Origin: an uncultured bacterium
GTDB taxonomy: Bacteria > Verrucomicrobiota > Kiritimatiellia > RFP12 > UBA1067
Length of the DNA stretch: 64,000 bases
Reading direction: 5' to 3'
NCBI GenBank assembly: GCA_902800055.1
Contig: CADCCW010000013.1
Coordinates: 1 to 64,000, forward strand
This document shows, in pieces, positions 1 to 64,000 of this stretch; positions within the stretch are counted from its first letter, which is position 1, and each line of letters starts with the position of its first letter. The notes under the pieces were generated by a model. That model was not told where the DNA came from. It made no database searches and was given only the letters and a program-made list of their open reading frames with translations. A program made the position numbers and the translations under genes.

Positions 1-284
1 TGCTCGTCGGCTTTGCGGCCACCGTCGCGGGCTGCGGCGAACGCCACACGCCCGCGAACACGATGGGGAAGTATCCCTCCCCGTATTATCAGGAGAATGC
101 CACGAACGAGAATACGGAGGTGTTTGTCTCCGAAGGTTTTATCGATACCCCATTGCCAGTGCCAGGAGAGCCGCCGCTAATGCAGGAGCCCACCAAAACC
201 AACGCCGCTAGCGAGGCGCAAGGCAAGGGTTTTGCCCTTAGAGGCAAGCCGCTGCCTATAAAGCATCCCGAGCCGCAGAAGTAG
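1..284 (+). CDS. small lipoprotein, 3' part only
   Basis: The reading frame is open from base 3, so the start lies upstream of the window. The visible N-terminus reads LVGFAATVAGCGERHTP, the end of a lipoprotein signal peptide with a lipobox-like VAGC. About 80 residues follow that are rich in Pro, Glu and Asn, ending in a basic KHPEPQK tail. The mature protein would be a short, disordered, membrane-anchored lipoprotein. I do not recognise a family. The next gene starts 7 nt downstream, so the two are probably co-transcribed. An internal ATG at 63 is a less likely start because it would discard the lipobox. Confidence 0.6.
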   Translation, partial: LVGFAATVAGCGERHTPANTMGKYPSPYYQENATNENTEVFVSEGFIDTPLPVPGEPPLMQEPTKTNAASEAQGKGFALRGKPLPIKHPEPQK

Positions 285-291
285 CCGGTCC

Positions 292-936
292 GTGCGCTAT
301 CCCCGCCACTTGACGCTGGAGCTGACGGCGAAGTGCAACTTCCGCTGTCCGTATTGCTACTGCGTATGGCACGAATACCCCGCGCTCGCGAAACCCGAGC
401 TTGACGCCGACCAGTGGAAGGCGGTCCTGGACCAATGCGCGGCGGACGGCGTCGATGACATCCTCTTCACCGGCGGCGAGGCGCTGCTGCGGAGCGACAT
501 GTTCGCGATCCTCGACCACGCCCGCCGCATTCTGCCGCGGGCGCGTCTCTCGCTCTTCACCAATGCGAGCCGCCTCGACGAAACGCTGATCAAGCGGTTC
601 CGCCGCCGGAAAGTCCATCTCGCGACGTCGCTCCAGGGACTCAAGACCTACGGCGCGATGACTGGTACGCGCAGGAGCTACCGGCGGCTTCTCGCCGTCG
701 TCGCCAGGGCGTCCGAGTTGAAGTGGCCGATCGCAGTCTCGATTACGGTAACGAAGGCGAACCTGCACGAGGCGGCGGACATGTTCGTCGCTGCGGCGCT
801 TTCCGGCGCGAAAACGATCCAGGTCGGTCCCGTGATCCTCGGCGGACGCGCCGCGGCGAATCAGGAGCTGATGGTTTCCCGCGACGAGTGGGAGGCGGTG
901 AAGCGCGGCATCCGCGCCTTGCCCGACGCGCCTTAA
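292..936 (+). CDS. radical SAM protein, short form
   Basis: The GTG start at 292 gives 214 residues. Near the N-terminus is CNFRCPYCYC, matching the CxxxCxxC cysteine motif that binds the [4Fe-4S] cluster cleaving S-adenosylmethionine. FTGGEAL is the usual GGE motif of the SAM site, and SITVTKANL fits a later strand of the partial TIM barrel. Radical SAM/SPASM enzymes usually run beyond 330 residues and carry extra cysteines near the C-terminus; none are present here, and the frame stops in RALPDAP. The gene is therefore either a compact enzyme or truncated. The substrate is unknown. It sits 7 nt after a small lipoprotein gene, so a role in maturing that peptide is conceivable but unproven. 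Confidence 0.75.
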   Translation: MRYPRHLTLELTAKCNFRCPYCYCVWHEYPALAKPELDADQWKAVLDQCAADGVDDILFTGGEALLRSDMFAILDHARRILPRARLSLFTNASRLDETLIKRFRRRKVHLATSLQGLKTYGAMTGTRRSYRRLLAVVARASELKWPIAVSITVTKANLHEAADMFVAAALSGAKTIQVGPVILGGRAAANQELMVSRDEWEAVKRGIRALPDAP

Positions 937-1012
937 ACGGCTTAGAGAATGGTGTTTGCTGGCGCGGTGGGCGCATTTCTCTCCCGCGCCGCCGCGCCCC
1001 CACCAAATTTGA

Positions 1013-1089
1013 TATAATACACGCCAGTGAGACCGAGCAACACCATGCGCTCTACTGCGCCGTTCGCCGTTTCCGCCGCGCCGGCGGAG
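1013..1089 (+). repeat. promoter-leader repeat, copy 1
   Basis: A TATAAT box at 1013-1018 is followed 8 nt later by a GTG (1027), then by a stretch that translates to N-T-M-R-S-T-A-P-F-A-V-S-A-A-P-A-E. Nearly the same DNA lies at 39359-39441 in front of hsdR, including the box-to-GTG spacing and the peptide. The DNA matches from the -10 box to the CCGGCGGAG at the end, apart from one ATGCGC duplication and scattered changes. It appears to be a mobile or duplicated promoter plus leaderless N-terminal coding segment. Confidence 0.7.
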
Positions 1090-1473
1090 GCAGGGCAAGA
1101 GGCGGCAGATACGGTAACGGCATATGCAGATGGGGTTGACCATTTACCATATAGCACCTTACGACGGTCTATACATTTGATAATCCAATATTCAACCCTT
1201 ATCGTTGCGCAAATACTGGTTGCGGTGATTATGACGATTATTGCCAATAAATTCGATGTGCGATACTTGGGCGATGTCACGATATTACTGTGGATTGCAT
1301 TGATAATTCTATTTTGTCAGGTTTCATCAGTTGGAGTTGTTAATAAGTTTCTTTTGGCATATCTTTCCATCTTTATTTCAACAGGTGTTTATTCGATATT
1401 TCTTTTTATCTACAGAACATTTTTTGATGGGAGCAGAGGGTTGGGTAATAAGCTTGTCAGTTGGCGTGGGTAA
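1027..1473 (+). CDS. small membrane protein with repeated N-terminal leader
   Basis: The 148-residue frame starts at GTG 1027, 8 nt after a TATAAT box, so the mRNA is probably leaderless; ATG 1045 is an alternative. Residues 1-35 come from the promoter-leader repeat also found before hsdR. Residues 50-135 hold two or three hydrophobic segments (for example around QILVAVIMTIIA and ILLWIALIILF). The body is much more AT-rich than its neighbours, which suggests transfer. The C-terminus, LGNKLVSWRG, is encoded by a repeat fragment also found after the surface-protein genes at 53 and 60 kb, so the original end may be lost. I recognise no family. Confidence 0.5.
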   Translation: MRPSNTMRSTAPFAVSAAPAEAGQEAADTVTAYADGVDHLPYSTLRRSIHLIIQYSTLIVAQILVAVIMTIIANKFDVRYLGDVTILLWIALIILFCQVSSVGVVNKFLLAYLSIFISTGVYSIFLFIYRTFFDGSRGLGNKLVSWRG

Positions 1474-1515
1474 GTATCGTGGGCGTCCTCCGCGGCAGAT
1501 TGGATTTCGTCCGCA
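1448..1515 (+). repeat. fragment of the surface-gene 3' repeat
   Basis: This stretch contains ATAAGCTTGTC, then GTGGGTAAGTA, then GGGCG, and ends in a segment like GATTTCGTCCGC. The same order with few changes occurs at about 53189-53265, and the first part also at about 60585-60642. It overlaps the stop codon of the membrane protein gene. Confidence 0.55.
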
Positions 1516-1566
1516 CCGTAATCTTGGTAGCTTTGTCTATGTTGAGTGGGGTGTCGTCCACGAAAT

Positions 1567-1602
1567 CGTGCAAATGGCAAATGCCGATTTGCCATTTGCA
1601 CG
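1567..1602. repeat. perfect 16-bp hairpin
   Basis: The arms CGTGCAAATGGCAAAT and ATTTGCCATTTGCACG are exact reverse complements around a 4-nt GCCG loop. No T-run follows, so it is not a classic terminator. It lies between the membrane protein gene and the promoter of the ATPase gene (TATAAT about 1619). It could be a small mobile palindrome or an RNA-processing or regulatory hairpin. Confidence 0.7.
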
Positions 1603-1655
1603 GCCATGGGTGTTTTTGATATAATACACGACCAAAGAGAGGAATATTAGGCAAT

Positions 1656-2807
1656 ATGATTCAACGAAAGATTGCTGGCTATGTGGACAAGGTGGCAAAA
1701 TGCTACCCTGTTGTTACCATAATGGGTCCGCGGCAGAGCGGAAAGACGACGCTTGCCCAAGCGCAATTCCCCGCGCATCAATACCGCAATCTGGAGGCGG
1801 AGGATGTTTTGTCGGCGGCAAAGGCCGATCCCCGCAGATTCCTGATGAACGGAAGCGCGAACATGGTGATAGATGAAATCCAGCGCTTCCCTTCGCTCCT
1901 TACGTACATTCAGGAAATGGTGGACGCGAATCGCATCAAGGGGCAGTTCGTCCTGACCGGTTCGCATCAACCGGAATTGGGGGCGGCGGTAAGCGAGTCT
2001 CTTGCCGGACGCACAGGAATCTGCACGCTTATGCCGCTGAGCATCGAGGAGCTGAAGGAAGGCGGCATCGCCGTCGACGACCGGGACGGCCTCATGTGGC
2101 ATGGGTTCATGCCGCGTATGTACGATGATGCCATTGAGCCTGGAATGCTCTATCGCGACTATTTCCAGACGTACGTGCAGCGGGATGTCCGCCGAATCGT
2201 CAATATCCAGGACCTTGACGCGTTTACGGTGTTCATGCGCCTGCTGGCGGGTCGCGTCGGGCAGCTGCTCAACAAGGATTCGCTGGCGCGCGACGTCGGC
2301 ATTTCCACCCCGACCGTCGTGAAATGGCTGAGCGTGCTCGAAGCCTCGTTCATCATCTACCGGCTGCGGCCATACCACGGCAATTTCGGGAAGCGCCAGA
2401 CGAAGGCCCAAAAGATATATTTCACCGAGACGGGGTTGGCGACGTATCTGCTTGGCATCAGGGACAAGGACCAGCTGTTCACGCATCCGCTTGTCGGAAG
2501 CCTGTTTGAGAACATGGTCGTGATAGAGGCCGTCAAGTTCCGGCTCAACCGAGGATGCGAACCTGACTTGTGGTTTTACCGCAATTCGTCGGGAACGACG
2601 GAGGTCGATTTGCTGATGGAGGACGGGGCGGAGCTTCGTCCGCGGGAGATCAAGAGCTCTTCTACCTATTCGCAGCGCATGGGGGATGGCCTTGCCAGGT
2701 TTCTCAAGTTGTCGCCCAATGCCGTTGATCCGCGGGTGGTGTATGCCGGCGGGACATTCGACGGCGTGGCGGTCAATTTCGCGGACGTCTCGCGCTGGTG
2801 TATGTAG
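1656..2807 (+). CDS. AAA ATPase of the AAA_14/DUF4143 type
   Basis: A 383-residue protein. GPRQSGKTT at residues 24-32 is the Walker A motif, MVIDEIQRFP the Walker B region, and VLTGSHQPEL matches the sensor segment of AAA_14 ATPases. The C-terminal half, with LLMEDGAELRPREIKSSS, resembles the nuclease-like fold of DUF4143. These proteins are common, mobile, single-gene ATPases of unclear cellular role. A TTTGATATAATACAC promoter lies about 30 nt upstream. The flanks carry repeats, consistent with an accessory gene. Family assignment is secure; function is not known. Confidence 0.85.
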   Translation: MIQRKIAGYVDKVAKCYPVVTIMGPRQSGKTTLAQAQFPAHQYRNLEAEDVLSAAKADPRRFLMNGSANMVIDEIQRFPSLLTYIQEMVDANRIKGQFVLTGSHQPELGAAVSESLAGRTGICTLMPLSIEELKEGGIAVDDRDGLMWHGFMPRMYDDAIEPGMLYRDYFQTYVQRDVRRIVNIQDLDAFTVFMRLLAGRVGQLLNKDSLARDVGISTPTVVKWLSVLEASFIIYRLRPYHGNFGKRQTKAQKIYFTETGLATYLLGIRDKDQLFTHPLVGSLFENMVVIEAVKFRLNRGCEPDLWFYRNSSGTTEVDLLMEDGAELRPREIKSSSTYSQRMGDGLARFLKLSPNAVDPRVVYAGGTFDGVAVNFADVSRWCM

Positions 2808-2904
2808 GCGCCTTTGCGGCTAAAAGAAAACCGCACGCGCCGCCGTTGCGCACAGAACCGGGATTTGCTATACTACTCACCACGCGAACCCAAAAGGAGA
2901 ACAA

Positions 2905-4584
2905 ATGAACGCAAAGACTATCGCCGCCGTGCTGGTCCTGGCCGTCGCCGGGCCGTCCATGGCGGACTTCAGGCTCGACCTCGACCTCTCCGGCCAGCCG
3001 GTCAAGGACGTCAGGAAATCGACCTGCGGGCCGATCGTCGGCTACGCCGGCTGCCGCTTCTACGGTTACGGCCTGCCCGCCGACCCCGACACCTACTGGT
3101 TCCAGGACCACGGGCTCGAGACCGCGCAGGCGATGAAGGACGCCGGCGCCTGGTTCCAGCGCATGTGGAGCGCCAACGCCTGGTTCGAGGAGCGCAACAA
3201 GAAGGACAAGGAGGGCAAGCCGCTTTCCAACCCCGACGCCGCGTTCAAGTTCTGGAAGGCGAACGGCATCAAGGTCGTCTTCACCCTCGAGTGCTGGGGC
3301 GACAAGCAGAAGCCCGGCATCTACGAGTTCGTCCAGTGGATCGTCGACAACGGCTACAAGGACGTCGTCGCCGGCTTCGAGCTCGGCAACGAGACCTACT
3401 ACAGCCCCAACTACCCGAGCCTCGCCCCGCACTGGGCCGAGGTGGTCGAGAAGCTCGTCAAGATCTGGCCCGGAGTCAAGCTCGGCATCAACATCGCCGA
3501 GCTCTTCGAGCTCAACCCCGACATCACGCAGGTCCGCAACCGCATGCTGAGCGAAGGCAAGATCGAGCGCAACACCTACTTCGCCGCGGGCGACTTCAAC
3601 CGCTATTCGGCCCAGTTCGTGACGAAGATGTCCGAGCTCGGCGCGCTCAAGCACATCACCCACGTCATCTGGCACGCCTACGGCGCGGAGTCGCCCTACA
3701 GCTGCTCCTACCACGGCATCAAGCGCTTCCGCGCGTTCTGCGAGGCGTTCCCCGAGCTCAAGGGCAAGCAGTACTGGCTAACCGAGATCCGTCCGCGCTC
3801 CGACGAGGACAACCGTTGCCAGCGCATGTTCCGCGAGTCGCTGGTGATGGGCCACTACGCGCTCTCGATGATCATGCAGCCCGAGGTAGACGGCTACAAC
3901 CACCACCAGATCCTGGCGATCTCCGGCGGCATCTACCAGTCCACCGGCAAGAACTGGGTGATCCAGTGGCGCGACGCCGGCGGTGAATACCGCGACATGC
4001 GCTCGCCGTACAACCGTCCGCGCCTCGACATCGGCGGCATGGGCGCCGTCTACCGCATTCTCACCGAGGGCATCAAGGAGCATCCGCTCCTCTTCCACCA
4101 CGGCACCTCGAAGGCGACCGACGTCGAGGACACGTTCTACACCTCCTCGCGGGTGATGGACCAGGTCTACGCCCGCCGCCGCGCGCTCAAGGAGGGCGGC
4201 GTCGACGGACGCAAGAAGGCCCCCAAGGTCGACGGCGAGGTCGAGTGGGTGGCGGCGACGAGCGACAACCTCGGCGAGCTCTGCCTCATGATGGTCAACA
4301 CCAAGCAGACGCCGGAGACCGTCCGCGTCACCGTCGCCGGCAAGCTGCTCGCGGCGCCCACCTACCGCACCGTGAGCTGCCCCGAGCAGTTCCTCGACTG
4401 CCGCGAGGTGCCGGGCGACGCCAAGCCCTGGCGCCAGCTCTCCTGGGAGGACACGCAGTGGGGCTACGACGGCGTGGCGATGGAGAAGTACGAGGGCATG
4501 AAGCCAGACGCCCGCGCGATCGACATCGTCATCGAGCCGAACACCGTGCAGACCGTCACCATGTGCATGCGCAACGCGAAGTGA
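2905..4584 (+). CDS. secreted glycoside-hydrolase-like protein (clan A fold)
   Basis: 559 residues starting with a clear Sec signal peptide (MNAKTIAAVLVLAVAGPSMA, cleavage near residue 20). GFELGNETYYSP places E163 in a GNE motif like the acid/base residue of clan A TIM-barrel glycosidases. QYWLTEIRP puts E294 where the nucleophile is expected. The C-terminal region, with MMVNTKQTPETVRV, looks like a beta-sandwich often found after such barrels. The substrate cannot be read from sequence; a plant or host polysaccharide is a guess. A TATACT promoter lies about 30 nt upstream and AAAAGGAG is the ribosome binding site. xseB follows after 1 nt. Confidence 0.65.
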   Translation: MNAKTIAAVLVLAVAGPSMADFRLDLDLSGQPVKDVRKSTCGPIVGYAGCRFYGYGLPADPDTYWFQDHGLETAQAMKDAGAWFQRMWSANAWFEERNKKDKEGKPLSNPDAAFKFWKANGIKVVFTLECWGDKQKPGIYEFVQWIVDNGYKDVVAGFELGNETYYSPNYPSLAPHWAEVVEKLVKIWPGVKLGINIAELFELNPDITQVRNRMLSEGKIERNTYFAAGDFNRYSAQFVTKMSELGALKHITHVIWHAYGAESPYSCSYHGIKRFRAFCEAFPELKGKQYWLTEIRPRSDEDNRCQRMFRESLVMGHYALSMIMQPEVDGYNHHQILAISGGIYQSTGKNWVIQWRDAGGEYRDMRSPYNRPRLDIGGMGAVYRILTEGIKEHPLLFHHGTSKATDVEDTFYTSSRVMDQVYARRRALKEGGVDGRKKAPKVDGEVEWVAATSDNLGELCLMMVNTKQTPETVRVTVAGKLLAAPTYRTVSCPEQFLDCREVPGDAKPWRQLSWEDTQWGYDGVAMEKYEGMKPDARAIDIVIEPNTVQTVTMCMRNAK

Positions 4585-4585
4585 C

Positions 4586-4798
4586 ATGGCGGCGGAAGTG
4601 AAGTTCGAGGACAGCCTCAAGAAGCTCGAGGCCCTGGTCGCCAAGATGGAGTCCGGCGAGATGGGCCTGGACGAGATGATCGCCGCGTTCGAGTCGGGGC
4701 GCAAGCTCGTCGCCGAATGCCAGAAGAGCCTCGAGGCGATCCGCCTGCGGATCGAAAAGGTGACCAAGTCCGGCGCGGTCGAGCCGATGGAGGCGTAG
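4586..4798 (+). CDS. xseB: exodeoxyribonuclease VII small subunit
   Basis: 70 residues, the usual XseB length. KFEDSLKKLEALVAKMESGEM, followed by LDEMIAAFESG, matches the conserved two-helix core. With XseA it forms exonuclease VII, which degrades single-stranded DNA. xseA is not in the window. The start is 1 nt after the glycosidase-like gene, so it may be translated from the same message. Confidence 0.93.
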   Translation: MAAEVKFEDSLKKLEALVAKMESGEMGLDEMIAAFESGRKLVAECQKSLEAIRLRIEKVTKSGAVEPMEA

Positions 4799-4813
4799 GG
4801 CGGAACCGAATCT

Positions 4814-5854
4814 ATGAGCAAGCAGATATACGTCCAGGCACAGGCCGACCACATCGAGTCGCTTTTCAAGGGCACGCCGCTCTCGGCGGTCGAGGAGCTC
4901 GTCTGGAACGCGCTCGACGCGGACGCTAACGAGGTCAAGGTCGACGTCCTCACCAACCCGCTCGGTGGAGTGGAGGCGGTGAGGGTTGTCGACGACGGCA
5001 CCGGCATCGACGTCCTCAAGGCGGACGCCACCTTCGGCAACCTCGGCGGCAGCTGGAAGCGCGAAGGCGGCAACACCCCCGCCGCCGGACGCCGCCTCCA
5101 CGGCCGCCACGGCCGCGGGCGCTTCCGCGCCTTCGCGCTCGGCCTCCACGCCGAGTGGCGCACCACCATGCGCATCGGCGGCGAGCTGATGTCCTACCGC
5201 ATCGTCGGCGAGGCGGACCGTCCCGGCGTCTTTGACCTTGACGCCGCGGAGGTCGGTCCCGCGACCGGCACCGAGGTGTACATCACCGGCGTCCGCGCCG
5301 TCTGCGACTCGCTGCTTGACGCGGGCGAGGCGGTGCGCAGCCTCGCCGCGCGTTTCGCGCTATACCTCAAGAGCTATCCGCACGTGCGCATCTACTTCAA
5401 CGGGCTGCCCGTCACCCCGGTGATCGTGCAGAAGCGCGCGACCGACTACAAGCTGACGGTGGAGGGCGGTCAGGAGGCGAAGCTCGAGGTTATCGAGTGG
5501 AAGCGCAAGTTCGCCGGCTCCGGCAAGCTCATCCTCGCCGGACCCGACGGCTTCCAGCTCCACGAGCTGCCCGCCGGCGTCCGCACCGGCGTTGGCGCGA
5601 GCTTCACCGCCTACCTCGTCTCGCCGCGCTTTCCGGCGCTCCACGCCGAGAACGCGCTGGTGATGGACGAGCTCAACCCCGAGGTGCGCCGCCACCTCGA
5701 CGCGGCGCGCAAGGTGCTGAAGGCGCACTTCCTCTCCTTCGCCGAGGAGAAGAGCGAGTTCGAGACCGAGTGGGAGACGAAGATCGCCGCGATGTCGGTG
5801 GACGACCGTCGCCGGCTGCTGGCGATTCTCAAGCGGTCGCTCAAGGCGAAGTAG
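4814..5854 (+). CDS. GHKL-type ATP-binding protein
   Basis: 346 residues. SAVEELVWNALDADANEV is the N-box (E and N for Mg-ATP), VVDDGTGI the first glycine box, and GRHGRGRFRAFALG the second. This is the Bergerat ATP fold shared by Hsp90, MutL, gyrase B and MORC-like proteins (HATPase_c_3). No topoisomerase or MutL endonuclease domain is visible. The C-terminal 150 residues are unassigned. Its role is unknown; the neighbouring xseB suggests only loosely a link to DNA metabolism. Confidence 0.75.
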   Translation: MSKQIYVQAQADHIESLFKGTPLSAVEELVWNALDADANEVKVDVLTNPLGGVEAVRVVDDGTGIDVLKADATFGNLGGSWKREGGNTPAAGRRLHGRHGRGRFRAFALGLHAEWRTTMRIGGELMSYRIVGEADRPGVFDLDAAEVGPATGTEVYITGVRAVCDSLLDAGEAVRSLAARFALYLKSYPHVRIYFNGLPVTPVIVQKRATDYKLTVEGGQEAKLEVIEWKRKFAGSGKLILAGPDGFQLHELPAGVRTGVGASFTAYLVSPRFPALHAENALVMDELNPEVRRHLDAARKVLKAHFLSFAEEKSEFETEWETKIAAMSVDDRRRLLAILKRSLKAK

Positions 5855-5865
5855 GGGACGTGGCG

Positions 5866-6513
5866 ATGACGGACGGCGCGAAGCGCAGCGTGGCCCTCGT
5901 CGCCCCTTACGCGGCCTGGATGGAGCTCATGGTCACGCTGCCCGCGACCGCCTGGGCGTATGCCGTCCGCGGCGCCGTCACCGCCGCGCTGCTCATCGCA
6001 GCCCTCCCTACGCTCCTCCGCCAAGCCCCCAATCCTGTAAATCCTGTCCCGACCCCAGCCGCGAATCACGAACCGCGAATCACGAAAGCCGCTTTCTCCG
6101 TTCTCGCCGGTCTCCTTGTCTTTGTCGTCTGGATCGCGCCGGAAATGTGGCTCGGCTCGCTCCCGGGGATTCCCGCGGCCGCGCCGCTCGCCGCGGCGGA
6201 TTCGCCGTATTCGCCCGAGGTCTGCGGCTGGGCGCTTACCATTGCGAAGCTGGCGGCGAGCGCGTTCGTCATTTCCGCCGCGGAGGAGCTTTTCTTCCGC
6301 CGGTGGCTGGTGGATTTCGCCGGCTTCTGGTGGATGGTGGCGCTCTTCGCCGTCGAGCACGGCGATCGCTGGGCGGTTGGCGCGGCGGCCGGCGTCGTCT
6401 ACGGACTCGTCGCGCGGCGGTTCGGTCTTTTCGCCGCGATCGTCGCCCACGCCGTCACCAACCTCGCCCTCGGCCTCCTCGTCGTTTTCGCCGACCACTG
6501 GGAGTTCTGGTGA
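5866..6513 (+). CDS. CPBP/CAAX-type intramembrane protease
   Basis: 215 residues with several membrane segments. The CPBP family motifs are present: EELFFRR (E140, E141, R145), a histidine in FAVEHGD (H165) and HxxxN in HAVTN (H195, N199). These form the glutamate-type active site in the membrane. The N-terminus (PYAAWMEL, then TAWAYAVRGA) resembles CAAX-like proteases found with exosortase systems, but no exosortase is visible here. Residues 56-73 are encoded by simple dispersed repeats (see findings) and form a loop between two membrane segments. The ATG lies 11 nt after the upstream stop. Confidence 0.75.
   Translation: MTDGAKRSVALVAPYAAWMELMVTLPATAWAYAVRGAVTAALLIAALPTLLRQAPNPVNPVPTPAANHEPRITKAAFSVLAGLLVFVVWIAPEMWLGSLPGIPAAAPLAAADSPYSPEVCGWALTIAKLAASAFVISAAEELFFRRWLVDFAGFWWMVALFAVEHGDRWAVGAAAGVVYGLVARRFGLFAAIVAHAVTNLALGLLVVFADHWEFW
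6060..6086 (-). repeat. GTTCGTGATTCGCG repeat, two units, inside a gene
   Basis: Read on the minus strand, two copies of about 13-14 nt of GTTCGTGATTCGCG lie in tandem. The same 14-mer occurs at 15211-15224 between argG and grpE. Just upstream (about 6030-6048) is another repeated phrase, ATCCTGT-AA-ATCCTGT. Both are read in frame by the CPBP protease gene. Confidence 0.7.
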
Positions 6514-6550
6514 TATTACGCGGCTGTCGCGGCTTGACGCGGTGACGCGA

Positions 6551-6563
6551 TTTTTGATATACT
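6551..6563 (+). promoter_or_regulatory. promoter of the tRNA-Thr/tRNA-His pair
   Basis: TTTTTGATATACT has the extended -10 form seen throughout the window, with TATACT at 6558-6563. Transcription would begin about 6570, 13 nt before tRNA-Thr. No clear -35 box is visible. Confidence 0.6.
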
Positions 6564-6582
6564 TCCTCATTCAGTAACAGAG

Positions 6583-6658
6583 GCCAGGTTAGCACAGTTG
6601 GTAGTGCGGCTCATTCGTAATGAGCAGGTCGGGGGTTCGAGTCCCTTACCTGGCTCCA
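6583..6658 (+). tRNA. tRNA-Thr (CGT)
   Basis: GCCAGGT at the 5' end pairs with ACCTGGC at the 3' end, followed by T and an encoded CCA. The anticodon arm is GCTCA-TTCGTAA-TGAGC, giving anticodon CGT. The T-loop GGTTCGAGTCC is normal. Confidence 0.95.
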
Positions 6659-6664
6659 AAAAAT

Positions 6665-6742
6665 GGCGGGAGTAGATCAATTGGTTAGATCAACAGATTG
6701 TGATTCTGTGGGTTGCGGGTTCGAGTCCCGTCTCCTGCCCCA
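6665..6742 (+). tRNA. tRNA-His (GTG)
   Basis: The anticodon arm ACAGA-TTGTGAT-TCTGT gives GTG. The acceptor stem has the extra G-1 (6665) opposite C73 (6739), the identity pair for histidyl-tRNA synthetase, and CCA is encoded. It lies 6 nt after tRNA-Thr, so they share a transcript. Confidence 0.95.
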
Positions 6743-6763
6743 GAAGTGGAAAGGCAAAAGGAC

Positions 6764-7492
6764 GTGACAATCGTTGAAGCGCTGATCGAATTGCAGGATG
6801 TAGACGGTCGGATTCGCGAGCTGGAGCTCGAGCTGAAGGACCTGCCGCGCAGGCGTGCGCTCGAAACCGCCCGCCTTTCCGGGGTTTCAGCCGACCTCAA
6901 GGCCGCCCAGGCCGGGCTGGAGCAGGTCGAGGACCGCATCAAGGGCTACGAGGACGACGCCAAGGCGCTTAGGGAGAAGGCCCAGAAGCTGAAGACTGCG
7001 CAGGCCTCGCTCAAGACCAACAAGGAGTACCAGCAGTACTCGATTCAGATCGACCTCGTCGAGCACGACATTTCGGCCGCGGAGAGCAATCAGCTGGCGG
7101 CGATGGACGACAAGCCCGCCGCGCAGAAGCGCATCGACGACGCGCAGGCGCGGTACGACTCGGTCAAGGGCGGCATCGACGCGATCTGCTCCGAGATCGA
7201 CGAGCGCATCGCGGCGGTCAAGCAGGAGCTTGCCGAGGCGCAGTCCGAGCGCACGGCGAAGGCCGCGCAGGTCAGCGACCCGAAGTTCATGCTCTACTAC
7301 GAGCGTCTGCGCACCAAGCGCTGGCCGGTGGTGGTGCAGCTCACCCACGACGGCGTCTGCGACGGGTGCCACCTCGTGCAGCCGCCGAGCGTGGGTCAGC
7401 TTGCCGACGCCAACGCCAAGAACGGCGAGGCGGGCAAGGACCAGTCGGTGGTTGCCTGCACGATGTGCGGACGCATCCTCTACCGGCTGTAG
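6764..7492 (+). CDS. coiled-coil zinc-ribbon protein
   Basis: From GTG 6764 (preceded by AAAAGGA) the protein has 242 residues; a longer frame would overlap tRNA-His. Residues 10-170 form a long antiparallel coiled coil rich in Leu, Glu and Lys. The C-terminus has two CxxC pairs, VCDGCHLV and ACTMCGRI, forming a zinc ribbon of the C4-type family seen in CT398-like proteins. Members are widespread, and proposed roles include nucleic acid or sigma-54 binding. It sits directly between the tRNA pair and RNase P RNA, an interesting but unproven link to RNA processing. Confidence 0.8.
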   Translation: MTIVEALIELQDVDGRIRELELELKDLPRRRALETARLSGVSADLKAAQAGLEQVEDRIKGYEDDAKALREKAQKLKTAQASLKTNKEYQQYSIQIDLVEHDISAAESNQLAAMDDKPAAQKRIDDAQARYDSVKGGIDAICSEIDERIAAVKQELAEAQSERTAKAAQVSDPKFMLYYERLRTKRWPVVVQLTHDGVCDGCHLVQPPSVGQLADANAKNGEAGKDQSVVACTMCGRILYRL

Positions 7493-7505
7493 GGCTCTTT
7501 GAAAT

Positions 7506-7912
7506 CTCTCTCCTGAAGCGACGCGCGCGCGACCGGTCGCTGCCCGCAAGGGCAGAGGAAAGTCCGGACTCCGCAGGGCGGAGGGCCCGCCTGTGAAAGG
7601 CGGGGGGCGCCGGGAAAGCCGGCGCGACGGAAAGCGCCACAGAAACGAGACAGCGGGGTGTTCGCATCCCGTGATGGTGAAAGGGCGAGGCAAGAGCTCA
7701 CCGGCCCGTCTGAAACGACGGGCGCACGGCAAGCCCACCTCGGAGCAAGATCGAATAGGGAATCGACGGGCTGCCCGTCCGGCGCGTGCCGCAAGGCGCG
7801 CTCAAGATTCCGGGTAGATCGCTGAGATGAATGATCGGACCTTCCTTTGTCCTTCGGGGCCTTGGAGGGGAACAGAATCCGGCTTATTCGCCGCGCGTCG
7901 CTTCAGGAGAGA
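7506..7912 (+). ncRNA. rnpB: RNase P RNA, class A
   Basis: About 407 nt. The ends pair over about 20 bp (CTCTCCTGAAGCGACGCGCG with its reverse complement at 7892-7911), forming P1. Conserved core blocks are GAGGAAAGTCCGGACTCC (about 7555), ACAGAAA (about 7640) and CAGAATCCGGCTTA (about 7873). The paired loop elements and length fit the ancestral A type. It is the catalytic RNA that matures tRNA 5' ends. Any reading frames inside it are artefacts. Confidence 0.95.
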
Positions 7913-7968
7913 GGTTCGCCTTTGCGATTTTGCCGCTGGGTGTGTGTTTTATGGTATAATTCACTTAC

Positions 7969-8475
7969 ATGATGAAGAACGAATCAGAGATGCAGCACTA
8001 TTTCGGCAGAATATCGGACACCGCGGAGCTGGAGAAAGTCCATCCGCGGCTGAAGGCCGCGTTCGACTTCCTGAGGAGGAAGGGCCTCGCCACGCTTGCC
8101 TGCGGCACCTACGAGCTCGAGGGCGGCGCGCCGGGCGAGAAGGACGCGGTGTTCGCGATGGTGCAGGAGGTCGACCTGAGGGCGGTGGTGCCCGGCCCCC
8201 AGCGCCTCGAGGCCCACGGCAGGTATATCGACGTCCAGGCGCCGCTTTCCGACGAGGAGACGTTCGGCGTGGCCGAGCTCGACCCCGCGCGGCCGGACTT
8301 CGCCTTCGACGAGCAGAAGGACGTCGGCTTCGTCGACATGGACTGCGAGCTCAGGACCCTGAAGCCGGGCGAGTTCGCGGTCTTCATGCCGCCGCGCGGT
8401 GCCCACGCGCCGTGCCTCTCGCTGGACGGACCGCGGCGGATCCGCAAAGTGGTGGTGAAGGTGCTTGCCGACTGA
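7969..8475 (+). CDS. YhcH/YjgK/YiaL (DUF386) family protein
   Basis: 168 residues. LEAHGRYIDVQAPLSDEETFGVA and the late PPRGAHAPCL with its histidine match the cupin-like DUF386 family (YhcH, EbgC, YiaL), whose members bind metal and are linked to sialic acid or other sugar catabolism, possibly as anomerases. TATAAT (7955-7960) ends 8 nt before the ATG, so the mRNA is likely leaderless. A second ATG at 7972 is possible. nadK follows 7 nt later. Confidence 0.85.
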   Translation: MMKNESEMQHYFGRISDTAELEKVHPRLKAAFDFLRRKGLATLACGTYELEGGAPGEKDAVFAMVQEVDLRAVVPGPQRLEAHGRYIDVQAPLSDEETFGVAELDPARPDFAFDEQKDVGFVDMDCELRTLKPGEFAVFMPPRGAHAPCLSLDGPRRIRKVVVKVLAD

Positions 8476-8482
8476 CCGAACG

Positions 8483-9280
8483 ATGAAAATCCGTTTCTAC
8501 GCCAATCTCGAGAAACCGGAGGCCGCCGAGTGCGCCGCCGCGCTCTCGGTGCGCGCCCGCGAGCTCGGACTCAAGCCCGTCGAACGCGGCGCGGCGGATG
8601 CGGTGGTGGCGCTTGGCGGCGACGGCACCATCCTCCGCGCGGTGCACGAGTTCCCGGAGACTCCCGTCCTCGGGTTCAACCTCGGCGGGCTCGGCTATCT
8701 CGCCGCGGTCGGCCGGGACGACTTCGAGTCGGCGCTTGCGGCGCTGGCCGCGGGACGCTACTCCGTCGCCGAGCGGCGGATGCTCAAGGTGGAGAAGGCA
8801 GGCGCTTCCGCCGCGGTGGCGCTCAACGACGTGGTGCTCTCGCGCGAGATGAGTGGCCGGTCGGTGCGCATCGACCTCTCCGCCGACGGCCACGAGGTCA
8901 CGAGCTATCTCGCCGACGGCCTCATCTTTGCGACGCCGACCGGCTCCACCGCCTATTCGCTTTCTGCCGGCGGGCCGGTGCTGATGCCGGACTCCGGGAG
9001 CTTCGTCGTCACCCCGATGAACCCGCACGCGCTCGGCGTGCGGCCGGTGGTGGTGAGCGACCAGGTTCGCTTCACCGCCGTCGCCCGCGCGCGCACGCCG
9101 GGCAACCCGGTGCGCATCGGCGTCTACGCCGACGGGGCGCTCGCGATGGAGATGGGCGAGGGCGATTCGGTTTCGGTTTCGCGCGCCGACGCGTCGGCGC
9201 GGTTCGTCGAGCTCGAGGGGTACGATCCGTACGACGTCCTCGCGCGCAAGCTCGGCTGGTCGGGGAGCAGCGTGAAATGA
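8483..9280 (+). CDS. nadK: NAD kinase
   Basis: 265 residues from ATG 8483. VVALGGDGTILRAVH contains the GGDG motif that binds ATP/polyphosphate, and FATPTGSTAYSLSAGGP is the second conserved block for NAD. The enzyme phosphorylates NAD to NADP in the cytoplasm. The stop overlaps the start of the next gene (ATGA at 9277), so translation is coupled. Length and motifs are normal. Confidence 0.94.
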   Translation: MKIRFYANLEKPEAAECAAALSVRARELGLKPVERGAADAVVALGGDGTILRAVHEFPETPVLGFNLGGLGYLAAVGRDDFESALAALAAGRYSVAERRMLKVEKAGASAAVALNDVVLSREMSGRSVRIDLSADGHEVTSYLADGLIFATPTGSTAYSLSAGGPVLMPDSGSFVVTPMNPHALGVRPVVVSDQVRFTAVARARTPGNPVRIGVYADGALAMEMGEGDSVSVSRADASARFVELEGYDPYDVLARKLGWSGSSVK

Positions 9281-10203
9281 CGGCGGGGGAGCTAAACGCG
9301 CACGTCGAGGACGGGACGATCGACCAGGTCATCCGCGTCGCCGAGGCGCGCCAGTGCAAGGCGCTCTCGCGGATAGCCGACGACATCTGCTCTCGCGAGC
9401 GGGCGCGCCTGGTGCTGCTCGCGGGCGGTTCGTCCTCGGGCAAGACCACCACCGCCACCCGTATCTGCACCCAGCTGATGGTGGACGACCGCGCCGCGGT
9501 CCAGCTCTCGACCGACGACTACTTCGTGGGGGACGACGAGAACCCGCGCAATCCCGACGGCACGCTCGACTACGAGCACGTCGAGTGCGTCGACATCCCG
9601 GCGCTCACCGCCGACGTCGCCACGCTGCTGCGCGGCGAGGGGATCGCCCGCCGCAAGTTCGACTTCGTCAACCACCGGCCGTTCTACCCCGGCGACGAGC
9701 TGTGGCTGCCTGCGGGCGGGATGCTCGTCATCGAGGGCATCCACGCGCTCAACCCGCGGCTCACCGCCGGCATCGACGACGCGGTGAAGTACCGCATCTA
9801 TATCGAGCCGCGTCCTTCGGTGGAGCTCTTCATGGACATCAAGCCGTCGGCGTCGGACGCGCGGCTCCTGCGGCGCCTCGTGAGGGACAACCAGTTCCGC
9901 AAGGTTAACCCGGCGAAGACCATCCTGCGCTGGCCGAGCGTCCTCGCGGGCGAGAAGAAGTGGATCGAGCCGTTCCGCGGCAACGCCGACGCGGTGTTCG
10001 ACTCCTACCTCGTCTACGAGATGCTCGTCCTGAAGAACTACGTCGGCGGGCTCGTCGAGCTCGCGCGGAAGGAGCTCGGCGACCTGCCGCAGCTCATGAA
10101 CCTGAGGCGGATGCTGGGCGTGGTGGAGGCGGTGGACGCGACCAGGGTGCCGGGCGACTCGATTCTGCGCGAGACGATCGGCGGCAGCCAGCTGGACTAC
10201 TGA
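9277..10203 (+). CDS. uridine-kinase-like P-loop kinase
   Basis: 308 residues. LLAGGSSSGKTTTA (residues 47-60) is the Walker A loop of the uridine kinase/phosphoribulokinase family. LSTDDYFV supplies the conserved DDYF, and GGMLVIEGIHALNP is a typical family block. Long homologues have an N-terminal TGS domain; it is absent here, replaced by about 40 unassigned residues. The product is probably a nucleoside kinase, but the substrate is unknown. It overlaps nadK by 4 nt and is followed by uppP after 15 nt. Confidence 0.8.
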   Translation: MTAGELNAHVEDGTIDQVIRVAEARQCKALSRIADDICSRERARLVLLAGGSSSGKTTTATRICTQLMVDDRAAVQLSTDDYFVGDDENPRNPDGTLDYEHVECVDIPALTADVATLLRGEGIARRKFDFVNHRPFYPGDELWLPAGGMLVIEGIHALNPRLTAGIDDAVKYRIYIEPRPSVELFMDIKPSASDARLLRRLVRDNQFRKVNPAKTILRWPSVLAGEKKWIEPFRGNADAVFDSYLVYEMLVLKNYVGGLVELARKELGDLPQLMNLRRMLGVVEAVDATRVPGDSILRETIGGSQLDY

Positions 10204-10218
10204 CAAGGAGCGGAGACA

Positions 10219-11007
10219 ATGCTGGAAGTCACGATATTAAGCGTGCTGCAGGGAATCGCCGAGTTCCTGCCGATTTCGAGTTCGGGGCATCTCGTGCTCG
10301 GCAAGTCGCTGCTTGGCCTCGGCGATGTCGGCATCCGGCTCGACATCTTCCTCCACGTCGGCACGCTCTTCGCGGTCTGCGCGTTCTACTGGCGCATCAT
10401 CCGCCGGATCGCGCTCGGCGCGTTCGGGCTCGGCGGCGAGTCGCCGCGCGAGGCGTGGCTCTACTGCGTGAAGATCGTCGTGAGCGCGGTGCCCGCGGCG
10501 GTGGTGGGGATTCTGCTCAAGGACCGGATCGAGGAAGTCTTTGCCTCGCCGAAGCTGGTTGGCGCGGCGCTCGTCTTCACGGGACTTGTGCTCACCACGA
10601 CCCGCTTTCTGTCGCGCGGCAAGGACGGCGTCGGGTTCTTCCACGCGGTCGTGATGGGCATTGCGCAGGCGATCGCCATCCTGCCCGGCGTCTCGCGCTC
10701 GGGGATGACTCTCGCGGCGGCGCGCGCGACGAAGGTGGAGCCGGAGAAGGCGGCGGAGTTCTCCTTCCTCATGTCCGTTCCGCCGATCGCCGGCGCGGCA
10801 CTTTTGGAGATCGTCGACGCGCTGAAGGAATCGGCGCCGGCCGTCGCCGAGGTTTCGTGGGGACTTACCATCTACGGCGCGGCAGTTGCGGCGGTGGTCG
10901 GGTACTTCGCGCTCGCGCTGCTTTTGAGGTCGCTCAGGAGCGACCGTTTCTGGCTGTTCGGTCCCTACTGCGTCGTCGCCGGCGTGGTGGCGATCGCGTG
11001 CTGCTGA
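10219..11007 (+). CDS. uppP: undecaprenyl-diphosphatase
   Basis: 262 residues with about eight membrane helices. [16 protein letters not shown] and [14 protein letters not shown] are the two signature blocks of the UppP/BacA family, carrying the catalytic Glu, His and Arg. It regenerates undecaprenyl phosphate, the lipid carrier for peptidoglycan and other envelope polymers. AAGGAG precedes the ATG. Nearby murE is consistent with a cell-wall role. Confidence 0.95.
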
Positions 11008-11020
11008 AAGGAGGCGGAGG

Positions 11021-11497
11021 ATGAAGACTGGCAAAAGAGTAGATCTTGGCGGGCTCAGGGCGCTGGGCGCGAAGGCGGAGGTGCCGTCCGGCTACGCGCC
11101 GGAGGTGCTGGAGGCGTTCGCGAACCGGAACCCCGGCCGCGACTACTGGGTGACGTTCACCGCGCCGGAGTTCACCACGCTCTGCCCCAAGACCGGCCAG
11201 CCGGACTTCGCGACCATCACCATCCGCTACATTCCCGCAAAGAAGCTCGTCGAGTCGAAGTCGCTCAAGCTCTACCTCTTCGGCTTCCGCAACCGCGGCG
11301 ATTTCCACGAGGACGTGGTGAACCTGATCTACGACGACCTCTATAGGCTCCTGAAGCCGAAGTACATGGAGGTCTACGGCAAGTTCGCCGCGCGCGGCGG
11401 CATCACCATCGACCCGTTCGTGAACGGCGGCACCGGCGCGAAATACCGTGCGCTCGCGGCGGAGCGGTTCGCGCGCTGGCAGGGCGTGAGGGGATAG
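11021..11497 (+). CDS. queF: 7-cyano-7-deazaguanine reductase
   Basis: 158 residues, the short (unimodular) QueF form. [14 protein letters not shown] carries the catalytic Cys55 and Asp62, and [13 protein letters not shown] is the QueF family motif. It reduces preQ0 to preQ1 with NADPH in queuosine synthesis. GAAAGGAGGCGGAGG upstream is a strong ribosome binding site. murE starts at the base directly after the stop codon. Confidence 0.94.
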
Positions 11498-12622
11498 ATG
11501 CGCGTCTGGGGGATAACCGGCACCAACGGCAAGACGACGACCGCCTGGGTCTTCGCCGAGTTCGTGAACGCCGTCCCCGGGCGCAAGTGCGGGCACATCA
11601 CCACCGTCGAGGTGTTCGACGGCGCGCGGCGCTTCTCGACCGGCTACACCACGCCGCCGCTGAAGCAGCTCCAGAAGATCTTCGCGGCGATGGAGGCGAA
11701 CGGCTGCACCGACTGCGTGATGGAGGTCTCGTCCCACGCGCTCAGCCAGAACCGCACCGGTGATACGCGCTTCGCGGGCGGGGCGTTCACCAACCTGACC
11801 GAGGACCATCTCGACTACCACAAGACGATGGAGGCGTACTTCGCGGCAAAGCTGGAGCTGGCGAAGAAGGTGGCGAGCGAGGCCGACACCCGCCCGGACA
11901 TGGGACGCGGCGACCTGCCGCCGTTCGTGGTGGCGCTGGACGGCGAGGGCGGACGCGAGATGTTCAACGCGGCGGGCAACCTCTCCGTCAACGTGATCGG
12001 CGTCTCGGTCGCGCACAGCGCCTACGACCTCTCGCGGCTGCGGCTCGTGGGCGAGTACAACCGCTCGAACGTGCTCGTCGCCGCGGCGCTCGCCGAGGCG
12101 GCCGGAGTGCCGCGCGAGACGGTGCAGGCGGTGATCCCCAGGCTGGAGCCGCGCTGGGGACGGCTCGAGCGCGTCGAGAACCCTGAGTCCGCGGCGGAGG
12201 TGTACGTCGACTTCGCGCACACGCCGGACGGGCTCGACAAGGTGCTGGCGGCGGCGCGCGGATTCACCGCGGGCCGGCTCTGGGTGGTGTTCGGCGCTGG
12301 CGGCGACCGCGACCCGATGAAGCGTCCGCTGATGGGCGCGGCGGCGGCGCGGCGCGCGGACCGCGTCGTCATCACCTCCGACAACCCGCGCAGCGAAGAC
12401 CCGCTCGCGATCATCGCGGCGGTGGCCGGCGGCGTGCCGGAGGGGACCTGGTGCGTGCGCGAGCCGGACCGGCGCAAGGCGATTGCGCTTGCGCTCGGCC
12501 AGGCGGAGAAGGGGGACGTGGTGATTGTCGCGGGCAAGGGCCACGAGACCACGCAGGAGATCGCAGGCGTCAAGCATCCGTTCGACGACCGCGAGGTCGT
12601 GCGGGAGTTCCGGCGCAGCTGA
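11498..12622 (+). CDS. murE: MurE-like Mur ligase lacking the N-terminal domain
   Basis: 374 residues. GITGTNGKTTTAWVF is the ATP loop, VMEVSSHALSQNR and FTNLTEDHLDYHKTM are the central Mur ligase blocks. TSDNPRSEDP carries the DNPR motif that recognises meso-diaminopimelate in MurE. The protein starts directly at the ATP loop: the first ~100 residues of normal MurE, which bind the UDP part of the substrate, are missing. No upstream fragment supplies them, because queF occupies that space. It is either a compact MurE or a paralogue with another substrate. Assignment to MurE rests on DNPR. Confidence 0.8.
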   Translation: MRVWGITGTNGKTTTAWVFAEFVNAVPGRKCGHITTVEVFDGARRFSTGYTTPPLKQLQKIFAAMEANGCTDCVMEVSSHALSQNRTGDTRFAGGAFTNLTEDHLDYHKTMEAYFAAKLELAKKVASEADTRPDMGRGDLPPFVVALDGEGGREMFNAAGNLSVNVIGVSVAHSAYDLSRLRLVGEYNRSNVLVAAALAEAAGVPRETVQAVIPRLEPRWGRLERVENPESAAEVYVDFAHTPDGLDKVLAAARGFTAGRLWVVFGAGGDRDPMKRPLMGAAAARRADRVVITSDNPRSEDPLAIIAAVAGGVPEGTWCVREPDRRKAIALALGQAEKGDVVIVAGKGHETTQEIAGVKHPFDDREVVREFRRS

Positions 12623-12643
12623 TTTGGAAAGGAGAAAACGAAG

Positions 12644-13747
12644 ATGGACAATTCGCTCAAGGTCAAGGCGGCGGGAGACTGCCGGTGGGACGCCGCGTCG
12701 CTCGGCGAGATCATGCTGCGGCTCGACCCCGGCGACGGGCGCATCCACACCGCGCGCGAGTTCAAGGTCTGGGAGGGCGGCGGCGAGTACAACGTGGTGC
12801 GCGGGCTGAGGCGCTGCTTCGGCATGCGGACGACGGCGGTGACCGCGTTCGCCGACAATCCGGTCGGGCGGCTGGTGGAGGACTTCATGCTCCAGGGCGG
12901 GGTGGACGTCTCGCACGTCATCTGGACGCCGTACGACGGCATCGGCCGGACCGTCCGCAACGGGCTCAACTTCGTCGAGCGCGGCTTCGGCTGCCGCGGC
13001 GCGCGGAGCTGCGCCGACCGCGGGCTGACGGCGGTCAGCCAGCTCAAGCCGGGTATGGTCGACTGGGAGGGGATTTTCGGCAGGGAGGGCGTGAGGTGGT
13101 TCCACACCGGCGGCATTTTCGCCGCGCTCTCCGAGTCGACCGCCGAGGTGGCGATCGAGGCGCTCAAGGCCGCGAAGGCGCACGGCACGGTGACGAGCTA
13201 CGACCTCAACTACCGCGCGTCGCTGTGGAAGTCGATCGGCGGCAAGGCGCGGGCGCAGGAGGTGAACCGAGAGATCGCGAAGTACGTGGACGTGATGATC
13301 GGCAACGAGGAGGACTTCACCGCTGCGCTCGGCATCGAGGTGGAGGGGGTGGACGCGAACCTCACCACGCTGCCGGTGGAGAGCTTCGGGCGGATGATCG
13401 AGCGCGCGCGGTCCGAGTTCCCGAACTTCAAGGCTGTCGCCACCACGCTCCGCGCGGTGAAGTCGGCCACGGTCAACGACTGGTCGGCGCTCTGCTGGTA
13501 CAAGGGCAGGCTCTGCCTCTCGGCGGAGCGCCCCGGCCTCGAGATCTACGACCGCGTCGGCGGCGGGGACTCGTTTGCCTCCGGGCTAGTGTACGGCCTC
13601 ATGACCTTCGACGACGCCGAGAAGGCGGTCAACTACGGCGCCGCGCACGGCGCGCTGGCGATGACCACGCCGGGCGACACCTCGATGGCGACGCTGGCCG
13701 ACGTGGAGAAGCTCGCCGCGGGCGGCTCCGCGCGGGTCGACCGTTGA
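12644..13747 (+). CDS. PfkB-family sugar kinase, 2-keto-3-deoxygluconate kinase-like
   Basis: 367 residues. SLGEIMLRLDPGDGRI and GGGEYNVVRGLRRC are the N-terminal sugar-binding blocks as in KDG kinases; YDRVGGGDSFASGLVYG is the second PfkB signature with the catalytic Asp. KDG kinase phosphorylates 2-keto-3-deoxygluconate in uronate breakdown. The UDP-sugar epimerase and glycosidase-like genes elsewhere fit sugar metabolism, but no uronate operon is visible. GAAAGGAG precedes the ATG. Substrate is tentative. Confidence 0.8.
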   Translation: MDNSLKVKAAGDCRWDAASLGEIMLRLDPGDGRIHTAREFKVWEGGGEYNVVRGLRRCFGMRTTAVTAFADNPVGRLVEDFMLQGGVDVSHVIWTPYDGIGRTVRNGLNFVERGFGCRGARSCADRGLTAVSQLKPGMVDWEGIFGREGVRWFHTGGIFAALSESTAEVAIEALKAAKAHGTVTSYDLNYRASLWKSIGGKARAQEVNREIAKYVDVMIGNEEDFTAALGIEVEGVDANLTTLPVESFGRMIERARSEFPNFKAVATTLRAVKSATVNDWSALCWYKGRLCLSAERPGLEIYDRVGGGDSFASGLVYGLMTFDDAEKAVNYGAAHGALAMTTPGDTSMATLADVEKLAAGGSARVDR

Positions 13748-13767
13748 CATCGTTCCGCCGATTTTGG

Positions 13768-13773
13768 TATACT
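13768..13773 (+). promoter_or_regulatory. -10 box of tRNA-Val
   Basis: TTTTGGTATACTACG, an extended -10 promoter; TATACT ends 16 nt before the tRNA. It lies just after the kinase stop codon. Confidence 0.6.
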
Positions 13774-13789
13774 ACGCCCCAATTAGCGA

Positions 13790-13866
13790 GGGCTATTAGC
13801 TCAGTTGGTTAGAGCGCTTCCTTGACATGGAAGAGGTCAGTGGTCCGAATCCACTATAGCCCACCA
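13790..13866 (+). tRNA. tRNA-Val (GAC)
   Basis: GGGCTAT pairs with ATAGCCC; the discriminator A and CCA are encoded. The anticodon arm CTTCC-TTGACAT-GGAAG gives GAC. Confidence 0.95.
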
Positions 13867-13899
13867 GCCCTTGCCGTAGATATTGCGGCGTGAAAATGG

Positions 13900-13905
13900 T
13901 ATAAT
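13900..13905 (+). promoter_or_regulatory. -10 box of argG
   Basis: AAAATGGTATAATACACG: an extended -10 box. Transcription would start about 13912, leaving a 58-nt leader before the ATG at 13970. Confidence 0.6.
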
Positions 13906-13969
13906 ACACGTTCAATTCCGGAGGGCGGCTTCCGGAACGACCGGAAATTTACAAGAAAGGAAGGAAGAA

Positions 13970-15208
13970 ATGAAACTTGCTGACCTCAAGGGCAAGACCG
14001 TGGGCGTGTGCGTCTCCGGCGGACTCGACTCGAAGACCATCTGCTGCGTCCTCAAGGACGCCGGCGTCAAGGTGAAGGCGTTCTCGGCGAACGTCGGCCA
14101 GCCGGACGAGAAGGACATCAACAACATCAAGAAGAAGATGGCGCCGACCGGCGTGCAGACTACGATCGTCGACGTGACGAAGGAAATGGCCGACATCTGC
14201 TTCGAGACCGTGAAGTGCCAGGCGATGTACGACGGCGGCTACTGGAACTCGACCGGCATCGCGCGCGCGGTGACCGTGCAGAAGCTCCTCCCGGCGATGA
14301 AGAAGGCCGGCTGCGTCGCCCTCGTCCACGGCGCGACGGGCCGCGGCAACGACCAGATGCGCTTCGAGCGCTACACCAACGTCATGGACCCGAAGTTCGG
14401 CGTCTACGCCCCGTGGCGCGACGCGGAGCTGCTCGCGAAGTTCCCCGGCCGCACCCAGATGGTCGAGTTCCTCGCCAAGCGCGGCATCGTGGCGTTCGTC
14501 GGCACGAAGAAGAAGTACTCGACCGACGCGAACCTCGCCGGCCTCTCGCACGAGGCGGAGGACCTCGAGTCGATGGAGACCTCGATGCGCATCGTGAAGC
14601 CCACGATGGGCGTGTGGCCCACCGAGGCGCCGAACAAGGTCGAGAAGATCGTCCTCAAGTTCGAGAAGGGCCGCTGCGTGGCGGTGAACGGCAAGAAGAT
14701 GTCGCCCTACCAGGTGATGCTCGCCGCCAACAAGATCGGCGGCCGCAACGGCATCGGCATGAAGCACGCGCTCGAGAACCGCATCATCGGCACGAAGTCG
14801 CGCGGCGTCTACGAGGCTCCGGGAATGGAGGTCCTGTCGTGGGGCCTCAAGTACATCTACGAGGGCATCATGGACCGCCGCTCCACCAAGATGTTCCAGG
14901 AGCTCTCGAAGTTCGTCGCCGACCAGATCTACGACGGCCGCTGGTTCGACCCCGCGACCCGTGCGGCGCGCGCGGCGATCCAGGTCTGGGCCGACAAGGC
15001 GACGGCCGAGGTCACGCTCGGGCTCTACAAGGGCAACATCTTCTTCGAGGCGCTGAAGGGGCTCAAGGCCACCATCTACAACGAGGCCGACAGCTCGATG
15101 GAGGCGTCGAACGGACTCAACCCGCACAGCTCGCAGGGCTTCGCGGAGATCCAGTCGGTCGAGGCGAAGATGCTCGCCAAGGCCGGGCAGATCGTGGTTC
15201 GTGGCTAG
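13970..15208 (+). CDS. argG: argininosuccinate synthase
   Basis: 412 residues from ATG 13970, which has AAGAAAGGAAGG upstream; a longer frame would run into the leader. TVGVCVSGGLDSKTI is the PP-loop ATP motif, and HGATGRGNDQMRFE is a conserved substrate-binding block. The enzyme joins citrulline and aspartate in arginine synthesis. The last five residues, IVVRG, and the stop are encoded within a GTGGTTCGTGG repeat shared with other loci. Family assignment is firm. Confidence 0.93.
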   Translation: MKLADLKGKTVGVCVSGGLDSKTICCVLKDAGVKVKAFSANVGQPDEKDINNIKKKMAPTGVQTTIVDVTKEMADICFETVKCQAMYDGGYWNSTGIARAVTVQKLLPAMKKAGCVALVHGATGRGNDQMRFERYTNVMDPKFGVYAPWRDAELLAKFPGRTQMVEFLAKRGIVAFVGTKKKYSTDANLAGLSHEAEDLESMETSMRIVKPTMGVWPTEAPNKVEKIVLKFEKGRCVAVNGKKMSPYQVMLAANKIGGRNGIGMKHALENRIIGTKSRGVYEAPGMEVLSWGLKYIYEGIMDRRSTKMFQELSKFVADQIYDGRWFDPATRAARAAIQVWADKATAEVTLGLYKGNIFFEALKGLKATIYNEADSSMEASNGLNPHSSQGFAEIQSVEAKMLAKAGQIVVRG

Positions 15209-15210
15209 TG

Positions 15211-15224
15211 GTTCGTGATTCGCG
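15211..15224 (+). repeat. GTTCGTGATTCGCG repeat
   Basis: Exact 14-mer, also present (reverse strand, two units) at 6060-6086. It lies in the 16-nt gap between argG and grpE, directly after a related GTGGTTCGTGG in the argG tail. Confidence 0.65.
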
Positions 15225-15845
15225 ATGGCAGAAGAAGAGAAGAAAGGGACGGAAGAGACAGGCGAGACTGGTGAGACGTCAGTCCCGCCGGTCCCGCCAG
15301 TCCCGCCGGACGAAGCCGATGCCCAATCGGAAGCTGAAGCCCCGGCGGAGCCAGAGCAGCAGGCCGCGGAGGAAAGTGCCGCGGAGGACAAGCCCGCAGA
15401 ACCGGAAAAGCCTGCCGAGCCCGACTGGAAGGCTCTCTATGCACTGACTCTCGCCGACTTCGACAACTACAAGAAGCGCGCGGCGCGCGACCGCGAGGAT
15501 ACCTTCCGCTTCGCCGAGATGGACATCCTGAAAGACGTCCTTCCCGCCGTGGACAACCTCGAGCTCGCGCTCTCGAACGCGAAGGAGAAGGCGGAGGATC
15601 CGTTCGTGAAGGGCGTGCAGCTCGTATACGACACGCTCCTGAAGTCGCTCAAGGACCACGGCGCGGAGCCGTTTGAGTCGGTGGGCAAGGACCTCGACAC
15701 GGCGAAGATGGAGGCGATCGCAACGCTTCCCTCGCCCGACGTGCCCGAGGGCAAGGTCTCGATCGAGTCGAAGAAGGGCTGGATGCTGAAGGACAAGGTC
15801 CTCCGCGCGGCGCAGGTCGTGGTGAGCTCCGGCAAGCCGGAATAG
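15225..15845 (+). CDS. grpE: nucleotide exchange factor GrpE
   Basis: 206 residues. The C-terminal 140 carry the long helix (LADFDNYKKRAARDRED) and the beta domain ending in SKKGWMLKDKVLRAAQVVVS, as in GrpE. It releases ADP from DnaK. Residues 1-65 are an acidic, disordered tail containing ETGETGET and SVPPVPPVPP, encoded by short tandem repeats. dnaJ follows after 28 nt; dnaK is not in the window. Confidence 0.93.
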   Translation: MAEEEKKGTEETGETGETSVPPVPPVPPDEADAQSEAEAPAEPEQQAAEESAAEDKPAEPEKPAEPDWKALYALTLADFDNYKKRAARDREDTFRFAEMDILKDVLPAVDNLELALSNAKEKAEDPFVKGVQLVYDTLLKSLKDHGAEPFESVGKDLDTAKMEAIATLPSPDVPEGKVSIESKKGWMLKDKVLRAAQVVVSSGKPE

Positions 15846-15873
15846 GGAATCCGGCCAGAGGTAGAGGTTGGCT

Positions 15874-17037
15874 ATGGCAGAGAAGCGTGACTATTACGAG
15901 GTGCTTGGCGTCGCGAAGACGGCGACGGCGGACGAGATCAAGTCTGCCTACCGCAAGCTCGCGATGAAGTACCATCCCGACCGCAACCCCGGCGACAAGG
16001 CGGCGGAGGAGAAGTTCAAGGAGGCCGCGGAGGCGTACGACGTCCTGCACGACCCCGACAAGCGCCAGCGCTACGACCAGTTTGGCCACCAGGCGTTTGC
16101 CAACGGCCAGGGCGGCTACGGCGCCGGCGGGATGAGCATGGACGACATCTTCTCGGCCTTCGGCGACCTCTTCGGCGGACGCGGCGGCTTCGAGGAGTTC
16201 TTCGGCGGCGGACGCCAGCAGCGGCGTCCCGACCCCAACGCGCCGCAGCGCGGCGACGACCTCACCTACCGGCTCGACATCGAGTTCGACGAGGCGGTGT
16301 TCGGCAGCCGGCGCGAAATCGACCTGACGCTGCCAGCGGCCTGTCCCGACTGCGGCGGCACCGGCGCGGCGGCGGGCTCCAAGCGCGTTACCTGCCGCGC
16401 CTGCGGCGGACGCGGGGTGGTGATCGCCGGCGGCGGGTTTTTCCAGGTGCGCCAGACCTGTCCGCACTGCGGCGGCGAGGGGACGGTGGTCGAGAAGCCG
16501 TGCCGCCGCTGCGGCGGCTCGGGCCAGGCGCCGACGCGGCGCAAGATCGAGGTGTCGATTCCCGCGGGCGTGTCCCACGGCTCGCGGATCCGCTGCTCCG
16601 GACAGGGCGGCGGCGGACTGCGCGGCGGTCCGAACGGCGACCTCTACGTGCAGCTTGCGGTCAAGCCGAGCGAGATCTTCGATCGCGACGGACAGAACCT
16701 CTATGTCGAGATCCCGGTCTCGCCGGTGACTGCGGCGTTGGGCGGGGTGGTGACGGTGCCGACGCCAGAAGGCGACGCGCAGCTCAAGATCCCGCCGGGC
16801 ACGCCAAACGGCAAGGTGTTCCGCCTGCGCGGCAAGGGAGTTCCGTCGCTCCGCGGCGGAATGCCGGGCGACCTCGACGCGCGGATCGTGCTGGAGACGC
16901 CGGGCAACCTCGACCGACGCCAGCGCGAGGCGCTGGAGTCGCTCAAGCTCGGGGCCTCGAACTTCCCGGAGTCGCAGCGCTTCGCGTCGAAGGCGGCTAT
17001 CTTCAGCGCCCACCGCGAGAAGATGAAGCGGAAGTGA
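15874..17037 (+). CDS. dnaJ: chaperone DnaJ
   Basis: 387 residues from ATG 15874 (a TTG six nt earlier is less likely). The J domain has KYHPDRNPGD with HPD. A Gly/Phe-rich linker follows, then four CxxCxGxG zinc motifs: CPDCGGTG, CRACGGRG, CPHCGGEG and CRRCGGSG. The C-terminal substrate-binding domains are complete. It activates the DnaK ATPase. The stop is 2 nt before tRNA-Leu. Confidence 0.95.
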   Translation: MAEKRDYYEVLGVAKTATADEIKSAYRKLAMKYHPDRNPGDKAAEEKFKEAAEAYDVLHDPDKRQRYDQFGHQAFANGQGGYGAGGMSMDDIFSAFGDLFGGRGGFEEFFGGGRQQRRPDPNAPQRGDDLTYRLDIEFDEAVFGSRREIDLTLPAACPDCGGTGAAAGSKRVTCRACGGRGVVIAGGGFFQVRQTCPHCGGEGTVVEKPCRRCGGSGQAPTRRKIEVSIPAGVSHGSRIRCSGQGGGGLRGGPNGDLYVQLAVKPSEIFDRDGQNLYVEIPVSPVTAALGGVVTVPTPEGDAQLKIPPGTPNGKVFRLRGKGVPSLRGGMPGDLDARIVLETPGNLDRRQREALESLKLGASNFPESQRFASKAAIFSAHREKMKRK

Positions 17038-17039
17038 TT

Positions 17040-17123
17040 GCGCCCGTGGTGGAATGGCAGACACGCGGGATTTAGGTTCCCGTGCCTCACGGCGTGTGGG
17101 TTCAAGTCCCACCGGGCGCACCA
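17040..17123 (+). tRNA. tRNA-Leu (TAG)
   Basis: GCGCCCG pairs with CGGGCGC, followed by A and CCA. The anticodon arm CGGGA-TTTAGGT-TCCCG gives TAG. A variable arm (TGCCTCACGGCGT) is present, as in class II tRNAs. Confidence 0.95.
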
Positions 17124-17139
17124 GACGCCGCATTTTTGG

Positions 17140-17145
17140 TATAAT
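17140..17145 (+). promoter_or_regulatory. -10 box of serA
   Basis: TTTTTGGTATAATACACA is a perfect extended -10 box, giving a leader of about 65 nt. Confidence 0.6.
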
Positions 17146-17215
17146 ACACAATGTCGCCATGCGTGGCGGCGAAAATTCCACGATAAACTCTACGGAAGAA
17201 AGAAGGACAAGCAAA

Positions 17216-18382
17216 ATGAACTACAAGTACACCTGCCTGAACCCGATTGCGGAGTGCGGGCTGACGAACCTGGGCGAAAACTACGCCCGGACCGAGAAGT
17301 TCGAGGACGCGGACGCGGTGTTCGTGCGCTCGGCGAAGATGGACGAGCTCGTGCCCGGCGAGCGGCTGCTGGCCGTCGCCCGCGCCGGCGCCGGGGTGAA
17401 CAACATCCCCCACGCCGAATACGCCAAGAAGGGCATCGTTGTCTTCAACACGCCCGGCGCGAACGCCAACGGCGTGAAGGAGCTGGTGATCGCCGGCATG
17501 CTGCTCGCGAGCCGCGACATCGTCGGCGGCATCGGCTGGGTGAAGGAGAACGCCGCGGATCCCGCCGTGGGCAAGGCCGCCGAGAAGGCCAAGAAGGCGT
17601 TCGCCGGCACGGAGATCCAGGGCAAGCGGCTCGGCGTGATCGGCCTCGGCGCGATCGGCCAGAAGGTCGCCAACGCCGCCGTGGGCCTCGGCATGGAGGT
17701 CTTCGGCTACGATCCCTACCTTTCGGTCGACGCGGCCTGGAACCTGAGCCGCGCCGTCAAGCACTGCAAGAACGTCGAGGCGATCTACCGCGCCTGCGAC
17801 TTCATCACCATCCACGTGCCGGCGCTCGAGTCCACCAAGGGCATGGTCAACGCCGAGGCGATCGCGATGATGAAGCGCGGCGTCATAATCATCAACGCGG
17901 CGCGCGACGCGCTCGTGAACGAGAAGGACCTGCTTGCCGCGCTCGACAGCGGCAAGGTGCGCCGCTACGTGAGCGACTTTCCGACGCCCGGAACGGCCAG
18001 CCACAAGGGCTGCATCGTGATTCCGCACCTCGGCGCCTCGACGGAGGAGGCCGAGGACAACTGCGCGGTGATGGCCGTCAAGGAGATGCGCGACTATCTC
18101 GAGAACGGCAACATCGTCAACTCGGTGAACTACCCGGCGTGCTCGCTCGGGCCGGCGAACAAGGCGGGGCGCATCGCGATCTGCCACCGGAACGTCGCGA
18201 ACATGATCGGCCAGTTCACCACGATCCTCGGCGAAGCGAAGATCAACATCGACGCGATCGCCAACAAGTCCCGCGGCGACTTCGCCTACTCGCTCATCGA
18301 CGTCGACACCCCGGTGCCGGATGAGGTCGTCAAGGCCCTCGAGGCGAGCGAGGCGGTGGTGCGCGTGAGGGTGATCAAGTAG
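17216..18382 (+). CDS. serA: D-3-phosphoglycerate dehydrogenase
   Basis: 388 residues from ATG 17216 (AGAAGGAC upstream). RAGAGVNNIP, the NAD-binding GVIGLGAIGQKVAN, and VSDFPTPG followed by the catalytic HLGAST match SerA. The last ~75 residues (RIAICHRNVANMIGQFTTIL onward) form an ACT domain, so serine feedback is plausible. It makes 3-phosphohydroxypyruvate, the first step of serine synthesis and the carbon source for cysteine. It is transcribed alone from its own promoter. Confidence 0.92.
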   Translation: MNYKYTCLNPIAECGLTNLGENYARTEKFEDADAVFVRSAKMDELVPGERLLAVARAGAGVNNIPHAEYAKKGIVVFNTPGANANGVKELVIAGMLLASRDIVGGIGWVKENAADPAVGKAAEKAKKAFAGTEIQGKRLGVIGLGAIGQKVANAAVGLGMEVFGYDPYLSVDAAWNLSRAVKHCKNVEAIYRACDFITIHVPALESTKGMVNAEAIAMMKRGVIIINAARDALVNEKDLLAALDSGKVRRYVSDFPTPGTASHKGCIVIPHLGASTEEAEDNCAVMAVKEMRDYLENGNIVNSVNYPACSLGPANKAGRIAICHRNVANMIGQFTTILGEAKINIDAIANKSRGDFAYSLIDVDTPVPDEVVKALEASEAVVRVRVIK

Positions 18383-18407
18383 TCGCCTTCGGAGCGCGGA
18401 GCGGAGA

Positions 18408-19610
18408 ATGGGATACGCGAGGAAGAGGACGGCGCCGGGCGGCTCGCAGCCGCCGCCGTCCGCTCCCGCCCCTGCCTCCGCCCCGCGCCAGCAGTCCGCC
18501 GCGAAGCCGAAGGGCGGCTCCTCCGGCAAGTCGATCTGGACGATGCAGATCGGCAAGCCGAAGCAGAAGACCGCGATGAAGCGGGTGGAGGTGCTGCTGT
18601 TCGTCTCCGAGCTCGCCGACCTCCTCCAGGCGGGCATGACGCTCGGCCAGGCGCTGCAGGCGCTGGCGAACCAGGGCGAGGAGGGTTCCGGCCAGCGCTA
18701 CGTGTGCCAGGACCTCTGCGACCGGATCGTCCGCGGCGAAAGCTTCTCCGACGCGTGCGCGCACCATCCCAAGACCTTCCCGCCGCTCTTCTCGAACATG
18801 CTCCGCGCCGGCGAGGCGTCGGGCGCGATGATCGAGGTGCTGCGCCGGCTCGGCGAGCACTACGAGCGCGACGACAACATGCGCGGCAAGATCAAGGGCG
18901 CGCTCACCTACCCGGTGATCGTGCTCTGCATCGGCGTGGTGGCGGTGATCGGCGCGCTGGTGTGGATCATCCCCCAGTTCCAGAAGGTGTTTGACTCGAT
19001 GGGCGCGTCGCTGCCGCTGCCGACGCGGATCCTGATCGGCCTATCCGACGCGGTGATCAACTACGGCTGGGCGATGGCGCTCGGGGTGGTCGCCGTGGTG
19101 TGGTGGTTCCGCCGCTGGAGCCGCACCCAGTCCGGCCGCCGGCGCATCGACGGCTGGAAGCTCTCGGTGCCGCTCGTGCGCGGCATCGTCGCCTCCGGCG
19201 CCTACTCCTCGCTCGCCTACACGCTCAAAACGCTGCTTTCGAACGGCGTCAACGTGCTCCAGGCGCTGAAGATCTGCGAGGAGACGTGCGGCAACGCGGT
19301 CATCGGCGACGCGCTCGCCACCGCCCGTCGCCGCGTCACCGACGGCACCACGATCTCGGGCCCGCTCGCGGCGAGCGGGGTGTTCCCGCGGATGATGACC
19401 GACATGCTCGCGGTGGGCGAGCAGGCGGGCGACATGGCCGCGTCGCTGGAGAACGTCGGGCGGCGCTACCAGAAGGACATGGACCGCAACATCGCTTCGT
19501 TCACCAACGCGCTCGAGCCGATCCTCATCGTGCTCATCGCGAGCGTGGTCGGCTTCGTCGCGATCGCCATCCTCACTGCGGTCTTCAAGGTGTCCTCCTC
19601 GATCGGATGA
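18408..19610 (+). CDS. type II secretion/type IV pilus inner-membrane platform protein (GspF/PilC family)
   Basis: 400 residues. Two repeats of the GspF domain are visible (ELADLLQAGMTLGQALQAL and LKTLLSNGVNVLQALKICEE), each followed by membrane helices, with FPRMMTDMLAVGEQAG before the last. The protein forms the platform that couples the assembly ATPase to pseudopilin. Residues 1-60 are a disordered Pro/Ala/Lys-rich extension in place of the usual N-terminus. No ATPase or pilin gene is in the window, so the system cannot be named. Confidence 0.85.
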   Translation: MGYARKRTAPGGSQPPPSAPAPASAPRQQSAAKPKGGSSGKSIWTMQIGKPKQKTAMKRVEVLLFVSELADLLQAGMTLGQALQALANQGEEGSGQRYVCQDLCDRIVRGESFSDACAHHPKTFPPLFSNMLRAGEASGAMIEVLRRLGEHYERDDNMRGKIKGALTYPVIVLCIGVVAVIGALVWIIPQFQKVFDSMGASLPLPTRILIGLSDAVINYGWAMALGVVAVVWWFRRWSRTQSGRRRIDGWKLSVPLVRGIVASGAYSSLAYTLKTLLSNGVNVLQALKICEETCGNAVIGDALATARRRVTDGTTISGPLAASGVFPRMMTDMLAVGEQAGDMAASLENVGRRYQKDMDRNIASFTNALEPILIVLIASVVGFVAIAILTAVFKVSSSIG

Positions 19611-19665
19611 CGGCGGGGAGCGAGGGAGATTTCAGTCAATGGCAAATACACACGAAAGGGAAAGC

Positions 19666-21123
19666 ATGGACAGAAGGGGATTCCTCAAGGGCGTCATCGC
19701 CTCGGGCGCGGCGCCGATGCTCTTCAACGGCTGCGCGACGGGGTTCTTCGCGAACAGCCGCGTCAACGTGGCGGTGGTCGGCTATGGCCGCATCGCGCAC
19801 ACGATGGACGTGCCCGGCGTGCTGCGGCTCTCCGACCGCTGCGTGGTCACCGCGATCTGCGACGTCGACGCGCGCCGCGCCGAGTACGGCAAGAGCGTGG
19901 TCGAGCGCCACTACCTCGGCGAGGGCGAGCGGCGCGAGGTGTCGGTCTGGAGCGACTACCGCGAGATGCTCGCGGCCGACCCCTCGATTGACGCGGTGAT
20001 GCTCTGCATCCCCGACCACCAGCACGCGGTGGCGGCGTCCTACTGCCTCGCCGCCGGCAAGCACATTTTCCTCCAGAAGCCGTTCGCGCAGACGATCCAG
20101 GAGGGCAGGGTCATCGCCAATCTCGCGACGGACAAGGGCCTCGTCGTGCAGGTCGGCGCGTGGCAGCGCTCGCGCCCCCAGTTCCGCCAGGTGGTGCAGC
20201 TGGTGCGCAACGGCCGCCTCGGCCGCATCGCGCGCGTCGAGGTGGGCCTCGGCTGCGACAAGTCCGGCGGCTCGCGCAAGCCGGAGAAGGTCCCCTCCAC
20301 CTTTGACTACGACGCCTGGCTCGGGCCGACGGACGGCACGGTGCCGTACAACTGGACGCGCTGCCACAACCAGGACCTCCGCCGCATCGGCGACCGCCCG
20401 GGCTGGATCCAGCTCGCGCCGTACGGCTGGGGCATGATCACCAACTGGGGCGCGCACCACCTGGACATCACCGCCTGGGGTCTCGGCTGCGACCCAAGCG
20501 CGGTGCGCGGCAAGTGCGAGTGGATGGACCAGTCCGGCGACAAGCTCTGGAACGTCCATACCACCTACGACCTCCACTACGACTGCGGCGGGGCCGACGT
20601 CCACGTCTCGAACAAGTTCCAGATGGGCGTGAAGTTCATCGGCGAGAACGGAGACTGGCTCTGGTGCACGCGCGGGGCGGTGAAAGTGACGCCAAGCGAC
20701 CCCGACCCAGTGGTCACGCCCGGTATGCTCGGGCCGATCGCCGCGTCGAAGCCGAACCTGCTCGACCCGCTCACCGAGGTGAAGGTGGACGTTCTCTCCC
20801 GCGGCCGCGAGAAGTTCCTCACCGCCAACGACCACTTCGAGAACTGGATCGAGGCGGTGCGGCGCGAGGACCCCGGCTACACCGTTTCCAACGCGGAGGA
20901 GGCCCACCGCTCGACCGCGTTCTGCTCGCTGGGGCGGATGTGCATGGAGCTGTCGCGCGGCCGCGAGGAGGGCTCGCTCCGCTGGGACGCGGCGAAGGAG
21001 ACGACCGGCGACGCGGCGGCGGACAAGATGCTCGTCCCGTTCGCGCGCGGCAAGTACGACCTGAAGCCGATCCTGGAGAAGGCAGGCTACGACTACGCGA
21101 AGATGGTGAAGCCGCTCGCCTGA
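19666..21123 (+). CDS. Tat-exported Gfo/Idh/MocA family oxidoreductase
   Basis: 485 residues from ATG 19666, which follows GAAAGGG; an ATG at 19639 is possible. MDRRGFLKGVIASGAA is a twin-arginine signal, so the protein is exported folded with its cofactor. VNVAVVGYGRIAHTMDVPG is the Rossmann loop for NAD(P), and LQKPFAQ (in place of the usual EKP) is the catalytic-lysine block. The relatives oxidise or reduce sugars, including 3-keto-glycoside pathways. The next gene encodes a sugar isomerase fused to DUF1080, 37 nt away, supporting that role. Confidence 0.85.
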   Translation: MDRRGFLKGVIASGAAPMLFNGCATGFFANSRVNVAVVGYGRIAHTMDVPGVLRLSDRCVVTAICDVDARRAEYGKSVVERHYLGEGERREVSVWSDYREMLAADPSIDAVMLCIPDHQHAVAASYCLAAGKHIFLQKPFAQTIQEGRVIANLATDKGLVVQVGAWQRSRPQFRQVVQLVRNGRLGRIARVEVGLGCDKSGGSRKPEKVPSTFDYDAWLGPTDGTVPYNWTRCHNQDLRRIGDRPGWIQLAPYGWGMITNWGAHHLDITAWGLGCDPSAVRGKCEWMDQSGDKLWNVHTTYDLHYDCGGADVHVSNKFQMGVKFIGENGDWLWCTRGAVKVTPSDPDPVVTPGMLGPIAASKPNLLDPLTEVKVDVLSRGREKFLTANDHFENWIEAVRREDPGYTVSNAEEAHRSTAFCSLGRMCMELSRGREEGSLRWDAAKETTGDAAADKMLVPFARGKYDLKPILEKAGYDYAKMVKPLA

Positions 21124-21160
21124 GGCGGCGCAAGGCGTTTTACCGAAAGGAGAAATGGAA

Positions 21161-22819
21161 ATGAAGGGAATAGCGTTGATCCTGGCGGCCGCCGCGGCGT
21201 CCGCCGCGCTCGCGGCGGACGAGCCGCTCGTCAAGGGACTGCTCATCGGCGAGAAGGCGAGCCCGAGCTGCCGCGCCCCGAAGCTCCCGTATTCGCTCGG
21301 CATGGCGCGCTACACGATGTGGAACACGCCGTTCGACCGCGCGCTCGACATCACCGAGGCGCTTGAATGCCGCTACATGAGCCTCATCGAGGGCTCCATC
21401 GCCCGCGACGCCTCCGACGCCGAGATCGAGGCCTACAAGGCGCGCCTCGCGAAGCGCGGCATCGCGGTCGACACGCTCGGTCCCGTCTACTTCGACGACG
21501 AGAAGACGATCGAGGACGCGTTCGCGTTCGCGAAGCGCTACGGGATGAAGATGATCTCGGTGGTGCCGTTTGAGAAGCGCAAGGTGGACGGCAAGGAGAC
21601 CCGGGTCGAGTCCGACGCGATGCTCGACGTCCTCGAGCGCATGGTGGGCAAGTACGACATCAAGGCCGGCATCCACAACCACGGGCCTGACATCCCGTAC
21701 CTCTTCCCGACCGGCGAGTCGATCGAGAAGCGCATCGCCGGCCGCGACGCGCGCATCGGCTACTGCTTCGACGTCGGCCACCAGGCGCGCTTCGGCGGCG
21801 GCGACCCCGCGAAGTTCATCTGCGACCACGCCGACCGCATCTACGACATCCACCTCAAGAACATCAAGATCGACCCGGTCCACAACCTCGCCAAGGAGGG
21901 ACCGCGCGGCGAGCTGGATGTTCCGGCCATCCTCACCGCCCTCGCCGACATCGGCTACTCCGGCGTCTGCCACGTCGAGTACGAGAAGGACCACGGCGAC
22001 AACCTGGTGCAGCTCGCCGAGTCGTTCGGCTACTACCGCGGCGTCATGGACGCGATCCGCGTGAAGCCGGTCATGAAGCCGGCGCCGGCGGACGCGAACA
22101 CGCTCACCGAGGCCGAGCGCGCCGAGGGCTGGAAGCTCCTCTGGGACGGCAAGACGCTTGACGGCTGGCTCGCGGTGAAGGGCGGCTGCAAGGCGCCGCC
22201 GGAGAAGGGCTGGGTGATCTCCGCCGGCACGCTCACCATGCGCCCGGTGAACGGGATCACCGACGACGGCCAGTGGTTCCCGCTGCCGCCGGAGGACCAG
22301 AAGCTCGGCGGCGGCGGCGACATCGTGACGGCGAAGAAGTACCGCGACTTCGCCTTCAAGTTCGACTTCCGGCTGACCCCCAAGGCGAACTCGGGCGTCA
22401 AGTACTTCTACGACGAGAACCTGAACAAGGGCACCTGCGAGGAGTACCAGATCCTCGAAGACGGCCACCCCGACTCAGACAAGGGCAGGGACGGCAACCG
22501 CCGCGTGGCGGCGCTCTACGACGTCATGCCCGCCGCAGCCGACGACGTGAAGCGGCCGGTCGGCGAGTGGAACTCCGGCATGATCGTCGCGAAGGGGAGC
22601 CATGTCGAGCACTGGCTCAACGGCAAGAAGGTGCTTGAGTACGAGCGCGGCTCGAAGGAGTTCCGCGACCTCGTCGCCGCGTCGAAGTACAAGGACTGGG
22701 GCGTGGACGCCAACGGGCAGCCGCAGCCGTGGGGCGAGGTCCCCGAAGGGCGCATCCTCCTCCAGGACCACAGCGACTCGACCGTCAGCTTCTGCAACCT
22801 CAAGATCAAGGAGCTCTAA
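21161..22819 (+). CDS. secreted sugar isomerase/epimerase-like TIM barrel fused to DUF1080
   Basis: 552 residues from ATG 21161, at good spacing from AAAGGAG; ATG 21155 is too close. A Sec signal (ending ASAALAA) leads. Residues 25-300 are an AP-endonuclease-2/xylose-isomerase-like barrel with metal ligands in GIHNHGPD, CFDVGHQ, DIHLKN and HVEYE. Residues 315-550 are DUF1080, the 3-keto-disaccharide hydrolase fold, with WKLLWDGKTLDGW. The fusion next to an exported Gfo/Idh/MocA enzyme suggests cleavage or isomerisation of 3-keto-glycosides outside the cytoplasm. Substrate is inferred. Confidence 0.85.
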   Translation: MKGIALILAAAAASAALAADEPLVKGLLIGEKASPSCRAPKLPYSLGMARYTMWNTPFDRALDITEALECRYMSLIEGSIARDASDAEIEAYKARLAKRGIAVDTLGPVYFDDEKTIEDAFAFAKRYGMKMISVVPFEKRKVDGKETRVESDAMLDVLERMVGKYDIKAGIHNHGPDIPYLFPTGESIEKRIAGRDARIGYCFDVGHQARFGGGDPAKFICDHADRIYDIHLKNIKIDPVHNLAKEGPRGELDVPAILTALADIGYSGVCHVEYEKDHGDNLVQLAESFGYYRGVMDAIRVKPVMKPAPADANTLTEAERAEGWKLLWDGKTLDGWLAVKGGCKAPPEKGWVISAGTLTMRPVNGITDDGQWFPLPPEDQKLGGGGDIVTAKKYRDFAFKFDFRLTPKANSGVKYFYDENLNKGTCEEYQILEDGHPDSDKGRDGNRRVAALYDVMPAAADDVKRPVGEWNSGMIVAKGSHVEHWLNGKKVLEYERGSKEFRDLVAASKYKDWGVDANGQPQPWGEVPEGRILLQDHSDSTVSFCNLKIKEL

Positions 22820-22853
22820 TCCGCGGCGGTTGCGGAGCGCAGGGGATTTTTGG

Positions 22854-22859
22854 TAAAAT
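22854..22859 (+). promoter_or_regulatory. -10 box of infC
   Basis: TTTTTGGTAAAATACAAC. Transcription would start about 22866, leaving a 25-nt leader that holds GAGGTG (22881-22886) before the ATC start at 22891. Confidence 0.6.
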
Positions 22860-22890
22860 ACAACAAAAACACAAAACAGCGAGGTGGGTT

Positions 22891-23472
<582 letters not shown>

Positions 23473-23504
23473 CTGGGCGGTTGCCAAAGGGAGCGAGAGG
23501 GCAA

Positions 23505-24383
23505 ATGGGAAAGTTCAGACTCAGGGGCAGGAGGCGCCGCCGCAAGGTGCTGCGGCTTGACCGCGTCCCGATTCGGACGATCGCCCCCAACCTGGTGACG
23601 GCGATGGCGGCGTGCGCCGGCATTACCTCGATCTCGCTTTCGAGCGAGGGGAGGTTCCTGCATGCGCTCGTCGCGCTGCTCGTTGCCTGCGTGTGCGACG
23701 GCATGGACGGTCGCATCGCGCGGCTCCTCAAGGCGAGCTCGAAGCTCGGCGCGGAGCTCGACTCGCTCGCCGACTTCGTGAACTTTGGCGTCGCGCCGGC
23801 GATGTTCATGTACTTCTGGATGACCGGCGGGCCGACCCACATGTACCTCGACGGCACGCCAGTCGCCCAGCCGCTCGTGCGCATCGTGCTCGGATGCTCG
23901 CTCTTCTACGCGATGTGCGATTGCTTCCGGCTCGCGCGCTTCAACACCATGCTCGAGCAGGAGACCGCGCCGTGGTGGCGCAACTACTTCACCGGGGTTC
24001 CCGCCCCCGGCGGCTGCTGGATGGTGCTCACGCCCGCGATAATCTCGCTCGCGCTCGATGCGAAGGGGTCCGCCCCCAGGCTCGCGTCCTTCCTGCAGAA
24101 CCCCTGGACCGGCATTTTCATGCTTCTTTTCGTCGGGTCGCTGATGGCCTCGCGGCTGCCGACGATCTCGCTCAAGCACCTGCACGTGCGGAAGAGCTCG
24201 ATGCCGCTTGTGCTTGCCGCGCTGCTGCTCCTGGTGGCGCTCTTCGTCTCCAACTTCTGGCTGACGCTCGGCGTGATGGGGGCGGGCTACATCCTCACGG
24301 TGCCCGTCTCGGGGCTGATGTTCCTCCGGACCAGGGCCAGGATGTCGGCCATGCCACTTGACGCGGACGCCGCGAAAGTGTAA
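23505..24383 (+). CDS. pssA: CDP-diacylglycerol-serine O-phosphatidyltransferase
   Basis: 292 residues with several membrane helices. CDGMDGRIARLLK followed by SKLGAELDSLAD is the CDP-alcohol phosphatidyltransferase motif DGxxAR-x8-GxxxDxxxD. The overall length and the FxRLARFN block fit the PssA type rather than PgsA. It makes phosphatidylserine, the precursor of phosphatidylethanolamine. Residues 4-20 are very basic (LRGRRRRRKVLR). ATG 23505 follows GGGAGCGAGAGG. It is 32 nt after infC. Confidence 0.85.
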   Translation: MGKFRLRGRRRRRKVLRLDRVPIRTIAPNLVTAMAACAGITSISLSSEGRFLHALVALLVACVCDGMDGRIARLLKASSKLGAELDSLADFVNFGVAPAMFMYFWMTGGPTHMYLDGTPVAQPLVRIVLGCSLFYAMCDCFRLARFNTMLEQETAPWWRNYFTGVPAPGGCWMVLTPAIISLALDAKGSAPRLASFLQNPWTGIFMLLFVGSLMASRLPTISLKHLHVRKSSMPLVLAALLLLVALFVSNFWLTLGVMGAGYILTVPVSGLMFLRTRARMSAMPLDADAAKV

Positions 24384-24386
24384 AAT
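24381..24386 (+). promoter_or_regulatory. -10 box of the LA_2272-like gene
   Basis: GTGTAAAATACGCG overlaps the pssA stop codon and leaves a leader of about 38 nt ahead of the ATG at 24431. Confidence 0.5.
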
Positions 24387-24430
24387 ACGCGCATATTTTT
24401 AATAACCACCGAAAGGACAAAGGAAAAACA

Positions 24431-25138
24431 ATGAAGATAATCCGTTCGCTCTGCCTCGCGGCCGCTGTCGCAGCCGTCGCCGGTTCCATCCGCGCGCAGG
24501 AGGAGGAAGAAATCGAAGAGGGAGCCGTGGGCTGGACGCCGATTGCGGTCTCGCTCGCATCCCCGGTCCAGCTGCCCTGGGGCCATGCGAAGTGGGATGT
24601 CTTCGGCCTTGACCTGGGCATCTTCTACAACGGCTCGCCGAAGGTCTACGGCCTCGACGTCGCCTGCGCCACGGTCTGCACCGACGACTCGATTGGCCTC
24701 ATCGTCGGCCCGGTGTTCAACTACGCGGCGACCGACGTCTACGGCATGCGCGCGACGTTGATTGCCAACATCTGCCGCGGCAACGTCTATGGTCTCGAGG
24801 CCGGCGGATTCGGCTACAACAACTACGTCTGCGGCGCCAACCTCGAGTTCCTTGGCTCGATGTGCAATCGCCTCACCGGCGCGGCGGCGAGCCTGGTCTT
24901 CACTATGGCCGATGAGGAGACCTGCGGCTGCACGATCGCCGGCGGCGTCAACCTTGCCACCAAGGCGTATGGCTGCCAGGTCGCGGGTGTCTTCAACATG
25001 ACCGAGGAACTGCACGGCTGCCAGATCGGCCTCGTCAACTATGCACGCGAGTGCCCCTGGGGCTTCCAGATCGGCTTGGTGAACATCATAATGGACAACA
25101 AGCTCAAGGTTCTGCCGATCGTCAACGGGTACTTCTGA
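24431..25138 (+). CDS. LA_2272-type surface repeat protein
   Basis: 235 residues with a Sec signal (cleavage after SIRA). The mature part consists of repeats of about 14-16 residues of the form G-x-Q-x-G-L-x-N (GCQVAGVFNMTEEL, GCQIGLVNYARECP, GFQIGLVNI), typical of the LA_2272 surface family and probably a beta-rich outer-membrane or surface domain. Cysteines recur in the repeats (about ten), which could form disulfides. Function is unknown. The stop overlaps the parB start by 1 nt. Confidence 0.75.
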   Translation: MKIIRSLCLAAAVAAVAGSIRAQEEEEIEEGAVGWTPIAVSLASPVQLPWGHAKWDVFGLDLGIFYNGSPKVYGLDVACATVCTDDSIGLIVGPVFNYAATDVYGMRATLIANICRGNVYGLEAGGFGYNNYVCGANLEFLGSMCNRLTGAAASLVFTMADEETCGCTIAGGVNLATKAYGCQVAGVFNMTEELHGCQIGLVNYARECPWGFQIGLVNIIMDNKLKVLPIVNGYF

Positions 25139-26115
25139 TGGCGAAGGGGAATCCCTATCTGAAGAAGGCAACGGGGGCCGCCAAGGCCCCCGCTTCCGTC
25201 CCGGGCCGCCGTCAGCACGGCCTCGGCCGCAAGGTCGACTTCGGCGCCGCCGGGGTCGACGGCCTTCTCGGTCGGATTCCCGCCGCGCCGCCGGCGACCG
25301 CCGGCCAGGCGCTGGAGCTGCCGATCGCCGAGATCGAGCGCAGCCCGTTCCAGCCTCGGCGCGACTTCTCCGAGGCCGAGCTCAAGGAACTTGCCGAGTC
25401 GCTCAAGAACAACGGCCTCGTCCAGCCGCCGACAGTCCGCCGCAATGCGGCTGGGCGCTACGAGCTCGTCTGCGGCGAGCGCCGCGTAAGGGCGGCGCAG
25501 CTCATTGGGTGGAAGAAGATCCGCGTCACCCTCATCGAGGCGAACGACCTTACGGCCGCCGCGATGACGACGACCGAGAACATCCAGCGCGAGGACCTGA
25601 ACCCGATCGAGGAGGCTTCGGCCTACCGCGCGCTGCAGGACACCTTCAGCCTCACCCAGCAGGAGGTCGCCGAGCGCGTCGGCAAGGGTCGTGCGACGGT
25701 GGCCAACGCGGTGCGCCTGCTGGAGCTGCCCGACGAGGTGAAGTCGCTCCTTTCCCAGAACCTCATTTCCGTCGGCCACGCGAAGGTGCTGCTGTCGGTC
25801 GAGGGCGAGAAGGACCGCGTCCTCCTGGCCCGCGACTGCGTGAACAACCAGCTCACCGTGCGCGCGCTCGAGCGCCGCGTCGCGCGCCTCCACGAGCCGG
25901 TCGCGACTCGCCCCCGCGGCACTCCCGACCTGCCCGACGGCTACGTCCGCAGCCTCGCCGAGAAGATGCGCCGCCACCTCGGCTGCGCCGTCCGGGTGAC
26001 GAGCGGCGTGCTGCACCCCAACGGGCGCCGCACCAAGGGCGTCGTGGAGATCGACTTCCTCGACAACAACGACCTCGACCGCATCATCAGGATGCTCGGC
26101 GTCGAGGTGGACTAG
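25138..26115 (+). CDS. parB: ParB-family chromosome partitioning protein
   Basis: 325 residues. ERSPFQPRRDF, LVQPPTVRRN and VCGERRVRAAQLIGW are the ParB CTP-binding domain (GERR is the arginine motif). TTTENIQREDLNPIEEA and the HTH QQEVAERVGKGRATVANAVRLL follow, then a C-terminal dimerisation region. It loads on parS sites and with ParA segregates chromosomes. parA is not next to it, and I found no parS-like palindrome in the window. The start overlaps the preceding stop (TGATG). Confidence 0.92.
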   Translation: MAKGNPYLKKATGAAKAPASVPGRRQHGLGRKVDFGAAGVDGLLGRIPAAPPATAGQALELPIAEIERSPFQPRRDFSEAELKELAESLKNNGLVQPPTVRRNAAGRYELVCGERRVRAAQLIGWKKIRVTLIEANDLTAAAMTTTENIQREDLNPIEEASAYRALQDTFSLTQQEVAERVGKGRATVANAVRLLELPDEVKSLLSQNLISVGHAKVLLSVEGEKDRVLLARDCVNNQLTVRALERRVARLHEPVATRPRGTPDLPDGYVRSLAEKMRRHLGCAVRVTSGVLHPNGRRTKGVVEIDFLDNNDLDRIIRMLGVEVD

Positions 26116-26124
26116 GAGGGCGGA

Positions 26125-26979
26125 ATGTTTCCGCTGCTGATTGCGGCATCGCTTGTGTTTACGCCGGCGGATGCGGCTTTCGCATACTCCAATGCAGTGG
26201 AGATCGTGCGGGACTGCTCTCCGCGCGACGCCGGTACCATCCGCGGCGGCATCGCCGCCTTCCATATTCTCGACCTCGCCAGCATCGCCGGCGCGAATGT
26301 CCGGCTCGATCGCTTCTCCGACACGACGCCGCGCGGCGTCCGCCACTTCACCAACCTCTCTGCCGAGTTCGTCGCCAATCCCACTGGGGAATGGGTGGTG
26401 GTGGTGTCGCACTACGACACCAAGGCGGGCACCGGCTGCCCCGGCGCCAACGACGGCGCATCGACCTCGGGGCTGCTCATCAGCCTTGCCGGCGTGCTGG
26501 CGAGCCGCCAGTTCGACGGCGGCAACGTGATGCTTGTCTGGACTGACGGCGAGGAGTGCTTCGAGTCATACTCTGCCAACGACGGGTTCCACGGCTCGCG
26601 CCGTGCGGCGGCGCGGCTCAAGGAGTCGGGCCGGAAGGTGAGGGGGGTCGTATGCGTGGACATGCTTGGAGATCGCGACCTCGGGATATCGATTCCCCGC
26701 AACGGCACCGACAGCCTCGCCGAGGCCGCGCTCCGCGCCGCCGCCGCGCGCGGGCTCAAGGGACTGGTCGCACGCGCCGACATCGTGGTCAAGGACGACC
26801 ACCAGCCGTTCCTCGACCTCGGCTTCCCGGCAATCGACCTCATTGACTTCTCCTACGGCCCCGACAACTCCTGGTGGCACACCAAGGAGGACACGCCGGA
26901 CAAGATCTCCATCGAGTCGCTTCACAAGGCGGGCGAGCTTGTCGCCGGCATCATCACCGAACTTTTCAACGACAGGTAG
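26125..26979 (+). CDS. secreted M28-family zinc peptidase / glutaminyl cyclase-like
   Basis: 284 residues with a short signal peptide (MFPLLIAASLVFTPADAAFA). Zinc ligands fit the M28 order: VSHYDTK (His), GANDGAS (Asp), WTDGEE (Glu pair), CVDMLGDRD (Asp) and WWHTKEDTPDKIS (His). The last block and the size also resemble bacterial glutaminyl-peptide cyclotransferases, so the reaction could be aminopeptidase or N-terminal pyroglutamate formation. It acts in the periplasm or outside. It follows parB by 9 nt. Confidence 0.8.
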   Translation: MFPLLIAASLVFTPADAAFAYSNAVEIVRDCSPRDAGTIRGGIAAFHILDLASIAGANVRLDRFSDTTPRGVRHFTNLSAEFVANPTGEWVVVVSHYDTKAGTGCPGANDGASTSGLLISLAGVLASRQFDGGNVMLVWTDGEECFESYSANDGFHGSRRAAARLKESGRKVRGVVCVDMLGDRDLGISIPRNGTDSLAEAALRAAAARGLKGLVARADIVVKDDHQPFLDLGFPAIDLIDFSYGPDNSWWHTKEDTPDKISIESLHKAGELVAGIITELFNDR

Positions 26980-26984
26980 GGAAA

Positions 26985-27944
26985 ATGAAGATATTGATCA
27001 CCGGCTCGGCCGGCTTCATCGGGTTCCACGCGGCGAAGGAGTTCCTGCGCCGCGGCTGGGACGTCGCCGGCGTCGACAACTACTGCGACTACTACGACGT
27101 CAAGCTCAAGCGCGACCGCTCCGCCATCCTGCGGAAGGACGCGCGCTACTTCGAGCGCGAGCTCGACATCTGCGACCTCGACGGTCTCCGCGCGGCGTTC
27201 GCCGAGGAAAAGCCCGACGTCGTCCTCAACCTCGCAGCGCAGCCGGGGGTGAGATATTCGATCGACCATCCGTTCGTCTACCAGAAGACTAATCTCGAGG
27301 GATTTCTCAACATCCTCGAATGCTGCCGTCACGCCCAGAAACGCCCGAAGCTCGTCTTCGCCTCGTCCTCGTCGGTCTACGGCGGCAACAAGAAGATGCC
27401 GTTCGAGGAGTCCGACCAAGTCGACTCGCCGGTAAGCCTCTACGCCGCGACGAAGAAGGCGAACGAACTGATGGCACACGTCTACTCGCACCTCTACGGG
27501 ATGCAGACGATTGGCCTCAGGTTCTTCACTGTCTACGGCGCGTGGTACCGGCCGGACATGGCGCTTTCGCTCTTTGCTGACGCGATGCTCCACGGCCGGC
27601 CGCTCAAGGTGTTCAACCACGGCGAGATGCGGCGCGACTTCACCTTCGTGGACGACATCGTGGACGGGATCGTCCGCGTGGTCGAGTGCGGCAGCCTGCC
27701 GGCCTACGACATCTACAACATCGGCAACCACCGCAGCGAGCGGCTGATGGACGTCATCGAGACGCTCGCTGTCGCGCTCGGGGTGGAGCCCAAGCTCGAG
27801 ATGCTGCCGATGCAGCCAGGCGACGTCCTTGCGACCTACGCGAGTATCGACAAGCTACGCGCGGCGGTCGGCTACGAACCGAAGACCACCATCCGCGAGG
27901 GCATCCCGGTCTTCGCCGAGTGGTATCGCGCCTACCACGGCTGA
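26985..27944 (+). CDS. NAD-dependent UDP-sugar epimerase (UDP-glucuronate 4-epimerase-like)
   Basis: 319 residues. MKILITGSAGFIGFH is the NAD loop; ASSSSVYGG and SLYAATKKANE supply Ser, Tyr and Lys of the SDR active site. LNLAAQPGVRYSIDHP and RFFTVYGAWYRPDMAL match UDP-glucuronate/galacturonate 4-epimerases. It would feed capsule, LPS or exopolysaccharide synthesis. It starts 5 nt after the peptidase stop and ends 6 nt from the convergent LysR gene. Confidence 0.88.
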   Translation: MKILITGSAGFIGFHAAKEFLRRGWDVAGVDNYCDYYDVKLKRDRSAILRKDARYFERELDICDLDGLRAAFAEEKPDVVLNLAAQPGVRYSIDHPFVYQKTNLEGFLNILECCRHAQKRPKLVFASSSSVYGGNKKMPFEESDQVDSPVSLYAATKKANELMAHVYSHLYGMQTIGLRFFTVYGAWYRPDMALSLFADAMLHGRPLKVFNHGEMRRDFTFVDDIVDGIVRVVECGSLPAYDIYNIGNHRSERLMDVIETLAVALGVEPKLEMLPMQPGDVLATYASIDKLRAAVGYEPKTTIREGIPVFAEWYRAYHG

Positions 27945-27950
27945 GGCGCG

Positions 27951-28856
27951 CTACCGCGACGCCGCGATCAGCCTGCGCATGGCCGCCACGAATGCCTCGG
28001 CCTGCTTCGACGGCTGGATTCCCGCGCGCCGAATCGTCCCCACGCTGATCGTCTCGTCCAGCTTGAGCGGAACCGAGACGATCGCCGGGTTGTACGCCTT
28101 GGCGTGGACGCCAGAGGCGACGGTGAACCCGTCGAGTCCCAGGACGAGGTTCGTCATCGTCGCACGGTCGCGCACCCGGATGTTCTTCTTGCGGTCGATG
28201 GCCGGCATGACCTCCTCGGCGAAGTAGAGCGCGTTCTCCACCCCCTGCTCGTATGAGAGGTAGGGGTAGTCGTCGAGCTCCTCCGGGCGGATGAACTTCT
28301 TCCTGGCGAGCGGATGCTTCCGCCCGAGGAACACGTGCGGATTGGCGGAAAAGAGCTCCTCGAAGACGAGCTCCTCCTTCTTGAAGATCTTCTCGAGCGG
28401 CGTCCGGTTGCGCGACGAGAGGTAGAGGACGCCGATTTCGCTGCGGTGGCGGGCCACGTCGTCGATGATCTCGCTGGTCGTCGTCTCCCGCAGGGTGAAG
28501 TCGTAGGCGTCCGCGCCGTTCGCCTTGACGACCTCCATGAACGCGTCGGTCGCGAACGCGAAGTGCTGGCACGACACCGAGAACTGAGGCCTTCTCACCG
28601 CCTTGCCGGTGTACTTCTCGGCGATGCGCGCGGCGTCGTCGAGTATCTGGCGGGCGGAGGCGAGGAACTCCTCGCCCTCGCGCGTCACGGTGATGCCGCG
28701 CGCGGAGCGGGTGAAGATGGCGGTGCGGAGCTCTTCCTCGAGCGCGCGAATCGACTCGGTAAGCGTCGGCTGCGTGACGAACACCCGCCGCGCCGCCTCG
28801 CTGATGCTGCCGTACGTCGCCACCGCGTCGGCGTATTTCATCTGCTGTAGTGTCAT
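27951..28856 (-). CDS. LysR-type regulator, CysB/CmbR-like
   Basis: 301 residues. MTLQQMKYADAVATYGSISE and the helix-turn-helix ARRVFVTQPTLTESIRALEE are the LysR DNA-binding domain; the remainder is an effector-binding domain. The N-terminus resembles regulators of cysteine/methionine genes, which makes it a candidate for the shared operator at pdxS, cysK and metY; this is inference. TATAAT (minus strand, 28864-28869) ends 7 nt before the ATG, so the message is probably leaderless. It is followed on the same strand by no other gene. Confidence 0.85.
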   Translation of the reverse strand: MTLQQMKYADAVATYGSISEAARRVFVTQPTLTESIRALEEELRTAIFTRSARGITVTREGEEFLASARQILDDAARIAEKYTGKAVRRPQFSVSCQHFAFATDAFMEVVKANGADAYDFTLRETTTSEIIDDVARHRSEIGVLYLSSRNRTPLEKIFKKEELVFEELFSANPHVFLGRKHPLARKKFIRPEELDDYPYLSYEQGVENALYFAEEVMPAIDRKKNIRVRDRATMTNLVLGLDGFTVASGVHAKAYNPAIVSVPLKLDETISVGTIRRAGIQPSKQAEAFVAAMRRLIAASR

Positions 28857-28864
28857 AAAGCGAA

Positions 28865-29446
28865 TTATACCATTTTGGCCGTCGCCGCGCCAGTTGGCGG
28901 TGCGAGTTCGGGATGCCAGGTGAAGGCGGTGATATTCCTCCAGCGGACGGCGGTCGGGGCGCCGTTAAAGGTCGACAGCGTCTCGATTTCCGGCGAGAGC
29001 ACAGCGGTTATGGCCGGTGCTCGGATGAAGGTCATCGTCATCCCGCTCCTACCGTCGAAGTTGCCGACGGTCGTGAAACTGCCAAGCTGGCGGCCGTAGG
29101 CGTTGCGCCTGACCGCCACGGGAAGCGAGCCGAACCACCGCTCGGGGCGTGTCTCGTCTCCATGGCGGCCCGGGTCGTCGATCCGCTCCGCGAGCAGGAT
29201 CAGCCCCGCGCAGGTCGCGAATACGGGAAGCCCGCCGTCGATCGCCTGTTTGAGCGGAGCGAAGAGCCCGAGGTCCTTGAGGAGCTTCCCCTGCACGGTT
29301 GACTCGCCGCCGGGCAGGGCGAGGAGATCCATGCCGTGGTCAAGGTCGGCGGGCTGCCGGATCTCGAAGACTTCCGCGCCTTTCCCGCGCCAGTACGCCT
29401 CCATCTCGGCGAACGCGCCCTGGACCGATAGCACCCCGACTTTCAC
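28865..29446 (-). CDS. pdxT: pyridoxal 5'-phosphate synthase glutaminase subunit
   Basis: 193 residues. [28 protein letters not shown], the nucleophile Cys in [11 protein letters not shown] and TWHPEL (His-Glu of the triad) are all present. It releases ammonia from glutamine and passes it to PdxS for PLP synthesis. The start overlaps the pdxS stop by 4 nt, so the pair is translationally coupled. Confidence 0.94.
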
Positions 29447-30315
29447 TTTCCGCGCTCTTCCATGATGGTCTCGATTTCCTCGGCGTTAATGCCGACCATC
29501 GCGGGCCCAAGGTTCTCAGAGAGCTTCGCAAGAAGCTTCGAGTCCTGCCAGTTGGTGACCGCCTGAACGATCGCCGCCGCGCGCTTCGCGGGGTCTCCCG
29601 ACTTGAAGATGCCGGAGCCCACGAACACGCCCTCGGCGCCAAGCTCCATCATCAGCGCCGCGTCCGCCGGCGTGGCGACGCCGCCGGCGGCGAAATTGAC
29701 GACAGGAAGCTTCCCGTTCGCGTGCACATACTTCACGAGATCAAGCGGCGCGGCGAGCTCCTTCGCCGCCTCGTAGAGCTCGTCCTCGCGGAGCGAGACG
29801 ACCCGGCGGATCTCGCTCTGCATCTTGCGCATGTGGCGGACAGCCTGGACGACGTCGCCGGTTCCGGGCTCGCCCTTGGTGCGGATCATCGTCGCGCCTT
29901 CGCCGATCCGGCGCAGCGCCTCGCCGAGATCGCGCGCGCCGCAGACGAAGGGGACGTCGAACTTCGTCTTGTCGATGTGCCGCGTGTCGTCGGCGGGGGA
30001 AAGCACCTCCGACTCGTCGATGTAGTCGATCTCGATTGCCTCGAGAATCCGCGCCTCGGCGATGTGTCCGATGCGGCACTTTGCCATCACCGGAATTGAG
30101 ACGGCGTTTTGAATCCCCTTGATCATCGCGGGGTCGCTCATGCGCGAGACGCCCCCCGCCGCCCTAATGTCGGCGGGGATGCGCTCCAATGCCATCACCG
30201 CGCACGCGCCGGCGGCTTCGGCGATCTTCGCCTGCTCGGGTGTCGTCACGTCCATGATCACTCCGCCTTTGAGCATTTGCGCGAGGTTGCGGTTAAGTTC
30301 CTGTCGGTTGCTCAT
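29443..30315 (-). CDS. pdxS: pyridoxal 5'-phosphate synthase lyase subunit
   Basis: 290 residues from the ATG at 30315, which follows AGGAGAGG; a longer frame begins at 30342. [32 protein letters not shown] (with a conserved Lys) and [17 protein letters not shown] are PdxS signatures. It condenses ribose 5-phosphate, glyceraldehyde 3-phosphate and ammonia into PLP. Its promoter carries the bipartite element shared with cysK and metY. Confidence 0.95.
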
Positions 30316-30348
30316 TTTCCTCTCCTGGTTTGGGTTAGACACAGGATA

Positions 30349-30416
30349 GTATACTCTATGTCGGAGGTATAAGGATAATCGGAATTATCTTTGCCCATCC
30401 ATAGGAAGAAACTATT
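30349..30416 (-). promoter_or_regulatory. pdxS promoter with shared bipartite operator
   Basis: On the minus strand TATACT (plus 30349-30354) is the -10. Sixteen nt upstream is the element read on the plus strand as AAGGATAATCGGAA (30371-30384), then 14 nt, then CCATAGG-AAGAA-ACTATT (30399-30416). The same two blocks with identical spacing stand before cysK and metY. Here the palindrome is degenerate (CATAGG against ACTATT). It overlaps the stop codon of the lysE-type gene. Confidence 0.75.
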
Positions 30417-31047
30417 AGAGGGAAATGTTCGCCGCGAGCACCGCGACGACCGCGGCAAGCATGATCGCCGAGACGAGCTTCAGCGCGGCCGTTGCCTTGA
30501 CGGAGTCGACGAGTCTTTCGCGGAAGAAGTCAGCCGCCACGATCGCCGGAAGGTAGATGAAGGGCACGAGCGCGCAGAACAGCGTTCCGAGGAGCAGCGT
30601 CTGCACCGCCGGCGACAGCGTCGAATCCGTGCTGGTGAAGCTCGGCAGAAAGGCGAGGAAGAAGAGAATCGTCAGCGGATTCGACATCGACATCGCGATG
30701 CCGCGCAGGAACAGCCGCATGCCCTGTCCGGTCGCGGGGCGAAGCGCGTCGGGCGAGGCGGCGCGGAAGCTTCGAACTGCGTCGGCGAAGGCGCCGTAGG
30801 CGAGATACGCGATATAAGCGGCGCCGGCGACCTGGATTGCCGTCATCGTCGCCGGATGGGCGGTGAAGAATGAGGCGACGCCTGCCGTCAGGAGGAGAAT
30901 CCAGATCCAGCATCCGGCGACGAGCCCCAGCATCAGCGTGGCGGCGCGCGCCTTCCCGTCCGAGAGCGCCGTCGCGATGGTGCAGGTCAGGTCCGGCCCG
31001 GGCTTCACTATCAGCGCCAGCGACCCGATGATGTAGGTTGTCAGCAT
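30415..31047 (-). CDS. LysE-family amino acid exporter
   Basis: 210 residues with about six membrane helices. TYIIGSLALIVKPGPDLTC carries the PGPD motif of the LysE/RhtB family, and MSMSNPLTILFFLAFLPSF the second conserved block. Such proteins export lysine, threonine, homoserine or cysteine-type compounds. TATAAT ends 7 nt before the ATG, so the mRNA is probably leaderless. It lies directly upstream of the pdxS promoter. Confidence 0.88.
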   Translation of the reverse strand: MLTTYIIGSLALIVKPGPDLTCTIATALSDGKARAATLMLGLVAGCWIWILLLTAGVASFFTAHPATMTAIQVAGAAYIAYLAYGAFADAVRSFRAASPDALRPATGQGMRLFLRGIAMSMSNPLTILFFLAFLPSFTSTDSTLSPAVQTLLLGTLFCALVPFIYLPAIVAADFFRERLVDSVKATAALKLVSAIMLAAVVAVLAANISL

Positions 31048-31183
31048 GGTGGGGATTATACCATATTCTCGCGTCGTGCTGCATCGCGACAATTACAATG
31101 CTTGTAAGGTGAGCTGGCGGAGAAGGGCGGCGATTGTAAAGAAGGTGTGTTCGAGATCAGGATTTTGGCCGTCATTTTGGCGT

Positions 31184-31199
31184 TGGCACGGGTTCTGCT
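31184..31199 (+). promoter_or_regulatory. sigma-54-type promoter of amtB
   Basis: TGGCACG-GGTT-CTGCT matches the -24/-12 consensus TGGCACG-N4-TTGCW with one change (CTGC for TTGC). The GG (31185-31186) and GC (31197-31198) have the required 10-bp gap. Transcription would start about 31210, 19 nt before the ATG. Nitrogen control of ammonium transporters by sigma-54 and NtrC is well known. No NtrC site was clear to me. Confidence 0.6.
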
Positions 31200-31228
31200 T
31201 TTTGACCTTGCAAACCGAAAGGACAACC

Positions 31229-32566
31229 ATGAAAGTCAAAAAAAGGTATGTAGTGCTAATGAGTCTGGTGGCGCTGGTCGCGGCAATCGGGGCGTTCTTC
31301 CCCGAGACGCCCGGCATCTGGGAGCCGGACGAGAAGTTCAACGCCGCGAACGTCGCCTGGATGATCACTGCGACGATCTTCGTCCTGATGATGACGCCCG
31401 GTCTCTCGTTCTTCTATGGCGGCATGGTGGGGCGCAAGAATGTGATCTCCACGATCCTCCAGAGCTTCATCGCCATGGGCATCATCTCCATCCTCTGGGT
31501 GGTCGTGGGCTTCTCGCTGAGCTTCGGCGACGACGTCGGCGGACTCGGGCTCATCGGTAGCCCGTCGCAGTTCTTCATGTTCAGGGGCGTCGGCGCGAAG
31601 GTGAACGAGGCGATCGCGCCCACCATTCCGCTCGCGCTCTTCGCGCTCTTCCAGATGAAGTTCGCGATCATCACCCCGTCGCTCATCACCGGCGCGTTCG
31701 CCGAACGCGTGCGCTTCTCGGCCTACCTCGTGTTCATGATGCTCTTCTGCGTGTTCATCTACTGCCCGCTCGCGCACTGGACGTGGCATCCGGACGGATT
31801 CCTCCACAACCTGATGGGCATCGGCATCCACGACTTCGCCGGCGGCATCGTCGTCCACGCCTCCTCGGGCGTGGCCGCGCTCGCGGGCGCACTCTTCCTC
31901 GGTCGCCGCACCAAGACGCCCAATGCGCCGACCCTGCCGGCGAACATCCCGTTCGTCATCCTCGGCGCGGCGATGCTGTGGCTCGGCTGGTTCGGCTTCA
32001 ACGGCGGCTCTTCGCTGGCGGCTGACGGCATCGCGGTCAAGGCGTTCCTCAACACCAACACCTCCGGCGCCACGGCGATGATGGCGTGGGTGCTCTTCGA
32101 CTGCCTGCGCGGGCGCAAGCCGTCCGGCATGGGCGCCGCCGTCGGCGCGGTGGTCGGCCTGGTGGCGATCACGCCGTGCGCCGACGTCGTCACGATCGGC
32201 CAGGCGTTCACCATCTCCTTCCTCACCACCCTCATCTGCAACGTGGCGGTCTACTGGAAGGCGCACTCCCGCATCGACGACGCGCTCGACGTCTTCCCCA
32301 CCCACGGCGTCGGCGGCATCGTAGCGACCATATTCACCGGCGTGTTCGCGCAGACCGGGCTGATCGCCTGGACCCACGCGGGCTTCATGGAGTTCGTCGC
32401 CGCCGTCGCCGGCGTCGCGATCGTCATCGCCTACACCTTCGTCGTCAGCATGCTGCTCTACTGGATCACCAACCGCATGATCGGGATGCGCGTCTCGCCG
32501 CCATGCGAGGCCGCCGGACTGGACCTCAGCCAGCACGACGAGCTCTACTGCCCCTCGGCGTCGTAA
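31229..32566 (+). CDS. amtB: ammonium transporter
   Basis: 445 residues with about eleven membrane helices. MMTPGLSFFYGGMVGRKNV, the first pore His in YCPLAHWTWHP and the second in DVFPTHGVGGI are Amt signatures. It moves ammonium across the inner membrane under nitrogen limitation. A PII (glnK) gene, the usual partner, is not adjacent. ATG 31229 follows AAAGGAC. A sigma-54-like promoter lies upstream and a bidirectional terminator downstream. Confidence 0.94.
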   Translation: MKVKKRYVVLMSLVALVAAIGAFFPETPGIWEPDEKFNAANVAWMITATIFVLMMTPGLSFFYGGMVGRKNVISTILQSFIAMGIISILWVVVGFSLSFGDDVGGLGLIGSPSQFFMFRGVGAKVNEAIAPTIPLALFALFQMKFAIITPSLITGAFAERVRFSAYLVFMMLFCVFIYCPLAHWTWHPDGFLHNLMGIGIHDFAGGIVVHASSGVAALAGALFLGRRTKTPNAPTLPANIPFVILGAAMLWLGWFGFNGGSSLAADGIAVKAFLNTNTSGATAMMAWVLFDCLRGRKPSGMGAAVGAVVGLVAITPCADVVTIGQAFTISFLTTLICNVAVYWKAHSRIDDALDVFPTHGVGGIVATIFTGVFAQTGLIAWTHAGFMEFVAAVAGVAIVIAYTFVVSMLLYWITNRMIGMRVSPPCEAAGLDLSQHDELYCPSAS

Positions 32567-32594
32567 AGGAGGTGCCGGATTCCGCGGCAAAGCA

Positions 32595-32628
32595 AACGGG
32601 GCGCGCCATTTTTGCGGCGCGCCCCGTT
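32595..32628. terminator. bidirectional terminator between amtB and cysK
   Basis: AACGGGGCGCGCC and GGCGCGCCCCGTT form a 13-bp GC-rich stem around ATTTTTGC. It sits between converging genes, followed by short T-runs on both strands. Confidence 0.75.
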
Positions 32629-32647
32629 GCTTTCCTCCGATGTCGGC

Positions 32648-33571
32648 CTACTCAAACAGCCAGGTCGAGAGGTAGCGCTCGCCTGTGTCGGGCAGGAGCG
32701 CGACGATCGTCTTGCCGGCGAACTCGGGCCGCTTCGAGAGCTCCAGCGCCGCCCAGAGCGCCGCGCCGGACGAGATGCCGACGAGGAGCCCCTCCTGCGC
32801 CGCCGCCGCGCGCGCCGTCGCGCCCGCGTTCTCGGCGGAGGCCTTGATGACCTCCGTCAAGATCGAAGTGTCGAGCACCTTCGGGACGAAGCCAGCGCCG
32901 ATGCCCTGGATCTTGTGGGGACCGGGCTTGCCGCCGGAGAGGACTGGCGAGGTGTCCGGCTCCACGGCGAAGAGCTTCACGTTCGGGTTTTTCTCCTTCA
33001 GGTACTTGCCCGTTCCCGTGATCGTGCCGCCGGTGCCGACGCCGCCAACGAACGCGGCGACTTCGCCGTCCGTGTCCGCCCAGACCTCCGGGCCGGTGGT
33101 GCGGTAGTGGTAGTCCGGGTTCGCCGGGTTCTCGAACTGCTGCAGGATCACCGCGCCGGGCGTCGAGTCCCTGAGCTCGTTCGCCTTCGCGATCGCGCCC
33201 TTCATGCCTTCCGCGCCGGGCGTGAGGACGATCTCCGCGCCGTAGGCCGCCGCGAGCTTGCGGCGCTCGATGCTCATCGTCTCGGGCATGGTGAGGATGA
33301 GGTGGTAGCCCTTTACCGCCGAGACGAGCGCGAGGCCGACGCCGGTGTTGCCGCTCGTGGGCTCGATGATCGTCGCGCCCGGCTTGAGGACGCCCGACTT
33401 CTCGGACGCCTCGACCATCGAGAGCGCGATGCGGTCCTTGACGCTTCCGCCTGGGTTGAAGAACTCGACCTTCGCGAGCACCTTCGCCCCGCCCTTGTTA
33501 AGTTTGCTCGAGATCTCGACGAGCGGCGTGCCGCCGACTTTCGCCAAGATGTTCTTTGCCGTGTTGCTCAT
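32648..33571 (-). CDS. cysK: cysteine synthase A
   Basis: 307 residues from the ATG at 33571, which has CAGGAGG upstream. FNPGGSVKDRIAL holds the PLP lysine, EPTSGNTGVGLA binds the amino acid, and GVGTGGTITGTGKYL the phosphate. It makes cysteine from O-acetylserine and sulfide. Its promoter has the clearest copy of the shared palindromic operator. It is last in a minus-strand run metY, DUF3034-like, BASS, cysK. Confidence 0.95.
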   Translation of the reverse strand: MSNTAKNILAKVGGTPLVEISSKLNKGGAKVLAKVEFFNPGGSVKDRIALSMVEASEKSGVLKPGATIIEPTSGNTGVGLALVSAVKGYHLILTMPETMSIERRKLAAAYGAEIVLTPGAEGMKGAIAKANELRDSTPGAVILQQFENPANPDYHYRTTGPEVWADTDGEVAAFVGGVGTGGTITGTGKYLKEKNPNVKLFAVEPDTSPVLSGGKPGPHKIQGIGAGFVPKVLDTSILTEVIKASAENAGATARAAAAQEGLLVGISSGAALWAALELSKRPEFAGKTIVALLPDTGERYLSTWLFE

Positions 33572-33633
33572 TGATGCCTCCTGTTTAGATGGTTGGTTTA
33601 TGCTGTTTTCCATTTGGGTGGTTGATGCCGTGT

Positions 33634-33702
33634 ATTGTACTACATCTTACGGCCCAAAGGGTAATCGGAATGTTTTCCGGTTGCCCATAGGATGGTCCTA
33701 TG
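33634..33702 (-). promoter_or_regulatory. cysK promoter with shared bipartite operator
   Basis: Minus-strand TACAAT (plus 33634-33639) is the -10. After 17 nt comes AAGGGTAATCGGAA (33657-33670, plus strand), then 14 nt and the perfect palindrome CATAGG-ATGGT-CCTATG (33686-33702). Relative to transcription the first block covers the -35 region and the palindrome lies near -65, the usual layout for a LysR-type activator. Confidence 0.8.
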
Positions 33703-34702
33703 CTGGGTCGTTTCCGGACGGACGCGGCGTGCGGCGGCTCCAGAAACCGGCGAGGACGGAGCCGGAGAAGTCCATCCAGATGGAGAAGACGTTTGCCGGC
33801 AGCGCCGCCACCGGGCTGCCGAGGACGCCGATCGCGAGCGCGCCGGCCATGCCGCCGTTCTGGAGCCCGACCTCGATCGCCACCGTGCGTGCCTCGACTT
33901 CGCCCATGCGGGTGAAACGCGCGGAGAGGCGCGTCAGCCAGTATCCGACCAGGTAGCCGATCGTGTTGTGGATGACGGCGGCGGCGACTATCGCCACGCC
34001 CGCCGAGGCGAAGGTGCTCCTGCTCGGTGCCGTAAGCGCCATGAGGGTGAAGCAGATGCCGGTCATCGAGAGGATTGACAGCGCGCGGTCGCACGCCGCC
34101 TTGTGCGCGTCGAACTGGCGCCGCAGAAGCCGATGGACTATCCCGCCCGCGAGGATCGGCACGATCACCACCTTCAGGATCTCGACCATCATCTTCGCCG
34201 CGTCGATTTCCACGAAGCATCCGGCCAGCACCTTCATCGCCACCGGCGTCAGGAACGGGGAGAGAAGGGTGGAGCAGCAGGTCATGGTGACCGAAAGCGC
34301 GACATCGGCCTTCGCGAGGAAGGCGATCACGTTCGACGCCGTGCCGCCGGCCACCGACCCGACGAGCACGCATCCCGCCGCCAGCTCCCCGGAGAAGCCG
34401 AACGACTTCGCGAGGAGAAAGCCGACCAGCGGCATCACGAGGAACTGGAGCGCGACGCCGGTCGCCACCGCCCACGGACGCTTCGCGACGCGCAGGAAGT
34501 CGTCGACCGACAGCGTCGTGCCCATCCCGAACATGATGATCTGGATCGCCGGAACGACGAGCGAGACCAGCTTAACCCCGCCCCATTCGTCGAAGGCCGA
34601 GGGAAAGGCGAACGCCACCGCCGCGCTCGCCAGGACGGCGATGCCGAATGCCTGGCGGCGGACGGCGGCGAATGTGCCGCGAATGATGCCCATGGTTCCC
34701 AT
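33698..34702 (-). CDS. bile acid:sodium symporter (BASS) family transporter
   Basis: 334 residues with about nine or ten membrane helices. PAIQIIMFGMGTTLSVDDFL, GSVAGGTASNVIAFLAKAD and EVGLQNGGMAGALA are BASS family blocks, including the crossed-helix sodium sites. The bacterial proteins carry organic acids or related anions; here the substrate is unknown, though the location among sulfur genes may be relevant. TATAAT ends 6 nt before the first ATG, so the message is probably leaderless. Its 3' end overlaps the cysK operator. Confidence 0.88.
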   Translation of the reverse strand: MGTMGIIRGTFAAVRRQAFGIAVLASAAVAFAFPSAFDEWGGVKLVSLVVPAIQIIMFGMGTTLSVDDFLRVAKRPWAVATGVALQFLVMPLVGFLLAKSFGFSGELAAGCVLVGSVAGGTASNVIAFLAKADVALSVTMTCCSTLLSPFLTPVAMKVLAGCFVEIDAAKMMVEILKVVIVPILAGGIVHRLLRRQFDAHKAACDRALSILSMTGICFTLMALTAPSRSTFASAGVAIVAAAVIHNTIGYLVGYWLTRLSARFTRMGEVEARTVAIEVGLQNGGMAGALAIGVLGSPVAALPANVFSIWMDFSGSVLAGFWSRRTPRPSGNDPA

Positions 34703-34760
34703 GCGCGTATTATACCAAATACCGGAGGCGCATGGGCTGCGGCGCGGTGCCGCGCCGGGA

Positions 34761-35660
34761 TTAGAACTGGTACTGCACGCTGAGGACGAACCCTCCGCCG
34801 ACGCCGAGGCGGTCCGTCCTGCCGTCGCGGTAGAAGCGGTCCTTGTCGCCCGTGTAGGCGTAGGCGCCGACGAGCGTCAGCGAGTCCGTCACGAACCACG
34901 CGACGTGCCCGTCGAAGTAGTCGTGGTTGGTTATGCCGTCGCCGACGTGCACGCCCTGCTTGTACTCGAAGCCGATCGCGATCTGCTCGACTGGGATGAG
35001 GTCGATGTTCGCGAAGACGGCGGCGCCGTACTTGTTGTGCCCGACCACGCCATTCACGACTTCGTCCGAGAGCAGTCCGCCGACGGAGAGGAGCACCGGT
35101 ATCGGAGTCTCCTTGACGAGCTTCGTGGCGACGACGTATCCGTCGAAGCCGTGGTGCTTCAGGCCGAGCGCGTCGACCGTCTCGGAGTCGGTGTACTTGT
35201 ACACGCCGCCGACGGCGAGCGCCGGGACCCAGGACGTGTCAAACGCGTTCTCGTCGAGGAAGCGCAGTTTCGCGCCGACGTTGTACTTGTTGATGGAGTT
35301 GTCGCCGTAGTTCTTGGCGTTGACGAACTCGTAGCCGCCGGAGATCTCCAGCCGGTCCAGCAACGTCACCGCCGCGCCGAGCGAGAACCAGTTGATCTCC
35401 GCGTCGGTCAGGTTGACGTACCATCCGCCGACCTGCGGCCGCGACACTATCCCGTCCAGCGCGGAACGCTCCGCGTCGTTGGTCCCGCCTCCGGAACCGT
35501 CCCATGGTCGGCCTGCGGTATACGCAAGCGGGTTGAAGGCAATGCCTCCGGTGCCCTGCAGGTTGTTGAGCGGGACTCCCGCCGTGAGTGTCGAAGCCGC
35601 CGCGACCACAACGGATGAGATTACGGTGCGGACGAATTTCCTGTTGATGTTGTTGTTCAT
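34761..35660 (-). CDS. outer-membrane beta-barrel protein, DUF3034-like
   Basis: 299 residues with a signal peptide ending STLTAG. The mature start (VPLNNLQGTGGIAFNPLAYTAG) and alternating hydrophobic strands ending in the aromatic C-terminus LSVQYQF indicate an outer-membrane barrel; the N-terminal part resembles DUF3034 proteins. It lies just after metY on the same strand, separated by a hairpin, with AAGGAG before its ATG. A role in uptake of a sulfur compound is plausible from position only. Confidence 0.65.
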   Translation of the reverse strand: MNNNINRKFVRTVISSVVVAAASTLTAGVPLNNLQGTGGIAFNPLAYTAGRPWDGSGGGTNDAERSALDGIVSRPQVGGWYVNLTDAEINWFSLGAAVTLLDRLEISGGYEFVNAKNYGDNSINKYNVGAKLRFLDENAFDTSWVPALAVGGVYKYTDSETVDALGLKHHGFDGYVVATKLVKETPIPVLLSVGGLLSDEVVNGVVGHNKYGAAVFANIDLIPVEQIAIGFEYKQGVHVGDGITNHDYFDGHVAWFVTDSLTLVGAYAYTGDKDRFYRDGRTDRLGVGGGFVLSVQYQF

Positions 35661-35706
35661 TTTCTATGCTCCTTGTTTGGTGTTTCTGTTTGTTTTCTTA
35701 TAAATT

Positions 35707-35733
35707 GTCCGTCCGGGACCATCCCGGACGGAC
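35707..35733 (-). terminator. hairpin after metY
   Basis: GTCCGTCCGGGA and its exact complement form a 12-bp stem with a 3-nt loop. On the minus strand it is followed by AATTTATAAG rather than a T-run, so termination may be partial and the DUF3034-like gene may be read through. Confidence 0.6.
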
Positions 35734-35741
35734 CGGGGGGA

Positions 35742-37037
35742 TTAGATCGTCTCCAGCGCCCGGTCGAGCTCCGCGACGATGTCGTCGATGTGCTCGAGTC
35801 CGATGGAGAGCCGGACCAGCTCCGGCAGGACTCCGCCCTTGCGCAGGTCCTCGTCGGAGAGCTGCGAGTGGGTCGTCGAGGCCGGGTGGATGACGAGGCT
35901 CTTCGCGTCGCCGACGTTGGCGAGGAGCGAAAAGATCTCGCCGTTGAGCGCGTCCGCGAAACATCGGGCCTTCTCCGCGCCGCCCTTGACGCCGATGACA
36001 ACCATCCCGCCCGCGCCGTTCGGCAGGTACTTCCTGGCGAGCTCCGGCTGGGTGAGCGAAGGATACTTCACCCACGCCACCTTCGGGTGCTGCTCGAGGT
36101 GCTTCGCGACCGCGAGCGCGTTCTCGCTGTGGCGGGCGATCCTGAGCGGCAGCGACTCCACTCCCTGCAGGAACACCCACGCCGCGTCCGGCGCGAGCGT
36201 CGGGCCCTGGTTGCGGATGCCGACCGTGAGCAGCCGGATTGAAAACGCCACCGGCTTGAGCGGCTCAGGGAGGTCATGCGCGAACCTAAGCCCATGGTAG
36301 CCCGCGTCCGGCTCGTTGTAGAGCGCGAACCTGGGGTTCGCCCAGTCGAACCCGCCTTTCTCCACCACGACGCCGCCAATGCCCGCGCCGTGCCCGCCAA
36401 TCCACTTCGAGAGCGAGTGGATCACGAAGTCCGCGCCGTGGTCGAGCGCCCGCAGGAGCGGCGGCGGCGTGAACGTCGCGTCGACGACGAGCGGCAGGCC
36501 GTGGCGGTGCGCGACCTCGGCATAGCCTTCGATGTCCGCGATGTCAAGGGCGGGGTTGCCGACCGCCTCGATAAAGAGAAGCCTAGTCTTCTCGTTTATC
36601 GCCGCTTCGACGGCCCCGAAGTCGTTCACCGGAGTGAAGTTCACCTTGATGCCAACGTTCGGGAGAATCGCGTCGAACTGGCTGAAGGTGCCGCCGTAGA
36701 GGTTGCTCGCCGCGACCACTTCGTCACCCGCGCGGGCGATGTTGGTGATTGTGAAGTAGATCGCCGCCGTGCCGCTGGAGAGCGTCTGCGCCGCCGCGCC
36801 GCCCTCAAGCGCCGCGATGCGCTTGGCGAGCACGTCGTTCGTCGGGTTCATGAGCCGCGCGTAGATGTTGCCGAGCTCGCGGAGGCCGAAGAGGTCCGCC
36901 CCGTGCTTGGAGTCGCGGAAGTTGTAGGCGGTGGTCCGGTAGACCGGCACCGCCCTCGCCTTGGTCGCGGGGTCGCCGAATGCGTCCTGCCCGGCGTGCA
37001 CCGCCAGCGTCTCGATGTGGTATTTTTTCTCGCTCAT
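35742..37037 (-). CDS. metY: O-acetylhomoserine sulfhydrylase
   Basis: 431 residues. VPVYRTTAYNFRDSKHGADLFGL and IYARLMNPTNDVLAKRIAALEGG are typical of O-acetylhomoserine aminocarboxypropyltransferases, and VIHSLSKWIGGHG holds the PLP lysine. It forms homocysteine directly from sulfide, giving methionine without transsulfuration. Strong AAAGGAG lies before the ATG. Its promoter has the shared bipartite operator, as expected for a sulfur regulon. Confidence 0.93.
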   Translation of the reverse strand: MSEKKYHIETLAVHAGQDAFGDPATKARAVPVYRTTAYNFRDSKHGADLFGLRELGNIYARLMNPTNDVLAKRIAALEGGAAAQTLSSGTAAIYFTITNIARAGDEVVAASNLYGGTFSQFDAILPNVGIKVNFTPVNDFGAVEAAINEKTRLLFIEAVGNPALDIADIEGYAEVAHRHGLPLVVDATFTPPPLLRALDHGADFVIHSLSKWIGGHGAGIGGVVVEKGGFDWANPRFALYNEPDAGYHGLRFAHDLPEPLKPVAFSIRLLTVGIRNQGPTLAPDAAWVFLQGVESLPLRIARHSENALAVAKHLEQHPKVAWVKYPSLTQPELARKYLPNGAGGMVVIGVKGGAEKARCFADALNGEIFSLLANVGDAKSLVIHPASTTHSQLSDEDLRKGGVLPELVRLSIGLEHIDDIVAELDRALETI

Positions 37038-37074
37038 TGCGTTCTCCTTTCCTGGTTGCTTGTCGATGGCGTGT

Positions 37075-37143
37075 ATTATCGCATATTTGGCGAGCCAAAG
37101 GGTAATCGGAAAAAGAGCCCAATGTCCATAGGACGAGCCTATG
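37075..37143 (-). promoter_or_regulatory. metY promoter with shared bipartite operator
   Basis: Minus-strand GATAAT (plus 37075-37080) is the -10. After 17 nt is AAGGGTAATCGGAA (37098-37111), then 14 nt, C and the perfect palindrome CATAGG-ACGAG-CCTATG (37127-37143), extended by one more C-G pair. Spacing is the same as at cysK and pdxS. Confidence 0.8.
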
Positions 37144-37197
37144 GTGCGGCCTATTGGCGATTGACGGCGGACGGCGGAATTGATACACTACACACAA

Positions 37198-37698
37198 ATG
37201 AACGACATAACTTTCGAGCAGGCATGGAACTACGGCGGCCCCCTGATGTGGGTGCTGGCCGGCTTTTCGGTTTTCGCGCTGGCGGTGGTGCTTTACCTCT
37301 GGCTTGCGCAGGCGCGCTGGCTCTTTCTGCCGCGGGCGCTGAAGCGGGTGGCGAGCGCCAAGGACCCGGAGGCGGAGGGCGCGCGCATCGCGCGCGAGGC
37401 CAACGCGGCGGTCGACTGGCTCGCGGACGTCGCGGCGATCGCCCCGCTGGTCGGGCTGCTCGGCACGGTCCTCGGCATGTTCAAGGCGTTCGGCGGCATC
37501 GCGAGCGACGTCGCCGCGGGCGCCAAGCCGGTGGTGCTGGCCCAGGGCGTGTCGCAGGCAATCGTGACCACGATCCTCGGCCTCGCGGTGGCGATTCCGT
37601 CGCTGGTCGCGTACGCAATCATGCGGCGGCGCGCGGCGAAGCGCATCTCCGAGCTTGAGGCGGCGGCCGAGGAAGTGCTCGCCGGGGGCGCGCGATGA
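37198..37698 (+). CDS. exbB: MotA/TolQ/ExbB proton channel protein
   Basis: 166 residues with three membrane segments. DVAAIAPLVGLLGTVLGMFKAF and VSQAIVTTILGLAVAIPSLVAY are the MotA/TolQ/ExbB signature. With ExbD it forms a proton-driven motor that energises outer-membrane transport or the Tol system. A TGATACACTAC promoter lies just before the ATG. It overlaps exbD by 4 nt. TonB or TolA is not in the window, so ExbB versus TolQ is not settled. Confidence 0.88.
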   Translation: MNDITFEQAWNYGGPLMWVLAGFSVFALAVVLYLWLAQARWLFLPRALKRVASAKDPEAEGARIAREANAAVDWLADVAAIAPLVGLLGTVLGMFKAFGGIASDVAAGAKPVVLAQGVSQAIVTTILGLAVAIPSLVAYAIMRRRAAKRISELEAAAEEVLAGGAR

Positions 37699-38114
37699 AG
37701 TTCGACGACTCCGCGCGCTCGCGGGCGCCGGCGCTGGCGCTGACGTCGATGCTCGACGTCATCTTCCTGCTCTTGTGCTTCTTCGTCACCGTGAGCGTGT
37801 TTTCGCAGTGGGAGAGCGAGATCTCGATCAAGCTTCCCACCGCGGCGACCGGCGAGCAGCCGGAGCGTCTGCCCGGCGAGATCATCGTCAACCTGTCCAA
37901 GGACGGCACGGTCCGCGTCAACGGCACCACGCTCACGCTCGACGACCTGCAGTCCCGCCTCGCGAAGATCTCGAAGTTCTACCCTGGCCAGCCGGTGATC
38001 ATCCGCGCTGACCGCGACACCAAGTACGAGAGCCTCGTCGCGGTGATCGACTCCTGCCGCGCCGCCGACGTCTGGAACTTCTCCCTCGCCACCGAGAACG
38101 AGCCCGCGAAGTAG
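37695..38114 (+). CDS. exbD: ExbD/TolR biopolymer transport protein
   Basis: 139 residues: a short cytoplasmic N-terminus, one membrane helix (LTSMLDVIFLLLCFFVTVSVF, with the proton-carrying Asp), and a periplasmic domain with VNLSKDGTVRVNG and VIIRADRDTKYESLVAVID. It is translationally coupled to exbB and is its partner. Confidence 0.9.
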   Translation: MKFDDSARSRAPALALTSMLDVIFLLLCFFVTVSVFSQWESEISIKLPTAATGEQPERLPGEIIVNLSKDGTVRVNGTTLTLDDLQSRLAKISKFYPGQPVIIRADRDTKYESLVAVIDSCRAADVWNFSLATENEPAK

Positions 38115-38199
38115 GCTTCGTCGCTTGCTTTTCCCGCGGCGGTTTTGCTATACTATGCGCGTCTTCGGGCGAGTGTCCGGAGCAAGGAGGCAAACTGGC

Positions 38200-38406
38200 A
38201 TGAGCGGACGAGAACTTAACAACCGAATAGAGTACATGGTGACGTGTACAAGTCTCGTTTCTTTAAGAAGCTGCAGGATCCGGAGACGGGATTGTATCGC
38301 GAATCAAAGGCTTATCTCATACGGAGATTCAACCAGGAAATCTCAAACCGCAAACCGAAAGACAGACCTTCAAGCCGCCTCCAGAAGCGTCGTCTCTCGG
38401 ATCGTG
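38200..38406 (+). pseudogene. gene remnant, DUF3791-like start joined to another tail
   Basis: A TATACT promoter (about 38148) and AAGGAGG lead to ATG 38200. The first codons give MSGRELNNRIEYMVTC, like the start of DUF3791 proteins of toxin/antitoxin-like gene clusters, and then the frame loses sense. From GTG 38244 another frame reads YKSRFFKKLQDPETGLYRESK, which looks like the C-terminus of a different protein, to a stop at 38406. This looks like an internal deletion that fused two ends out of frame. The 266 bases up to the RhuM-like gene hold repeats only. Confidence 0.4.
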
Positions 38407-38460
38407 GTTGACTGTCCCCGCCGCATGCGCGGCAGTTTGCGTATTTCCGAGCACGAGTGG

Positions 38461-38481
38461 TTTATGCAAAATTTGCATAAA
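38461..38481. repeat. 21-bp palindrome
   Basis: TTTATGCAAA and TTTGCATAAA flank one A. It lies in the gene-free stretch before the RhuM-like gene; a GCGGCAGTTT unit is about 30 nt upstream. It may be a protein site or a small mobile palindrome. Confidence 0.55.
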
Positions 38482-38672
38482 ACCTCTTGGTTTGGAGAAT
38501 GACACTGATGAGAAGTCGGAAACCCACTCCGCTGCGTTGCGGCAGTCCGCACGGCAGCGCGGGGAAATATCCGCACAATCAAGCGTGGATTTTGGTATGC
38601 TATGCTTGCCCCGCGAAGCGTAGGGCGCGACGTGAGTGGATATGAGAAGTGTAAACATAGAGTAAAACCAAT

Positions 38673-39218
38673 ATGAATACTTCAAGCGATAAAGAAGTCG
38701 TAGTCTACAAGACTGCCAGCGGCGATGAATTGCCAGTCAGAACCGACGGAGAGACCGTGTGGATGACGGTTGATCAGATGGTTCTTTTGCTTGGAAGGGA
38801 TCGCACAGTAATTCTGCGACATGTGAATAATGCCATACAAGAGGGAGAGTTGAACAGAAGCATTAATGTGCAGAAATTGCACAATATTCAGTCAGGCAGA
38901 GGGCGCCCGTTGCTGATTTACGACCTTGATGTCCTAATATCCGTTGGCTATCGGGTGAAATCGCCTGAAGGTGTGCGATTTCGGCGCTGGGCGACCCGTA
39001 TTCTCCGCGAGATGCTGCTGAAGCGCGTGGACGAGGTGCGGGAGATCGCCAAGCTGCGGCGGCGTATGGATGCCGCGGAAGGTGACATCAAGCAGATCAA
39101 GGGCGGTATGAGCTACCTCGTGAAGCAGCTGTCTGCCCCTGAAACGCCGCGCCGCAAGGTCGGGTTCGGCGCCAAGCCCGGCGAGACGTCGGCAACCCCC
39201 TACGGCCGCGCAAAGTAG
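38673..39218 (+). CDS. RhuM-family protein, N-terminal part
   Basis: 181 residues. ETVWMTVDQMVLLLGRDRTV, ILRHVNNAIQEGEL, and VQKLHNI then YDLDVLISVGYRVKSPEG match the DNA-binding-like N-terminus of the RhuM family. Full-length relatives are about 330 residues; here a coiled coil (MDAAEGDIKQIKGGMSYLVK) and a short basic tail replace the C-terminal domain. RhuM-like genes occur often in restriction and other defence clusters, as here just before hsdR. Function is unknown. Confidence 0.75.
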   Translation: MNTSSDKEVVVYKTASGDELPVRTDGETVWMTVDQMVLLLGRDRTVILRHVNNAIQEGELNRSINVQKLHNIQSGRGRPLLIYDLDVLISVGYRVKSPEGVRFRRWATRILREMLLKRVDEVREIAKLRRRMDAAEGDIKQIKGGMSYLVKQLSAPETPRRKVGFGAKPGETSATPYGRAK

Positions 39219-39264
39219 CCTCCCTTCTAATTTGCTGCGCGGCACTTTCCGCGGCATTTTGAGA

Positions 39265-39350
39265 TTCCAAACACCGGAATTTCGGTCAGACCAATTTTCC
39301 GGCGTTTGGAACGCCGTCCGCGGCAGATTCCGCGGCAGATTCCGCGGCAG
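39265..39350. repeat. inverted repeat plus 12-bp tandem repeats before the hsdR promoter
   Basis: TTCCAAACACCGGAA (39265-39279) pairs with TTCCGGCGTTTGGAA (39297-39311) with one mismatch, around a loop that contains GGTCAGACC. It is followed by three copies of a 12-mer CCGCGGCAGATT up to the TTTTTTGGTATAAT promoter. Confidence 0.65.
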
Positions 39351-39358
39351 TTTTTTGG

Positions 39359-39441
39359 TATAATACGCATTAGTGAAACTGAACAACACCATGCGCATGC
39401 GCTCTACTGCGCCGTTCGCCGTTTCCGCCTCGCCGGCGGAG
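39359..39441 (+). repeat. promoter-leader repeat, copy 2
   Basis: TATAAT at 39359-39364, GTG 8 nt later (39373) and the peptide N-T-M-R-M-R-S-T-A-P-F-A-V-S-A-S-P-A-E match copy 1 at 1013-1089. Here the leader frame runs 38 codons to TAG at 39487-39489, and the hsdR frame begins with the very next codon (TTG 39490), in the same frame. Confidence 0.7.
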
Positions 39442-39489
39442 ACCGAGCATGGCATAAACATCGCTTCAGCATATACGGCAGAAACATAG

Positions 39490-41856
39490 TTGGCCCAAAT
39501 GATCTTAGACAAGAAACAGATGACGGAAGAGGACATCAAGCTGCAGTTCATCACGCCTGCAATTGAGTCCAAGTGGGGCCGTGATCGCATGACAATGGAG
39601 ACTAAGATCACCGACGGAAGGGTCAACATCAGGGGGAACTTCGTTGTTCGCGGAAAACAAAAGAAGGCCGACTATGTCCTCTATCTCTCGTCCAACAAGC
39701 CGATTGCCATCGTCGAGGCGAAGGACAACAACCATTCCGTTTCCTATGGTCTCCAGCAGGCGATAACCTACGCCAAGATGCAGGACATCCCGTTTGCCTA
39801 CAGCTCAAACGGCGACGGCTTTCAGGAGCACGACCTCTTGACGGGGCTGGAGCGCACCCTGCCGCTCGATGCGTTTCCGACCGTAGAGGAGCTTTCCGCC
39901 CGCTGGGAGCGCGAGTCAAACGGTGGCGCGGGCATCTCCCCGGACGAGAAGAAGATCGTCGCCGAGCCATATTATTCCAGTCAGGACACGTATGATCCGC
40001 GCTACTACCAGCGCAACGCAATCAACCGCGCCGTCGAGGCGATCGCGCGGGGGCGGAAGCGCCTCCTGCTGGTGATGGCGACCGGAACCGGCAAGACATA
40101 TACGGCGTTCCAGATCGTCTACCGCCTGCTGAAAAGCGGTCTTTGCAGGAAAGTCCTGTACCTCGCCGACAGGAACAACCTCGTGGACCAGTCGATCCAG
40201 CAGGACTTCGCGCCGCTTGAAAAGACGATCCACAAGGTCAACTTCGCCAAGGACGACCCCGTGACCATCACCTCGCATGAAGTGTTCTTCTCGCTCTACC
40301 AGCAGCTTGCGGGCGACGAGGAAGGCGGCGACGAAGGCGACGGAGAGGAAACCGTCGCCAGGTTCGCCAAGCTTTTCAGCAAGGACTTCTTCGACCTCGT
40401 CATCGTCGACGAATGCCACCGGGGGTCCGCGAAGAAGGACAGCAATTGGCGCAGGATCCTCGACTATTTTTCCTCGGCCACGCAGATTGGCATGACCGCG
40501 ACGCCAAAGGAGACGAAGTACGTCTCCAACATCGACTACTTCGGCGACCCAGTCTACACGTACAGCCTGCGCGAGGGAATCGACGACGGCTTCCTCGCGC
40601 CGTTCAAGGTGATCAACGTCACGACCGACATCTCGGACGGCTGGCGTCCCAGAAAAGGGCAGCTGGACAAGTTCGGCAACGAGATACCGGACCGCATCTA
40701 CACCAACTCCGACTTCGACTACAACCTCGTCCTCGAAGACCGCACGCGCCAGGTGGCAAAGGAGATCACCAACTACCTGAAGCGCACCGGCAGGATGCAG
40801 AAGACCATCGTGTTCTGCGCCACCGAGGAGCACGCCGAGCGCATGCGCATCGAGCTGAACAACCTCAACGCCGACATGGTGAAGGAGAACCCGGACTACG
40901 TCGTCCGCATAACCGGCTCCGACGTCTACGGCAAGAGCAAGCTCGACTACTTCATTTCTGTCTCTGCTCCGTATCCTGTCATTGCGACGACTTCCAAGCT
41001 GCTTTCCACCGGCGCGGACTGCAAGATGACCAAGCTCATCGTCCTCGACGAGATGATCGGCTCGATGACCGAGTTCAAGCAGATCATTGGGCGCGGCACC
41101 CGCCTGCGCGAAAAGGACGGCAAGAGCTTCTTCGTGGTGATGGACTTCCGTAACGTGACGCGGCTTTTCGCCGATCCCGACTGGGACGGGCCGATTGAGA
41201 TCGACGAGGGGTTCAATCCCGGCCGCCGTCCGTCGTTGCCGCCGCCGGGGCCAGGCGTCGATCCGCCTCCGCGGCCACCCGTCGGCAAGTTCTTCGTCGA
41301 TGCGACCGGCTGCGAAGTCCATATCGCCGGCAAGAGGGTCTCGATCTACGATGCCGACGGCCGGCTGCTTGCCCAGGAAAGCATCGTCGACTACACCAAG
41401 ATGAACATCATCGGCAAATACGCCTCTCTCGACAACTTCATCCACCAGTGGAGCGCCGAGGAGAAGAAGGCCGCCATCCGGGAGCTGCTGATGTTCGAGG
41501 GCATCGACCTCGACGCGCTGAAGGCGGAGGAGGGGATGTCCGATGTCGACGACTTCGACTTCATCTGCCACGTCGCCTTCGACCAGAAGCCGCTCACGCG
41601 CCGCGAAAGGGCGGAGAACGTCAAGAAGCGCGACTTCCTGAGCCGCTACGGCGGCGTCGCGCGTGAGGTCCTGGAAGCGCTGCTCGAGCGGTACAAGGAC
41701 GTCGGCGTATACGAGATCGAGAATACGGCTATACTGCAGCTTGATCCGTTCAGGAAATTCGGCAAGCCCGCGAAGATCGCCGAGTCGTTCGGCGGCAGGG
41801 AAGGGTACTTGAGCGCCGTCCGCGAACTCGAGGAAGAACTTTACAAAGTAGGATAA
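39490..41856 (+). CDS. hsdR: type I restriction enzyme, R subunit
   Basis: 788 residues from TTG 39490; ATG 39499 is also possible. PIAIVEAKDN (residues 71-80) is the nuclease motif with E76 and K78. VMATGTGKTYTAF (about 195-207) is Walker A, VDECHRG the DEAD-type box, GMTATPKE motif III, and QIIGRGTRLREKDG motif VI. It is of the EcoEI-like type and cuts DNA after translocation, guided by HsdM and HsdS. A Pro/Gly-rich linker (RRPSLPPPGPGVDPPPRPP) precedes the C-terminal domain. hsdM starts 3 nt after its stop. Confidence 0.93.
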   Translation: MAQMILDKKQMTEEDIKLQFITPAIESKWGRDRMTMETKITDGRVNIRGNFVVRGKQKKADYVLYLSSNKPIAIVEAKDNNHSVSYGLQQAITYAKMQDIPFAYSSNGDGFQEHDLLTGLERTLPLDAFPTVEELSARWERESNGGAGISPDEKKIVAEPYYSSQDTYDPRYYQRNAINRAVEAIARGRKRLLLVMATGTGKTYTAFQIVYRLLKSGLCRKVLYLADRNNLVDQSIQQDFAPLEKTIHKVNFAKDDPVTITSHEVFFSLYQQLAGDEEGGDEGDGEETVARFAKLFSKDFFDLVIVDECHRGSAKKDSNWRRILDYFSSATQIGMTATPKETKYVSNIDYFGDPVYTYSLREGIDDGFLAPFKVINVTTDISDGWRPRKGQLDKFGNEIPDRIYTNSDFDYNLVLEDRTRQVAKEITNYLKRTGRMQKTIVFCATEEHAERMRIELNNLNADMVKENPDYVVRITGSDVYGKSKLDYFISVSAPYPVIATTSKLLSTGADCKMTKLIVLDEMIGSMTEFKQIIGRGTRLREKDGKSFFVVMDFRNVTRLFADPDWDGPIEIDEGFNPGRRPSLPPPGPGVDPPPRPPVGKFFVDATGCEVHIAGKRVSIYDADGRLLAQESIVDYTKMNIIGKYASLDNFIHQWSAEEKKAAIRELLMFEGIDLDALKAEEGMSDVDDFDFICHVAFDQKPLTRRERAENVKKRDFLSRYGGVAREVLEALLERYKDVGVYEIENTAILQLDPFRKFGKPAKIAESFGGREGYLSAVRELEEELYKVG

Positions 41857-41859
41857 AAC

Positions 41860-43335
41860 ATGGGAAATCTATCGGGATTCGTAAAGCGTCTCAGGGACAT
41901 AATGCGCAACGACGCGGGCATCAACGGCGACGCCCAGCGCATCGAGCAGATCGCATGGATGCTTTTCCTCAAGGTCTACGACGCAAAGGAGAAGGACTGG
42001 GAGTGGAACGACGACAAGTACGTCTCCATCATCCCCGACGCGTGCCGCTGGGCAAACTGGGCGGCAGACGACCGCTCAGGCTCCGCCATGACCGGCGACA
42101 AGCTGCTCGACTTCGTGAACAACAAGCTCTTCCCTACGCTCAAGAAGCTGCCCGTCACCGCCTCGACGCCAATCCGCAAGGCCATCGTCCAGACGACCTT
42201 CGCGGACGCCAACAACTACATGAAGGACGGCGTCCTCCTGCGTCAGGTCGTGAATGTGATCGACGACCTCGACCTTTCCGACTACGAGGAGAGCCACGCC
42301 TTCGGCGACATCTACGAGACGATACTCAAGGAGCTCCAGAGCGCGGGCTCGGCGGGCGAGTTCTACACGCCCCGCGCCGTGACCGACTTCATGGCGAAGA
42401 TGATAAAGCCGAAGATCGGCGAGAAGATGGCCGACTTCGCCTGCGGCACCGGCGGCTTCATCACGAGCTGGCTGAAGGAGCTGGAGCGCGAAGTCAAGAC
42501 GACGAAGGACCGCGAGGCGTACGGCAACTCGATCTATGGTATCGAGAAGAAGCAGTTCCCGTACATGCTCTGCATAACGAACATGCTCCTCCACGACCTG
42601 GACGTGCCGCAGGTGTTCCACGCGAACTCGCTCCTCCACGATGTCCTCGACTACACAGAGAGCGACCAGTTCGACGTCGTCCTCATGAATCCGCCCTACG
42701 GCGGCAGCGAGAAGGCGGACGTAAAGAGCCATTTCCCCGCCGACCTCGCCAGCTCCGAGACGGCCGACCTCTTCATGTCGGTCATCATGTATCGCCTCAA
42801 GAAGAACGGACGCGCCGCGGTGATCTTGCCCGACGGCTTCCTCTTCGGCACGGATAACGCAAAGGTGAGCATCAAGAAGAAGCTTCTTTCGGAATTCAAC
42901 CTGCACACCGTGATCCGCATGCCGGGCAGCGTCTTCTCGCCCTATACTTCCATCACGACGAACATCCTCTTCTTTGACCGCACCAAGCCGACAAAGGAGA
43001 CGTGGTTCTACCGCCTCGACATGCCCGAGGGCTACAAGCACTTCTCCAAGACGAAGCCGATGAAGCTCGAGCACTTCAACCCCGTCGTCGAATGGTGGAA
43101 GAAGCGTACGGAGATGACGGTCGACGGCTTCGACAAGGCGAAGAAGTTCACGGCATCTGAGCTTGCCGAAGACCTTGGCTACAATCTCGACCAGTGCGGC
43201 TATCCGCATGTCGAAGAAGAAATCCTCTCGCCTATGGACCTCATCCAGCGCTACCAGGAAGAGCGCTCCTCCCTGAACGCCGAAATCGACCGCGTTCTCG
43301 CGGAGATCACCGAGAAGCTCGGAGGCGCGAAATGA
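41860..43335 (+). CDS. hsdM: type I restriction-modification system, M subunit
   Basis: 491 residues. MRNDAGINGDAQRIEQIAWM is the HsdM N-terminal helical domain; AGEFYTPRAV, DFACGTGGFITSW (motif I for SAM) and VLMNPPYGG (motif IV, NPPY) form the N6-adenine methyltransferase. It methylates the target chosen by HsdS and is needed for restriction. It overlaps the fic gene through ATGA. Confidence 0.95.
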   Translation: MGNLSGFVKRLRDIMRNDAGINGDAQRIEQIAWMLFLKVYDAKEKDWEWNDDKYVSIIPDACRWANWAADDRSGSAMTGDKLLDFVNNKLFPTLKKLPVTASTPIRKAIVQTTFADANNYMKDGVLLRQVVNVIDDLDLSDYEESHAFGDIYETILKELQSAGSAGEFYTPRAVTDFMAKMIKPKIGEKMADFACGTGGFITSWLKELEREVKTTKDREAYGNSIYGIEKKQFPYMLCITNMLLHDLDVPQVFHANSLLHDVLDYTESDQFDVVLMNPPYGGSEKADVKSHFPADLASSETADLFMSVIMYRLKKNGRAAVILPDGFLFGTDNAKVSIKKKLLSEFNLHTVIRMPGSVFSPYTSITTNILFFDRTKPTKETWFYRLDMPEGYKHFSKTKPMKLEHFNPVVEWWKKRTEMTVDGFDKAKKFTASELAEDLGYNLDQCGYPHVEEEILSPMDLIQRYQEERSSLNAEIDRVLAEITEKLGGAK

Positions 43336-44492
43336 AGAATCTTGATTTCGACAAATACTATGAAGCGCCGGAGCCGGGGCGACGCGAGCGCGCCTACGGC
43401 TGGGCGACGGCCATCGGTCTTCAGGATGTCGATGGACTCAAGCCATCGCAATACCTCATTAACACGGCGAAGCGGCACATCGAGGGGGAGATTTCGCAGG
43501 AAGACGCAAGGCGCCTTGTTGACGAATATTACGAGACAAAGGAAGGTCATGATCTCCCGTCTGATGTTCAGGAAGCCGACAAGGTTTCCGCCAGGATGAT
43601 CGCCGTAATAAACTCGCCGACATTCAATTTCTCGGTTGCATACTATCTTGGCCTTCATCGCCAGATATTCGACGGCGTGTTCAAGTTTGCCGGGGAAATA
43701 CGAAGCGTTGAGTTGACCAAGCGCGAGTGGGTGCTTAACGGCGATTCGGTCCAGTACACGCCGTCTTGCATGATCAAGGACACCCTTGAATATGTTTTCG
43801 ACCGCGAACGGAAGTTCAAGTACAAGGGGCTATCGGAAGACCGGTTTGTCGAACATTTCACCGCGTTCATCTCCGGCATCTGGCAAATCCATCCGTTCCG
43901 CGAGGGCAATACGCGAACTGCCGCGCTCTTCGCGATCAAATATCTGCGCTCGCGCGGCTATTCCGTGACGAACGACCTTTTTGCCGAGAAGTCGTGGTAC
44001 TTCCGCAATGCCTTGGTTCGCGCCAACTATGAAAATGATCGACTCGGCGTTGAAAAGACGCAGCTCCCGCTTGAAGAGTTCTTCAAGGTGCTAATATACG
44101 GCGACGAGATAGAGTTGCATAATCGCTTCTTGCGGATCGGCCAAGAATATGGCACGACGACTGCAAAAGCGATAGCAGATTTACACCGTCATGATGACGT
44201 AGTAAACAGGCCCGATGTCGGGATAAATCGCCGAAATGACGGTATAAACTCCTCGAATGACGTAATAAATGACGTAGTAAATGGCGTAATAAAATTTACA
44301 GAGAAAGAGGAAATAGCTGTAAAGGCACTTGTTCGAGATCCTAGACTGTCGGCGGCGAGATTAGCCGACTTGATAGGGGTAAAGCAGCGTCAAGCGCAAC
44401 GTATTATTACTTCGCTTAAGAATAAGGCCGGTTTGAAGAGGCGCGGTGCCAGGAAGAACGGCGAATGGTATTTTGAGGGGGCGGCGAAATGA
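43332..44492 (+). CDS. Fic family protein with C-terminal winged helix
   Basis: 386 residues. HPFREGNTRT (187-196) is the complete Fic active-site motif for AMP transfer to protein hydroxyls. Residues about 275-310 are low complexity (repeats of N-D-V-I-N type, DNA repeats of AATGACGTAATAA). Residues about 315-370 (ARLADLIGVKQRQAQRIITSLKN) form a winged helix-turn-helix. It lies inside the hsd operon, overlapping hsdM and hsdS by ATGA at both ends. Fic genes between hsdM and hsdS may control or back up restriction; the target is unknown. No clear inhibitory S/TxxxEG/N helix was found. Confidence 0.88.
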   Translation: MKNLDFDKYYEAPEPGRRERAYGWATAIGLQDVDGLKPSQYLINTAKRHIEGEISQEDARRLVDEYYETKEGHDLPSDVQEADKVSARMIAVINSPTFNFSVAYYLGLHRQIFDGVFKFAGEIRSVELTKREWVLNGDSVQYTPSCMIKDTLEYVFDRERKFKYKGLSEDRFVEHFTAFISGIWQIHPFREGNTRTAALFAIKYLRSRGYSVTNDLFAEKSWYFRNALVRANYENDRLGVEKTQLPLEEFFKVLIYGDEIELHNRFLRIGQEYGTTTAKAIADLHRHDDVVNRPDVGINRRNDGINSSNDVINDVVNGVIKFTEKEEIAVKALVRDPRLSAARLADLIGVKQRQAQRIITSLKNKAGLKRRGARKNGEWYFEGAAK

Positions 44493-45511
44493 CCCCGCAG
44501 GAACTGAAGAACAGCATCCTCCAGCTCGCCATCCAGGGCAAGCTCGTCGAGCAGCGCCCCGAAGAAGGCACGGCGGCGGAGCTGGTGGAGAAGATTTTAG
44601 CCACAAAGAACGCAAAGGCCACAAAGGTAGGGTCACGCGTCCCGCGTGACCGCAACGCTAGTGCGACCGCCCCGCGACCGCCGATCCCCGACGACGAAAA
44701 ACCCTTCGATATCCCAGACAGCTGGGAGTGGGTGAGGATGGAAGATTGCGTATCAAACCGAGCGGGCTTAGCATATAGCAAGGGTAATTTGGACATTCAC
44801 GCTAAGAACATGGTCAGAGTCTTGCGAGGTGGAAATATCAATGATATGAGTTATTCCACCAAGCCTGATGATGTCATGATATCGTCAGAATTTGTAAAGG
44901 AAGAGTTGTTCCTTCGGCGCAACATGATAATTACTCCTGCAGTTACGAGTTTGGATCATGTTGGGAAAATGGGGCGAATTGAGAGTGACTATACTGACAT
45001 GGTTGTTGGTGGCTTTGTTTTGATGCTCGTTCCTCATCTGAATAACGATGTCTTTTCCAAATATTTGCTTTATGCTTGTAGCTCTAAGTATTTTAGAGAT
45101 TGTTGCAGAGGCATTGTGAATAAATCAGGGCAGGCTTTCTACAATTTGTCACGAGGGAAGATGATGGGGTTAATACTTCCTCTCCCGCCCCTTGCCGAGC
45201 AGAAGCGCATTGTGGCGAAGATCGAGGAACTGCTGCCGCTGATCGACCGCTACGAAAAGGCGTGGAGCAAGTTGGAGGACTTCAACAAGCGCTTCCCCGT
45301 GGACATGCAGAAGTCATTGTCCAAATGGCGATTCAGGGCAAGCTCGTCGACCAACGCCCCGAAGAAGGCACGGGCGAAGAACTCTACTGCCAAATCCAAG
45401 CCGAAAAGCAACGCCTCATCAAATCCGGTAAGATCAAAAAAGAGAAACCTCTGCCCGCAATCACCGAAGATGAAATCCCATTTGATATTCCAGATAGTTG
45501 GAAGTGGGTAA
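44489..45511 (+). pseudogene. hsdS: type I specificity subunit, first half (frameshifted hsdS)
   Basis: 340 residues, of which about the first 280 are genuine HsdS: central conserved motif NSILQLAIQGKLVEQRPEEG, PFDIPDSWEWVR, target-recognition domain 1, then LPPLAEQKRIVAKIEELLPL. After VDMQKSL the frame is shifted and the remaining ~60 residues are nonsense. One base is missing near 45320: restoring a C (TTGCTCCAAATGG) would continue as LLQMAIQGKLVDQRPEEG. Residues about 37-60 are encoded by inserted repeats (see findings). The half could still fold as a single-domain subunit. Confidence 0.85.
44598..44670 (+). repeat. repeat-derived insert in hsdS
   Basis: CCACAAAGAACGCAAAGG followed by CCACAAAGG, then a hairpin GGTCACGCG-TCC-CGCGTGACC (44631-44651). 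The insert replaces the K-rich linker that the second HsdS half has at the same place, and it is read in frame. Confidence 0.65.
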
Positions 45512-45996
45512 GGTTAGGGCAACTTGGTAACACGAACATCGGACTTACTTATGGCCCTAAAGATGTGTGTGATGAAGGGGTTGTTGTATTACGCTCTAGT
45601 AATATTCAGAATGGGAAAATGGATTATGCGGATATAGTAAAAGTATCGTGCTCAATTCCAGAAAGTAAAATGTGCCATGTTGGAGACATTTTGATTTGTG
45701 CAAGAAATGGAAGTAAGCGCTTGGTAGGTAAGGCAGCATTGATAGATCGAGATGGTATGAGTTTTGGTGCTTTTATGGCTATATTTAGAAGCTGTTGTAA
45801 TGCGTATGTCCTTTATGTAATCAATTCGGCTTATTTTAGAAATGCTTTGTTGGGGGATACGGGTACTACGACAATAAATCAAATCACCCAAGATGTGATG
45901 AAGAATATGCTCATCCCTCTCCCGCCCCTTGCCGAGCAGAAGCGCATCGTCGCCAAACTGGAGGAACTCCTGCCGCTATGCGAGCGGCTGAAGTGA
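45262..45996 (+). pseudogene. hsdS: type I specificity subunit, second half (frameshifted hsdS)
   Basis: The frame is open from 45262, but homology begins about 45325: QMAIQGKLVDQRPEEGTGEEL, PFDIPDSWKWVR, target-recognition domain 2 and LPPLAEQKRIVAKLEELLPL before the stop. It is the second half of the same gene, one frame away. The two halves repeat each other at DNA level (for example CTCCCGCCCCTTGCCGAGCA at about 45182 and 45921), so recombination between them is possible. The target-recognition part is AT-rich, as is common for HsdS. Confidence 0.82.
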
Positions 45997-46019
45997 TTGC
46001 TGGGGGAGAATTCTTTTTC

Positions 46020-47534
46020 ATGGAAGAATCGGCAAAAAGAATCTTGATTGATACAAACGTTTTCATCGCACTGGAAGAAGCAGGGCGGGTGTTGGATGAT
46101 GTACATGCCGATTTACTTCGCCTTTGTCGGGAGCTTCATTATGATCTGTATTGTCATCCGGCTCAATTGCGAGACCTTGAGCGAGACAAGGACGATCAGA
46201 GGAAGAAGATTCAGGTCTCACGGTTAAGATCGTATTTGAAGCTGGATTCTCCGCCTGAGCCGTCATCGTTTGACTTAATGAGTCTTGACTGGAAGCAGAA
46301 CAATGACAATGATCGAGTGGATAATCTGCTTTTATTTGCCTTGCAACGCGGTGCTGTTTCATATCTAATCACCGAAGATCAAGGTATGCATCGCAAGGCG
46401 AAGCGCGCCGGAATAGAATCGCTTGTATTTACTGCAGAAGACTTTCTCTCATATCTAAATGTTGAAAAACGGAAATCGGCGGAAGTTGAGGCCGATTACG
46501 TAAGGGTTCAAACTGTCAATTTGTATGGAATTCCGGTAGAGCAGCATTTCTTTGATTCATTGAGGGGCGGATATGGCGGCGCATCGTTTGATTCTTGGTA
46601 TAAGGATAAAGCATCAAAAGGTCGCAAAGCATGGATTGTTGGAGAGAAAGATAATCTTGATGCGTTGTGCATATTCAAACCAGAAGGGAAAGACGAACGC
46701 ATAACTGATGCTGGAGTTAGGTTGCCGGGCAAAGTGTTGAAGTTGTGCACGTTTAAAGTTGCTAAACTTGGGCGCAAACTTGGCGAACGCTTATTGTTTG
46801 TTGCTTTTAACTATGCGATCAAGAATAACTTCGAATTCGTTTATGTCCAAGTTAACGATTCAAGACAGCCTGATCTTGTGACGCTGCTGAAGGATTTCGG
46901 CTTTATTGCACGTGGTCCATATAACAGTGATACAAGTTATGTTAAAGATATGAGATCTAGCGAGGTACTAAAGGACTGGACACCCGATGAGCGGCTTAAG
47001 TACGACATTGAACATTTCCCTCATTTTGACTCTGGCGGCAATGTAAAAAAGATTCTTGTGCCAATTCAACCAACATTTCATGATCGGCTATTCCCTGATT
47101 TGGGGCGGCGAGATTATCTGCCCGGGTTCTATCCAGAAGATGCGAGTGAGGCAAATGCCATCAAGAAAGCATATGTTTGTGGTAGCGGTTACAAGAGACT
47201 TGAAAAAGGCGACTTGTTGTTTTTTTATAGATCGCGTGATTGCAGAAGCATATACTGTGTAGGAGTAGTAGAGGCGTTTTTGAGAAGTGATAAAGCGGAT
47301 GAAATCATCCCGTTTGTTGCACGTCGGACTGTGTTTTTTGATGATGAGATTGCGAAGATGACTAATAAGGGCGAGCAGTTGGCAATATTGTTTAGGGTTG
47401 CTCAGTATTTGAAATGTGGGATATCTTGGAGCCAGCTCAAAAAGGCAGGCATGAAAGGCCCGGTACAAACTATACGCACAATTGATGAAACAGTATTTCG
47501 TACGGTAATAAAGCCACTAATCGAGGGAGACTGA
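46020..47534 (+). CDS. PIN domain - GNAT acetyltransferase - PUA-like fusion
   Basis: 504 residues from ATG 46020 (GGGGGAGA upstream). Residues 1-150 are a PIN nuclease domain: LIDTNVF (D11), LERD (E54), RVDNLLL (D101) and LITEDQGM (D120). Residues 170-320 look like a GNAT acetyltransferase: KLGRKLGERLLFVAFNYAIK fits the acetyl-CoA loop and helix, then FVYVQVND and LLKDFGF. Residues 385-500 (YKRLEKGDLLFFYRS then YCVGVVEAF) resemble an EVE/ASCH PUA-like fold. The next gene encodes an ASCH protein starting right after the stop. The set is AT-rich and follows a type I R-M operon; an RNA-targeting toxin or defence role is inference. Confidence 0.7.
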   Translation: MEESAKRILIDTNVFIALEEAGRVLDDVHADLLRLCRELHYDLYCHPAQLRDLERDKDDQRKKIQVSRLRSYLKLDSPPEPSSFDLMSLDWKQNNDNDRVDNLLLFALQRGAVSYLITEDQGMHRKAKRAGIESLVFTAEDFLSYLNVEKRKSAEVEADYVRVQTVNLYGIPVEQHFFDSLRGGYGGASFDSWYKDKASKGRKAWIVGEKDNLDALCIFKPEGKDERITDAGVRLPGKVLKLCTFKVAKLGRKLGERLLFVAFNYAIKNNFEFVYVQVNDSRQPDLVTLLKDFGFIARGPYNSDTSYVKDMRSSEVLKDWTPDERLKYDIEHFPHFDSGGNVKKILVPIQPTFHDRLFPDLGRRDYLPGFYPEDASEANAIKKAYVCGSGYKRLEKGDLLFFYRSRDCRSIYCVGVVEAFLRSDKADEIIPFVARRTVFFDDEIAKMTNKGEQLAILFRVAQYLKCGISWSQLKKAGMKGPVQTIRTIDETVFRTVIKPLIEGD

Positions 47535-47984
47535 ATGATTTTACTGTCAATCCATCCTGAATATGTTGATAAGATACTTTCAAAGAAGAAACGCTTTGAA
47601 TTCAGAAAAATTGCACCGAAGAATTTCTCGAAAGATCTTCGCATTGCGATTTACTCGACAAGACCGGTTTGCAGAATCGTTGCCTTTGTAGATGTTTGCA
47701 AGATTCATACTGGTACACCATATACGCTGTGGCAGCACGCCTCAAAGGGTGCTGGGATCGATAAGCGGTCGTATGAGAACTACTTCAAAGGATGCAAGGG
47801 GGCGGTTGCCTTTGAAATTTCTGGAGTATATGAATTGGTTAAGCCGTTGACACTTAAGGGTGCTGGCTATAATTCTAATGCGCCTCAATCGTTTAGCTAT
47901 CTTCGTCCGAATCAAATCGACAAGATTATTTCTGCATGGAAAAGGAAAGGAAGGCACTATGCAAAAAAAGCCAAAGTTTTTTAA
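47535..47984 (+). CDS. ASCH-domain protein
   Basis: 149 residues. MILLSIHPEYVDKILSKKKR and FEFRKI at the start, IYSTRPVCRIVAFVDV in the middle and GAVAFEISGVYEL are typical of the ASCH (PUA-like) fold, which binds RNA or modified nucleic acid. It begins at the base after the stop of the PIN-GNAT gene and overlaps the GIY-YIG gene by 26 nt. It may be the partner or antitoxin of its upstream neighbour, which also seems to end in a PUA-like domain. Confidence 0.8.
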   Translation: MILLSIHPEYVDKILSKKKRFEFRKIAPKNFSKDLRIAIYSTRPVCRIVAFVDVCKIHTGTPYTLWQHASKGAGIDKRSYENYFKGCKGAVAFEISGVYELVKPLTLKGAGYNSNAPQSFSYLRPNQIDKIISAWKRKGRHYAKKAKVF

Positions 47985-48840
47985 GTTCAGTTTCCCGAAC
48001 GGGGATCCGAAGGGGATTGCCAGGTGTGCGTATGACAAGGCAGCAATAGTTGCTTACCGTATTCCACGCGACAGGATTAAGGAAATCAAGGAGCTTGAAG
48101 GAAGCTCGCATGATGATCTGCAAAATCCCGGCATCTACATGCTAATCGGTAAGCCAACGGCTAATGGGATTCCGCTTTATGTTGGACAGGCGGCACCGAG
48201 GAAATGCGGCGATCCCATTTACAACCGATTGTCGGAACACGACAGAACCGAGAAGCGCACACGGGATTGGTGGACGACGGCTTTTGTTTTTATTGACGCG
48301 ACCAATTCAAGGCGCATCGACGAGACAGGATTAAAGTATCTTGAAAATGCACTGTATGTAAGCGCCAAGGATAACCCTGCGCTAGATTTGCGTAACGGCA
48401 ACGAGCCGCCTGGCGGCTCTCCGGATGAAAGCGTAATGTCTGTTCTTGACGATATATACGAGGGCATTAATTTATGTGCAAAAGTATTTGGCTTTAGCGG
48501 GGAGGTGGAGATTAGTCAAGAGACGACCATGGAAGGTATGACTTTTCATGGACGAACCAAAAGCGGCGAGGCAAATTTGATTTGGGATGGACGGGGGCAG
48601 TATACACTGCTGGCAGGTAGCATGATTCGCACCGAGAAAGAGGCGACGACACTGCTTAAAGGCGATGTGAAATTCAGGCGTGAAAATGCTGGATTGTTTA
48701 TGCCGGACGGCAAGCTCAAGCGAAATCTCGTGTTTAAGTCTTCGTCTGCTGCGGCTAAGTTCGTGTGCGGCTTCTCCGTCGCTGGCCCTGCCTTTTGGAA
48801 GAATGAGAATGGCATAAAACTGAAAGATGTTATTGCATAG
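47959..48840 (+). CDS. GIY-YIG nuclease-like protein with DUF4357
   Basis: 293 residues from ATG 47959 (AGGAAAGGAAGG upstream). PGIYMLIGKPTANGIPLYVGQ is the GIY-YIG pair, with R and EH downstream (NRLSEHDRT). The C-terminal 60 residues (GDVKFRRENAGLFMPDGKL and FKSSSAAAKFVCG) match DUF4357, which is often joined to this nuclease near restriction systems. It overlaps the ASCH gene and probably is co-translated. A hairpin (CACAGCA/TGCTGTG, 48844-48867) follows its stop. Confidence 0.85.
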   Translation: MQKKPKFFKFSFPNGDPKGIARCAYDKAAIVAYRIPRDRIKEIKELEGSSHDDLQNPGIYMLIGKPTANGIPLYVGQAAPRKCGDPIYNRLSEHDRTEKRTRDWWTTAFVFIDATNSRRIDETGLKYLENALYVSAKDNPALDLRNGNEPPGGSPDESVMSVLDDIYEGINLCAKVFGFSGEVEISQETTMEGMTFHGRTKSGEANLIWDGRGQYTLLAGSMIRTEKEATTLLKGDVKFRRENAGLFMPDGKLKRNLVFKSSSAAAKFVCGFSVAGPAFWKNENGIKLKDVIA

Positions 48841-48921
48841 TGGCACAGCATAGTTTTTACTGCTGTGTCGTATCAAAAGGCTGATTGACTTCGTTGGGTC
48901 ATAATTGTGAGGAAGCACATC

Positions 48922-50016
48922 ATGAGTAAAAAGAAGAAGTCTGTCAAAGTAGGGAAGGATAGCAAAGCCAGACAATTGCCTTGGTGGCGTCGTAATTTGA
49001 AGTTCTTGATTACGACGGCTGTAGCATTGATTGCGAGTGGCTGGAGTATTCGTTTTTTTACGATTAAAATTACTGGCGGCTCAACCGTGTGCCAAATTGG
49101 AGGTGCAAATACATACATTGAAAACATGTCTAGTATGGCAATTGAAAATCTTGATACTAATGTAGTTTATAATATCTTTCACGGCCTGTTCAAGAAGGAA
49201 ATTTCAAAATCTGAACATGGGGATGACGATCCTATTCAATTTATCACGCAAGTATTAAGTGGTGAAGAAGAAAGATTCGATTACGCGAATCCGACAAATC
49301 AATATGGGATGGCTCTTTTTTACATCAATGGGATAGGTACAAGAGTTGACTATGAAAAAGCTGTTAAATGGATGACTTTGGCTAGTGAGCAGAATCTTAA
49401 TTGCGCGCAACATGCTTTGGCAATTATGTATGACCATGGCTTGGGTGTGAATAAAGATGAAGTAATGGCGACGAAGTTATATATACAAGCGGCTGAAAAT
49501 GACTATCTTGCAGCTATGCATAATGTGGGGGTCCGATATTTAATAGGGCAGGGGGTTGGCCGTGATTACCAAAAAGCGTTTGAATATTTGAATAGGGCCT
49601 ATCAACGTGGCTTTATTCCATCCTGTGGAGTTATTGGAGACATGTACCTAAGAGGAGATGGCGTTGAAAAAGATGGATTGCGTGGATTTATAATGATACA
49701 AGTTGCAGCTGATAAATTCAATTCTCCTTTGGCCCAGCATTTACTTGCACGGATGTATCTAGATGGTGAAGATGTTGGGCAAGATGTGGAGAAAGGCATG
49801 TCGTATATGCGTAAAGCTGCGGATCAAGGCTATCCAACCGCGCAATATGATTTGTCACTGCTATACAAGGAGGGCAGATTTGTCTCAAAAAGTGATGCTC
49901 TGTCACTTATGTGGTTGCAAAGGGCGGAGGCATCTGCTCAAAATCGTATCTTAAAGGTCGATATTCATTTTTCAGGTGAGCAGATGGGGACAGTCCCCAG
50001 GTTGTTGCCGAGGTAA
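48922..50016 (+). CDS. membrane-anchored Sel1-repeat protein, 3' end replaced by a repeat
   Basis: 364 residues from ATG 48922 (GAGGAAG upstream); GTG 48907 is an alternative. A basic N-terminus and one membrane helix (FLITTAVALIASGWSI) are followed by five or six Sel1/TPR-like repeats (YGMALFYINGIGTRVDYEKA, AQHALAIMYDHGLGVNKDE, and so on). From 49978 the sequence is the 99-bp repeat that also precedes the gene at 58577, so the last 12 residues (QMGTVPRLLPR and stop) are repeat-derived. AT-rich like its upstream neighbours. Sel1 proteins act as scaffolds and occur in some defence loci. Confidence 0.78.
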   Translation: MSKKKKSVKVGKDSKARQLPWWRRNLKFLITTAVALIASGWSIRFFTIKITGGSTVCQIGGANTYIENMSSMAIENLDTNVVYNIFHGLFKKEISKSEHGDDDPIQFITQVLSGEEERFDYANPTNQYGMALFYINGIGTRVDYEKAVKWMTLASEQNLNCAQHALAIMYDHGLGVNKDEVMATKLYIQAAENDYLAAMHNVGVRYLIGQGVGRDYQKAFEYLNRAYQRGFIPSCGVIGDMYLRGDGVEKDGLRGFIMIQVAADKFNSPLAQHLLARMYLDGEDVGQDVEKGMSYMRKAADQGYPTAQYDLSLLYKEGRFVSKSDALSLMWLQRAEASAQNRILKVDIHFSGEQMGTVPRLLPR

Positions 50017-50076
50017 CTGATAATTTTAACACTAACAAGGAAGAAAATGCAATGAATGGTTCAATAGTCAAGAAGT
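49978..50076 (+). repeat. 99-bp 5' repeat of the surface genes, copy A
   Basis: Identical over 99 bases to 58503-58601. It contains the palindrome GGGGACAGTCCCC, a leader, AAGGAAG and the first eight codons MNGSIVKK. Here no promoter is visible directly upstream, because the Sel1 gene runs into it. Confidence 0.85.
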
Positions 50077-53000
50077 TGCTGCGCGCTCGCCGCGCAGGCC
50101 GATGACCTGTTCTGGTACGGCGCCGCCGGCGACGGCCTCTGGAACAACCCGGCGAACTGGTCCACGACCGAGGCGAGCTATACCGCTTCGACGGCATACC
50201 CTAACGACGCCACGCAGTACTCCGTCCACCTCTACACACACCTTGTCGCTGACCACGCCGTCTCGATCACGATTCCGGCTGGCTGCACCGACGCCGCCTG
50301 CCTGCGCATCCGCGTGAAGGACGATTCCGCTCCGGGCACCGTCGAGATCGTCGGCGCAGGTTCCTCGCGCGTTCCGCTCAAGTTTCCGGCATATCCCAAC
50401 AGCAACTACAACGGCGGCTTCGTGCGCACCGCGTTCGCCTATCCGGTCAAGATAACCTGCCGCAACATCCATTTCAGCGACTGGCTCTACTTCAACTGGA
50501 GCAACAAGGATGCCCCGAGCTACTGGACCGACACGGTCGCGAACGGCGACGGCTTCGCCCTCTACAACTGCTGCTACACGAATTATCCCACCGCCACGCA
50601 CGCGCAGATCAATCCGCCTGGCGGCGCCAACGCGACCTGCACGATTGTCGATTCCACGATTGTCCTTCGCTATTTCGTGCGCGCGAATCCGAATGGCACG
50701 CTGACGATCGCCGTCACCAACTCGACGTTATCCGTCTCCGAGCGGATGCGCATCGACGGACCGAACACGACGTTCGACTTTGTCGGCTCCACGCTCAAGA
50801 TCGGTGCGGAAGCATCGTCTGATCCGAAGCTGCTCTTCGGGGACCGGACGGACGATGCCGCGCACCGCGACATCCACGCCGGCATGAAGATCCGCTTCAA
50901 GGATTCGACGATCGACTTCACCGAGCTCGGCGCGTCGTCGTCGTGCGCCATCTACACGCGGGCGTCCGGGCGTGAACTTGTCTTCGACAACGCCGAAATC
51001 AAGGGCGACCTCTACGCGATTCAGTTGCCGGACGTGGATAGCGTCACGCGGGTCAAGGATACGTCTCTCCACTTCAAACGCAGCAACGCCTACGCCACAT
51101 ACGGGATATTCTACCTCGACAACGGCGAATGGGTGATGGACACCGGGCACATTGAATTGTCAGGCGGCATGGCGCATTTCATCTTCAGCGGGGCGGCGCC
51201 CTGTCTCGATCCTGGTTGGATGGACTACAAGTCGAATACGCCGCCCCCTGTGTTCGACTTCATCGTTCCGGCCGGCGGCTATAAACAGGCGCCGATTTCC
51301 CTGCGCTACAGTACCGATGGCCAAGACAAGGGAATCTTCGGCACCATTCCGAATGCGGCGCCAAATCAGGGAACGATCAACGTGCTGCCAGAGAGCGCGG
51401 CGGCGAAAACCGCCGGAACGACCATCTGCCCGCTCGTCTATGCAAAGGACACCAAGGCAAGGGTCCACCTCGGCCGCGGCGTCCCGACGACGCTCCCGAA
51501 CGAAAAGTCGTCCTTCCTCTATACGACCAACGGCACGTGGGATTACGATGCGGTCGCGTCGAAAACCGAATCTGACTGGATGCAGTGGGACGGCACGGCT
51601 GGCGTTATGGGGCTTGCCGTGAAGATCGTCGGCTCCGCTGTCCACCGGTCTGGCAGCGCGTCCATTACCCCAGTTCCGGGGTACGAAATGCTGGAGTATC
51701 TCGAGTCCTCCGGGACGCAGTACATCGACACCGGCGTCGTGTATGCGAACGACACGAAGCTTACGCAGCGCTTCTGCGTCGTCGATTTCGCCGGCGCGCA
51801 AATGCAGATGGGTGCGCTTGATCGTATCGCCAACGTTTGGCACCGTTTTCACTGGGGAGTCGCCGGCGAGTCCACCCTCAGGTATATCAAGTGGATTGGG
51901 CTTGGTAATGCAGGCCAGACAACTCTTCCCGCTGGAGCCGACGGCTGGGTTGATGTGTCGATTGACGCCAGCGACCAGTCCTACACGGAAGACGGCCACA
52001 GCACAATCGCCATATTCGCGCGAAACGAAAGCGGCACGTTCACGTGCGGAAAGTTCCGCGTTGGGATAACGCGCATCTGGAAGGGAACTGATCTCGTGCG
52101 ATTGCTTGTCCCTGCGCGGCGTCTGTCGGACAACGCCCTCGGCCTGTACGACTACTGCGAGCCGAAATTCTATGAGAATGGTGGATCTGGTGAATTCGCG
52201 GCCGGACCGGCCATGAAGTATCTTGTGGTTGCCAAGGCAATTCCCGATTCGCTCCAGTCCATCGACTCGCCCGTCGAGGCTTATTGCCCGTTGCCGGTTG
52301 TCAAAGAAGAATTTACGGGCAGGACATTGACGAAGGATGTGGACTATACCGTCGCCTGGATGAACAACACGCGCTTCGGCGAAGGGACGTGCACGGTGTC
52401 CGGCGCGGGCGACTATGCCACGGCCACACCGGGCTCGGCGACTTTTTTAATAGTGCCGCAGGCGAAGCTGCCCAAGGGGTTCCGGCGGCTCCTTTACCTT
52501 GAGGCAACGGGGACGGTGCATTACGTTGATACGGACATCCATCCCACCGCGAACACGCGCATAACGGCTGTAGCGCAGACAACGGTGAAGAATGCCAACA
52601 CATATCTTGTCGGCATCCTCGATACTCCCCAATGGCGTCGTTTCCACCTTGGGGCCAAGTGGATGACAAATCAAAAATTTTATCTCGCCGGTGGCGTCGG
52701 CGGAAACGAGACCCAATACACAAACGATGATAGGTTGCTGATCGATGCCGGCTGGAACAAGCTGACAATGGATGCCGCCAACAAAGTCCTTTCGGTCAAC
52801 GACGGCACGACATACGCGCTTGGGACTTCCGGCATCTTGCCGACGGAAAGTACGCTCCGCATCTTTGGCCGCGCCAGCAACAGTGAGTCTCACAACGTCG
52901 GCAATCCGGTGCGTATCGCGGATGTGGCGATCTACGAAAGCGGCGAGAAGACGCACGAGTACATCCCCTGTCGGCGGGAGAGCGACGGCGTTCTTGGGCT

Positions 53001-53118
53001 TTACGATGTCGTCGGCAAGCAGTTCCTTGTCAACAGCGGCAGCGCCCAGGGCGGCTTCCTCGCCGGTCCGGAGCTGAAGGACGACTGGGTTAGCGGCTTC
53101 ATCTATATCGTGCGCTGA
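50052..53118 (+). pseudogene. large secreted LamG-like surface protein, frameshifted in the signal peptide
   Basis: ATG 50052 gives MNGSIVKKLL and a stop 50 nt later. One frame over, from about 50083, the sequence reads ALAAQADDLFWYGAAGDGLW and is open to 53118. So a signal peptide has been broken by an indel, with part of its hydrophobic core lost. The body of about 1,000 residues has a beta-helix-like first half, then two LamG-like modules (LEYLESSGTQYIDTG and LLYLEATGTVHYVDTD) each ending in a block like GLYDxxxxxF, separated by an Ig-like stretch. The C-terminus is SGFIYIVR. As it stands it is unlikely to be exported. Confidence 0.7.
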
Positions 53119-53245
53119 CGCAGCCGCTGCGCAGTCTCGGCGGATAGGGTCAAAAGGGTCGGACTCTTCTGTATATGTTTCTACTGTATAAGCTTGTCTT
53201 TGTGCGTGGGTAAGTAACGCGGGCGACCGCGGCGGTTTGCGCGGC
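53092..53245 (+). repeat. 3' repeat of the surface genes, copy A
   Basis: 154 bp, differing from 60490-60642 at only two places. It contains the end of the coding region (SGFIYIVR and stop), an imperfect AAGGGTCGGACTCTT palindrome, the direct repeat CTGTATATG/CTGTATAAG-like and a GCGGCGGTTTGCGCGGC segment. Confidence 0.85.
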
Positions 53246-53334
53246 GGATTGAATTTCGTCCGCGCCACCTTGCATTTGACTGCATAAAGGGAGATGTGAT
53301 ATACTGCACTTAAATTCTAACAAAGGAACATTTC

Positions 53335-53835
53335 ATGGCAACTTCACGAAATCATCTCGGCCTTCTGGTCGCCGTCTTACTTCTCTGCTGCGCGTCGGCC
53401 GCTAATGCCGCGGCAGATTGGACAGTCGGCCCGGTGACTGACTGGACTGCCAATCCGAGCAATCTCCTGTACACCGCGACAATTAGCTCGTCGTCGTTCG
53501 CCAGGTTGGCCGACGGCAAGCTTGAGGCATTCGCCCAAACAGGAAACAATTCAGTCCTCTCGTGGACGCTCCCTCGCGCGGGCACCGTCTACGCCGTTAA
53601 TGTGTTCACGAAGTTCTCGGACGCGGGGCGAGACGGCTTTGACATTGCAAAACTCGAGGTGAAGAAATCGGGTTCAAACGACTGGATTGATCTTGGCGCT
53701 CAGGAAGTTGCGTATGCCACCAAATATCTCGACGGCGGTAACATCGCCCATGATGGCCATAGGGGGTCGTTCTACGCGATCGCCTCACTTTTGGCCCCCA
53801 CCAAGACAACGATGGATCCTGGTATGGTGAAATAG
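53335..53835 (+). pseudogene. secreted BspA-like protein, fragment 1
   Basis: A GATATACTGCAC promoter (about 53299) and AAAGGAAC lead to ATG 53335. A good signal peptide (LLVAVLLLCCASAANA) is followed by a discoidin-like segment (ADWTVGPVTDWTAN). The frame stops at GMVK, but another frame already carries sense from about 53811: DGSWYGEIELVGYTDAGWSL. A frameshift at about 53770-53812, possibly in the C5 tract at 53795, separates this from the next fragment. Confidence 0.65.
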
Positions 53836-54524
53836 AACTTGTTGGCTATACTGACGCTGGGTGGAGTCTCTCTGTGACTCAACCGGCTTCGCTACTCGGT
53901 TCTGTGGTGATTTCGCCGTCTTCGCCGGACGGCTACTACGCACCTGGCACAGTGGTCACGCTTTCCATCGACAAGACGAATGACGTCGAATTCATCAAGT
54001 GGACTGGCGACGTTCCCGAAGCCGACATTGCCACTACGCCACTTACCCTTACAATAGATCGTTCCAGAAAGGTCTCGTTAGTCTTGAAGGCGCCATATTT
54101 CGTGGTAGATGGCTCCTACATCACAGATGGATGGCAGAAATATAGCATGACTCGTTCCGGCAGCGAGATTAGCATCACCGGATGCTCTTCCGTGGGCAGC
54201 AATAGCGTCATGGACGCTTCGCTGCCGGTGAAGGGCGGATATTCGATCGTCTCAATCGGTGGATGCACGGGATCCGGCGCGAAAACACTTCTGCTTCCCG
54301 AGACCATAAAAACTCTCGCACATCGCGCATTCGTCAACACCCCGCTAACAAGCGTATCTCCTATGTTTCCCGATTCGCTTACCACCTTCGGCGGCGGATG
54401 CTTCGCCGACGCCAGCAACATTCGGGGGAATGTCCGCCTCGGCTTTGGAACCGACTCGGGCGGAGCGCCGCTTCCGATTACGTTCGGGATTCATGACACC
54501 ACCTCTGCCGTGGCCCCGGCGTGA
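53814..54524 (+). pseudogene. secreted BspA-like protein, fragment 2
   Basis: Sense begins about 53811 and reaches TGA at 54522-54524. It contains an InlB-like repeat (SPDGYYAPGTVVTLSIDKTND, WTGDVP, and VSLVLKAPYF), then leucine-rich LRR_5/BspA-type strands (KTLLLPETIKTLAHRAF). It ends TSAVAPA and stop; adding one G in CCCCGG near 54515 would continue APGVTSIPSYTFRNC into the next fragment. Confidence 0.65.
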
Positions 54525-54964
54525 CGTCGATTCCGTCTTACACCTTCCGCAACTGCTCCATCGTGACCAACCTTTCGCTTGGCGCCAACTTGTCCTCCCT
54601 TAAGGCGAATGCGTTTGAGCAGCTCGGCAAAAGCGCCAATGCGAGCGTCGTGTTCGCGGGCGACAAGCCGACGCTTGAGGCCTCGGCATTTTCGGCTACG
54701 ACTCCCGCCAAGGTTCGCTTCCTCGTTCCATGGAATGGCGGTAGCAAATACCCAGCGTGGGCGGCGTTCCTGACCGACACAGCCAAGGTGACGCCGTGGG
54801 CGGATCTTTCGGCAGCGGACAAGGAAACCTACGAGGCCAACTTCCCTGGCAAGATGGCGACCCACAATCCATACGGTAAGGTAATCTCCTCTGAAGATGG
54901 TTTTCCTGCCGGTTCGTGGATCTGCATCAAGAAAGCGCCCGGCGCAGTGTACTACCTGCGATAG
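54521..54964 (+). pseudogene. secreted BspA-like protein, fragment 3
   Basis: The frame continues the LRR_5 strands (TSIPSYTFRNCSIVTNLSLG), then a hydrophilic C-terminal part ending in SWICIKKAPGAVYYLR. The last residues, GAVYYLR, resemble the GFIYIVR tail of the neighbouring surface proteins. Fragments 1-3 were evidently one gene of about 540 codons (53335-54964). Confidence 0.65.
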
Positions 54965-55025
54965 CGCGGCGGTTTTGCCGCGGCAGAGGGCTGATGCCGA
55001 TTTTGCGGCGCGTTGCTTTTTGGAA

Positions 55026-55070
55026 CAAAAGGGTCGGACCCTTCTGTATATGTTTTACTGTATATGCTTG
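55026..55070 (+). repeat. 45-bp palindromic repeat (REP/MITE-like)
   Basis: Begins with the perfect palindrome AAGGGTC-G-GACCCTT and ends with a direct repeat CTGTATATG-TTTTA-CTGTATATG. Other copies: 55542-55584 (reverse), 58369-58413, and within the 3' repeats at about 53152-53198 and 60548-60592. No transposase is in the window; mobilisation in trans by a REP-associated transposase is inference. Confidence 0.75.
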
Positions 55071-55135
55071 GATGAATGTTACTGGACTCCGCGGCACCTT
55101 GCGCGGCAGTTTGCGCGGCGGTTTGCGAACGCTCT

Positions 55136-55169
55136 CCTACCGCCGCATTTATATAAATCCGGCGGTAGG
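55136..55169. repeat. 34-bp palindrome
   Basis: CCTACCGCCG and CGGCGGTAGG form 10-bp arms, and the centre ATTTATATAAAT is itself palindromic. It could be a transposable palindrome or a terminator of the upstream surface gene; no T-run follows. Confidence 0.6.
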
Positions 55170-55252
55170 TCAGAAGCAGAAGTGATAATTTAGGTCTGAC
55201 CTATTTTATCATGTTTACAACACCCTCGCGGCAGTTTGCGCGGCACCTGAGA

Positions 55253-55320
55253 GGTTGAAAGGTTGAAAAGTTGAAAGGTTGAAAAGTTGGGCGGAACCGG
55301 TTGAGAAGTTGAGAAGTTGA
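55253..55320 (+). repeat. 8-bp tandem repeat
   Basis: Alternating units of GGTTGAAA and AGTTGAAA (later AGTTGAGA) over 68 bp, broken once by GGCGGAACC. Repeat number could vary by slippage. Confidence 0.75.
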
Positions 55321-55389
55321 CTAACCACCAAACCATTCACTGCCGCGAAAGCCAACACAGAGCGCGGCAGAAATGGTATAATTCACGCG

Positions 55390-55509
55390 ATGAAACCCCA
55401 TGCCAAGTCCGCGCTTGCGCTCGCCCTCGCCATCGTGGGCGGAATTTCGCCCTCGCCATCGTGGGCGGAATTGCGGCTGGCACGCGCTGTGACGCGTCGG
55501 AATGGGTAG
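55390..55509 (+). pseudogene. signal-peptide remnant with 26-bp tandem duplication
   Basis: A TGGTATAATTCACG promoter leads to ATG 55390, giving MKPHAKSALALALAIVGG, a clear signal peptide. The 26 bases 55421-55446 are exactly repeated at 55447-55472, which shifts the frame and stops it at 55509. Without the duplication the frame would read on as GGIAAGTRCDASEWVEN through a reverse palindromic repeat to a stop at 55661. It is probably the 5' relic of another surface gene. Confidence 0.55.
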
Positions 55510-55541
55510 AGAATTCGTCGCAGACCAACCCGCGCCCCGCA

Positions 55542-55584
55542 GCATATACAGTAAAAACATATACAGAAGGGTCTGACCCTTTTG
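55542..55584 (-). repeat. 45-bp palindromic repeat, reverse copy
   Basis: Reverse complement of the element at 55026, with AAGGGTCTGACCCTT as its palindrome and an extra A in the spacer. Confidence 0.7.
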
Positions 55585-55657
55585 TCCCCAGGGCTCTTCA
55601 CCGTGAAAATCACTTGGCTTTTGGGCGCAAGCGCCTGATTTGCGAAAGGAATAAAAG

Positions 55658-58201
55658 ATGAACAAGAAGGCAAAATCCATTTTTGACAGCACGCATGCAT
55701 GGCGCATGGCCGCCTGTTGCCTTTCAGCCGCGTGCGCGGCATTTTCGCCGCGTGCCGCGTTTGCGGTGCCGTTCGACGAAGCGCTGTTCACGCACAAGTC
55801 GACAATCGTCATCTCGGGCTACGCCGGCGAATCGACGCTGAACGACTTCCCGGTGCTCGTCACTCTCGCCGCGAACTCCCCGGCTGGCTTCGACTACGCC
55901 GACTGTGCGGCCGACGGCTCCGACATCCGGTTCGTGGACATGAACGGCGATCTGGCGCCGCACGAAATCGAGAAGTGGAATGCCGAAGGGACTTCCTACA
56001 TCTGGGTCAAGGTGCCACGTCTTTCCGGAACGGCGACGCAGCTCACGCTCTTTTATGGGTCGGATTCCCCAGCTCTGCCCGCCGTGTCGGCGTCGGACGT
56101 CTGGTCGCAGTACGCCGTCGTCATCCACGGCGGCTCATCGCTGACGAACGCCGTCGGGAACGGCCTCGCTGTCGCCGCCGGTTCGGCGAGTGTCATTGGG
56201 AACACGACCAACGGCGTTGTTGGCGGCTGCATTTCTAAAACCACCTACAGCGGGATTGGACTCAATGTCTCCAACCCGTCGCCAAAGCTTTCAGACGTCG
56301 GCCAGTTTTCCGTTTCCGCCTGGTTCAACCGCGATGGCGAGGGCGGCAGAACAGATACGAAATCGCACTATCTTGCCGCCAGTCGTACCGGCTGGGCCAA
56401 CATGGATGGCTTTGCGCTGATCTTCGAGCATAGCGAATACATTTCCGTTTCCTACAAGAATGGCCACAACTGGAGCAGCGGCAATTACCTCCTTGACGAG
56501 CATGCATGGCGTCACATCGCCTTCTCCTACGCCGCCGGGGAAATGGTTACCTCCTACTTTGACGGGAACAAGGACCAGTCTAAGCGGTCTCCAGCCACGC
56601 TCGTAAACACAAACGTCACCTACTGGACGTTCGGGTCGTATGCGAACACGTCCGAGACGGAGGGCTTCCGTGGCGAGATGGACGAAATCCGCGTCTTCAA
56701 CGGCTTTGCTTCCGGCGACTGGATCAAGGCGGAGCATGACACCGCAGCCAATCCCGCCTCGTTCGCGGTGCTTGGTGCAGTGGAGGCGGTTGACGTTGCA
56801 GCGCCGCAGTTTGGCTTGGCCACCGCATCGGACAAGAACGGAACGGTTTCGTTCAACATTGACATCCTGCGCCCTGGACTCGGTGGCGGAGTGCCGACGT
56901 CCGTGTCCATCTTCTACGGAACCGATGGTGAACACTGGACGGAGAAGTCGCTTGGCTCTCGGAACACCGCCGGCAGGCTGGCCGGTTCTGTGTCTGGTTT
57001 CGCGGCCGACACCAAAGTTTACTGGTTCGCTCGTGCCACCGCAACCAGCTCCGGCGATACCAAGATCGCCGAAACGTCAAGGCGGTCGTTAGTCACGAAG
57101 GCATGCGATCCGGCGATGCGCTACAAGAGTTTCACCGCGACCGTCAACTGGGATGGCATACCAGTGGAGAATATTCCTGTCTTGGTGCGGCTTTCCGACG
57201 GGAATCCGGTCGGTTTCATCCATAGAGAAGTCAAGGCATGTGGCTTCGAAGTGCTCGACGAGGACGGATACATGCTTCCCTACGAAATCGACACGTGGGA
57301 TCCCTCCGGCGAATCGTTAATCTGGGTGCTGGTGCGTGACTACCGCGATGGCGCCACGTTCACCGTCCGCTATGGTTCGTCTTTCGCCAACGCACCGTTG
57401 CCGTCAACCGACGTCTGGGCCGGTTACGCAGGCGTCTGGCACCTCAACGACACGAATTCGGCGAGCGCCTACGGCACCTACCCCAACTCGACGGCGGCGG
57501 CTGGAATCGACGGCGAGAAGGCGCAGGCGTCAATCGCCGACGAGGACGGGAAGATCGGCAAGTCGGTCAAGATCTGCAACGCCACCGCGAAAGGTACGGG
57601 CTTCCAATATGGCGGCGTCTTCATGCCCGACTCCGGGGCTGATTCGCCGCTTGATCTCGGCGACACGTTCATGATTTCCGGCTGGTTCAAGCACAAGAAT
57701 CAGAACTACTACTACGACCAGGTGTTCTCGAAGAGGCAGAACTCCGCCAACACCACGGCGCCGACCGGAGCGTTCATGACCCAGATGTATGTTAATGGTG
57801 CCGCAACGACCTTCGGAGTGTTCGGCAACAGCGGTCAAAACACCCAAAAGACGACAACCCTCGCGACGCTTAACAATGTCTGGAGCCGCCTGTCCGTTGT
57901 GTTTGACGGCACTTCCTGTCATGTTTATCAAGATGGTGTCTTGAAGACGACCATGACGGGAATTGCCCCCGTGACGACCAATGATTCGCCCCTTTGCATT
58001 GGTAATGTGCAAAGCGCACGCGGCAACGGACAGGGCGACGCCGCCTGGTGCGGCTGGGTGGACGAGGTGCGCCTTTTGGGCGGCTACCCCGGTCCGACCT
58101 GGCTTAATGCCGAGCATCACGCGATGGCGGACGATTCTGCGCTCGACCTTTCGGAAGTGTCCGAGCACGGGTCGACGGGATTCATCTTCGTCGTCCACTA
58201 A
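55658..58201 (+). CDS. secreted DUF2341/LamG surface protein
   Basis: 847 residues with a signal peptide ending AAFAV (cleavage about residue 36). It has two DUF2341 domains (about 48-125, FPVLVTLAANSPAGFDY; about 495-575, IPVLVRLSDGNPVGF) and two LamG/concanavalin-like domains (about 190-360, FSVSAWFNRDGEG and MDEIRVFNG; about 600-830, FMISGWFKHKNQN and VDEVRLLGG). Such proteins bind or display on glycans. AAAGGAAT precedes the ATG. The C-terminus is STGFIFVVH, like the tail of its neighbours. It is the only large surface gene in this zone with no visible damage. Confidence 0.85.
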   Translation: MNKKAKSIFDSTHAWRMAACCLSAACAAFSPRAAFAVPFDEALFTHKSTIVISGYAGESTLNDFPVLVTLAANSPAGFDYADCAADGSDIRFVDMNGDLAPHEIEKWNAEGTSYIWVKVPRLSGTATQLTLFYGSDSPALPAVSASDVWSQYAVVIHGGSSLTNAVGNGLAVAAGSASVIGNTTNGVVGGCISKTTYSGIGLNVSNPSPKLSDVGQFSVSAWFNRDGEGGRTDTKSHYLAASRTGWANMDGFALIFEHSEYISVSYKNGHNWSSGNYLLDEHAWRHIAFSYAAGEMVTSYFDGNKDQSKRSPATLVNTNVTYWTFGSYANTSETEGFRGEMDEIRVFNGFASGDWIKAEHDTAANPASFAVLGAVEAVDVAAPQFGLATASDKNGTVSFNIDILRPGLGGGVPTSVSIFYGTDGEHWTEKSLGSRNTAGRLAGSVSGFAADTKVYWFARATATSSGDTKIAETSRRSLVTKACDPAMRYKSFTATVNWDGIPVENIPVLVRLSDGNPVGFIHREVKACGFEVLDEDGYMLPYEIDTWDPSGESLIWVLVRDYRDGATFTVRYGSSFANAPLPSTDVWAGYAGVWHLNDTNSASAYGTYPNSTAAAGIDGEKAQASIADEDGKIGKSVKICNATAKGTGFQYGGVFMPDSGADSPLDLGDTFMISGWFKHKNQNYYYDQVFSKRQNSANTTAPTGAFMTQMYVNGAATTFGVFGNSGQNTQKTTTLATLNNVWSRLSVVFDGTSCHVYQDGVLKTTMTGIAPVTTNDSPLCIGNVQSARGNGQGDAAWCGWVDEVRLLGGYPGPTWLNAEHHAMADDSALDLSEVSEHGSTGFIFVVH

Positions 58202-58502
58202 AGGCCGGCGGGGAACCCGTGCTGCAGGGGTCTGCCACCAATGGTGTTTTGTCGCGTCCGACGTCCTCTTGCATCTGGCGGTATATTGTGATACACTACT
58301 TCCCGACCGACCCGTTTGGGTAACTGCTTCGCTTTAGCGAAGACGTGCAACAGACCCCCTGTAAGGAACAAAAGGGTCGGACCCTTCCGTATATGTTTTA
58401 CTATATATGCTTGAATGGAGGAGAACATGAAGTGACAGGTTCCGCGGCAGAATGCGCGGCGATTTGGTATAATACGCGTCAAATGATGGAAGACACTTTT
58501 GG
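58202..58502. other. 301-bp region with promoters, a hairpin and gene-start relics
   Basis: It contains a TGATACACTAC box (about 58281), hairpin CTTCGCT-TT-AGCGAAG (about 58327-58342), a 45-bp palindromic repeat, GGAGGAG with ATGAAGTGA (a start codon followed by one codon and a stop, about 58427), GCGGC 12-mers, and a TTTGGTATAATACGC promoter (58463-58477) followed by ATGATGGAAGACACTTTT, the first codons of a lost gene (MMEDTF). Confidence 0.5.
58369..58413 (+). repeat. 45-bp palindromic repeat
   Basis: AAGGGTCGGACCCTT followed by CCGTATATG-TTTTA-CTATATATG, with two changes from the 55026 copy. Confidence 0.7.
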
Positions 58503-58601
58503 GAGCAGATGGGGACAGTCCCCAGGTTGTTGCCGAGGTAACTGATAATTTTAACACTAACAAGGAAGAAAATGCAATGAATGGTTCAATAGTCAAGAAG
58601 T
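58503..58601 (+). repeat. 99-bp 5' repeat of the surface genes, copy B
   Basis: Identical to 49978-50076. This copy stands 25 nt after a good TATAAT promoter and so probably provides the 5' untranslated region and first codons of an expressed gene. Confidence 0.85.
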
Positions 58602-60610
58602 GCGGCGCATCCGCCGCGCTGGCGGCGAGCACCAATGAATTCGCCGTTATCGACATCATGGAGACGGTGCGGCAGAGCGAAGTCGAGTCGCCGTTTACGG
58701 TGTCGTACACCGGCGCTCATTCGGCCAGCGATAACCTGAGCGCCGTCATGCAGCTCTTCGACGGCGACCTGACTGCGGACAACAACAAGGCAGACTCCGA
58801 AAACGGCCGCGTGCTTTTCGTCTTGTCAAAAGGCGCGACGGTCACGGTGTCCTTCAATCCGGCGGCGTTTGGAAACCGGCCGCTCTTCTTGGGACAATAC
58901 GGCTTTCGCATGGCCAATGTGGCGACGGCCAGCGGGTGGAACATCCCCAACCGTCTTCCTGCTGCGTGGACGGTCAAGGTCAGCGACAAGGAAAACCCGG
59001 CCTCGGACGACGACTGGGTGCTGGTTGACAGCCATTCCGGGTTGACGCATTCCTTCTATGGCCCGGTGAACGGCTGCTACACGGCCGATTTCTCGCTTGA
59101 GCTGCCAGTGGCGTTTCGGCATGTTCGTTTTGCTTTCACGGGATCGACCGGCAACAACGACAACGTCCAGCTTGGCGAAATCTGCATGTCGGGCCTGATA
59201 GGACCCAACGAAGCCGGCCGACGCGACGTCTGCCTGTGCAAGACAAGCCCCGTGTCGCCGAACGCCGATGGCTCGGCGACGGCGAAGGCGTCGATTTTAC
59301 CGGCGGGGGCGGAAGTCGATCCATACGATATTTTCGTCACATACCGCACGGGTGACCACGCCGACACGAACTGGCTGGCGCGTGCCACGCAATTCACTGG
59401 ACTCTACGAAACCACAATCCCCGGTCTTCGGCTTGGAGCCGACTACACGCTCCAGTTCGGCATCGTCGCCACGAACGGGACGGTGGAGCTGGGTGAAGTA
59501 GTTGAGTTTTCAACGCCACTTGACGTCATGCCAGCCGGCTCGTTGCCTGGCGGGTTTGAGGCGGTTGAATACATTGAATCGACGGACACGGGGCACCAGT
59601 ACATTGACTGCGGCTTTGCGCCGAACAGTGTCAGATTGGGCTTCGCCATTGACTTCATCGGCTACAGTTCGTTCCAGAAGGGGGCGTTCCACGACACAGA
59701 CGATCGCGATACCGGCTACGGCGTCTATCTGTCGTCCATCGTCAAGGGGCAGAATGCCATGCTGCTGATCTCGACGAGTACGGGCATGAATGGCACCTTT
59801 CCTACCGGACTGTTCTGGTACAATGGGGCGATGCCTGCCTACAATGCCAAGCTGGTCAGAAACGAGAGGATGCAGATTACGCTTGACGAGAGTACTGGCA
59901 GCAGCAACTATCGCGCGATCTGCGGTGCCACGACCAATATCCAGAACGTGACGCAGGCAACGATTAGCTCCGGGCCAAACGTCTTCGTGTTCGCCGCCGG
60001 CAACGGGCCGGGGAACAATCCGGACCAGTTTGGCGTCATGCGCCTTTACTCCCTCAAGTTCTACAACGACTCCGTATCCACGCGCGAGCTGATACACGAC
60101 TTCGTGCCGGTTCGCAAAATTGCGGACGACACCTATGGGCTCTACGATCTTGTCGCCGGCGTCTGGTGCCCGAACGGCAGCGCGACGCCGTTCCTCGCAG
60201 GTTCTGCGGTTAACATCGGAGGCATTCTGACCATCGACTCCGTGAGTTTCGTCGGCCGGACGCTGACGGTGACGTTGAACCGCAACGGGGCCTCGACTGC
60301 GGAGGCCGATGTCTATGCCGCGTGGGGGGCGGATTACGCCGCGATGGACACGGCAGGCTGGGAGCACACGGCGCGGCTCGGCGCGTTTGCGGAAAACGCC
60401 CAGACGGCGCAGTTCACGACGCCGGCTCTCGCGCGCGACACCGTTTACGTCCGCTTCTACACTATCTCCCCGACCAGCCCGCCAAATCCAGCGGCTTCAT
60501 CTATATCGTGCGCTGACGCAGCCGCTGCGCAGTCTCGGCGGATAGGGTCAAAAGGGTCGGACCCTTCTGTATATGTTTTACTGTATAAGCTTGTCTTTGT
60601 GCGTGGGTAA
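58577..60610 (+). CDS. secreted LamG-like surface protein, probable frameshift at the C-terminus
   Basis: From ATG 58577 (AAGGAAG upstream) the frame gives MNGSIVKKCGASAALAAS, a short and doubtful signal peptide directly after the shared repeat. About 650 residues follow: a discoidin-like region (PLFLGQYGFRMANVATA), a fibronectin-like segment, and a LamG-like module (EYIESTDTGHQYIDCG ... GLYDLVAGVW). Near 60480 the frame probably slips: it runs on through repeat DNA to 60610 (ending KLVFVRG), while the adjacent frame gives the family tail KSSGFIYIVR with a stop at 60516. One missing base in CCCGCCAAATCC would explain this. Confidence 0.72.
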   Translation: MNGSIVKKCGASAALAASTNEFAVIDIMETVRQSEVESPFTVSYTGAHSASDNLSAVMQLFDGDLTADNNKADSENGRVLFVLSKGATVTVSFNPAAFGNRPLFLGQYGFRMANVATASGWNIPNRLPAAWTVKVSDKENPASDDDWVLVDSHSGLTHSFYGPVNGCYTADFSLELPVAFRHVRFAFTGSTGNNDNVQLGEICMSGLIGPNEAGRRDVCLCKTSPVSPNADGSATAKASILPAGAEVDPYDIFVTYRTGDHADTNWLARATQFTGLYETTIPGLRLGADYTLQFGIVATNGTVELGEVVEFSTPLDVMPAGSLPGGFEAVEYIESTDTGHQYIDCGFAPNSVRLGFAIDFIGYSSFQKGAFHDTDDRDTGYGVYLSSIVKGQNAMLLISTSTGMNGTFPTGLFWYNGAMPAYNAKLVRNERMQITLDESTGSSNYRAICGATTNIQNVTQATISSGPNVFVFAAGNGPGNNPDQFGVMRLYSLKFYNDSVSTRELIHDFVPVRKIADDTYGLYDLVAGVWCPNGSATPFLAGSAVNIGGILTIDSVSFVGRTLTVTLNRNGASTAEADVYAAWGADYAAMDTAGWEHTARLGAFAENAQTAQFTTPALARDTVYVRFYTISPTSPPNPAASSISCADAAAAQSRRIGSKGSDPSVYVLLYKLVFVRG

Positions 60611-60642
60611 GTAACGCGGGCGACCGCGGCGGTTTGCGCGGC
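60490..60642 (+). repeat. 3' repeat of the surface genes, copy B
   Basis: 153 bp, nearly identical to 53092-53245 (one substitution and one indel). Includes the SGFIYIVR codons, an intact AAGGGTCGGACCCTT palindrome and GCGGCGGTTTGCGCGGC. Confidence 0.85.
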
Positions 60643-60646
60643 AGTT

Positions 60647-61027
60647 CTAACCCAATGCCTCGGCGGCGGCGAGGACGGCGTTGCGGACGCAGTCCTCGCA
60701 GCTGCAGAGCGGCTTGCCGGTGTCGACGCCCTTGAGCTCGCGGCAGATCGTCGCGCCGCAGAGTTCCCTGAACCGCGGCAGAATTCTGCGCGAGAGCGCC
60801 ATCGTGCCGCTGCCGCCGGTGCGCAGCCCCGCGACCATGACCGCGCCCACGAGCGCGCCGCAGGAGCCCTCCATCGTCCCCATGCCGGAGCCGAACCCGG
60901 CGGCGAGGCTCGTTAGCGTCGCCTCGTCGAGCGATACCGTGTCGGCGAACGCGCGCACGACCGCCTGGCAGCAGTTCATCTCGCGCTTCAGCTTCGCCGC
61001 GTAATCCTGTCTTTCCGCTGTCGTCAT
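60647..61027 (-). CDS. C_GCAxxG_C_C family protein
   Basis: 126 residues from ATG 61027 (ACGGAGG upstream). REMNCCQAVVRAF, GSCGALVGAVMV (the GCAxxG-like core), CGATICRELKG and PLCSCEDCVRNAV carry the conserved cysteines of this small redox or metal-binding family. It is sometimes found with redox enzymes. The promoter TTGGTATAATACGC is on the minus strand about 61050-61063. Function is unknown. Confidence 0.85.
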   Translation of the reverse strand: MTTAERQDYAAKLKREMNCCQAVVRAFADTVSLDEATLTSLAAGFGSGMGTMEGSCGALVGAVMVAGLRTGGSGTMALSRRILPRFRELCGATICRELKGVDTGKPLCSCEDCVRNAVLAAAEALG

Positions 61028-61113
61028 GGTGCCTCCGTTCATTTGCCGCGTATTATACCAAATTTCCGGCGCTGCGCCCCAAGCCCCGCGAATTATGGTA
61101 TACTACACGGCGT

Positions 61114-61725
61114 ATGAAAAGGCTTTTCGTGCTATTGACCCTGGTCGCCGCCGGCGCGGCGTCTGCGGAGCCTGCGCCGCCGGCCGAGTCCGCGACGAAT
61201 GCGCCTGCGGCGGCGGTTGCCGCGACCAACCTGCCGCCGGCGGAGTTGGCGGCCGCTACCAACGCGCCGCCGCGGAAGCCGCTGCGCCCCGCCGTGATCA
61301 CCGCGGCGTCTACGTTCTACGACCGCAAGGAGGGCATCGCCGTCTTCACCGGCAAGGTGCATGTGGACGACGAGCGCTACCAGATCCACGCCGACAAGGC
61401 GTACGTCTCGATCGTCCCCACCAACCAGCTCCGGCGCATCGTCGCCATCGGCCACGTGGCGATGACCAACGAGGCGCGGCGCGCCTACGGCGCGAAGGTT
61501 ACCTACAACCGCCCGACCGGCACGGTGGTGCTCGTCGGCGGCGACGATGGCACGCCGGCGAAGATCGTGGACGAGTCGAAGGGCGCCGGCAAGGAGCAGA
61601 CGGTGGTCGGCTCCAAGATCCGCTTCTGGGTCGACGCCGAGCAGGTGGAGGTGCTCGACGCGTCCATCACCACGCCGACCTCCGGCGCTGGCGACCTCAA
61701 GAAGGCCCTGGGCGGGGACCTGTGA
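61114..61725 (+). CDS. LptA/OstA-like periplasmic protein
   Basis: 203 residues with a signal peptide (LFVLLTLVAAGAASA). An Ala/Pro/Asn-rich linker of about 40 residues is followed by ITAASTFYDRKEGIAVFTGKVHVDDERYQIHADKAYV, the OstA/LptA beta-jellyroll that carries lipopolysaccharide across the periplasm. TATACT ends 9 nt before the ATG, so the leader is very short. Downstream genes are metabolic, so whether it is the main LptA is unclear. Confidence 0.75.
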   Translation: MKRLFVLLTLVAAGAASAEPAPPAESATNAPAAAVAATNLPPAELAAATNAPPRKPLRPAVITAASTFYDRKEGIAVFTGKVHVDDERYQIHADKAYVSIVPTNQLRRIVAIGHVAMTNEARRAYGAKVTYNRPTGTVVLVGGDDGTPAKIVDESKGAGKEQTVVGSKIRFWVDAEQVEVLDASITTPTSGAGDLKKALGGDL

Positions 61726-61772
61726 AACCCGCCGCGCGGCAGCTTTGAACCAAAACAGCAAAGGAAAAGAAA

Positions 61773-62453
61773 ATGGCGCTCAACATCGTAACTGAAATCG
61801 ACGACCGCGTGAAGGTGCGCAACGTGCTCATGTCGGTGTCGGACAAGACCGGCCTCGAGTCCTTCGTCCCGGCGCTCGTCAAGGCCTGCCCCGGCGTGAA
61901 GATCTACTCCACCGGCGGCACCTACACGAAGGTGAAGGAGATCCTCGGCGACAAGGCCGCGGGGACGCTGGTCGCGGTCTCCGACTACACCGGCCAGCCC
62001 GAGATGCAGGGCGGGCTCGTGAAGACGCTCGACTTCAAGATCTACCTTGGGCTCCTCTCCGAGACCTACAACGACGCGCACCAGGCGGACCTGAAGCGGC
62101 TTTCGGCGCTGCCGATCGACATGGTGGTCGTGAACCTCTACCCGTTCCGCGAGACCATCGCCAAGGCCGGCGTCACGCCGGAGATGGCGCGCACGAACAT
62201 CGACATCGGCGGCCCCTGCATGGTGCGCGCGTCGGCGAAGAACTACCTCCGCGTCGCGTCCGTCACCGACCCGCTCGACTACGCCGCCATCGCCCAGGAG
62301 CTCGAGTCGCGCGACGGTACCGTCGGCCTCGACACCCGCTTCAGGCTGATGAAGAAGGCCTTCGCCCACACCGCCGAGTACGACACGGCCATCGCCGGGT
62401 TCTTCGCCTCGCGCACGTGGGAGGAGGTAGCCGCCACCTACAACCGGCGCTGA
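61773..62453 (+). CDS. purH: IMP cyclohydrolase domain of PurH
   Basis: 226 residues. VRNVLMSVSDKTGLESFVPA, IYSTGGTYTKVKEI, VSDYTGQPEMQGGLVKTL, VVVNLYPFRETI and NIDIGGPCMVRASAKN match the MGS-like cyclohydrolase domain of PurH, which closes FAICAR to IMP. The AICAR transformylase domain (about 300 residues in ordinary PurH) is absent, and the next gene overlaps the stop codon, so it was not lost by a nearby frameshift. Another gene must supply that step. Confidence 0.9.
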   Translation: MALNIVTEIDDRVKVRNVLMSVSDKTGLESFVPALVKACPGVKIYSTGGTYTKVKEILGDKAAGTLVAVSDYTGQPEMQGGLVKTLDFKIYLGLLSETYNDAHQADLKRLSALPIDMVVVNLYPFRETIAKAGVTPEMARTNIDIGGPCMVRASAKNYLRVASVTDPLDYAAIAQELESRDGTVGLDTRFRLMKKAFAHTAEYDTAIAGFFASRTWEEVAATYNRR

Positions 62454-63928
62454 TGAAGCTCTTCGACGCATTCCGGGGACACCGGGAGCAACGCCCGGAC
62501 GAGCCGGCGTTCATGATCGCCTCCGGCGACCGGGCGCTGCCGATCTCGTGGCGCCAGTTCACCGACGACATCGCCGTCATCGCCTGGCTCATCGACAAGC
62601 ACGAGGTGAAGACCGTCGCGCTCATCGGCGAGAACTCCTACGAGTGGATGGCGACCCATGCCGCGTGCCTGTTCACCGGTACGACGGTGGTGCCGCTGGA
62701 CGTGAACCTGGATGCGGAGGAGATCTCGCGGCGCCTCAAGTTCGTCGGCGCCGACGTGCTGGTGCACTCCTCGCTCTACGCCGACAAGGCGCACGAGGTC
62801 GCCGCGTTGACCCCGGGGCTCAAGACCGGCGGCTTCGGCACGCGCAAGACCGACCTCGTGCTCAACGCCGGCCACCTCGCGATCAAGGCCGGCTTCAAGA
62901 CCATCTGGCAGCGTCCCTGCCGCGTCCGCGACGGCGAGACTGCGATGATCGTCTTCACCAGCGGCACCACCTCGGAGCCGCGCGGCGCGGAGCTGACCGT
63001 CGCCGGCATCGAGGCCTTCGCCGACTCCACCGCGATTTCGCTCCCGATGCAGCCGGGCGAGCGTTCGCTGATGGTGCTGCCGCTCCACCACATCTTCGGC
63101 GTCTGCGTCGCGTACTTGCTGCTCTCGCGCGGCGTGGTGCCCGGCGTCTGCCCGGACTTCCGCCGCCTCTACGACGCGGTCGAGCGCTTCGCCGCCGACT
63201 ACCTCTTCCTGGTGCCGGCGCTGGTGGATGTGCTCGCCGGCAAGATCGAGCGCCGCGGCCGCAGCGCCGAGGAGGCGCTCGGCTATCCGCTCCGGTGGAT
63301 CCTCTCCGGCGGGGCGGCGATGCCGCGCCGCGTCTACGAGCGCATGACCGCGCTCGGGGTGAAGGTGCTCTGCGGCTACGGGCTTACCGAGACCACCGCG
63401 CTCTACTCGATGGACCCGAGCGACGGCGAGATCGCCGTCGGCAGCGCTGGACGCCGCTCGCAGCTCCCGGAGTGCGAGACGACGGTCTCCGCGTCCGGCG
63501 AGCTGCTCACGCGTGGGCCCGGGGTGATGAAGGGGTATTTCAGGAATCCGGAGAAGACCGCCGCGGCAATCGACGCGGACGGCTGGCTCCATACCGGCGA
63601 CCTCGGCCGCATCGACGCGGACGGCAACGTCTGGATCACCGGGCGCGCCTCGCGCACGATCGTCCTGTCGTCCGGCAAGAAGATCGCGCCCGAGGAGCTG
63701 GAGGAGAAGCTCCACGCCATCCCCGGCGTCCTCGAGGCGGTGGTCTCCGGCGACGGCGAGTCGCGCGAGATCCGCGCCGAGGTCTACGCCAGCGTCTCGG
63801 AGGAGACGGTCCGCCGCGCCGTCGGCGAGCTCAACCTGCGCCTCCCGGTATACAAGCGCATCGGCACGGTGACGACGCGGTCCGACCCGTTCCCGCGCAC
63901 TGCCTCGGGGAAGATCAAGTACTCATGA
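62453..63928 (+). CDS. AMP-binding acyl-CoA/acyl-ACP synthetase-like protein
   Basis: 491 residues. IVFTSGTTSEPRGAELT is the ATP loop; VLCGYGLTETTALYSM, LHTGDLGRIDADGNVWITGR and FPRTASGKIKYS are the A5, A7-A8 and A10 motifs with the catalytic Lys. It activates a carboxylate as an adenylate, probably a fatty acid. The start overlaps the purH stop by 1 nt and the end overlaps a glycosyltransferase start, so the three are translated together, perhaps in envelope lipid or glycan synthesis. Confidence 0.85.
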   Translation: MKLFDAFRGHREQRPDEPAFMIASGDRALPISWRQFTDDIAVIAWLIDKHEVKTVALIGENSYEWMATHAACLFTGTTVVPLDVNLDAEEISRRLKFVGADVLVHSSLYADKAHEVAALTPGLKTGGFGTRKTDLVLNAGHLAIKAGFKTIWQRPCRVRDGETAMIVFTSGTTSEPRGAELTVAGIEAFADSTAISLPMQPGERSLMVLPLHHIFGVCVAYLLLSRGVVPGVCPDFRRLYDAVERFAADYLFLVPALVDVLAGKIERRGRSAEEALGYPLRWILSGGAAMPRRVYERMTALGVKVLCGYGLTETTALYSMDPSDGEIAVGSAGRRSQLPECETTVSASGELLTRGPGVMKGYFRNPEKTAAAIDADGWLHTGDLGRIDADGNVWITGRASRTIVLSSGKKIAPEELEEKLHAIPGVLEAVVSGDGESREIRAEVYASVSEETVRRAVGELNLRLPVYKRIGTVTTRSDPFPRTASGKIKYS

Positions 63929-64000
63929 AGGTCGTCCACCTCGTGCCCGCGATGGAGCAGGGCGGCGTCGAGAGCGTCGTCCGTGACCTCAACCGTGCGC
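63925..64000 (+). CDS. glycosyltransferase (family 4-like), 5' part only
   Basis: ATG 63925 overlaps the preceding stop by 4 nt. The visible 25 residues, MKVVHLVPAMEQGGVESVV and on, match the N-terminus of GT4-type glycosyltransferases (the GGVE/GGAE loop). The rest lies outside the window. Confidence 0.7.
   Translation, partial: MKVVHLVPAMEQGGVESVVRDLNRA

Follow-up and report, generated by a model that had tools for sequence, protein, structure and literature searches.

A two-block promoter element upstream of pdxS, cysK and metY in Kiritimatiellae and its candidate LysR-type regulator

In LysR-type regulons a T-N11-A recognition site lies near -65 and an activation site near -35, the regulator gene stands beside or divergent from its target, and a small-molecule effector changes DNA binding. 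Escherichia coli CysB and MetR are LysR-type regulators of sulfur metabolism.

The MET box, with the consensus TATAGTTTnAAACTATA, is the operator of MtaR in Streptococcus agalactiae, MetR in Streptococcus mutans and CmhR in Streptococcus pneumoniae; CmhR activates methionine genes, and the MET-box targets named in these reports are metE, metF, metQ, metB and folate genes (PMC2627894, PMC5359408). CmhR also occurs in Lactococcus lactis (PMC5359408). CmbR/FhuR of streptococci and lactococci is described as a repressor in S. pneumoniae with the site GYGATAAAAAWWAYTTATMAC (PMC5131005). PdxR, a MocR family protein, is the known pdxST regulator in several Gram-positive bacteria, and two reports state that in several species apo-PdxR activates while PLP counteracts it (PMC5320631, PMC6522883).

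We analyzed a window of 64,000 nucleotides from an uncultured bacterium of the Kiritimatiellae, in which a bipartite promoter element precedes pdxS, cysK and metY. The element shares with the MtaR/MetR/CmhR systems a LysR-type protein, the ATAG-N7-CTAT core and a T-N11-A palindrome, whereas its inner bases are G-N5-C and those of the MET box TTT-N-AAA. A second half-site, fixed in its distance from the palindrome, also sets it apart from the published MET box, and its putative targets are metY, cysK, pdxST, the DUF3034 gene and glutamate-cysteine-ligase-like genes rather than the published set. CmbR/FhuR resembles the present system as a LysR-type regulator of cysteine and methionine genes; the window sites differ by inspection from its operator. 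The PdxR system likewise controls pdxST but differs in protein family and logic: the Kiritimatiellae pdxST would be joined with sulfur enzymes under a LysR-type protein. Within the literature searched, no report was seen that connects PLP supply with the PLP-dependent enzymes making cysteine and homocysteine, and one paper lists the genes separately.

Layout of the element in the window

Reading of the sequence bore out the earlier note: the two-block element is present exactly at 30371-30416, 33657-33702 and 37098-37143. The 14-nt gap between block and CCATAGG (16 nt to the palindrome core) holds at all three sites, and the distance from block to -10 hexamer, previously given as 16-17 nt, is 17 nt at each. 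The palindromes at cysK and metY are indeed perfect, while the one at pdxS has one arm base changed; T-N11-A and the ATAG-N7-CTAT core are present in all three. With transcription assumed to start 7 nt after the -10 hexamer, the palindrome is centered at about -67 and the half-site CCGAT of the second block at about -39, 28 bp from the palindrome center, so that the placing near -65 and -35 proposed earlier fits the recognition and activation sites of LysR-type regulators. The pdxS palindrome touches the stop codon of an upstream LysE-type gene, and the cysK palindrome overlaps that of the BASS transporter gene.

Table 1. Features of the locus (positions in the window)
Feature	Positions	Strand	Basis or remark
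lysR, LysR-type regulator, 301 aa, proposed cognate regulator	27951..28856	-	PF00126 3e-17, PF03466 6.5e-14
pdxT, PLP synthase glutaminase subunit	28865..29446	-	TIGR03800 above cut-off
pdxS, PLP synthase lyase subunit, putative start ATG 30315	29443..30315	-	TIGR00343 above cut-off
pdxS -10 hexamer TATACT	30348..30353	-	
pdxS second block TTCCGATTATCCTT, half-site CCGAT, putative activation site	30371..30384	-	about -43 to -30
pdxS recognition palindrome, gene strand ATAGT-N5-CCTAT (T-N11-A)	30401..30415	-	sequence, layout; center about -67
cysK, cysteine synthase A, putative start ATG 33571	32648..33571	-	TIGR01139 above cut-off
cysK -10 hexamer TACAAT	33634..33639	-	
cysK second block TTCCGATTACCCTT	33657..33670	-	
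cysK palindrome ATAGG-N5-CCTAT	33687..33701	-	
BASS/PanS-type transporter	33698..34702	-	
DUF3034 protein, 299 aa	34761..35660	-	
metY, O-acetylhomoserine/O-acetylserine sulfhydrylase family	35742..37037	-	TIGR01326 above cut-off
metY -10 hexamer GATAAT	37075..37080	-	
metY second block TTCCGATTACCCTT	37098..37111	-	
metY palindrome ATAGG-N5-CCTAT	37128..37142	-	

The two-block pattern matched the window three times and none of 100 shuffles. Over the organism's own assembly (2.29 Mb, 61 contigs, 90.1% complete) it again gave three matches with up to 3 mismatches and none when reversed. A weight model built from 70 family sites, with training sites drawn from the same genomes it was run on, returned only these three sites from the assembly at E<=0.05 (9e-15, 4e-13 and 2.9e-10) in a genome scan whose strict filters may drop weak matches. 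The first block alone was rejected as a signal, because with 3 mismatches it was found 9 times against 5.3 expected and 7 of 100 shuffles did equally well, which is not significant. The signal is the pair of blocks at fixed spacing.

lysR starts 8 nt after pdxT and is therefore probably the last gene of a pdxS-pdxT-lysR operon. The DUF3034 gene is probably cotranscribed with metY and, judged by spacing, the BASS/PanS-type gene is probably the last of a metY-DUF3034-bass operon. The ORF starts assigned mechanically to pdxS (30342) and cysK (33613) would leave leaders of only about 0 and 14 nt after the predicted transcription start, and the ATG codons in Table 1 are the likelier translation starts. 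Riboswitch control of pdxS, cysK or metY was rejected since no Rfam family reached its gathering score in a scan of 27000-39000, which covers the leaders.

Occurrence and target genes in the family

The exact pattern occurs in 54 of 114 family genomes and its reversed control in 0 of 114, on which ground chance matches were rejected. The spacing is rigid, being identical in 54 of 57 exact matches with 31 spacings permitted in the search. In a base table of 94 of the 95 sites (two share one 43-mer), T2 and A14 stand at 100% and 99% and the ATAG-N7-CTAT bases at at least 95% each, all of these being positions within the search pattern. Palindrome position 5 is G in 88% of the 94 sites, making the half-site mostly ATAGG, and an extended -10 is conserved at positions outside the search pattern. 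The bases between the blocks mostly carry little information and the blocks are conserved; two sites have ATCGG-N5-CCGAT arms. Alignment A2 comprises 70 of 75 non-redundant sites, and the loci set is the best 80 of 287 confirmed loci.

At the loose limit of E<=0.05 the weight model reached 73 of the 114 family genomes. It then covered 11 of 19 genera, of which three (g9, g10 and g14) are not among the eight with pattern sites and contributed single matches at E 0.01-0.05. Several genomes have sites on separate contigs, such as G087 (C5 and C22), G028 (C10, C16 and C19) and G021 (C68, C175 and C177).

The position of the element before its putative target genes is likewise shown by the sequence. 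Downstream genes were readable at 126 of at least 150 weight-model sites, 24 without locus sequence being left out, and 98 of the 126 precede metY (52), pdxS (29), cysK (8) or a glutamate-cysteine-ligase-like gene (8 GCS2-type, 1 GshA-type). The remaining 28 comprise 8 DUF3034 genes, 7 genes without evident relation and 13 others. The glutamate-cysteine-ligase-like and DUF3034 genes are putative targets in relatives that the earlier note had missed. None of metE, metF and metQ was recognized as first gene at the 126 sites, 12 of which precede unnamed or unclassified genes. A MarR gene considered behind the site at L087 was replaced by an unnamed protein closer to the site. metY-DUF3034-cysK clusters were found in 18 of 24 loci.

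The note had named absence upstream of orthologues, or scatter at random genes, as what would count against a regulon; neither was found. The site precedes 46 of 49 metY genes in genomes with the LysR protein versus 2 of 10 in genomes without it, and 30 of 45 versus 2 of 18 pdxS genes, after omission of 2 and 3 rows, respectively, with truncated 5' ends. No site lies within 400 nt of the other 15 pdxS genes in LysR-positive genomes; some of these follow cysK or DUF3034 in clusters bearing a site, and others are unexplained. The proposal of one regulon joining pdxS, cysK and metY is thus well supported by sites before these genes across the family.

The LysR-type protein and its relatives in Bacillota

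The element is strongly associated with genomes encoding the LysR protein: among 161 genomes of the order, 53 have both, 5 the site only, 12 the LysR only and 91 neither, Fisher values for such counts treating related genomes as independent. LysR is thus present in 53 of 58 site genomes. Both were found in the same 8 of 19 genera, and among the 47 order genomes outside the family each occurs once, on the same contig of the same genome. At many loci, not all, LysR adjoins the site; the two are arranged in tandem, divergently or within an operon. Twelve of 65 LysR genomes have no site at E<=1e-5; relaxing the limit to E<=0.05 brings up a weaker site in eight of them and none in G001, G026, G047 and G101. 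The site genomes without detected LysR are G025, G037, G041, G078 and G100 (66, 91, 75, 75 and 88% complete), the last with LysR pieces just downstream of its site. Weak LysR matches (20-42% identity, and a short 90% piece in G048) were left out of the follow-up. These patterns make the protein encoded at 27951-28856 the best candidate regulator of the element.

The protein is 27% identical to E. coli CysB over 212 residues and 23% to MetR over about 200, and the full-length CysB model NF009326 scored 54.5 bits against a cut-off of 436. No NCBIfam name was obtained, all of the 25 families listed among 50 matching ones being far below cut-off. No solved structure matched at 1e-20; at 1e-5, 33 sequences did, and in 32 of them the match was confined to roughly the first 100 residues.

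Closer relatives, 50-54% identical over the full length, are found in Lachnospiraceae (Bacillota), the comparison using 14 of the 23 rows of alignment A1 and 14 of 15 Bacillota loci. ATAG-N7-CTAT lies next to lysR in 11 of the 15 loci, and 8 of the 11 have exactly ATAGTTTnAAACTAT, the inner 15 bases of the MET box. The search for a second block gave 7 matches, from 7 of 15 genomes, and in all 7 the block had the same offset; these sites are A+T-rich in both parts, with an ACTAT arm and a TGTAT block. In the six loci where Pfam was run on the gene on the lysR side (L179, L181, L185, L187, L188 and L191), the gene next to the site is always MetE-type or MTHFR; the remaining loci were judged by length. 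Proteins of Priestia, Enterococcus and Rhodococcus, 41-45% identical to the window LysR, adjoin annotated methionine synthase genes. Six plasmid-borne relatives were examined, out of 15 listed from 32 plasmid records. The genes of Streptococcus suis and Paenibacillus lack such a palindrome alongside; next to the S. suis and Roseburia genes there is no methionine gene, and the Paenibacillus record is unannotated. Equating the S. suis relative (44%) with MtaR was dropped, its record saying only LysR family and PMC12063423 being of no help.

The likeness to MtaR, MetR and CmhR runs through the operator and the Bacillota relatives, no authenticated MtaR or CmhR sequence having been found. The strict MET box is not matched by the 94 Kiritimatiellae sites, with their mostly ATAGG half-site. 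The earlier statement that no motif of this form had been described stands only in part: the palindrome is a MET box variant richer in G+C. New are a second half-site whose distance is fixed and the presence of PLP synthase among the genes concerned.

Proposed mechanism and alternatives

We consider it likely, with a probability of roughly 0.87, that the element serves as operator and promoter for a sulfur-amino-acid regulon under this LysR-type protein. One dimer of a LysR tetramer would occupy the palindrome ATAGG-N5-CCTAT as recognition site and the other the CCGAT half-site as activation site, and the tetramer would assist RNA polymerase at a promoter that has an extended -10 and no good -35; both LysR binding and activation are steps that we infer from the layout. 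The effector may be a precursor signaling sulfur shortage, such as O-acetylhomoserine, O-acetylserine or homocysteine. Since lysR follows pdxST in the window, positive autoregulation is expected. The Kiritimatiellae LysR would recognize a half-site rich in G+C and control the sulfide-fixing enzymes together with synthesis of the PLP cofactor, and it is plausible that cofactor supply is matched to the demand of the sulfur enzymes.

The block overlaps the -35 region and could be bound by a protein other than that on the palindrome, for instance as the -35 element of an alternative sigma factor. We regard this as unlikely, because the spacing is fixed to the base, CCGAT resembles the palindrome arm CCTAT and recurs in the two ATCGG-N5-CCGAT palindromes, the Bacillota sites are A+T-rich in both parts together, and the -10 is of the sigma-70 extended type. 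That co-occurrence is correlation, and that five site genomes have no detected LysR, would also agree with a different, unlinked regulator beside which LysR sits through operon history only. The shared eight genera and the same single genome outside the family, the several arrangements of adjacency, the related palindrome beside the Bacillota relatives and the fit of T-N11-A to a LysR-type protein make that very improbable. Least credible is passive duplication of a promoter within one gene cluster without a common regulator: the three window sites do lie within 7 kb and metY-DUF3034-cysK clusters are common, but many genomes have sites on separate contigs, the blocks and not the bases between them are conserved, and most orthologous genes in LysR-less genomes lack the element.

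Beyond regulation by the LysR-type protein itself, a broader and tentative reading, which we would bet slightly against, is that a group of MET-box LysR regulators, spanning Bacillota to Verrucomicrobiota and perhaps reaching Actinomycetota, works through a two-part operator in which the second half-site, 28 bp from the palindrome center, decides which MET boxes work. The Kiritimatiellae regulator would perhaps have been acquired from gut Bacillota, its half-site changing from ATAGT to ATAGG through recognition-helix changes (residue 34 from N to E among them), and have come to govern sulfide fixation, glutathione and PLP supply.

The proposed regulation would give an uncultured gut lineage, the Kiritimatiellae, a defined sulfur regulon and would couple PLP supply to the PLP-dependent enzymes that make cysteine and homocysteine. 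The fixed-distance second half-site is an additional determinant open to direct test, and the joint change of operator base 5 with helix residue 34 would suit a specificity-switch experiment.

The two-block element and its promoters

The earlier note had described one fixed-spacing two-block element before three minus-strand genes, and sequence inspection and counting confirmed all three copies. On the gene strand each consists of ATAG(G/T)-N5-CCTAT, 16 nt, TTCCGATTAYCCTT, 17 nt and a -10 hexamer, and the names pdxS, cysK and metY were upheld by curated models, each above its cut-off. The joint pattern matched three times in the window versus none in 100 shuffles, and three times in the organism's own assembly (2.29 Mb, 61 contigs, 90.1% complete) versus none for a reversed control. 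A weight model built on 70 sites of the family returned only the same three sites in that assembly at E ≤ 0.05. By reading, the -35 is poor in the window promoters, which fits activation.

Coordinates of the element copies and of other features
Feature	Coordinates	Strand	Remark
Element before pdxS	30371-30416		-10 TATACT (gene strand)
Element before cysK	33657-33702		-10 TACAAT (gene strand)
Element before metY	37098-37143		-10 GATAAT (gene strand)
LysR-type protein	27951-28856	-	301 aa
DUF3034 protein	34761-35660		adjoins metY
Two adjacent long ORFs	39490-43335		resemble type I restriction and modification subunits (translations read only)
Second MET box, Lachnospiraceae genome	L185:8322-8336		243 nt before a radical-SAM/DUF512 gene

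A scan of relatives, as the earlier note had proposed, recovered the pattern with up to three mismatches in 54 of 114 same-family genomes, against 0/114 for the reversed control. The spacing was not presumed: with 31 gap lengths permitted and zero mismatches in the specified bases, 54 of 57 matches had the same gap, one was shorter by one and two were longer by one. When 94 distinct sites were aligned on the pattern, the bases between the blocks mostly carried little information, while an extended -10 (majority TGnTATAAT) appeared at positions 60-68. Since this extended -10 is conserved outside the searched pattern, it counts as independent evidence that the element is, as judged from the alignment, a promoter.

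Genes behind the sites and co-occurrence with LysR

Downstream sequence was readable at 126 sites among the 150 model matches listed. The expectation that sulfur, methionine or PLP genes would follow the sites held, with metY (52 sites, seven genera), pdxS (29 sites, five genera) and cysK (8 sites) among the first genes. Other first genes were a GCS2-type gene (8 sites; Pfam 2.3e-10), a DUF3034 gene (8), a carbonic anhydrase (4), an unnamed protein (4), a metY-like gene (2, one identical site) and, at one site each, a GshA-type gene (Pfam 2.4e-44), a DUF2490 protein, another unnamed gene and LysR pieces; genes of no evident relation followed 7 sites. Neither the GCS2-type nor the GshA-type genes reached the NCBIfam glutamate-cysteine ligase cut-offs, so they are properly named glutamate-cysteine-ligase-like. 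The carbonic-anhydrase promoter, site included, is identical in loci L085, L090, L091 and L106 (four MAGs, two genera), reflecting either cross-binned contigs or recent transfer. Where 3.5 kb or more of sequence followed metY (24 loci), the order ran metY-DUF3034-cysK in 18, and 5 of the 18 extend into pdxS; our guess is that the DUF3034 protein has a role in uptake of a sulfur compound.

The window LysR gene begins 8 nt past pdxT. In genomes with this LysR, a site lies within 400 nt of 46 of 49 metY and 30 of 45 pdxS genes; in genomes without it, the counts are 2 of 10 and 2 of 18. Some pdxS genes without their own site stand behind cysK or DUF3034 in a site-bearing cluster; the absence at others is unaccounted for. 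The 8 genera, out of 19, that have this LysR are also those with pattern sites. At the order level, with sites called by the weight model at E ≤ 1e-5, 53 of 161 genomes had both, 5 the site only, 12 LysR only and 91 neither (Fisher 8e-25, genomes counted as unrelated), and 8 of the 12 LysR-only genomes hold weaker sites at E ≤ 0.05. Of the 47 genomes that belong to other families, a single one, G169, has either LysR or site, and it carries one of each, ∼50 nt apart. Where the LysR gene adjoins a site, its arrangement varies: it precedes metY in tandem, points away from it in divergent orientation, closes pdxS-pdxT-lysR or follows cysK. In genome G100, where a full LysR was not detected, locus L108 (G100:C92) carries two LysR fragments, 85% and 58% identical, just downstream of a site, the product of decay or of an assembly fault.

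Relation to the MET box

We analysed the best 80 of 287 LysR relatives confirmed in named genomes. Sixty-five (65-88% identity) belong to MAGs titled Kiritimatiellae, Verrucomicrobia or Lentisphaerae or without title, and the nearest named ones come from rumen and gut and carry the Kiritimatiellae or Verrucomicrobia title; the remaining 15 (50-54%) are Bacillota (Lachnospiraceae, Eubacterium, Oribacterium and others). The one Akkermansia among the 65 (L144, contig titled Akkermansia sp. RGIG7361) has a 74% LysR after pdxT, and its label or binning looks doubtful. Escherichia coli CysB and MetR, in contrast, share only 27% and 23% identity with the window LysR, over part of the length.

ATAG-N7-CTAT directly adjoins lysR in 11 of the 15 Bacillota loci, eight times exactly as ATAGTTTnAAACTAT; it is not directly beside lysR in L183, L186, L192 and L193, and L186 has a near-MET box upstream of a metY-like gene. 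By Pfam, the gene behind the site encodes full-length MetE in L179 and L187, a short MetE-type protein in L181, L185 and L188, and MTHFR in L191; in L220 the protein resembles the short type by reading of its sequence. Six plasmid-borne relatives (41-45% identity) were also examined. ATAG-N7-CTAT lies between the gene and divergent metE-metF in Enterococcus raffinosus, and between it and divergent methionine synthase and MesX genes in Rhodococcus; in Priestia a MET box precedes a MetE-type gene, Roseburia has a MET box and no methionine gene, and Streptococcus suis lacks both; the unannotated Paenibacillus record shows no palindrome next to the gene. Published work gives the MET box, TATAGTTTnAAACTATA, as the operator of MtaR/MetR/CmhR and reports that its mutation lowers expression in Streptococcus pneumoniae (PMC2627894, PMC5359408). 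Given this published operator and the MET boxes adjoining LysR relatives, the Kiritimatiellae palindrome is, on sequence comparison, a G+C-rich relative of the MET box.

A search of the 15 Bacillota genomes for ATAGTTTnAAACTAT followed by GTATTTTT at any gap of 4-34 gave seven matches in seven genomes, all at gap 19, with none in the other eight and 0 for the control. In common numbering, the Bacillota TGTAT at positions 34-38 takes the place of the Kiritimatiellae CCGAT. By inspection, the Roseburia plasmid site has the same second-block layout; those of Priestia, Enterococcus and Rhodococcus are less clear. As the second block is shared with Bacillota sites, the bipartite layout is probably old. 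Residue 34 of LysR, which we take from LysR-DNA structures to sit in the recognition helix, is E in 23/23 aligned Kiritimatiellae rows and N in 12/14 Bacillota rows, and at base 5 of the operator 88% of Kiritimatiellae sites have G and 9/11 Bacillota sites beside lysR have T. This pairing may be a specificity switch, only a lead because further positions in the helix region differ between the two groups.

The regulon and its proposed mechanism

The site counts, the gene set and the LysR co-occurrence bear out both the original observation and the regulon. The motif is a variant of a known operator type, and we put at about 0.87 the probability of the regulon reading, a figure slightly lowered because some plasmid relatives lack the site or methionine genes. 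The accompanying statement that no such motif had been described holds only in part, as the palindrome is a MET-box variant; what is new here is the added half-site at rigid spacing and the unusual target set, though the coverage of the literature search gives no proof of novelty. pdxST is known to be regulated by PdxR, a MocR-family protein (PMC5320631, PMC6522883). No LysR link among pdxS, cysK and metY was found in the literature within reach, which excludes most subscription journals; a Listeria paper names the three only separately, and no title among the papers found on Kiritimatiellae and regulons concerns such a LysR/sulfur/PLP link.

Characterised LysR proteins bind a recognition site with high affinity and an activation site with low affinity (PMC11739112). 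By analogy, a LysR tetramer would occupy both parts of the element, whose centres lie 28 bp apart, and activation would follow when an effector shifts the tetramer. The target genes encode PLP synthase and two PLP enzymes that fix sulfide and, in relatives, also include genes that look like those for the initial step of glutathione synthesis. The natural, though unproven, reading of this target set is that PLP supply would be matched to demand.

Follow-up and report, generated by a model that had tools for sequence, protein, structure and literature searches.

The two genes with common ends between positions 49978 and 60642 of the window (the whole stretch of DNA analysed here, 64,000 nucleotides from an uncultured bacterium of the Kiritimatiellia) probably belong to a real, order-wide family in which an ECF sigma factor and a surface protein are encoded by one open reading frame. 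The copies in the window, called A and B in the following, would have been collapsed and re-stitched during assembly, and bodies have been exchanged within the family over evolution. All features given with coordinates are on the forward strand, except for one dispersed element to which no strand is assigned. Genomes of relatives and their contigs are designated by G and C numbers; G000 is the genome of the window itself.

Shared ends and different bodies

A preliminary description of this DNA had pointed out two surface-protein genes with constant ends and different bodies, and we find the same arrangement. The 99 bp at 49978-50076 are repeated exactly and in direct orientation at 58503-58601. 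The ends of about 153 nt (53092-53245 in A, 60490-60642 in B) are 99% identical and differ by a single substitution and an indel of 1 nt; between the shared ends the bodies have no likeness at the DNA level. A Pfam search of both bodies found no domain. The start of copy A comprises the end of a sigma linker (GADGDSPQVVAEVTDNFNTNKEENA), an internal Shine-Dalgarno sequence and the ATG at 50052, followed by MNGSIVKK, the first residues of a signal peptide; the same stretch lies within a continuous sigma-TM-linker-surface ORF in G012 and G064. For copy B the similarity to the leader of the G012 sigma gene extends over 58501-58600 (100 bp). The end of copy A contains the last codons, SGFIYIVR-stop, and then about 99 bp of flank. 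Of this end, 54 bp are also present in G012 and G064, and the about 99 bp are found directly upstream of the 60647 gene in G012. The end of copy B runs from 60551 on into a core region which is 99% identical to contig C38 of G012.

The genome of the window consists of 61 contigs with 2.29 Mb and is about 90% complete, with an estimated contamination of 0.83%. Both the 99-bp and the 153-bp end occur in it in two full-length copies, that is, a store of several cassettes is not present. Two partial copies of the leader with 72-74% identity are located on other contigs (C37 and C7), and the 153-bp end has a 45-bp core with about 25 dispersed occurrences. The 99-bp block was also considered as a mobile element or REP unit, as it includes a palindrome (GGGGACAGTCCCC). 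This palindrome is, however, part of the coding linker (GDSPQ) in the relatives, and therefore the block is not taken as an inserted unit.

A strong promoter had been proposed 25 nt upstream of the second gene. What can be found there is a CGCGGC repeat with TTTGGTATAAT (58443-58473), including a perfect TATAAT (58468-58473) 29 nt upstream of the start of copy B. This hexamer was not scored in a consensus scan because there is no -35 box, and the combination of CGCGGC and TTTGGTATAAT recurs at more than 20 further places across the genome.

Gene A is indeed broken at its start, as had been described: it is frameshifted immediately 3' of the 99-bp block, and its body (50101-53118, 1005 aa) is read in frame +1 relative to the ATG at 50052. 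The N-terminal half of this body (residues 2-511) resembles a separate gene of G040, while the C-terminal half (from about 51648) shares 80% identity with the body of the gene on G064 C35 and 90% with a gene of G063, which has another signal peptide and another end. As the halves are found separately, body A is itself composite. Gene B (58577-60610) is the ortholog of an intact sigma-surface gene on G012 C17 (92% DNA identity), but it lacks the sigma part and carries deletions of 36 bp and 28 bp. With 36 bp fewer than in G012, its signal peptide has lost the hydrophobic core (MNGSIVKK is directly followed by CGASAALAASTNEF), and the 28-bp deletion at 60461 brings the shared end out of frame, which gives SSISCAD... 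instead of SGFIYIVR-stop. The flank upstream of B is unlike that of the G012 sigma gene. B is thus not intact either, and both copies are defective.

Between A and B lie an intact and a broken surface gene, in agreement with the preliminary description. Middle gene 1 (53335-54964), encoding an LRR_5-like surface protein, is broken here, while its G012 ortholog is an intact ORF of 585 aa. It has deletions of 49 bp (at 53780/53781) and 55 bp (at 54510/54511), and in both cases an exact block common to contig C5 ends there. It is followed by a dispersed element of about 0.57 kb (55022-55588) with 48-nt inverted ends on AAAGGGTCGGACCCTT and several genomic copies. Middle gene 2 (55658-58201, 847 aa) is intact; its product, a surface protein with the C-terminus TGFIFVVH, has a signal peptide as well as DUF2341 and Laminin_G_3 domains. 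Dispersed repeats are numerous in this region.

These genes form part of a segment of about 21 kb (type I restriction-modification, Fic, Sel1 and surface genes) which is missing from G012 at this site. Its left part (39442-49977) encodes HsdR, HsdM, Fic and HsdS as well as a Sel1-repeat protein, and the 3' end of the Sel1-repeat gene runs into the 99-bp block. On G012 C38 the counterparts of 37156-39441 and 60551-64000 are only 1.5 kb apart, with a spacer that we read as an exonuclease-like ORF. A joins middle gene 1 within an 18-bp dispersed repeat, and A, middle gene 1 and B have their matches at three different places in the relatives, which points to a rearrangement hot spot, to a chimeric contig joined at dispersed repeats, or to both.

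A family of sigma-surface genes in one reading frame

The 99-bp start consists of the end of the linker and the beginning of the signal peptide of a kind of gene which occurs throughout this order; the shared end comprises the C-terminus and the downstream flank of one such gene. A single ORF encodes in these genes an ECF sigma factor, a membrane helix, a variable linker, an internal ribosome-binding site with a start codon, a signal peptide and a surface body, and the C-terminus of the bodies is formed by a short hydrophobic motif. The linkers end with GDSPQ..TDN.NTN.EENA; then follow MN..VK with a signal-peptide-like stretch, and the body. Inside single uninterrupted frames the leader is present as a 98%-identical copy in G012 and, in more diverged form, at seven further places; the continuous ORFs bearing it (in G012, G000 and G064) have a length of 745-1272 aa.

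A model of the sigma domain and the helix alone was run on six genomes. Because the model was built on these two parts only, it has no bias toward fusions. It retrieved 64 genes which reach the helix. The frame stays open to at least 450 aa in 56 of them, and four of the eight others run off contig ends; among the remaining short ones, the gene on G064 C24 keeps the family motif at its C-terminus. A genome harbours up to 19 copies. In G000 there are five loci of the sigma family, on C7, C37, C35 and C24, with a related one on C5. All 24 genes that were inspected possess an internal ATG or GTG 253-298 aa past the sigma start (in G064 it is a GTG), and nearly all of these 24 have a GGAG-, GAGG- or AGGA-like site 5-11 nt before it. 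The linkers vary in length and sequence even between close relatives, with the frame being kept. Since the genes come from separate assemblies of several genera and families, the fused architecture is not an assembly error. An overlap of independent sigma and surface genes in a common frame by chance was considered as well and rejected, as the frame is kept in 56 of 64 genes although their linkers vary in length.

The sigma domain scores 72.8 bits with TIGR02937 (cut-off 42.9) and is above the gathering threshold for Sigma70_r4_2, whereas region 2 is weaker; it also matches solved structures of ECF sigma factors. The combination of Sigma-70 regions 2 and 4 without region 3, which is typical of ECF sigma factors, is present in the intact family members and not in the copies of the window. 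Directly after the sigma domain, 55 ORFs with an in-frame body have a hydropathy peak of about 2.3 (19-residue window), and the Ala-rich core of the signal peptide is milder (mean 1.6 versus 2.3 for the post-sigma helix). The AlphaFold model of the 938-aa fusion from G012 has a mean pLDDT of 34 and was set aside. In the literature on LamG proteins, Verrucomicrobia and Kiritimatiellae we found no description of such fusions.

Signs of probable assembly damage

The longest exact repeat in 583 kb of this genome measures 99 bp, and three pairs have exactly this length. One of them represents the overlapping ends of contigs C13 and C49. A ceiling of 99 bp for repeats is expected after de Bruijn assembly with k=100, and 100 is the default maximum k of IDBA-UD. 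Therefore, the length of the shared block, being k-1, and its sharp boundaries are both suspect. The two best-placed relatives are the rumen MAGs RUG10963 and RUG11534; in the rumen MAG study that employs RUG names, such as those of the two relatives, the assemblies were built from Illumina short reads, and IDBA-UD is cited (PMC6785717).

The second internal pair of exactly 99 bp (C13:55348-55446 and C11:480-578) shows a comparable pattern. Each of its copies is accompanied by a private tandem duplication (26 and 53 bp) that begins at the same base in both; the duplications are missing from five other copies, and the 26-bp one corresponds to 55447-55472 in the dispersed element of about 0.57 kb. 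When B is compared to the G012 leader, the similarity covers exactly 100 bp and the loss of 36 bp occurs right at the end of the block. Contig C5 is devoid of 124 and 75 bp just before those blocks that are followed by the losses of 49 and 55 bp in middle gene 1. In the core flanks (5.7 kb) there are only length differences of 1 and 12 bp and no indel of at least 20 bp. Several of the shared blocks end in indels that the relatives do not have. For middle gene 1 the coincidence of indels with block ends is partly automatic, as an exact block between paralogs has to stop at any indel; the signs which are not automatic are the deletion in B relative to G012, the double tandem duplications, the losses on two sides and the ceiling at 99 bp.

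Judged from these sequence signatures, the junctions of A and B are probably those of a collapsed repeat which was stitched together again. The repeated part around the junction of linker and signal peptide would have collapsed in the short-read draft, and the re-stitching would have left two bodies preceded by no more of the constant 5' module than a stub of 99 bp (k-1). The sigma part would have been removed in this process, and both signal peptides and the neighbouring gene damaged. Assembly error does not account for everything, as the 153-bp ends are not identical; their two position differences argue for two real copies or for two strains.

Exchange of bodies between lineages

Genes that combine constant ends with exchanged bodies were found intact in independently assembled genomes. 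The sigma and leader parts of the genes on G012 C17 and G064 C35 are 99% identical over the first 175 aa and 95% identical at the DNA level over 970 bp, and their last 88 bp are 99% identical, but the bodies differ (that of B in one case, the C-terminal half of A in the other). The flanks of the sigma-body unit differ as well between G012 and G064. The converse is seen for the gene on G000 C24, which has a body 78-89% identical to those on G012 C43 and G064 C76 with a sigma module of only 53% identity. Among the sigma pairs with at least 93% identity, 10 of 11 keep orthologous bodies and a single one is swapped, and for this reason the exchange looks occasional and evolutionary. The swapping of bodies between constant ends, which had been suggested for A and B, is thus real on this sample as an occasional event between lineages, while an expressed site with a silent store within one genome is not supported. 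Between the constant ends, bodies have been exchanged over evolutionary time.

Alternative explanations

That B is the expressed site and A a silent cassette, with recombination in the identical ends swapping bodies within a strain in the style of antigenic variation, is very improbable. A and B are both defective, the genome has no further copies, the damage and the boundaries coincide with indels and with the k-1 limit of the assembler, and orthologous bodies are kept in 10 of 11 close sigma pairs; this outweighs the identical start and near-identical end around different bodies, the promoter-like box found before B only, and the exchange of bodies between constant ends in the relatives, all of which agree with such a system. 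We also regard it as unlikely that the assembly is right and that A and B are genuine decaying copies which lost their sigma and signal-peptide parts and share their ends by duplication or gene conversion in a repeat-rich region of decay. The 153-bp copies, differing at two positions, make two real copies plausible, the 92% identity of B to G012 against 99% in the flanks indicates real divergence, and the region is rich in dispersed repeats. Genuine decay has, however, to explain why the end points of the two independent stubs agree to the base, why the exact block has the length k-1, why the same signature with private duplications is seen at another exact 99-bp block, and why, at the same blocks, the losses are on one side in middle gene 1 and on the other in contig C5.

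A further explanation, which is a more specific version of the artefact part of our preferred one and compatible with it, would be a mixture of strains, in which A and B are two alleles of a single site that the assembler has lined up in tandem. B-type (G012) and A-type (G064) bodies are found behind the same sigma module, a two-base difference of the 153-bp ends is to be expected of two strains, and the join of A to middle gene 1 falls in the 18-bp dispersed repeat. The mixture is nevertheless doubtful, because with differing flanks of the sigma-body unit in G012 and G064 one allelic site is not established, and because the estimated contamination of the genome amounts to 0.83% only. We therefore favour collapse and re-stitching of members of the sigma-surface family, which is probably the correct description of A and B.

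Comparison with known systems

The closest known kind are the fused sigma factors of the ECF52 type. ECF52 (SCO4117 type, Actinobacteria; PMC5826349) and ECF48/ECF53 (PMC8999054) combine a sigma factor, a transmembrane region and an extracytoplasmic carbohydrate-binding part in one polypeptide; for their activation a proteolytic release of the sigma domain was proposed (PMC5826349, PMC8999054), and ECF52 was described as exclusive to Actinobacteria (PMC5826349). The genes described here likewise have an ECF sigma factor, a predicted membrane helix and a predicted outside body in one frame. They differ in that a Pfam scan of six fusions gives no zinc-finger anti-sigma domain in the stretch that links sigma and helix, while ECF52 proteins have a zinc-finger domain. 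They further differ by their variable bodies of roughly 0.4-1.3 thousand residues with up to 19 paralogs per genome, and by an internal Shine-Dalgarno sequence, start and signal peptide in the same frame. We conclude that the family represents fused ECF sigma factors of a new variant.

In the Sigma-I/RsgI systems of Clostridium, which sense polysaccharides, the membrane protein is an anti-sigma factor. An outside domain of the carbohydrate-binding type is tied there by one membrane helix to the control of a sigma factor, similar to the present family, in which it is the sigma factor itself that bears the helix and the surface part. Antigenic variation of the pilin or vls type uses silent cassettes, and shares with A and B the variable bodies between constant ends that are swapped by recombination; here, in contrast, there is no intact expression locus and no cassette array, and the exchange is seen between relatives only. 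With short-read de Bruijn misassembly the region has the k-1 ceiling of exact repeats, the k-1 overlaps of contig ends and the indels at the ends of shared blocks in common, but not the 153-bp ends, which are not identical here.

Possible function and significance

A surface body translated from the internal start would be exported as a short product. The full-length product could tether the sigma factor to the inner membrane and carry the same body outside as a sensor, and binding of a ligand might then release or activate the sigma factor. The second hydrophobic stretch of the long product would presumably not stop transfer, and the body would then be outside for both products. Such a family with two products, a tethered sigma factor with its surface sensor and a free exported body, with sigma and surface modules being reshuffled among as many as about 20 paralogs in a genome, is a possibility that we put forward tentatively.

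The reading of A and B as an antigenic switch, tempting as it is, is probably wrong and is corrected here; assemblies from short reads with limited k can mimic cassette systems. What lies behind the repeated ends is a large and apparently undescribed set of sigma genes of gut bacteria in one frame with variable surface proteins, and this family merits study in better genomes than the present draft. Provided that translation follows the fused frame, whatever the surface proteins bind could be perceived by the cell itself and answered directly in transcription, and if two products are indeed made, these bacteria would possess a repertoire of self-sensing surface proteins.

Fusions of ECF sigma factors

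A single reading frame encodes, in this order, an ECF sigma factor, a membrane helix, a linker, an internal start with a signal peptide and a surface body. Such sigma-surface fusion genes lie at L053:11174-13990 (contig C17 of the relative's genome G012), at L128:3328-5703 (contig C35 of G064) and in the loci L037, L036 and L199-L217. They reach up to 19 copies in a genome and are spread over an order.

A distinct ECF sigma fusion, mostly single-copy and present in many genomes of the genus, has a domain of about 350 aa as partner (contig C5:27547-28065 of the window's own draft genome, G000; G012 contig C26; L144, L145 and L160). This domain carries the motif DGSFxGxYGxSAAIPALAGMAFLSKG, which recalls terpene-cyclase-like toroids.

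Surroundings and possible signals of the surface genes

A type I restriction-modification cluster occupies 39490-48840 of the window, and its hsdM and hsdS are separated by a Fic gene. The HsdS region (44488-45996) in part matches repeated stretches in G014, which hints at a shuffling of specificity modules. At 49907-50016 a Sel1-repeat gene runs into the 99-bp block preceding surface body A, and therefore its true 3' end was probably lost at this junction.

The stretch 55022-55588 is a dispersed element with inverted ends of about 48 bp containing AAAGGGTCGGACCCTT; further copies are found on contigs C11, C16, C20 and C38 and in G012, and solo ends adjoin surface genes at 53147, 58365 and 60545.

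Many genes in G000 are preceded by a box that resembles a promoter, CGCGGC(n)TTTGGTATAATAC, but has no -35 hexamer (window 58443-58473, 39331 and 55363; more than 20 places elsewhere), possibly a lineage-specific promoter architecture.

Nearly all surface bodies in G000, G012, G037, G028 and G039, whether related or unrelated, end in a similar hydrophobic motif of 6-8 residues, often with R, K or H as last residue (for example SGFIYIVR, AGTVYYIL, ATVISLR and GFLVIVK; in the window at 53115 and 58198), which may represent a sorting or secretion signal.
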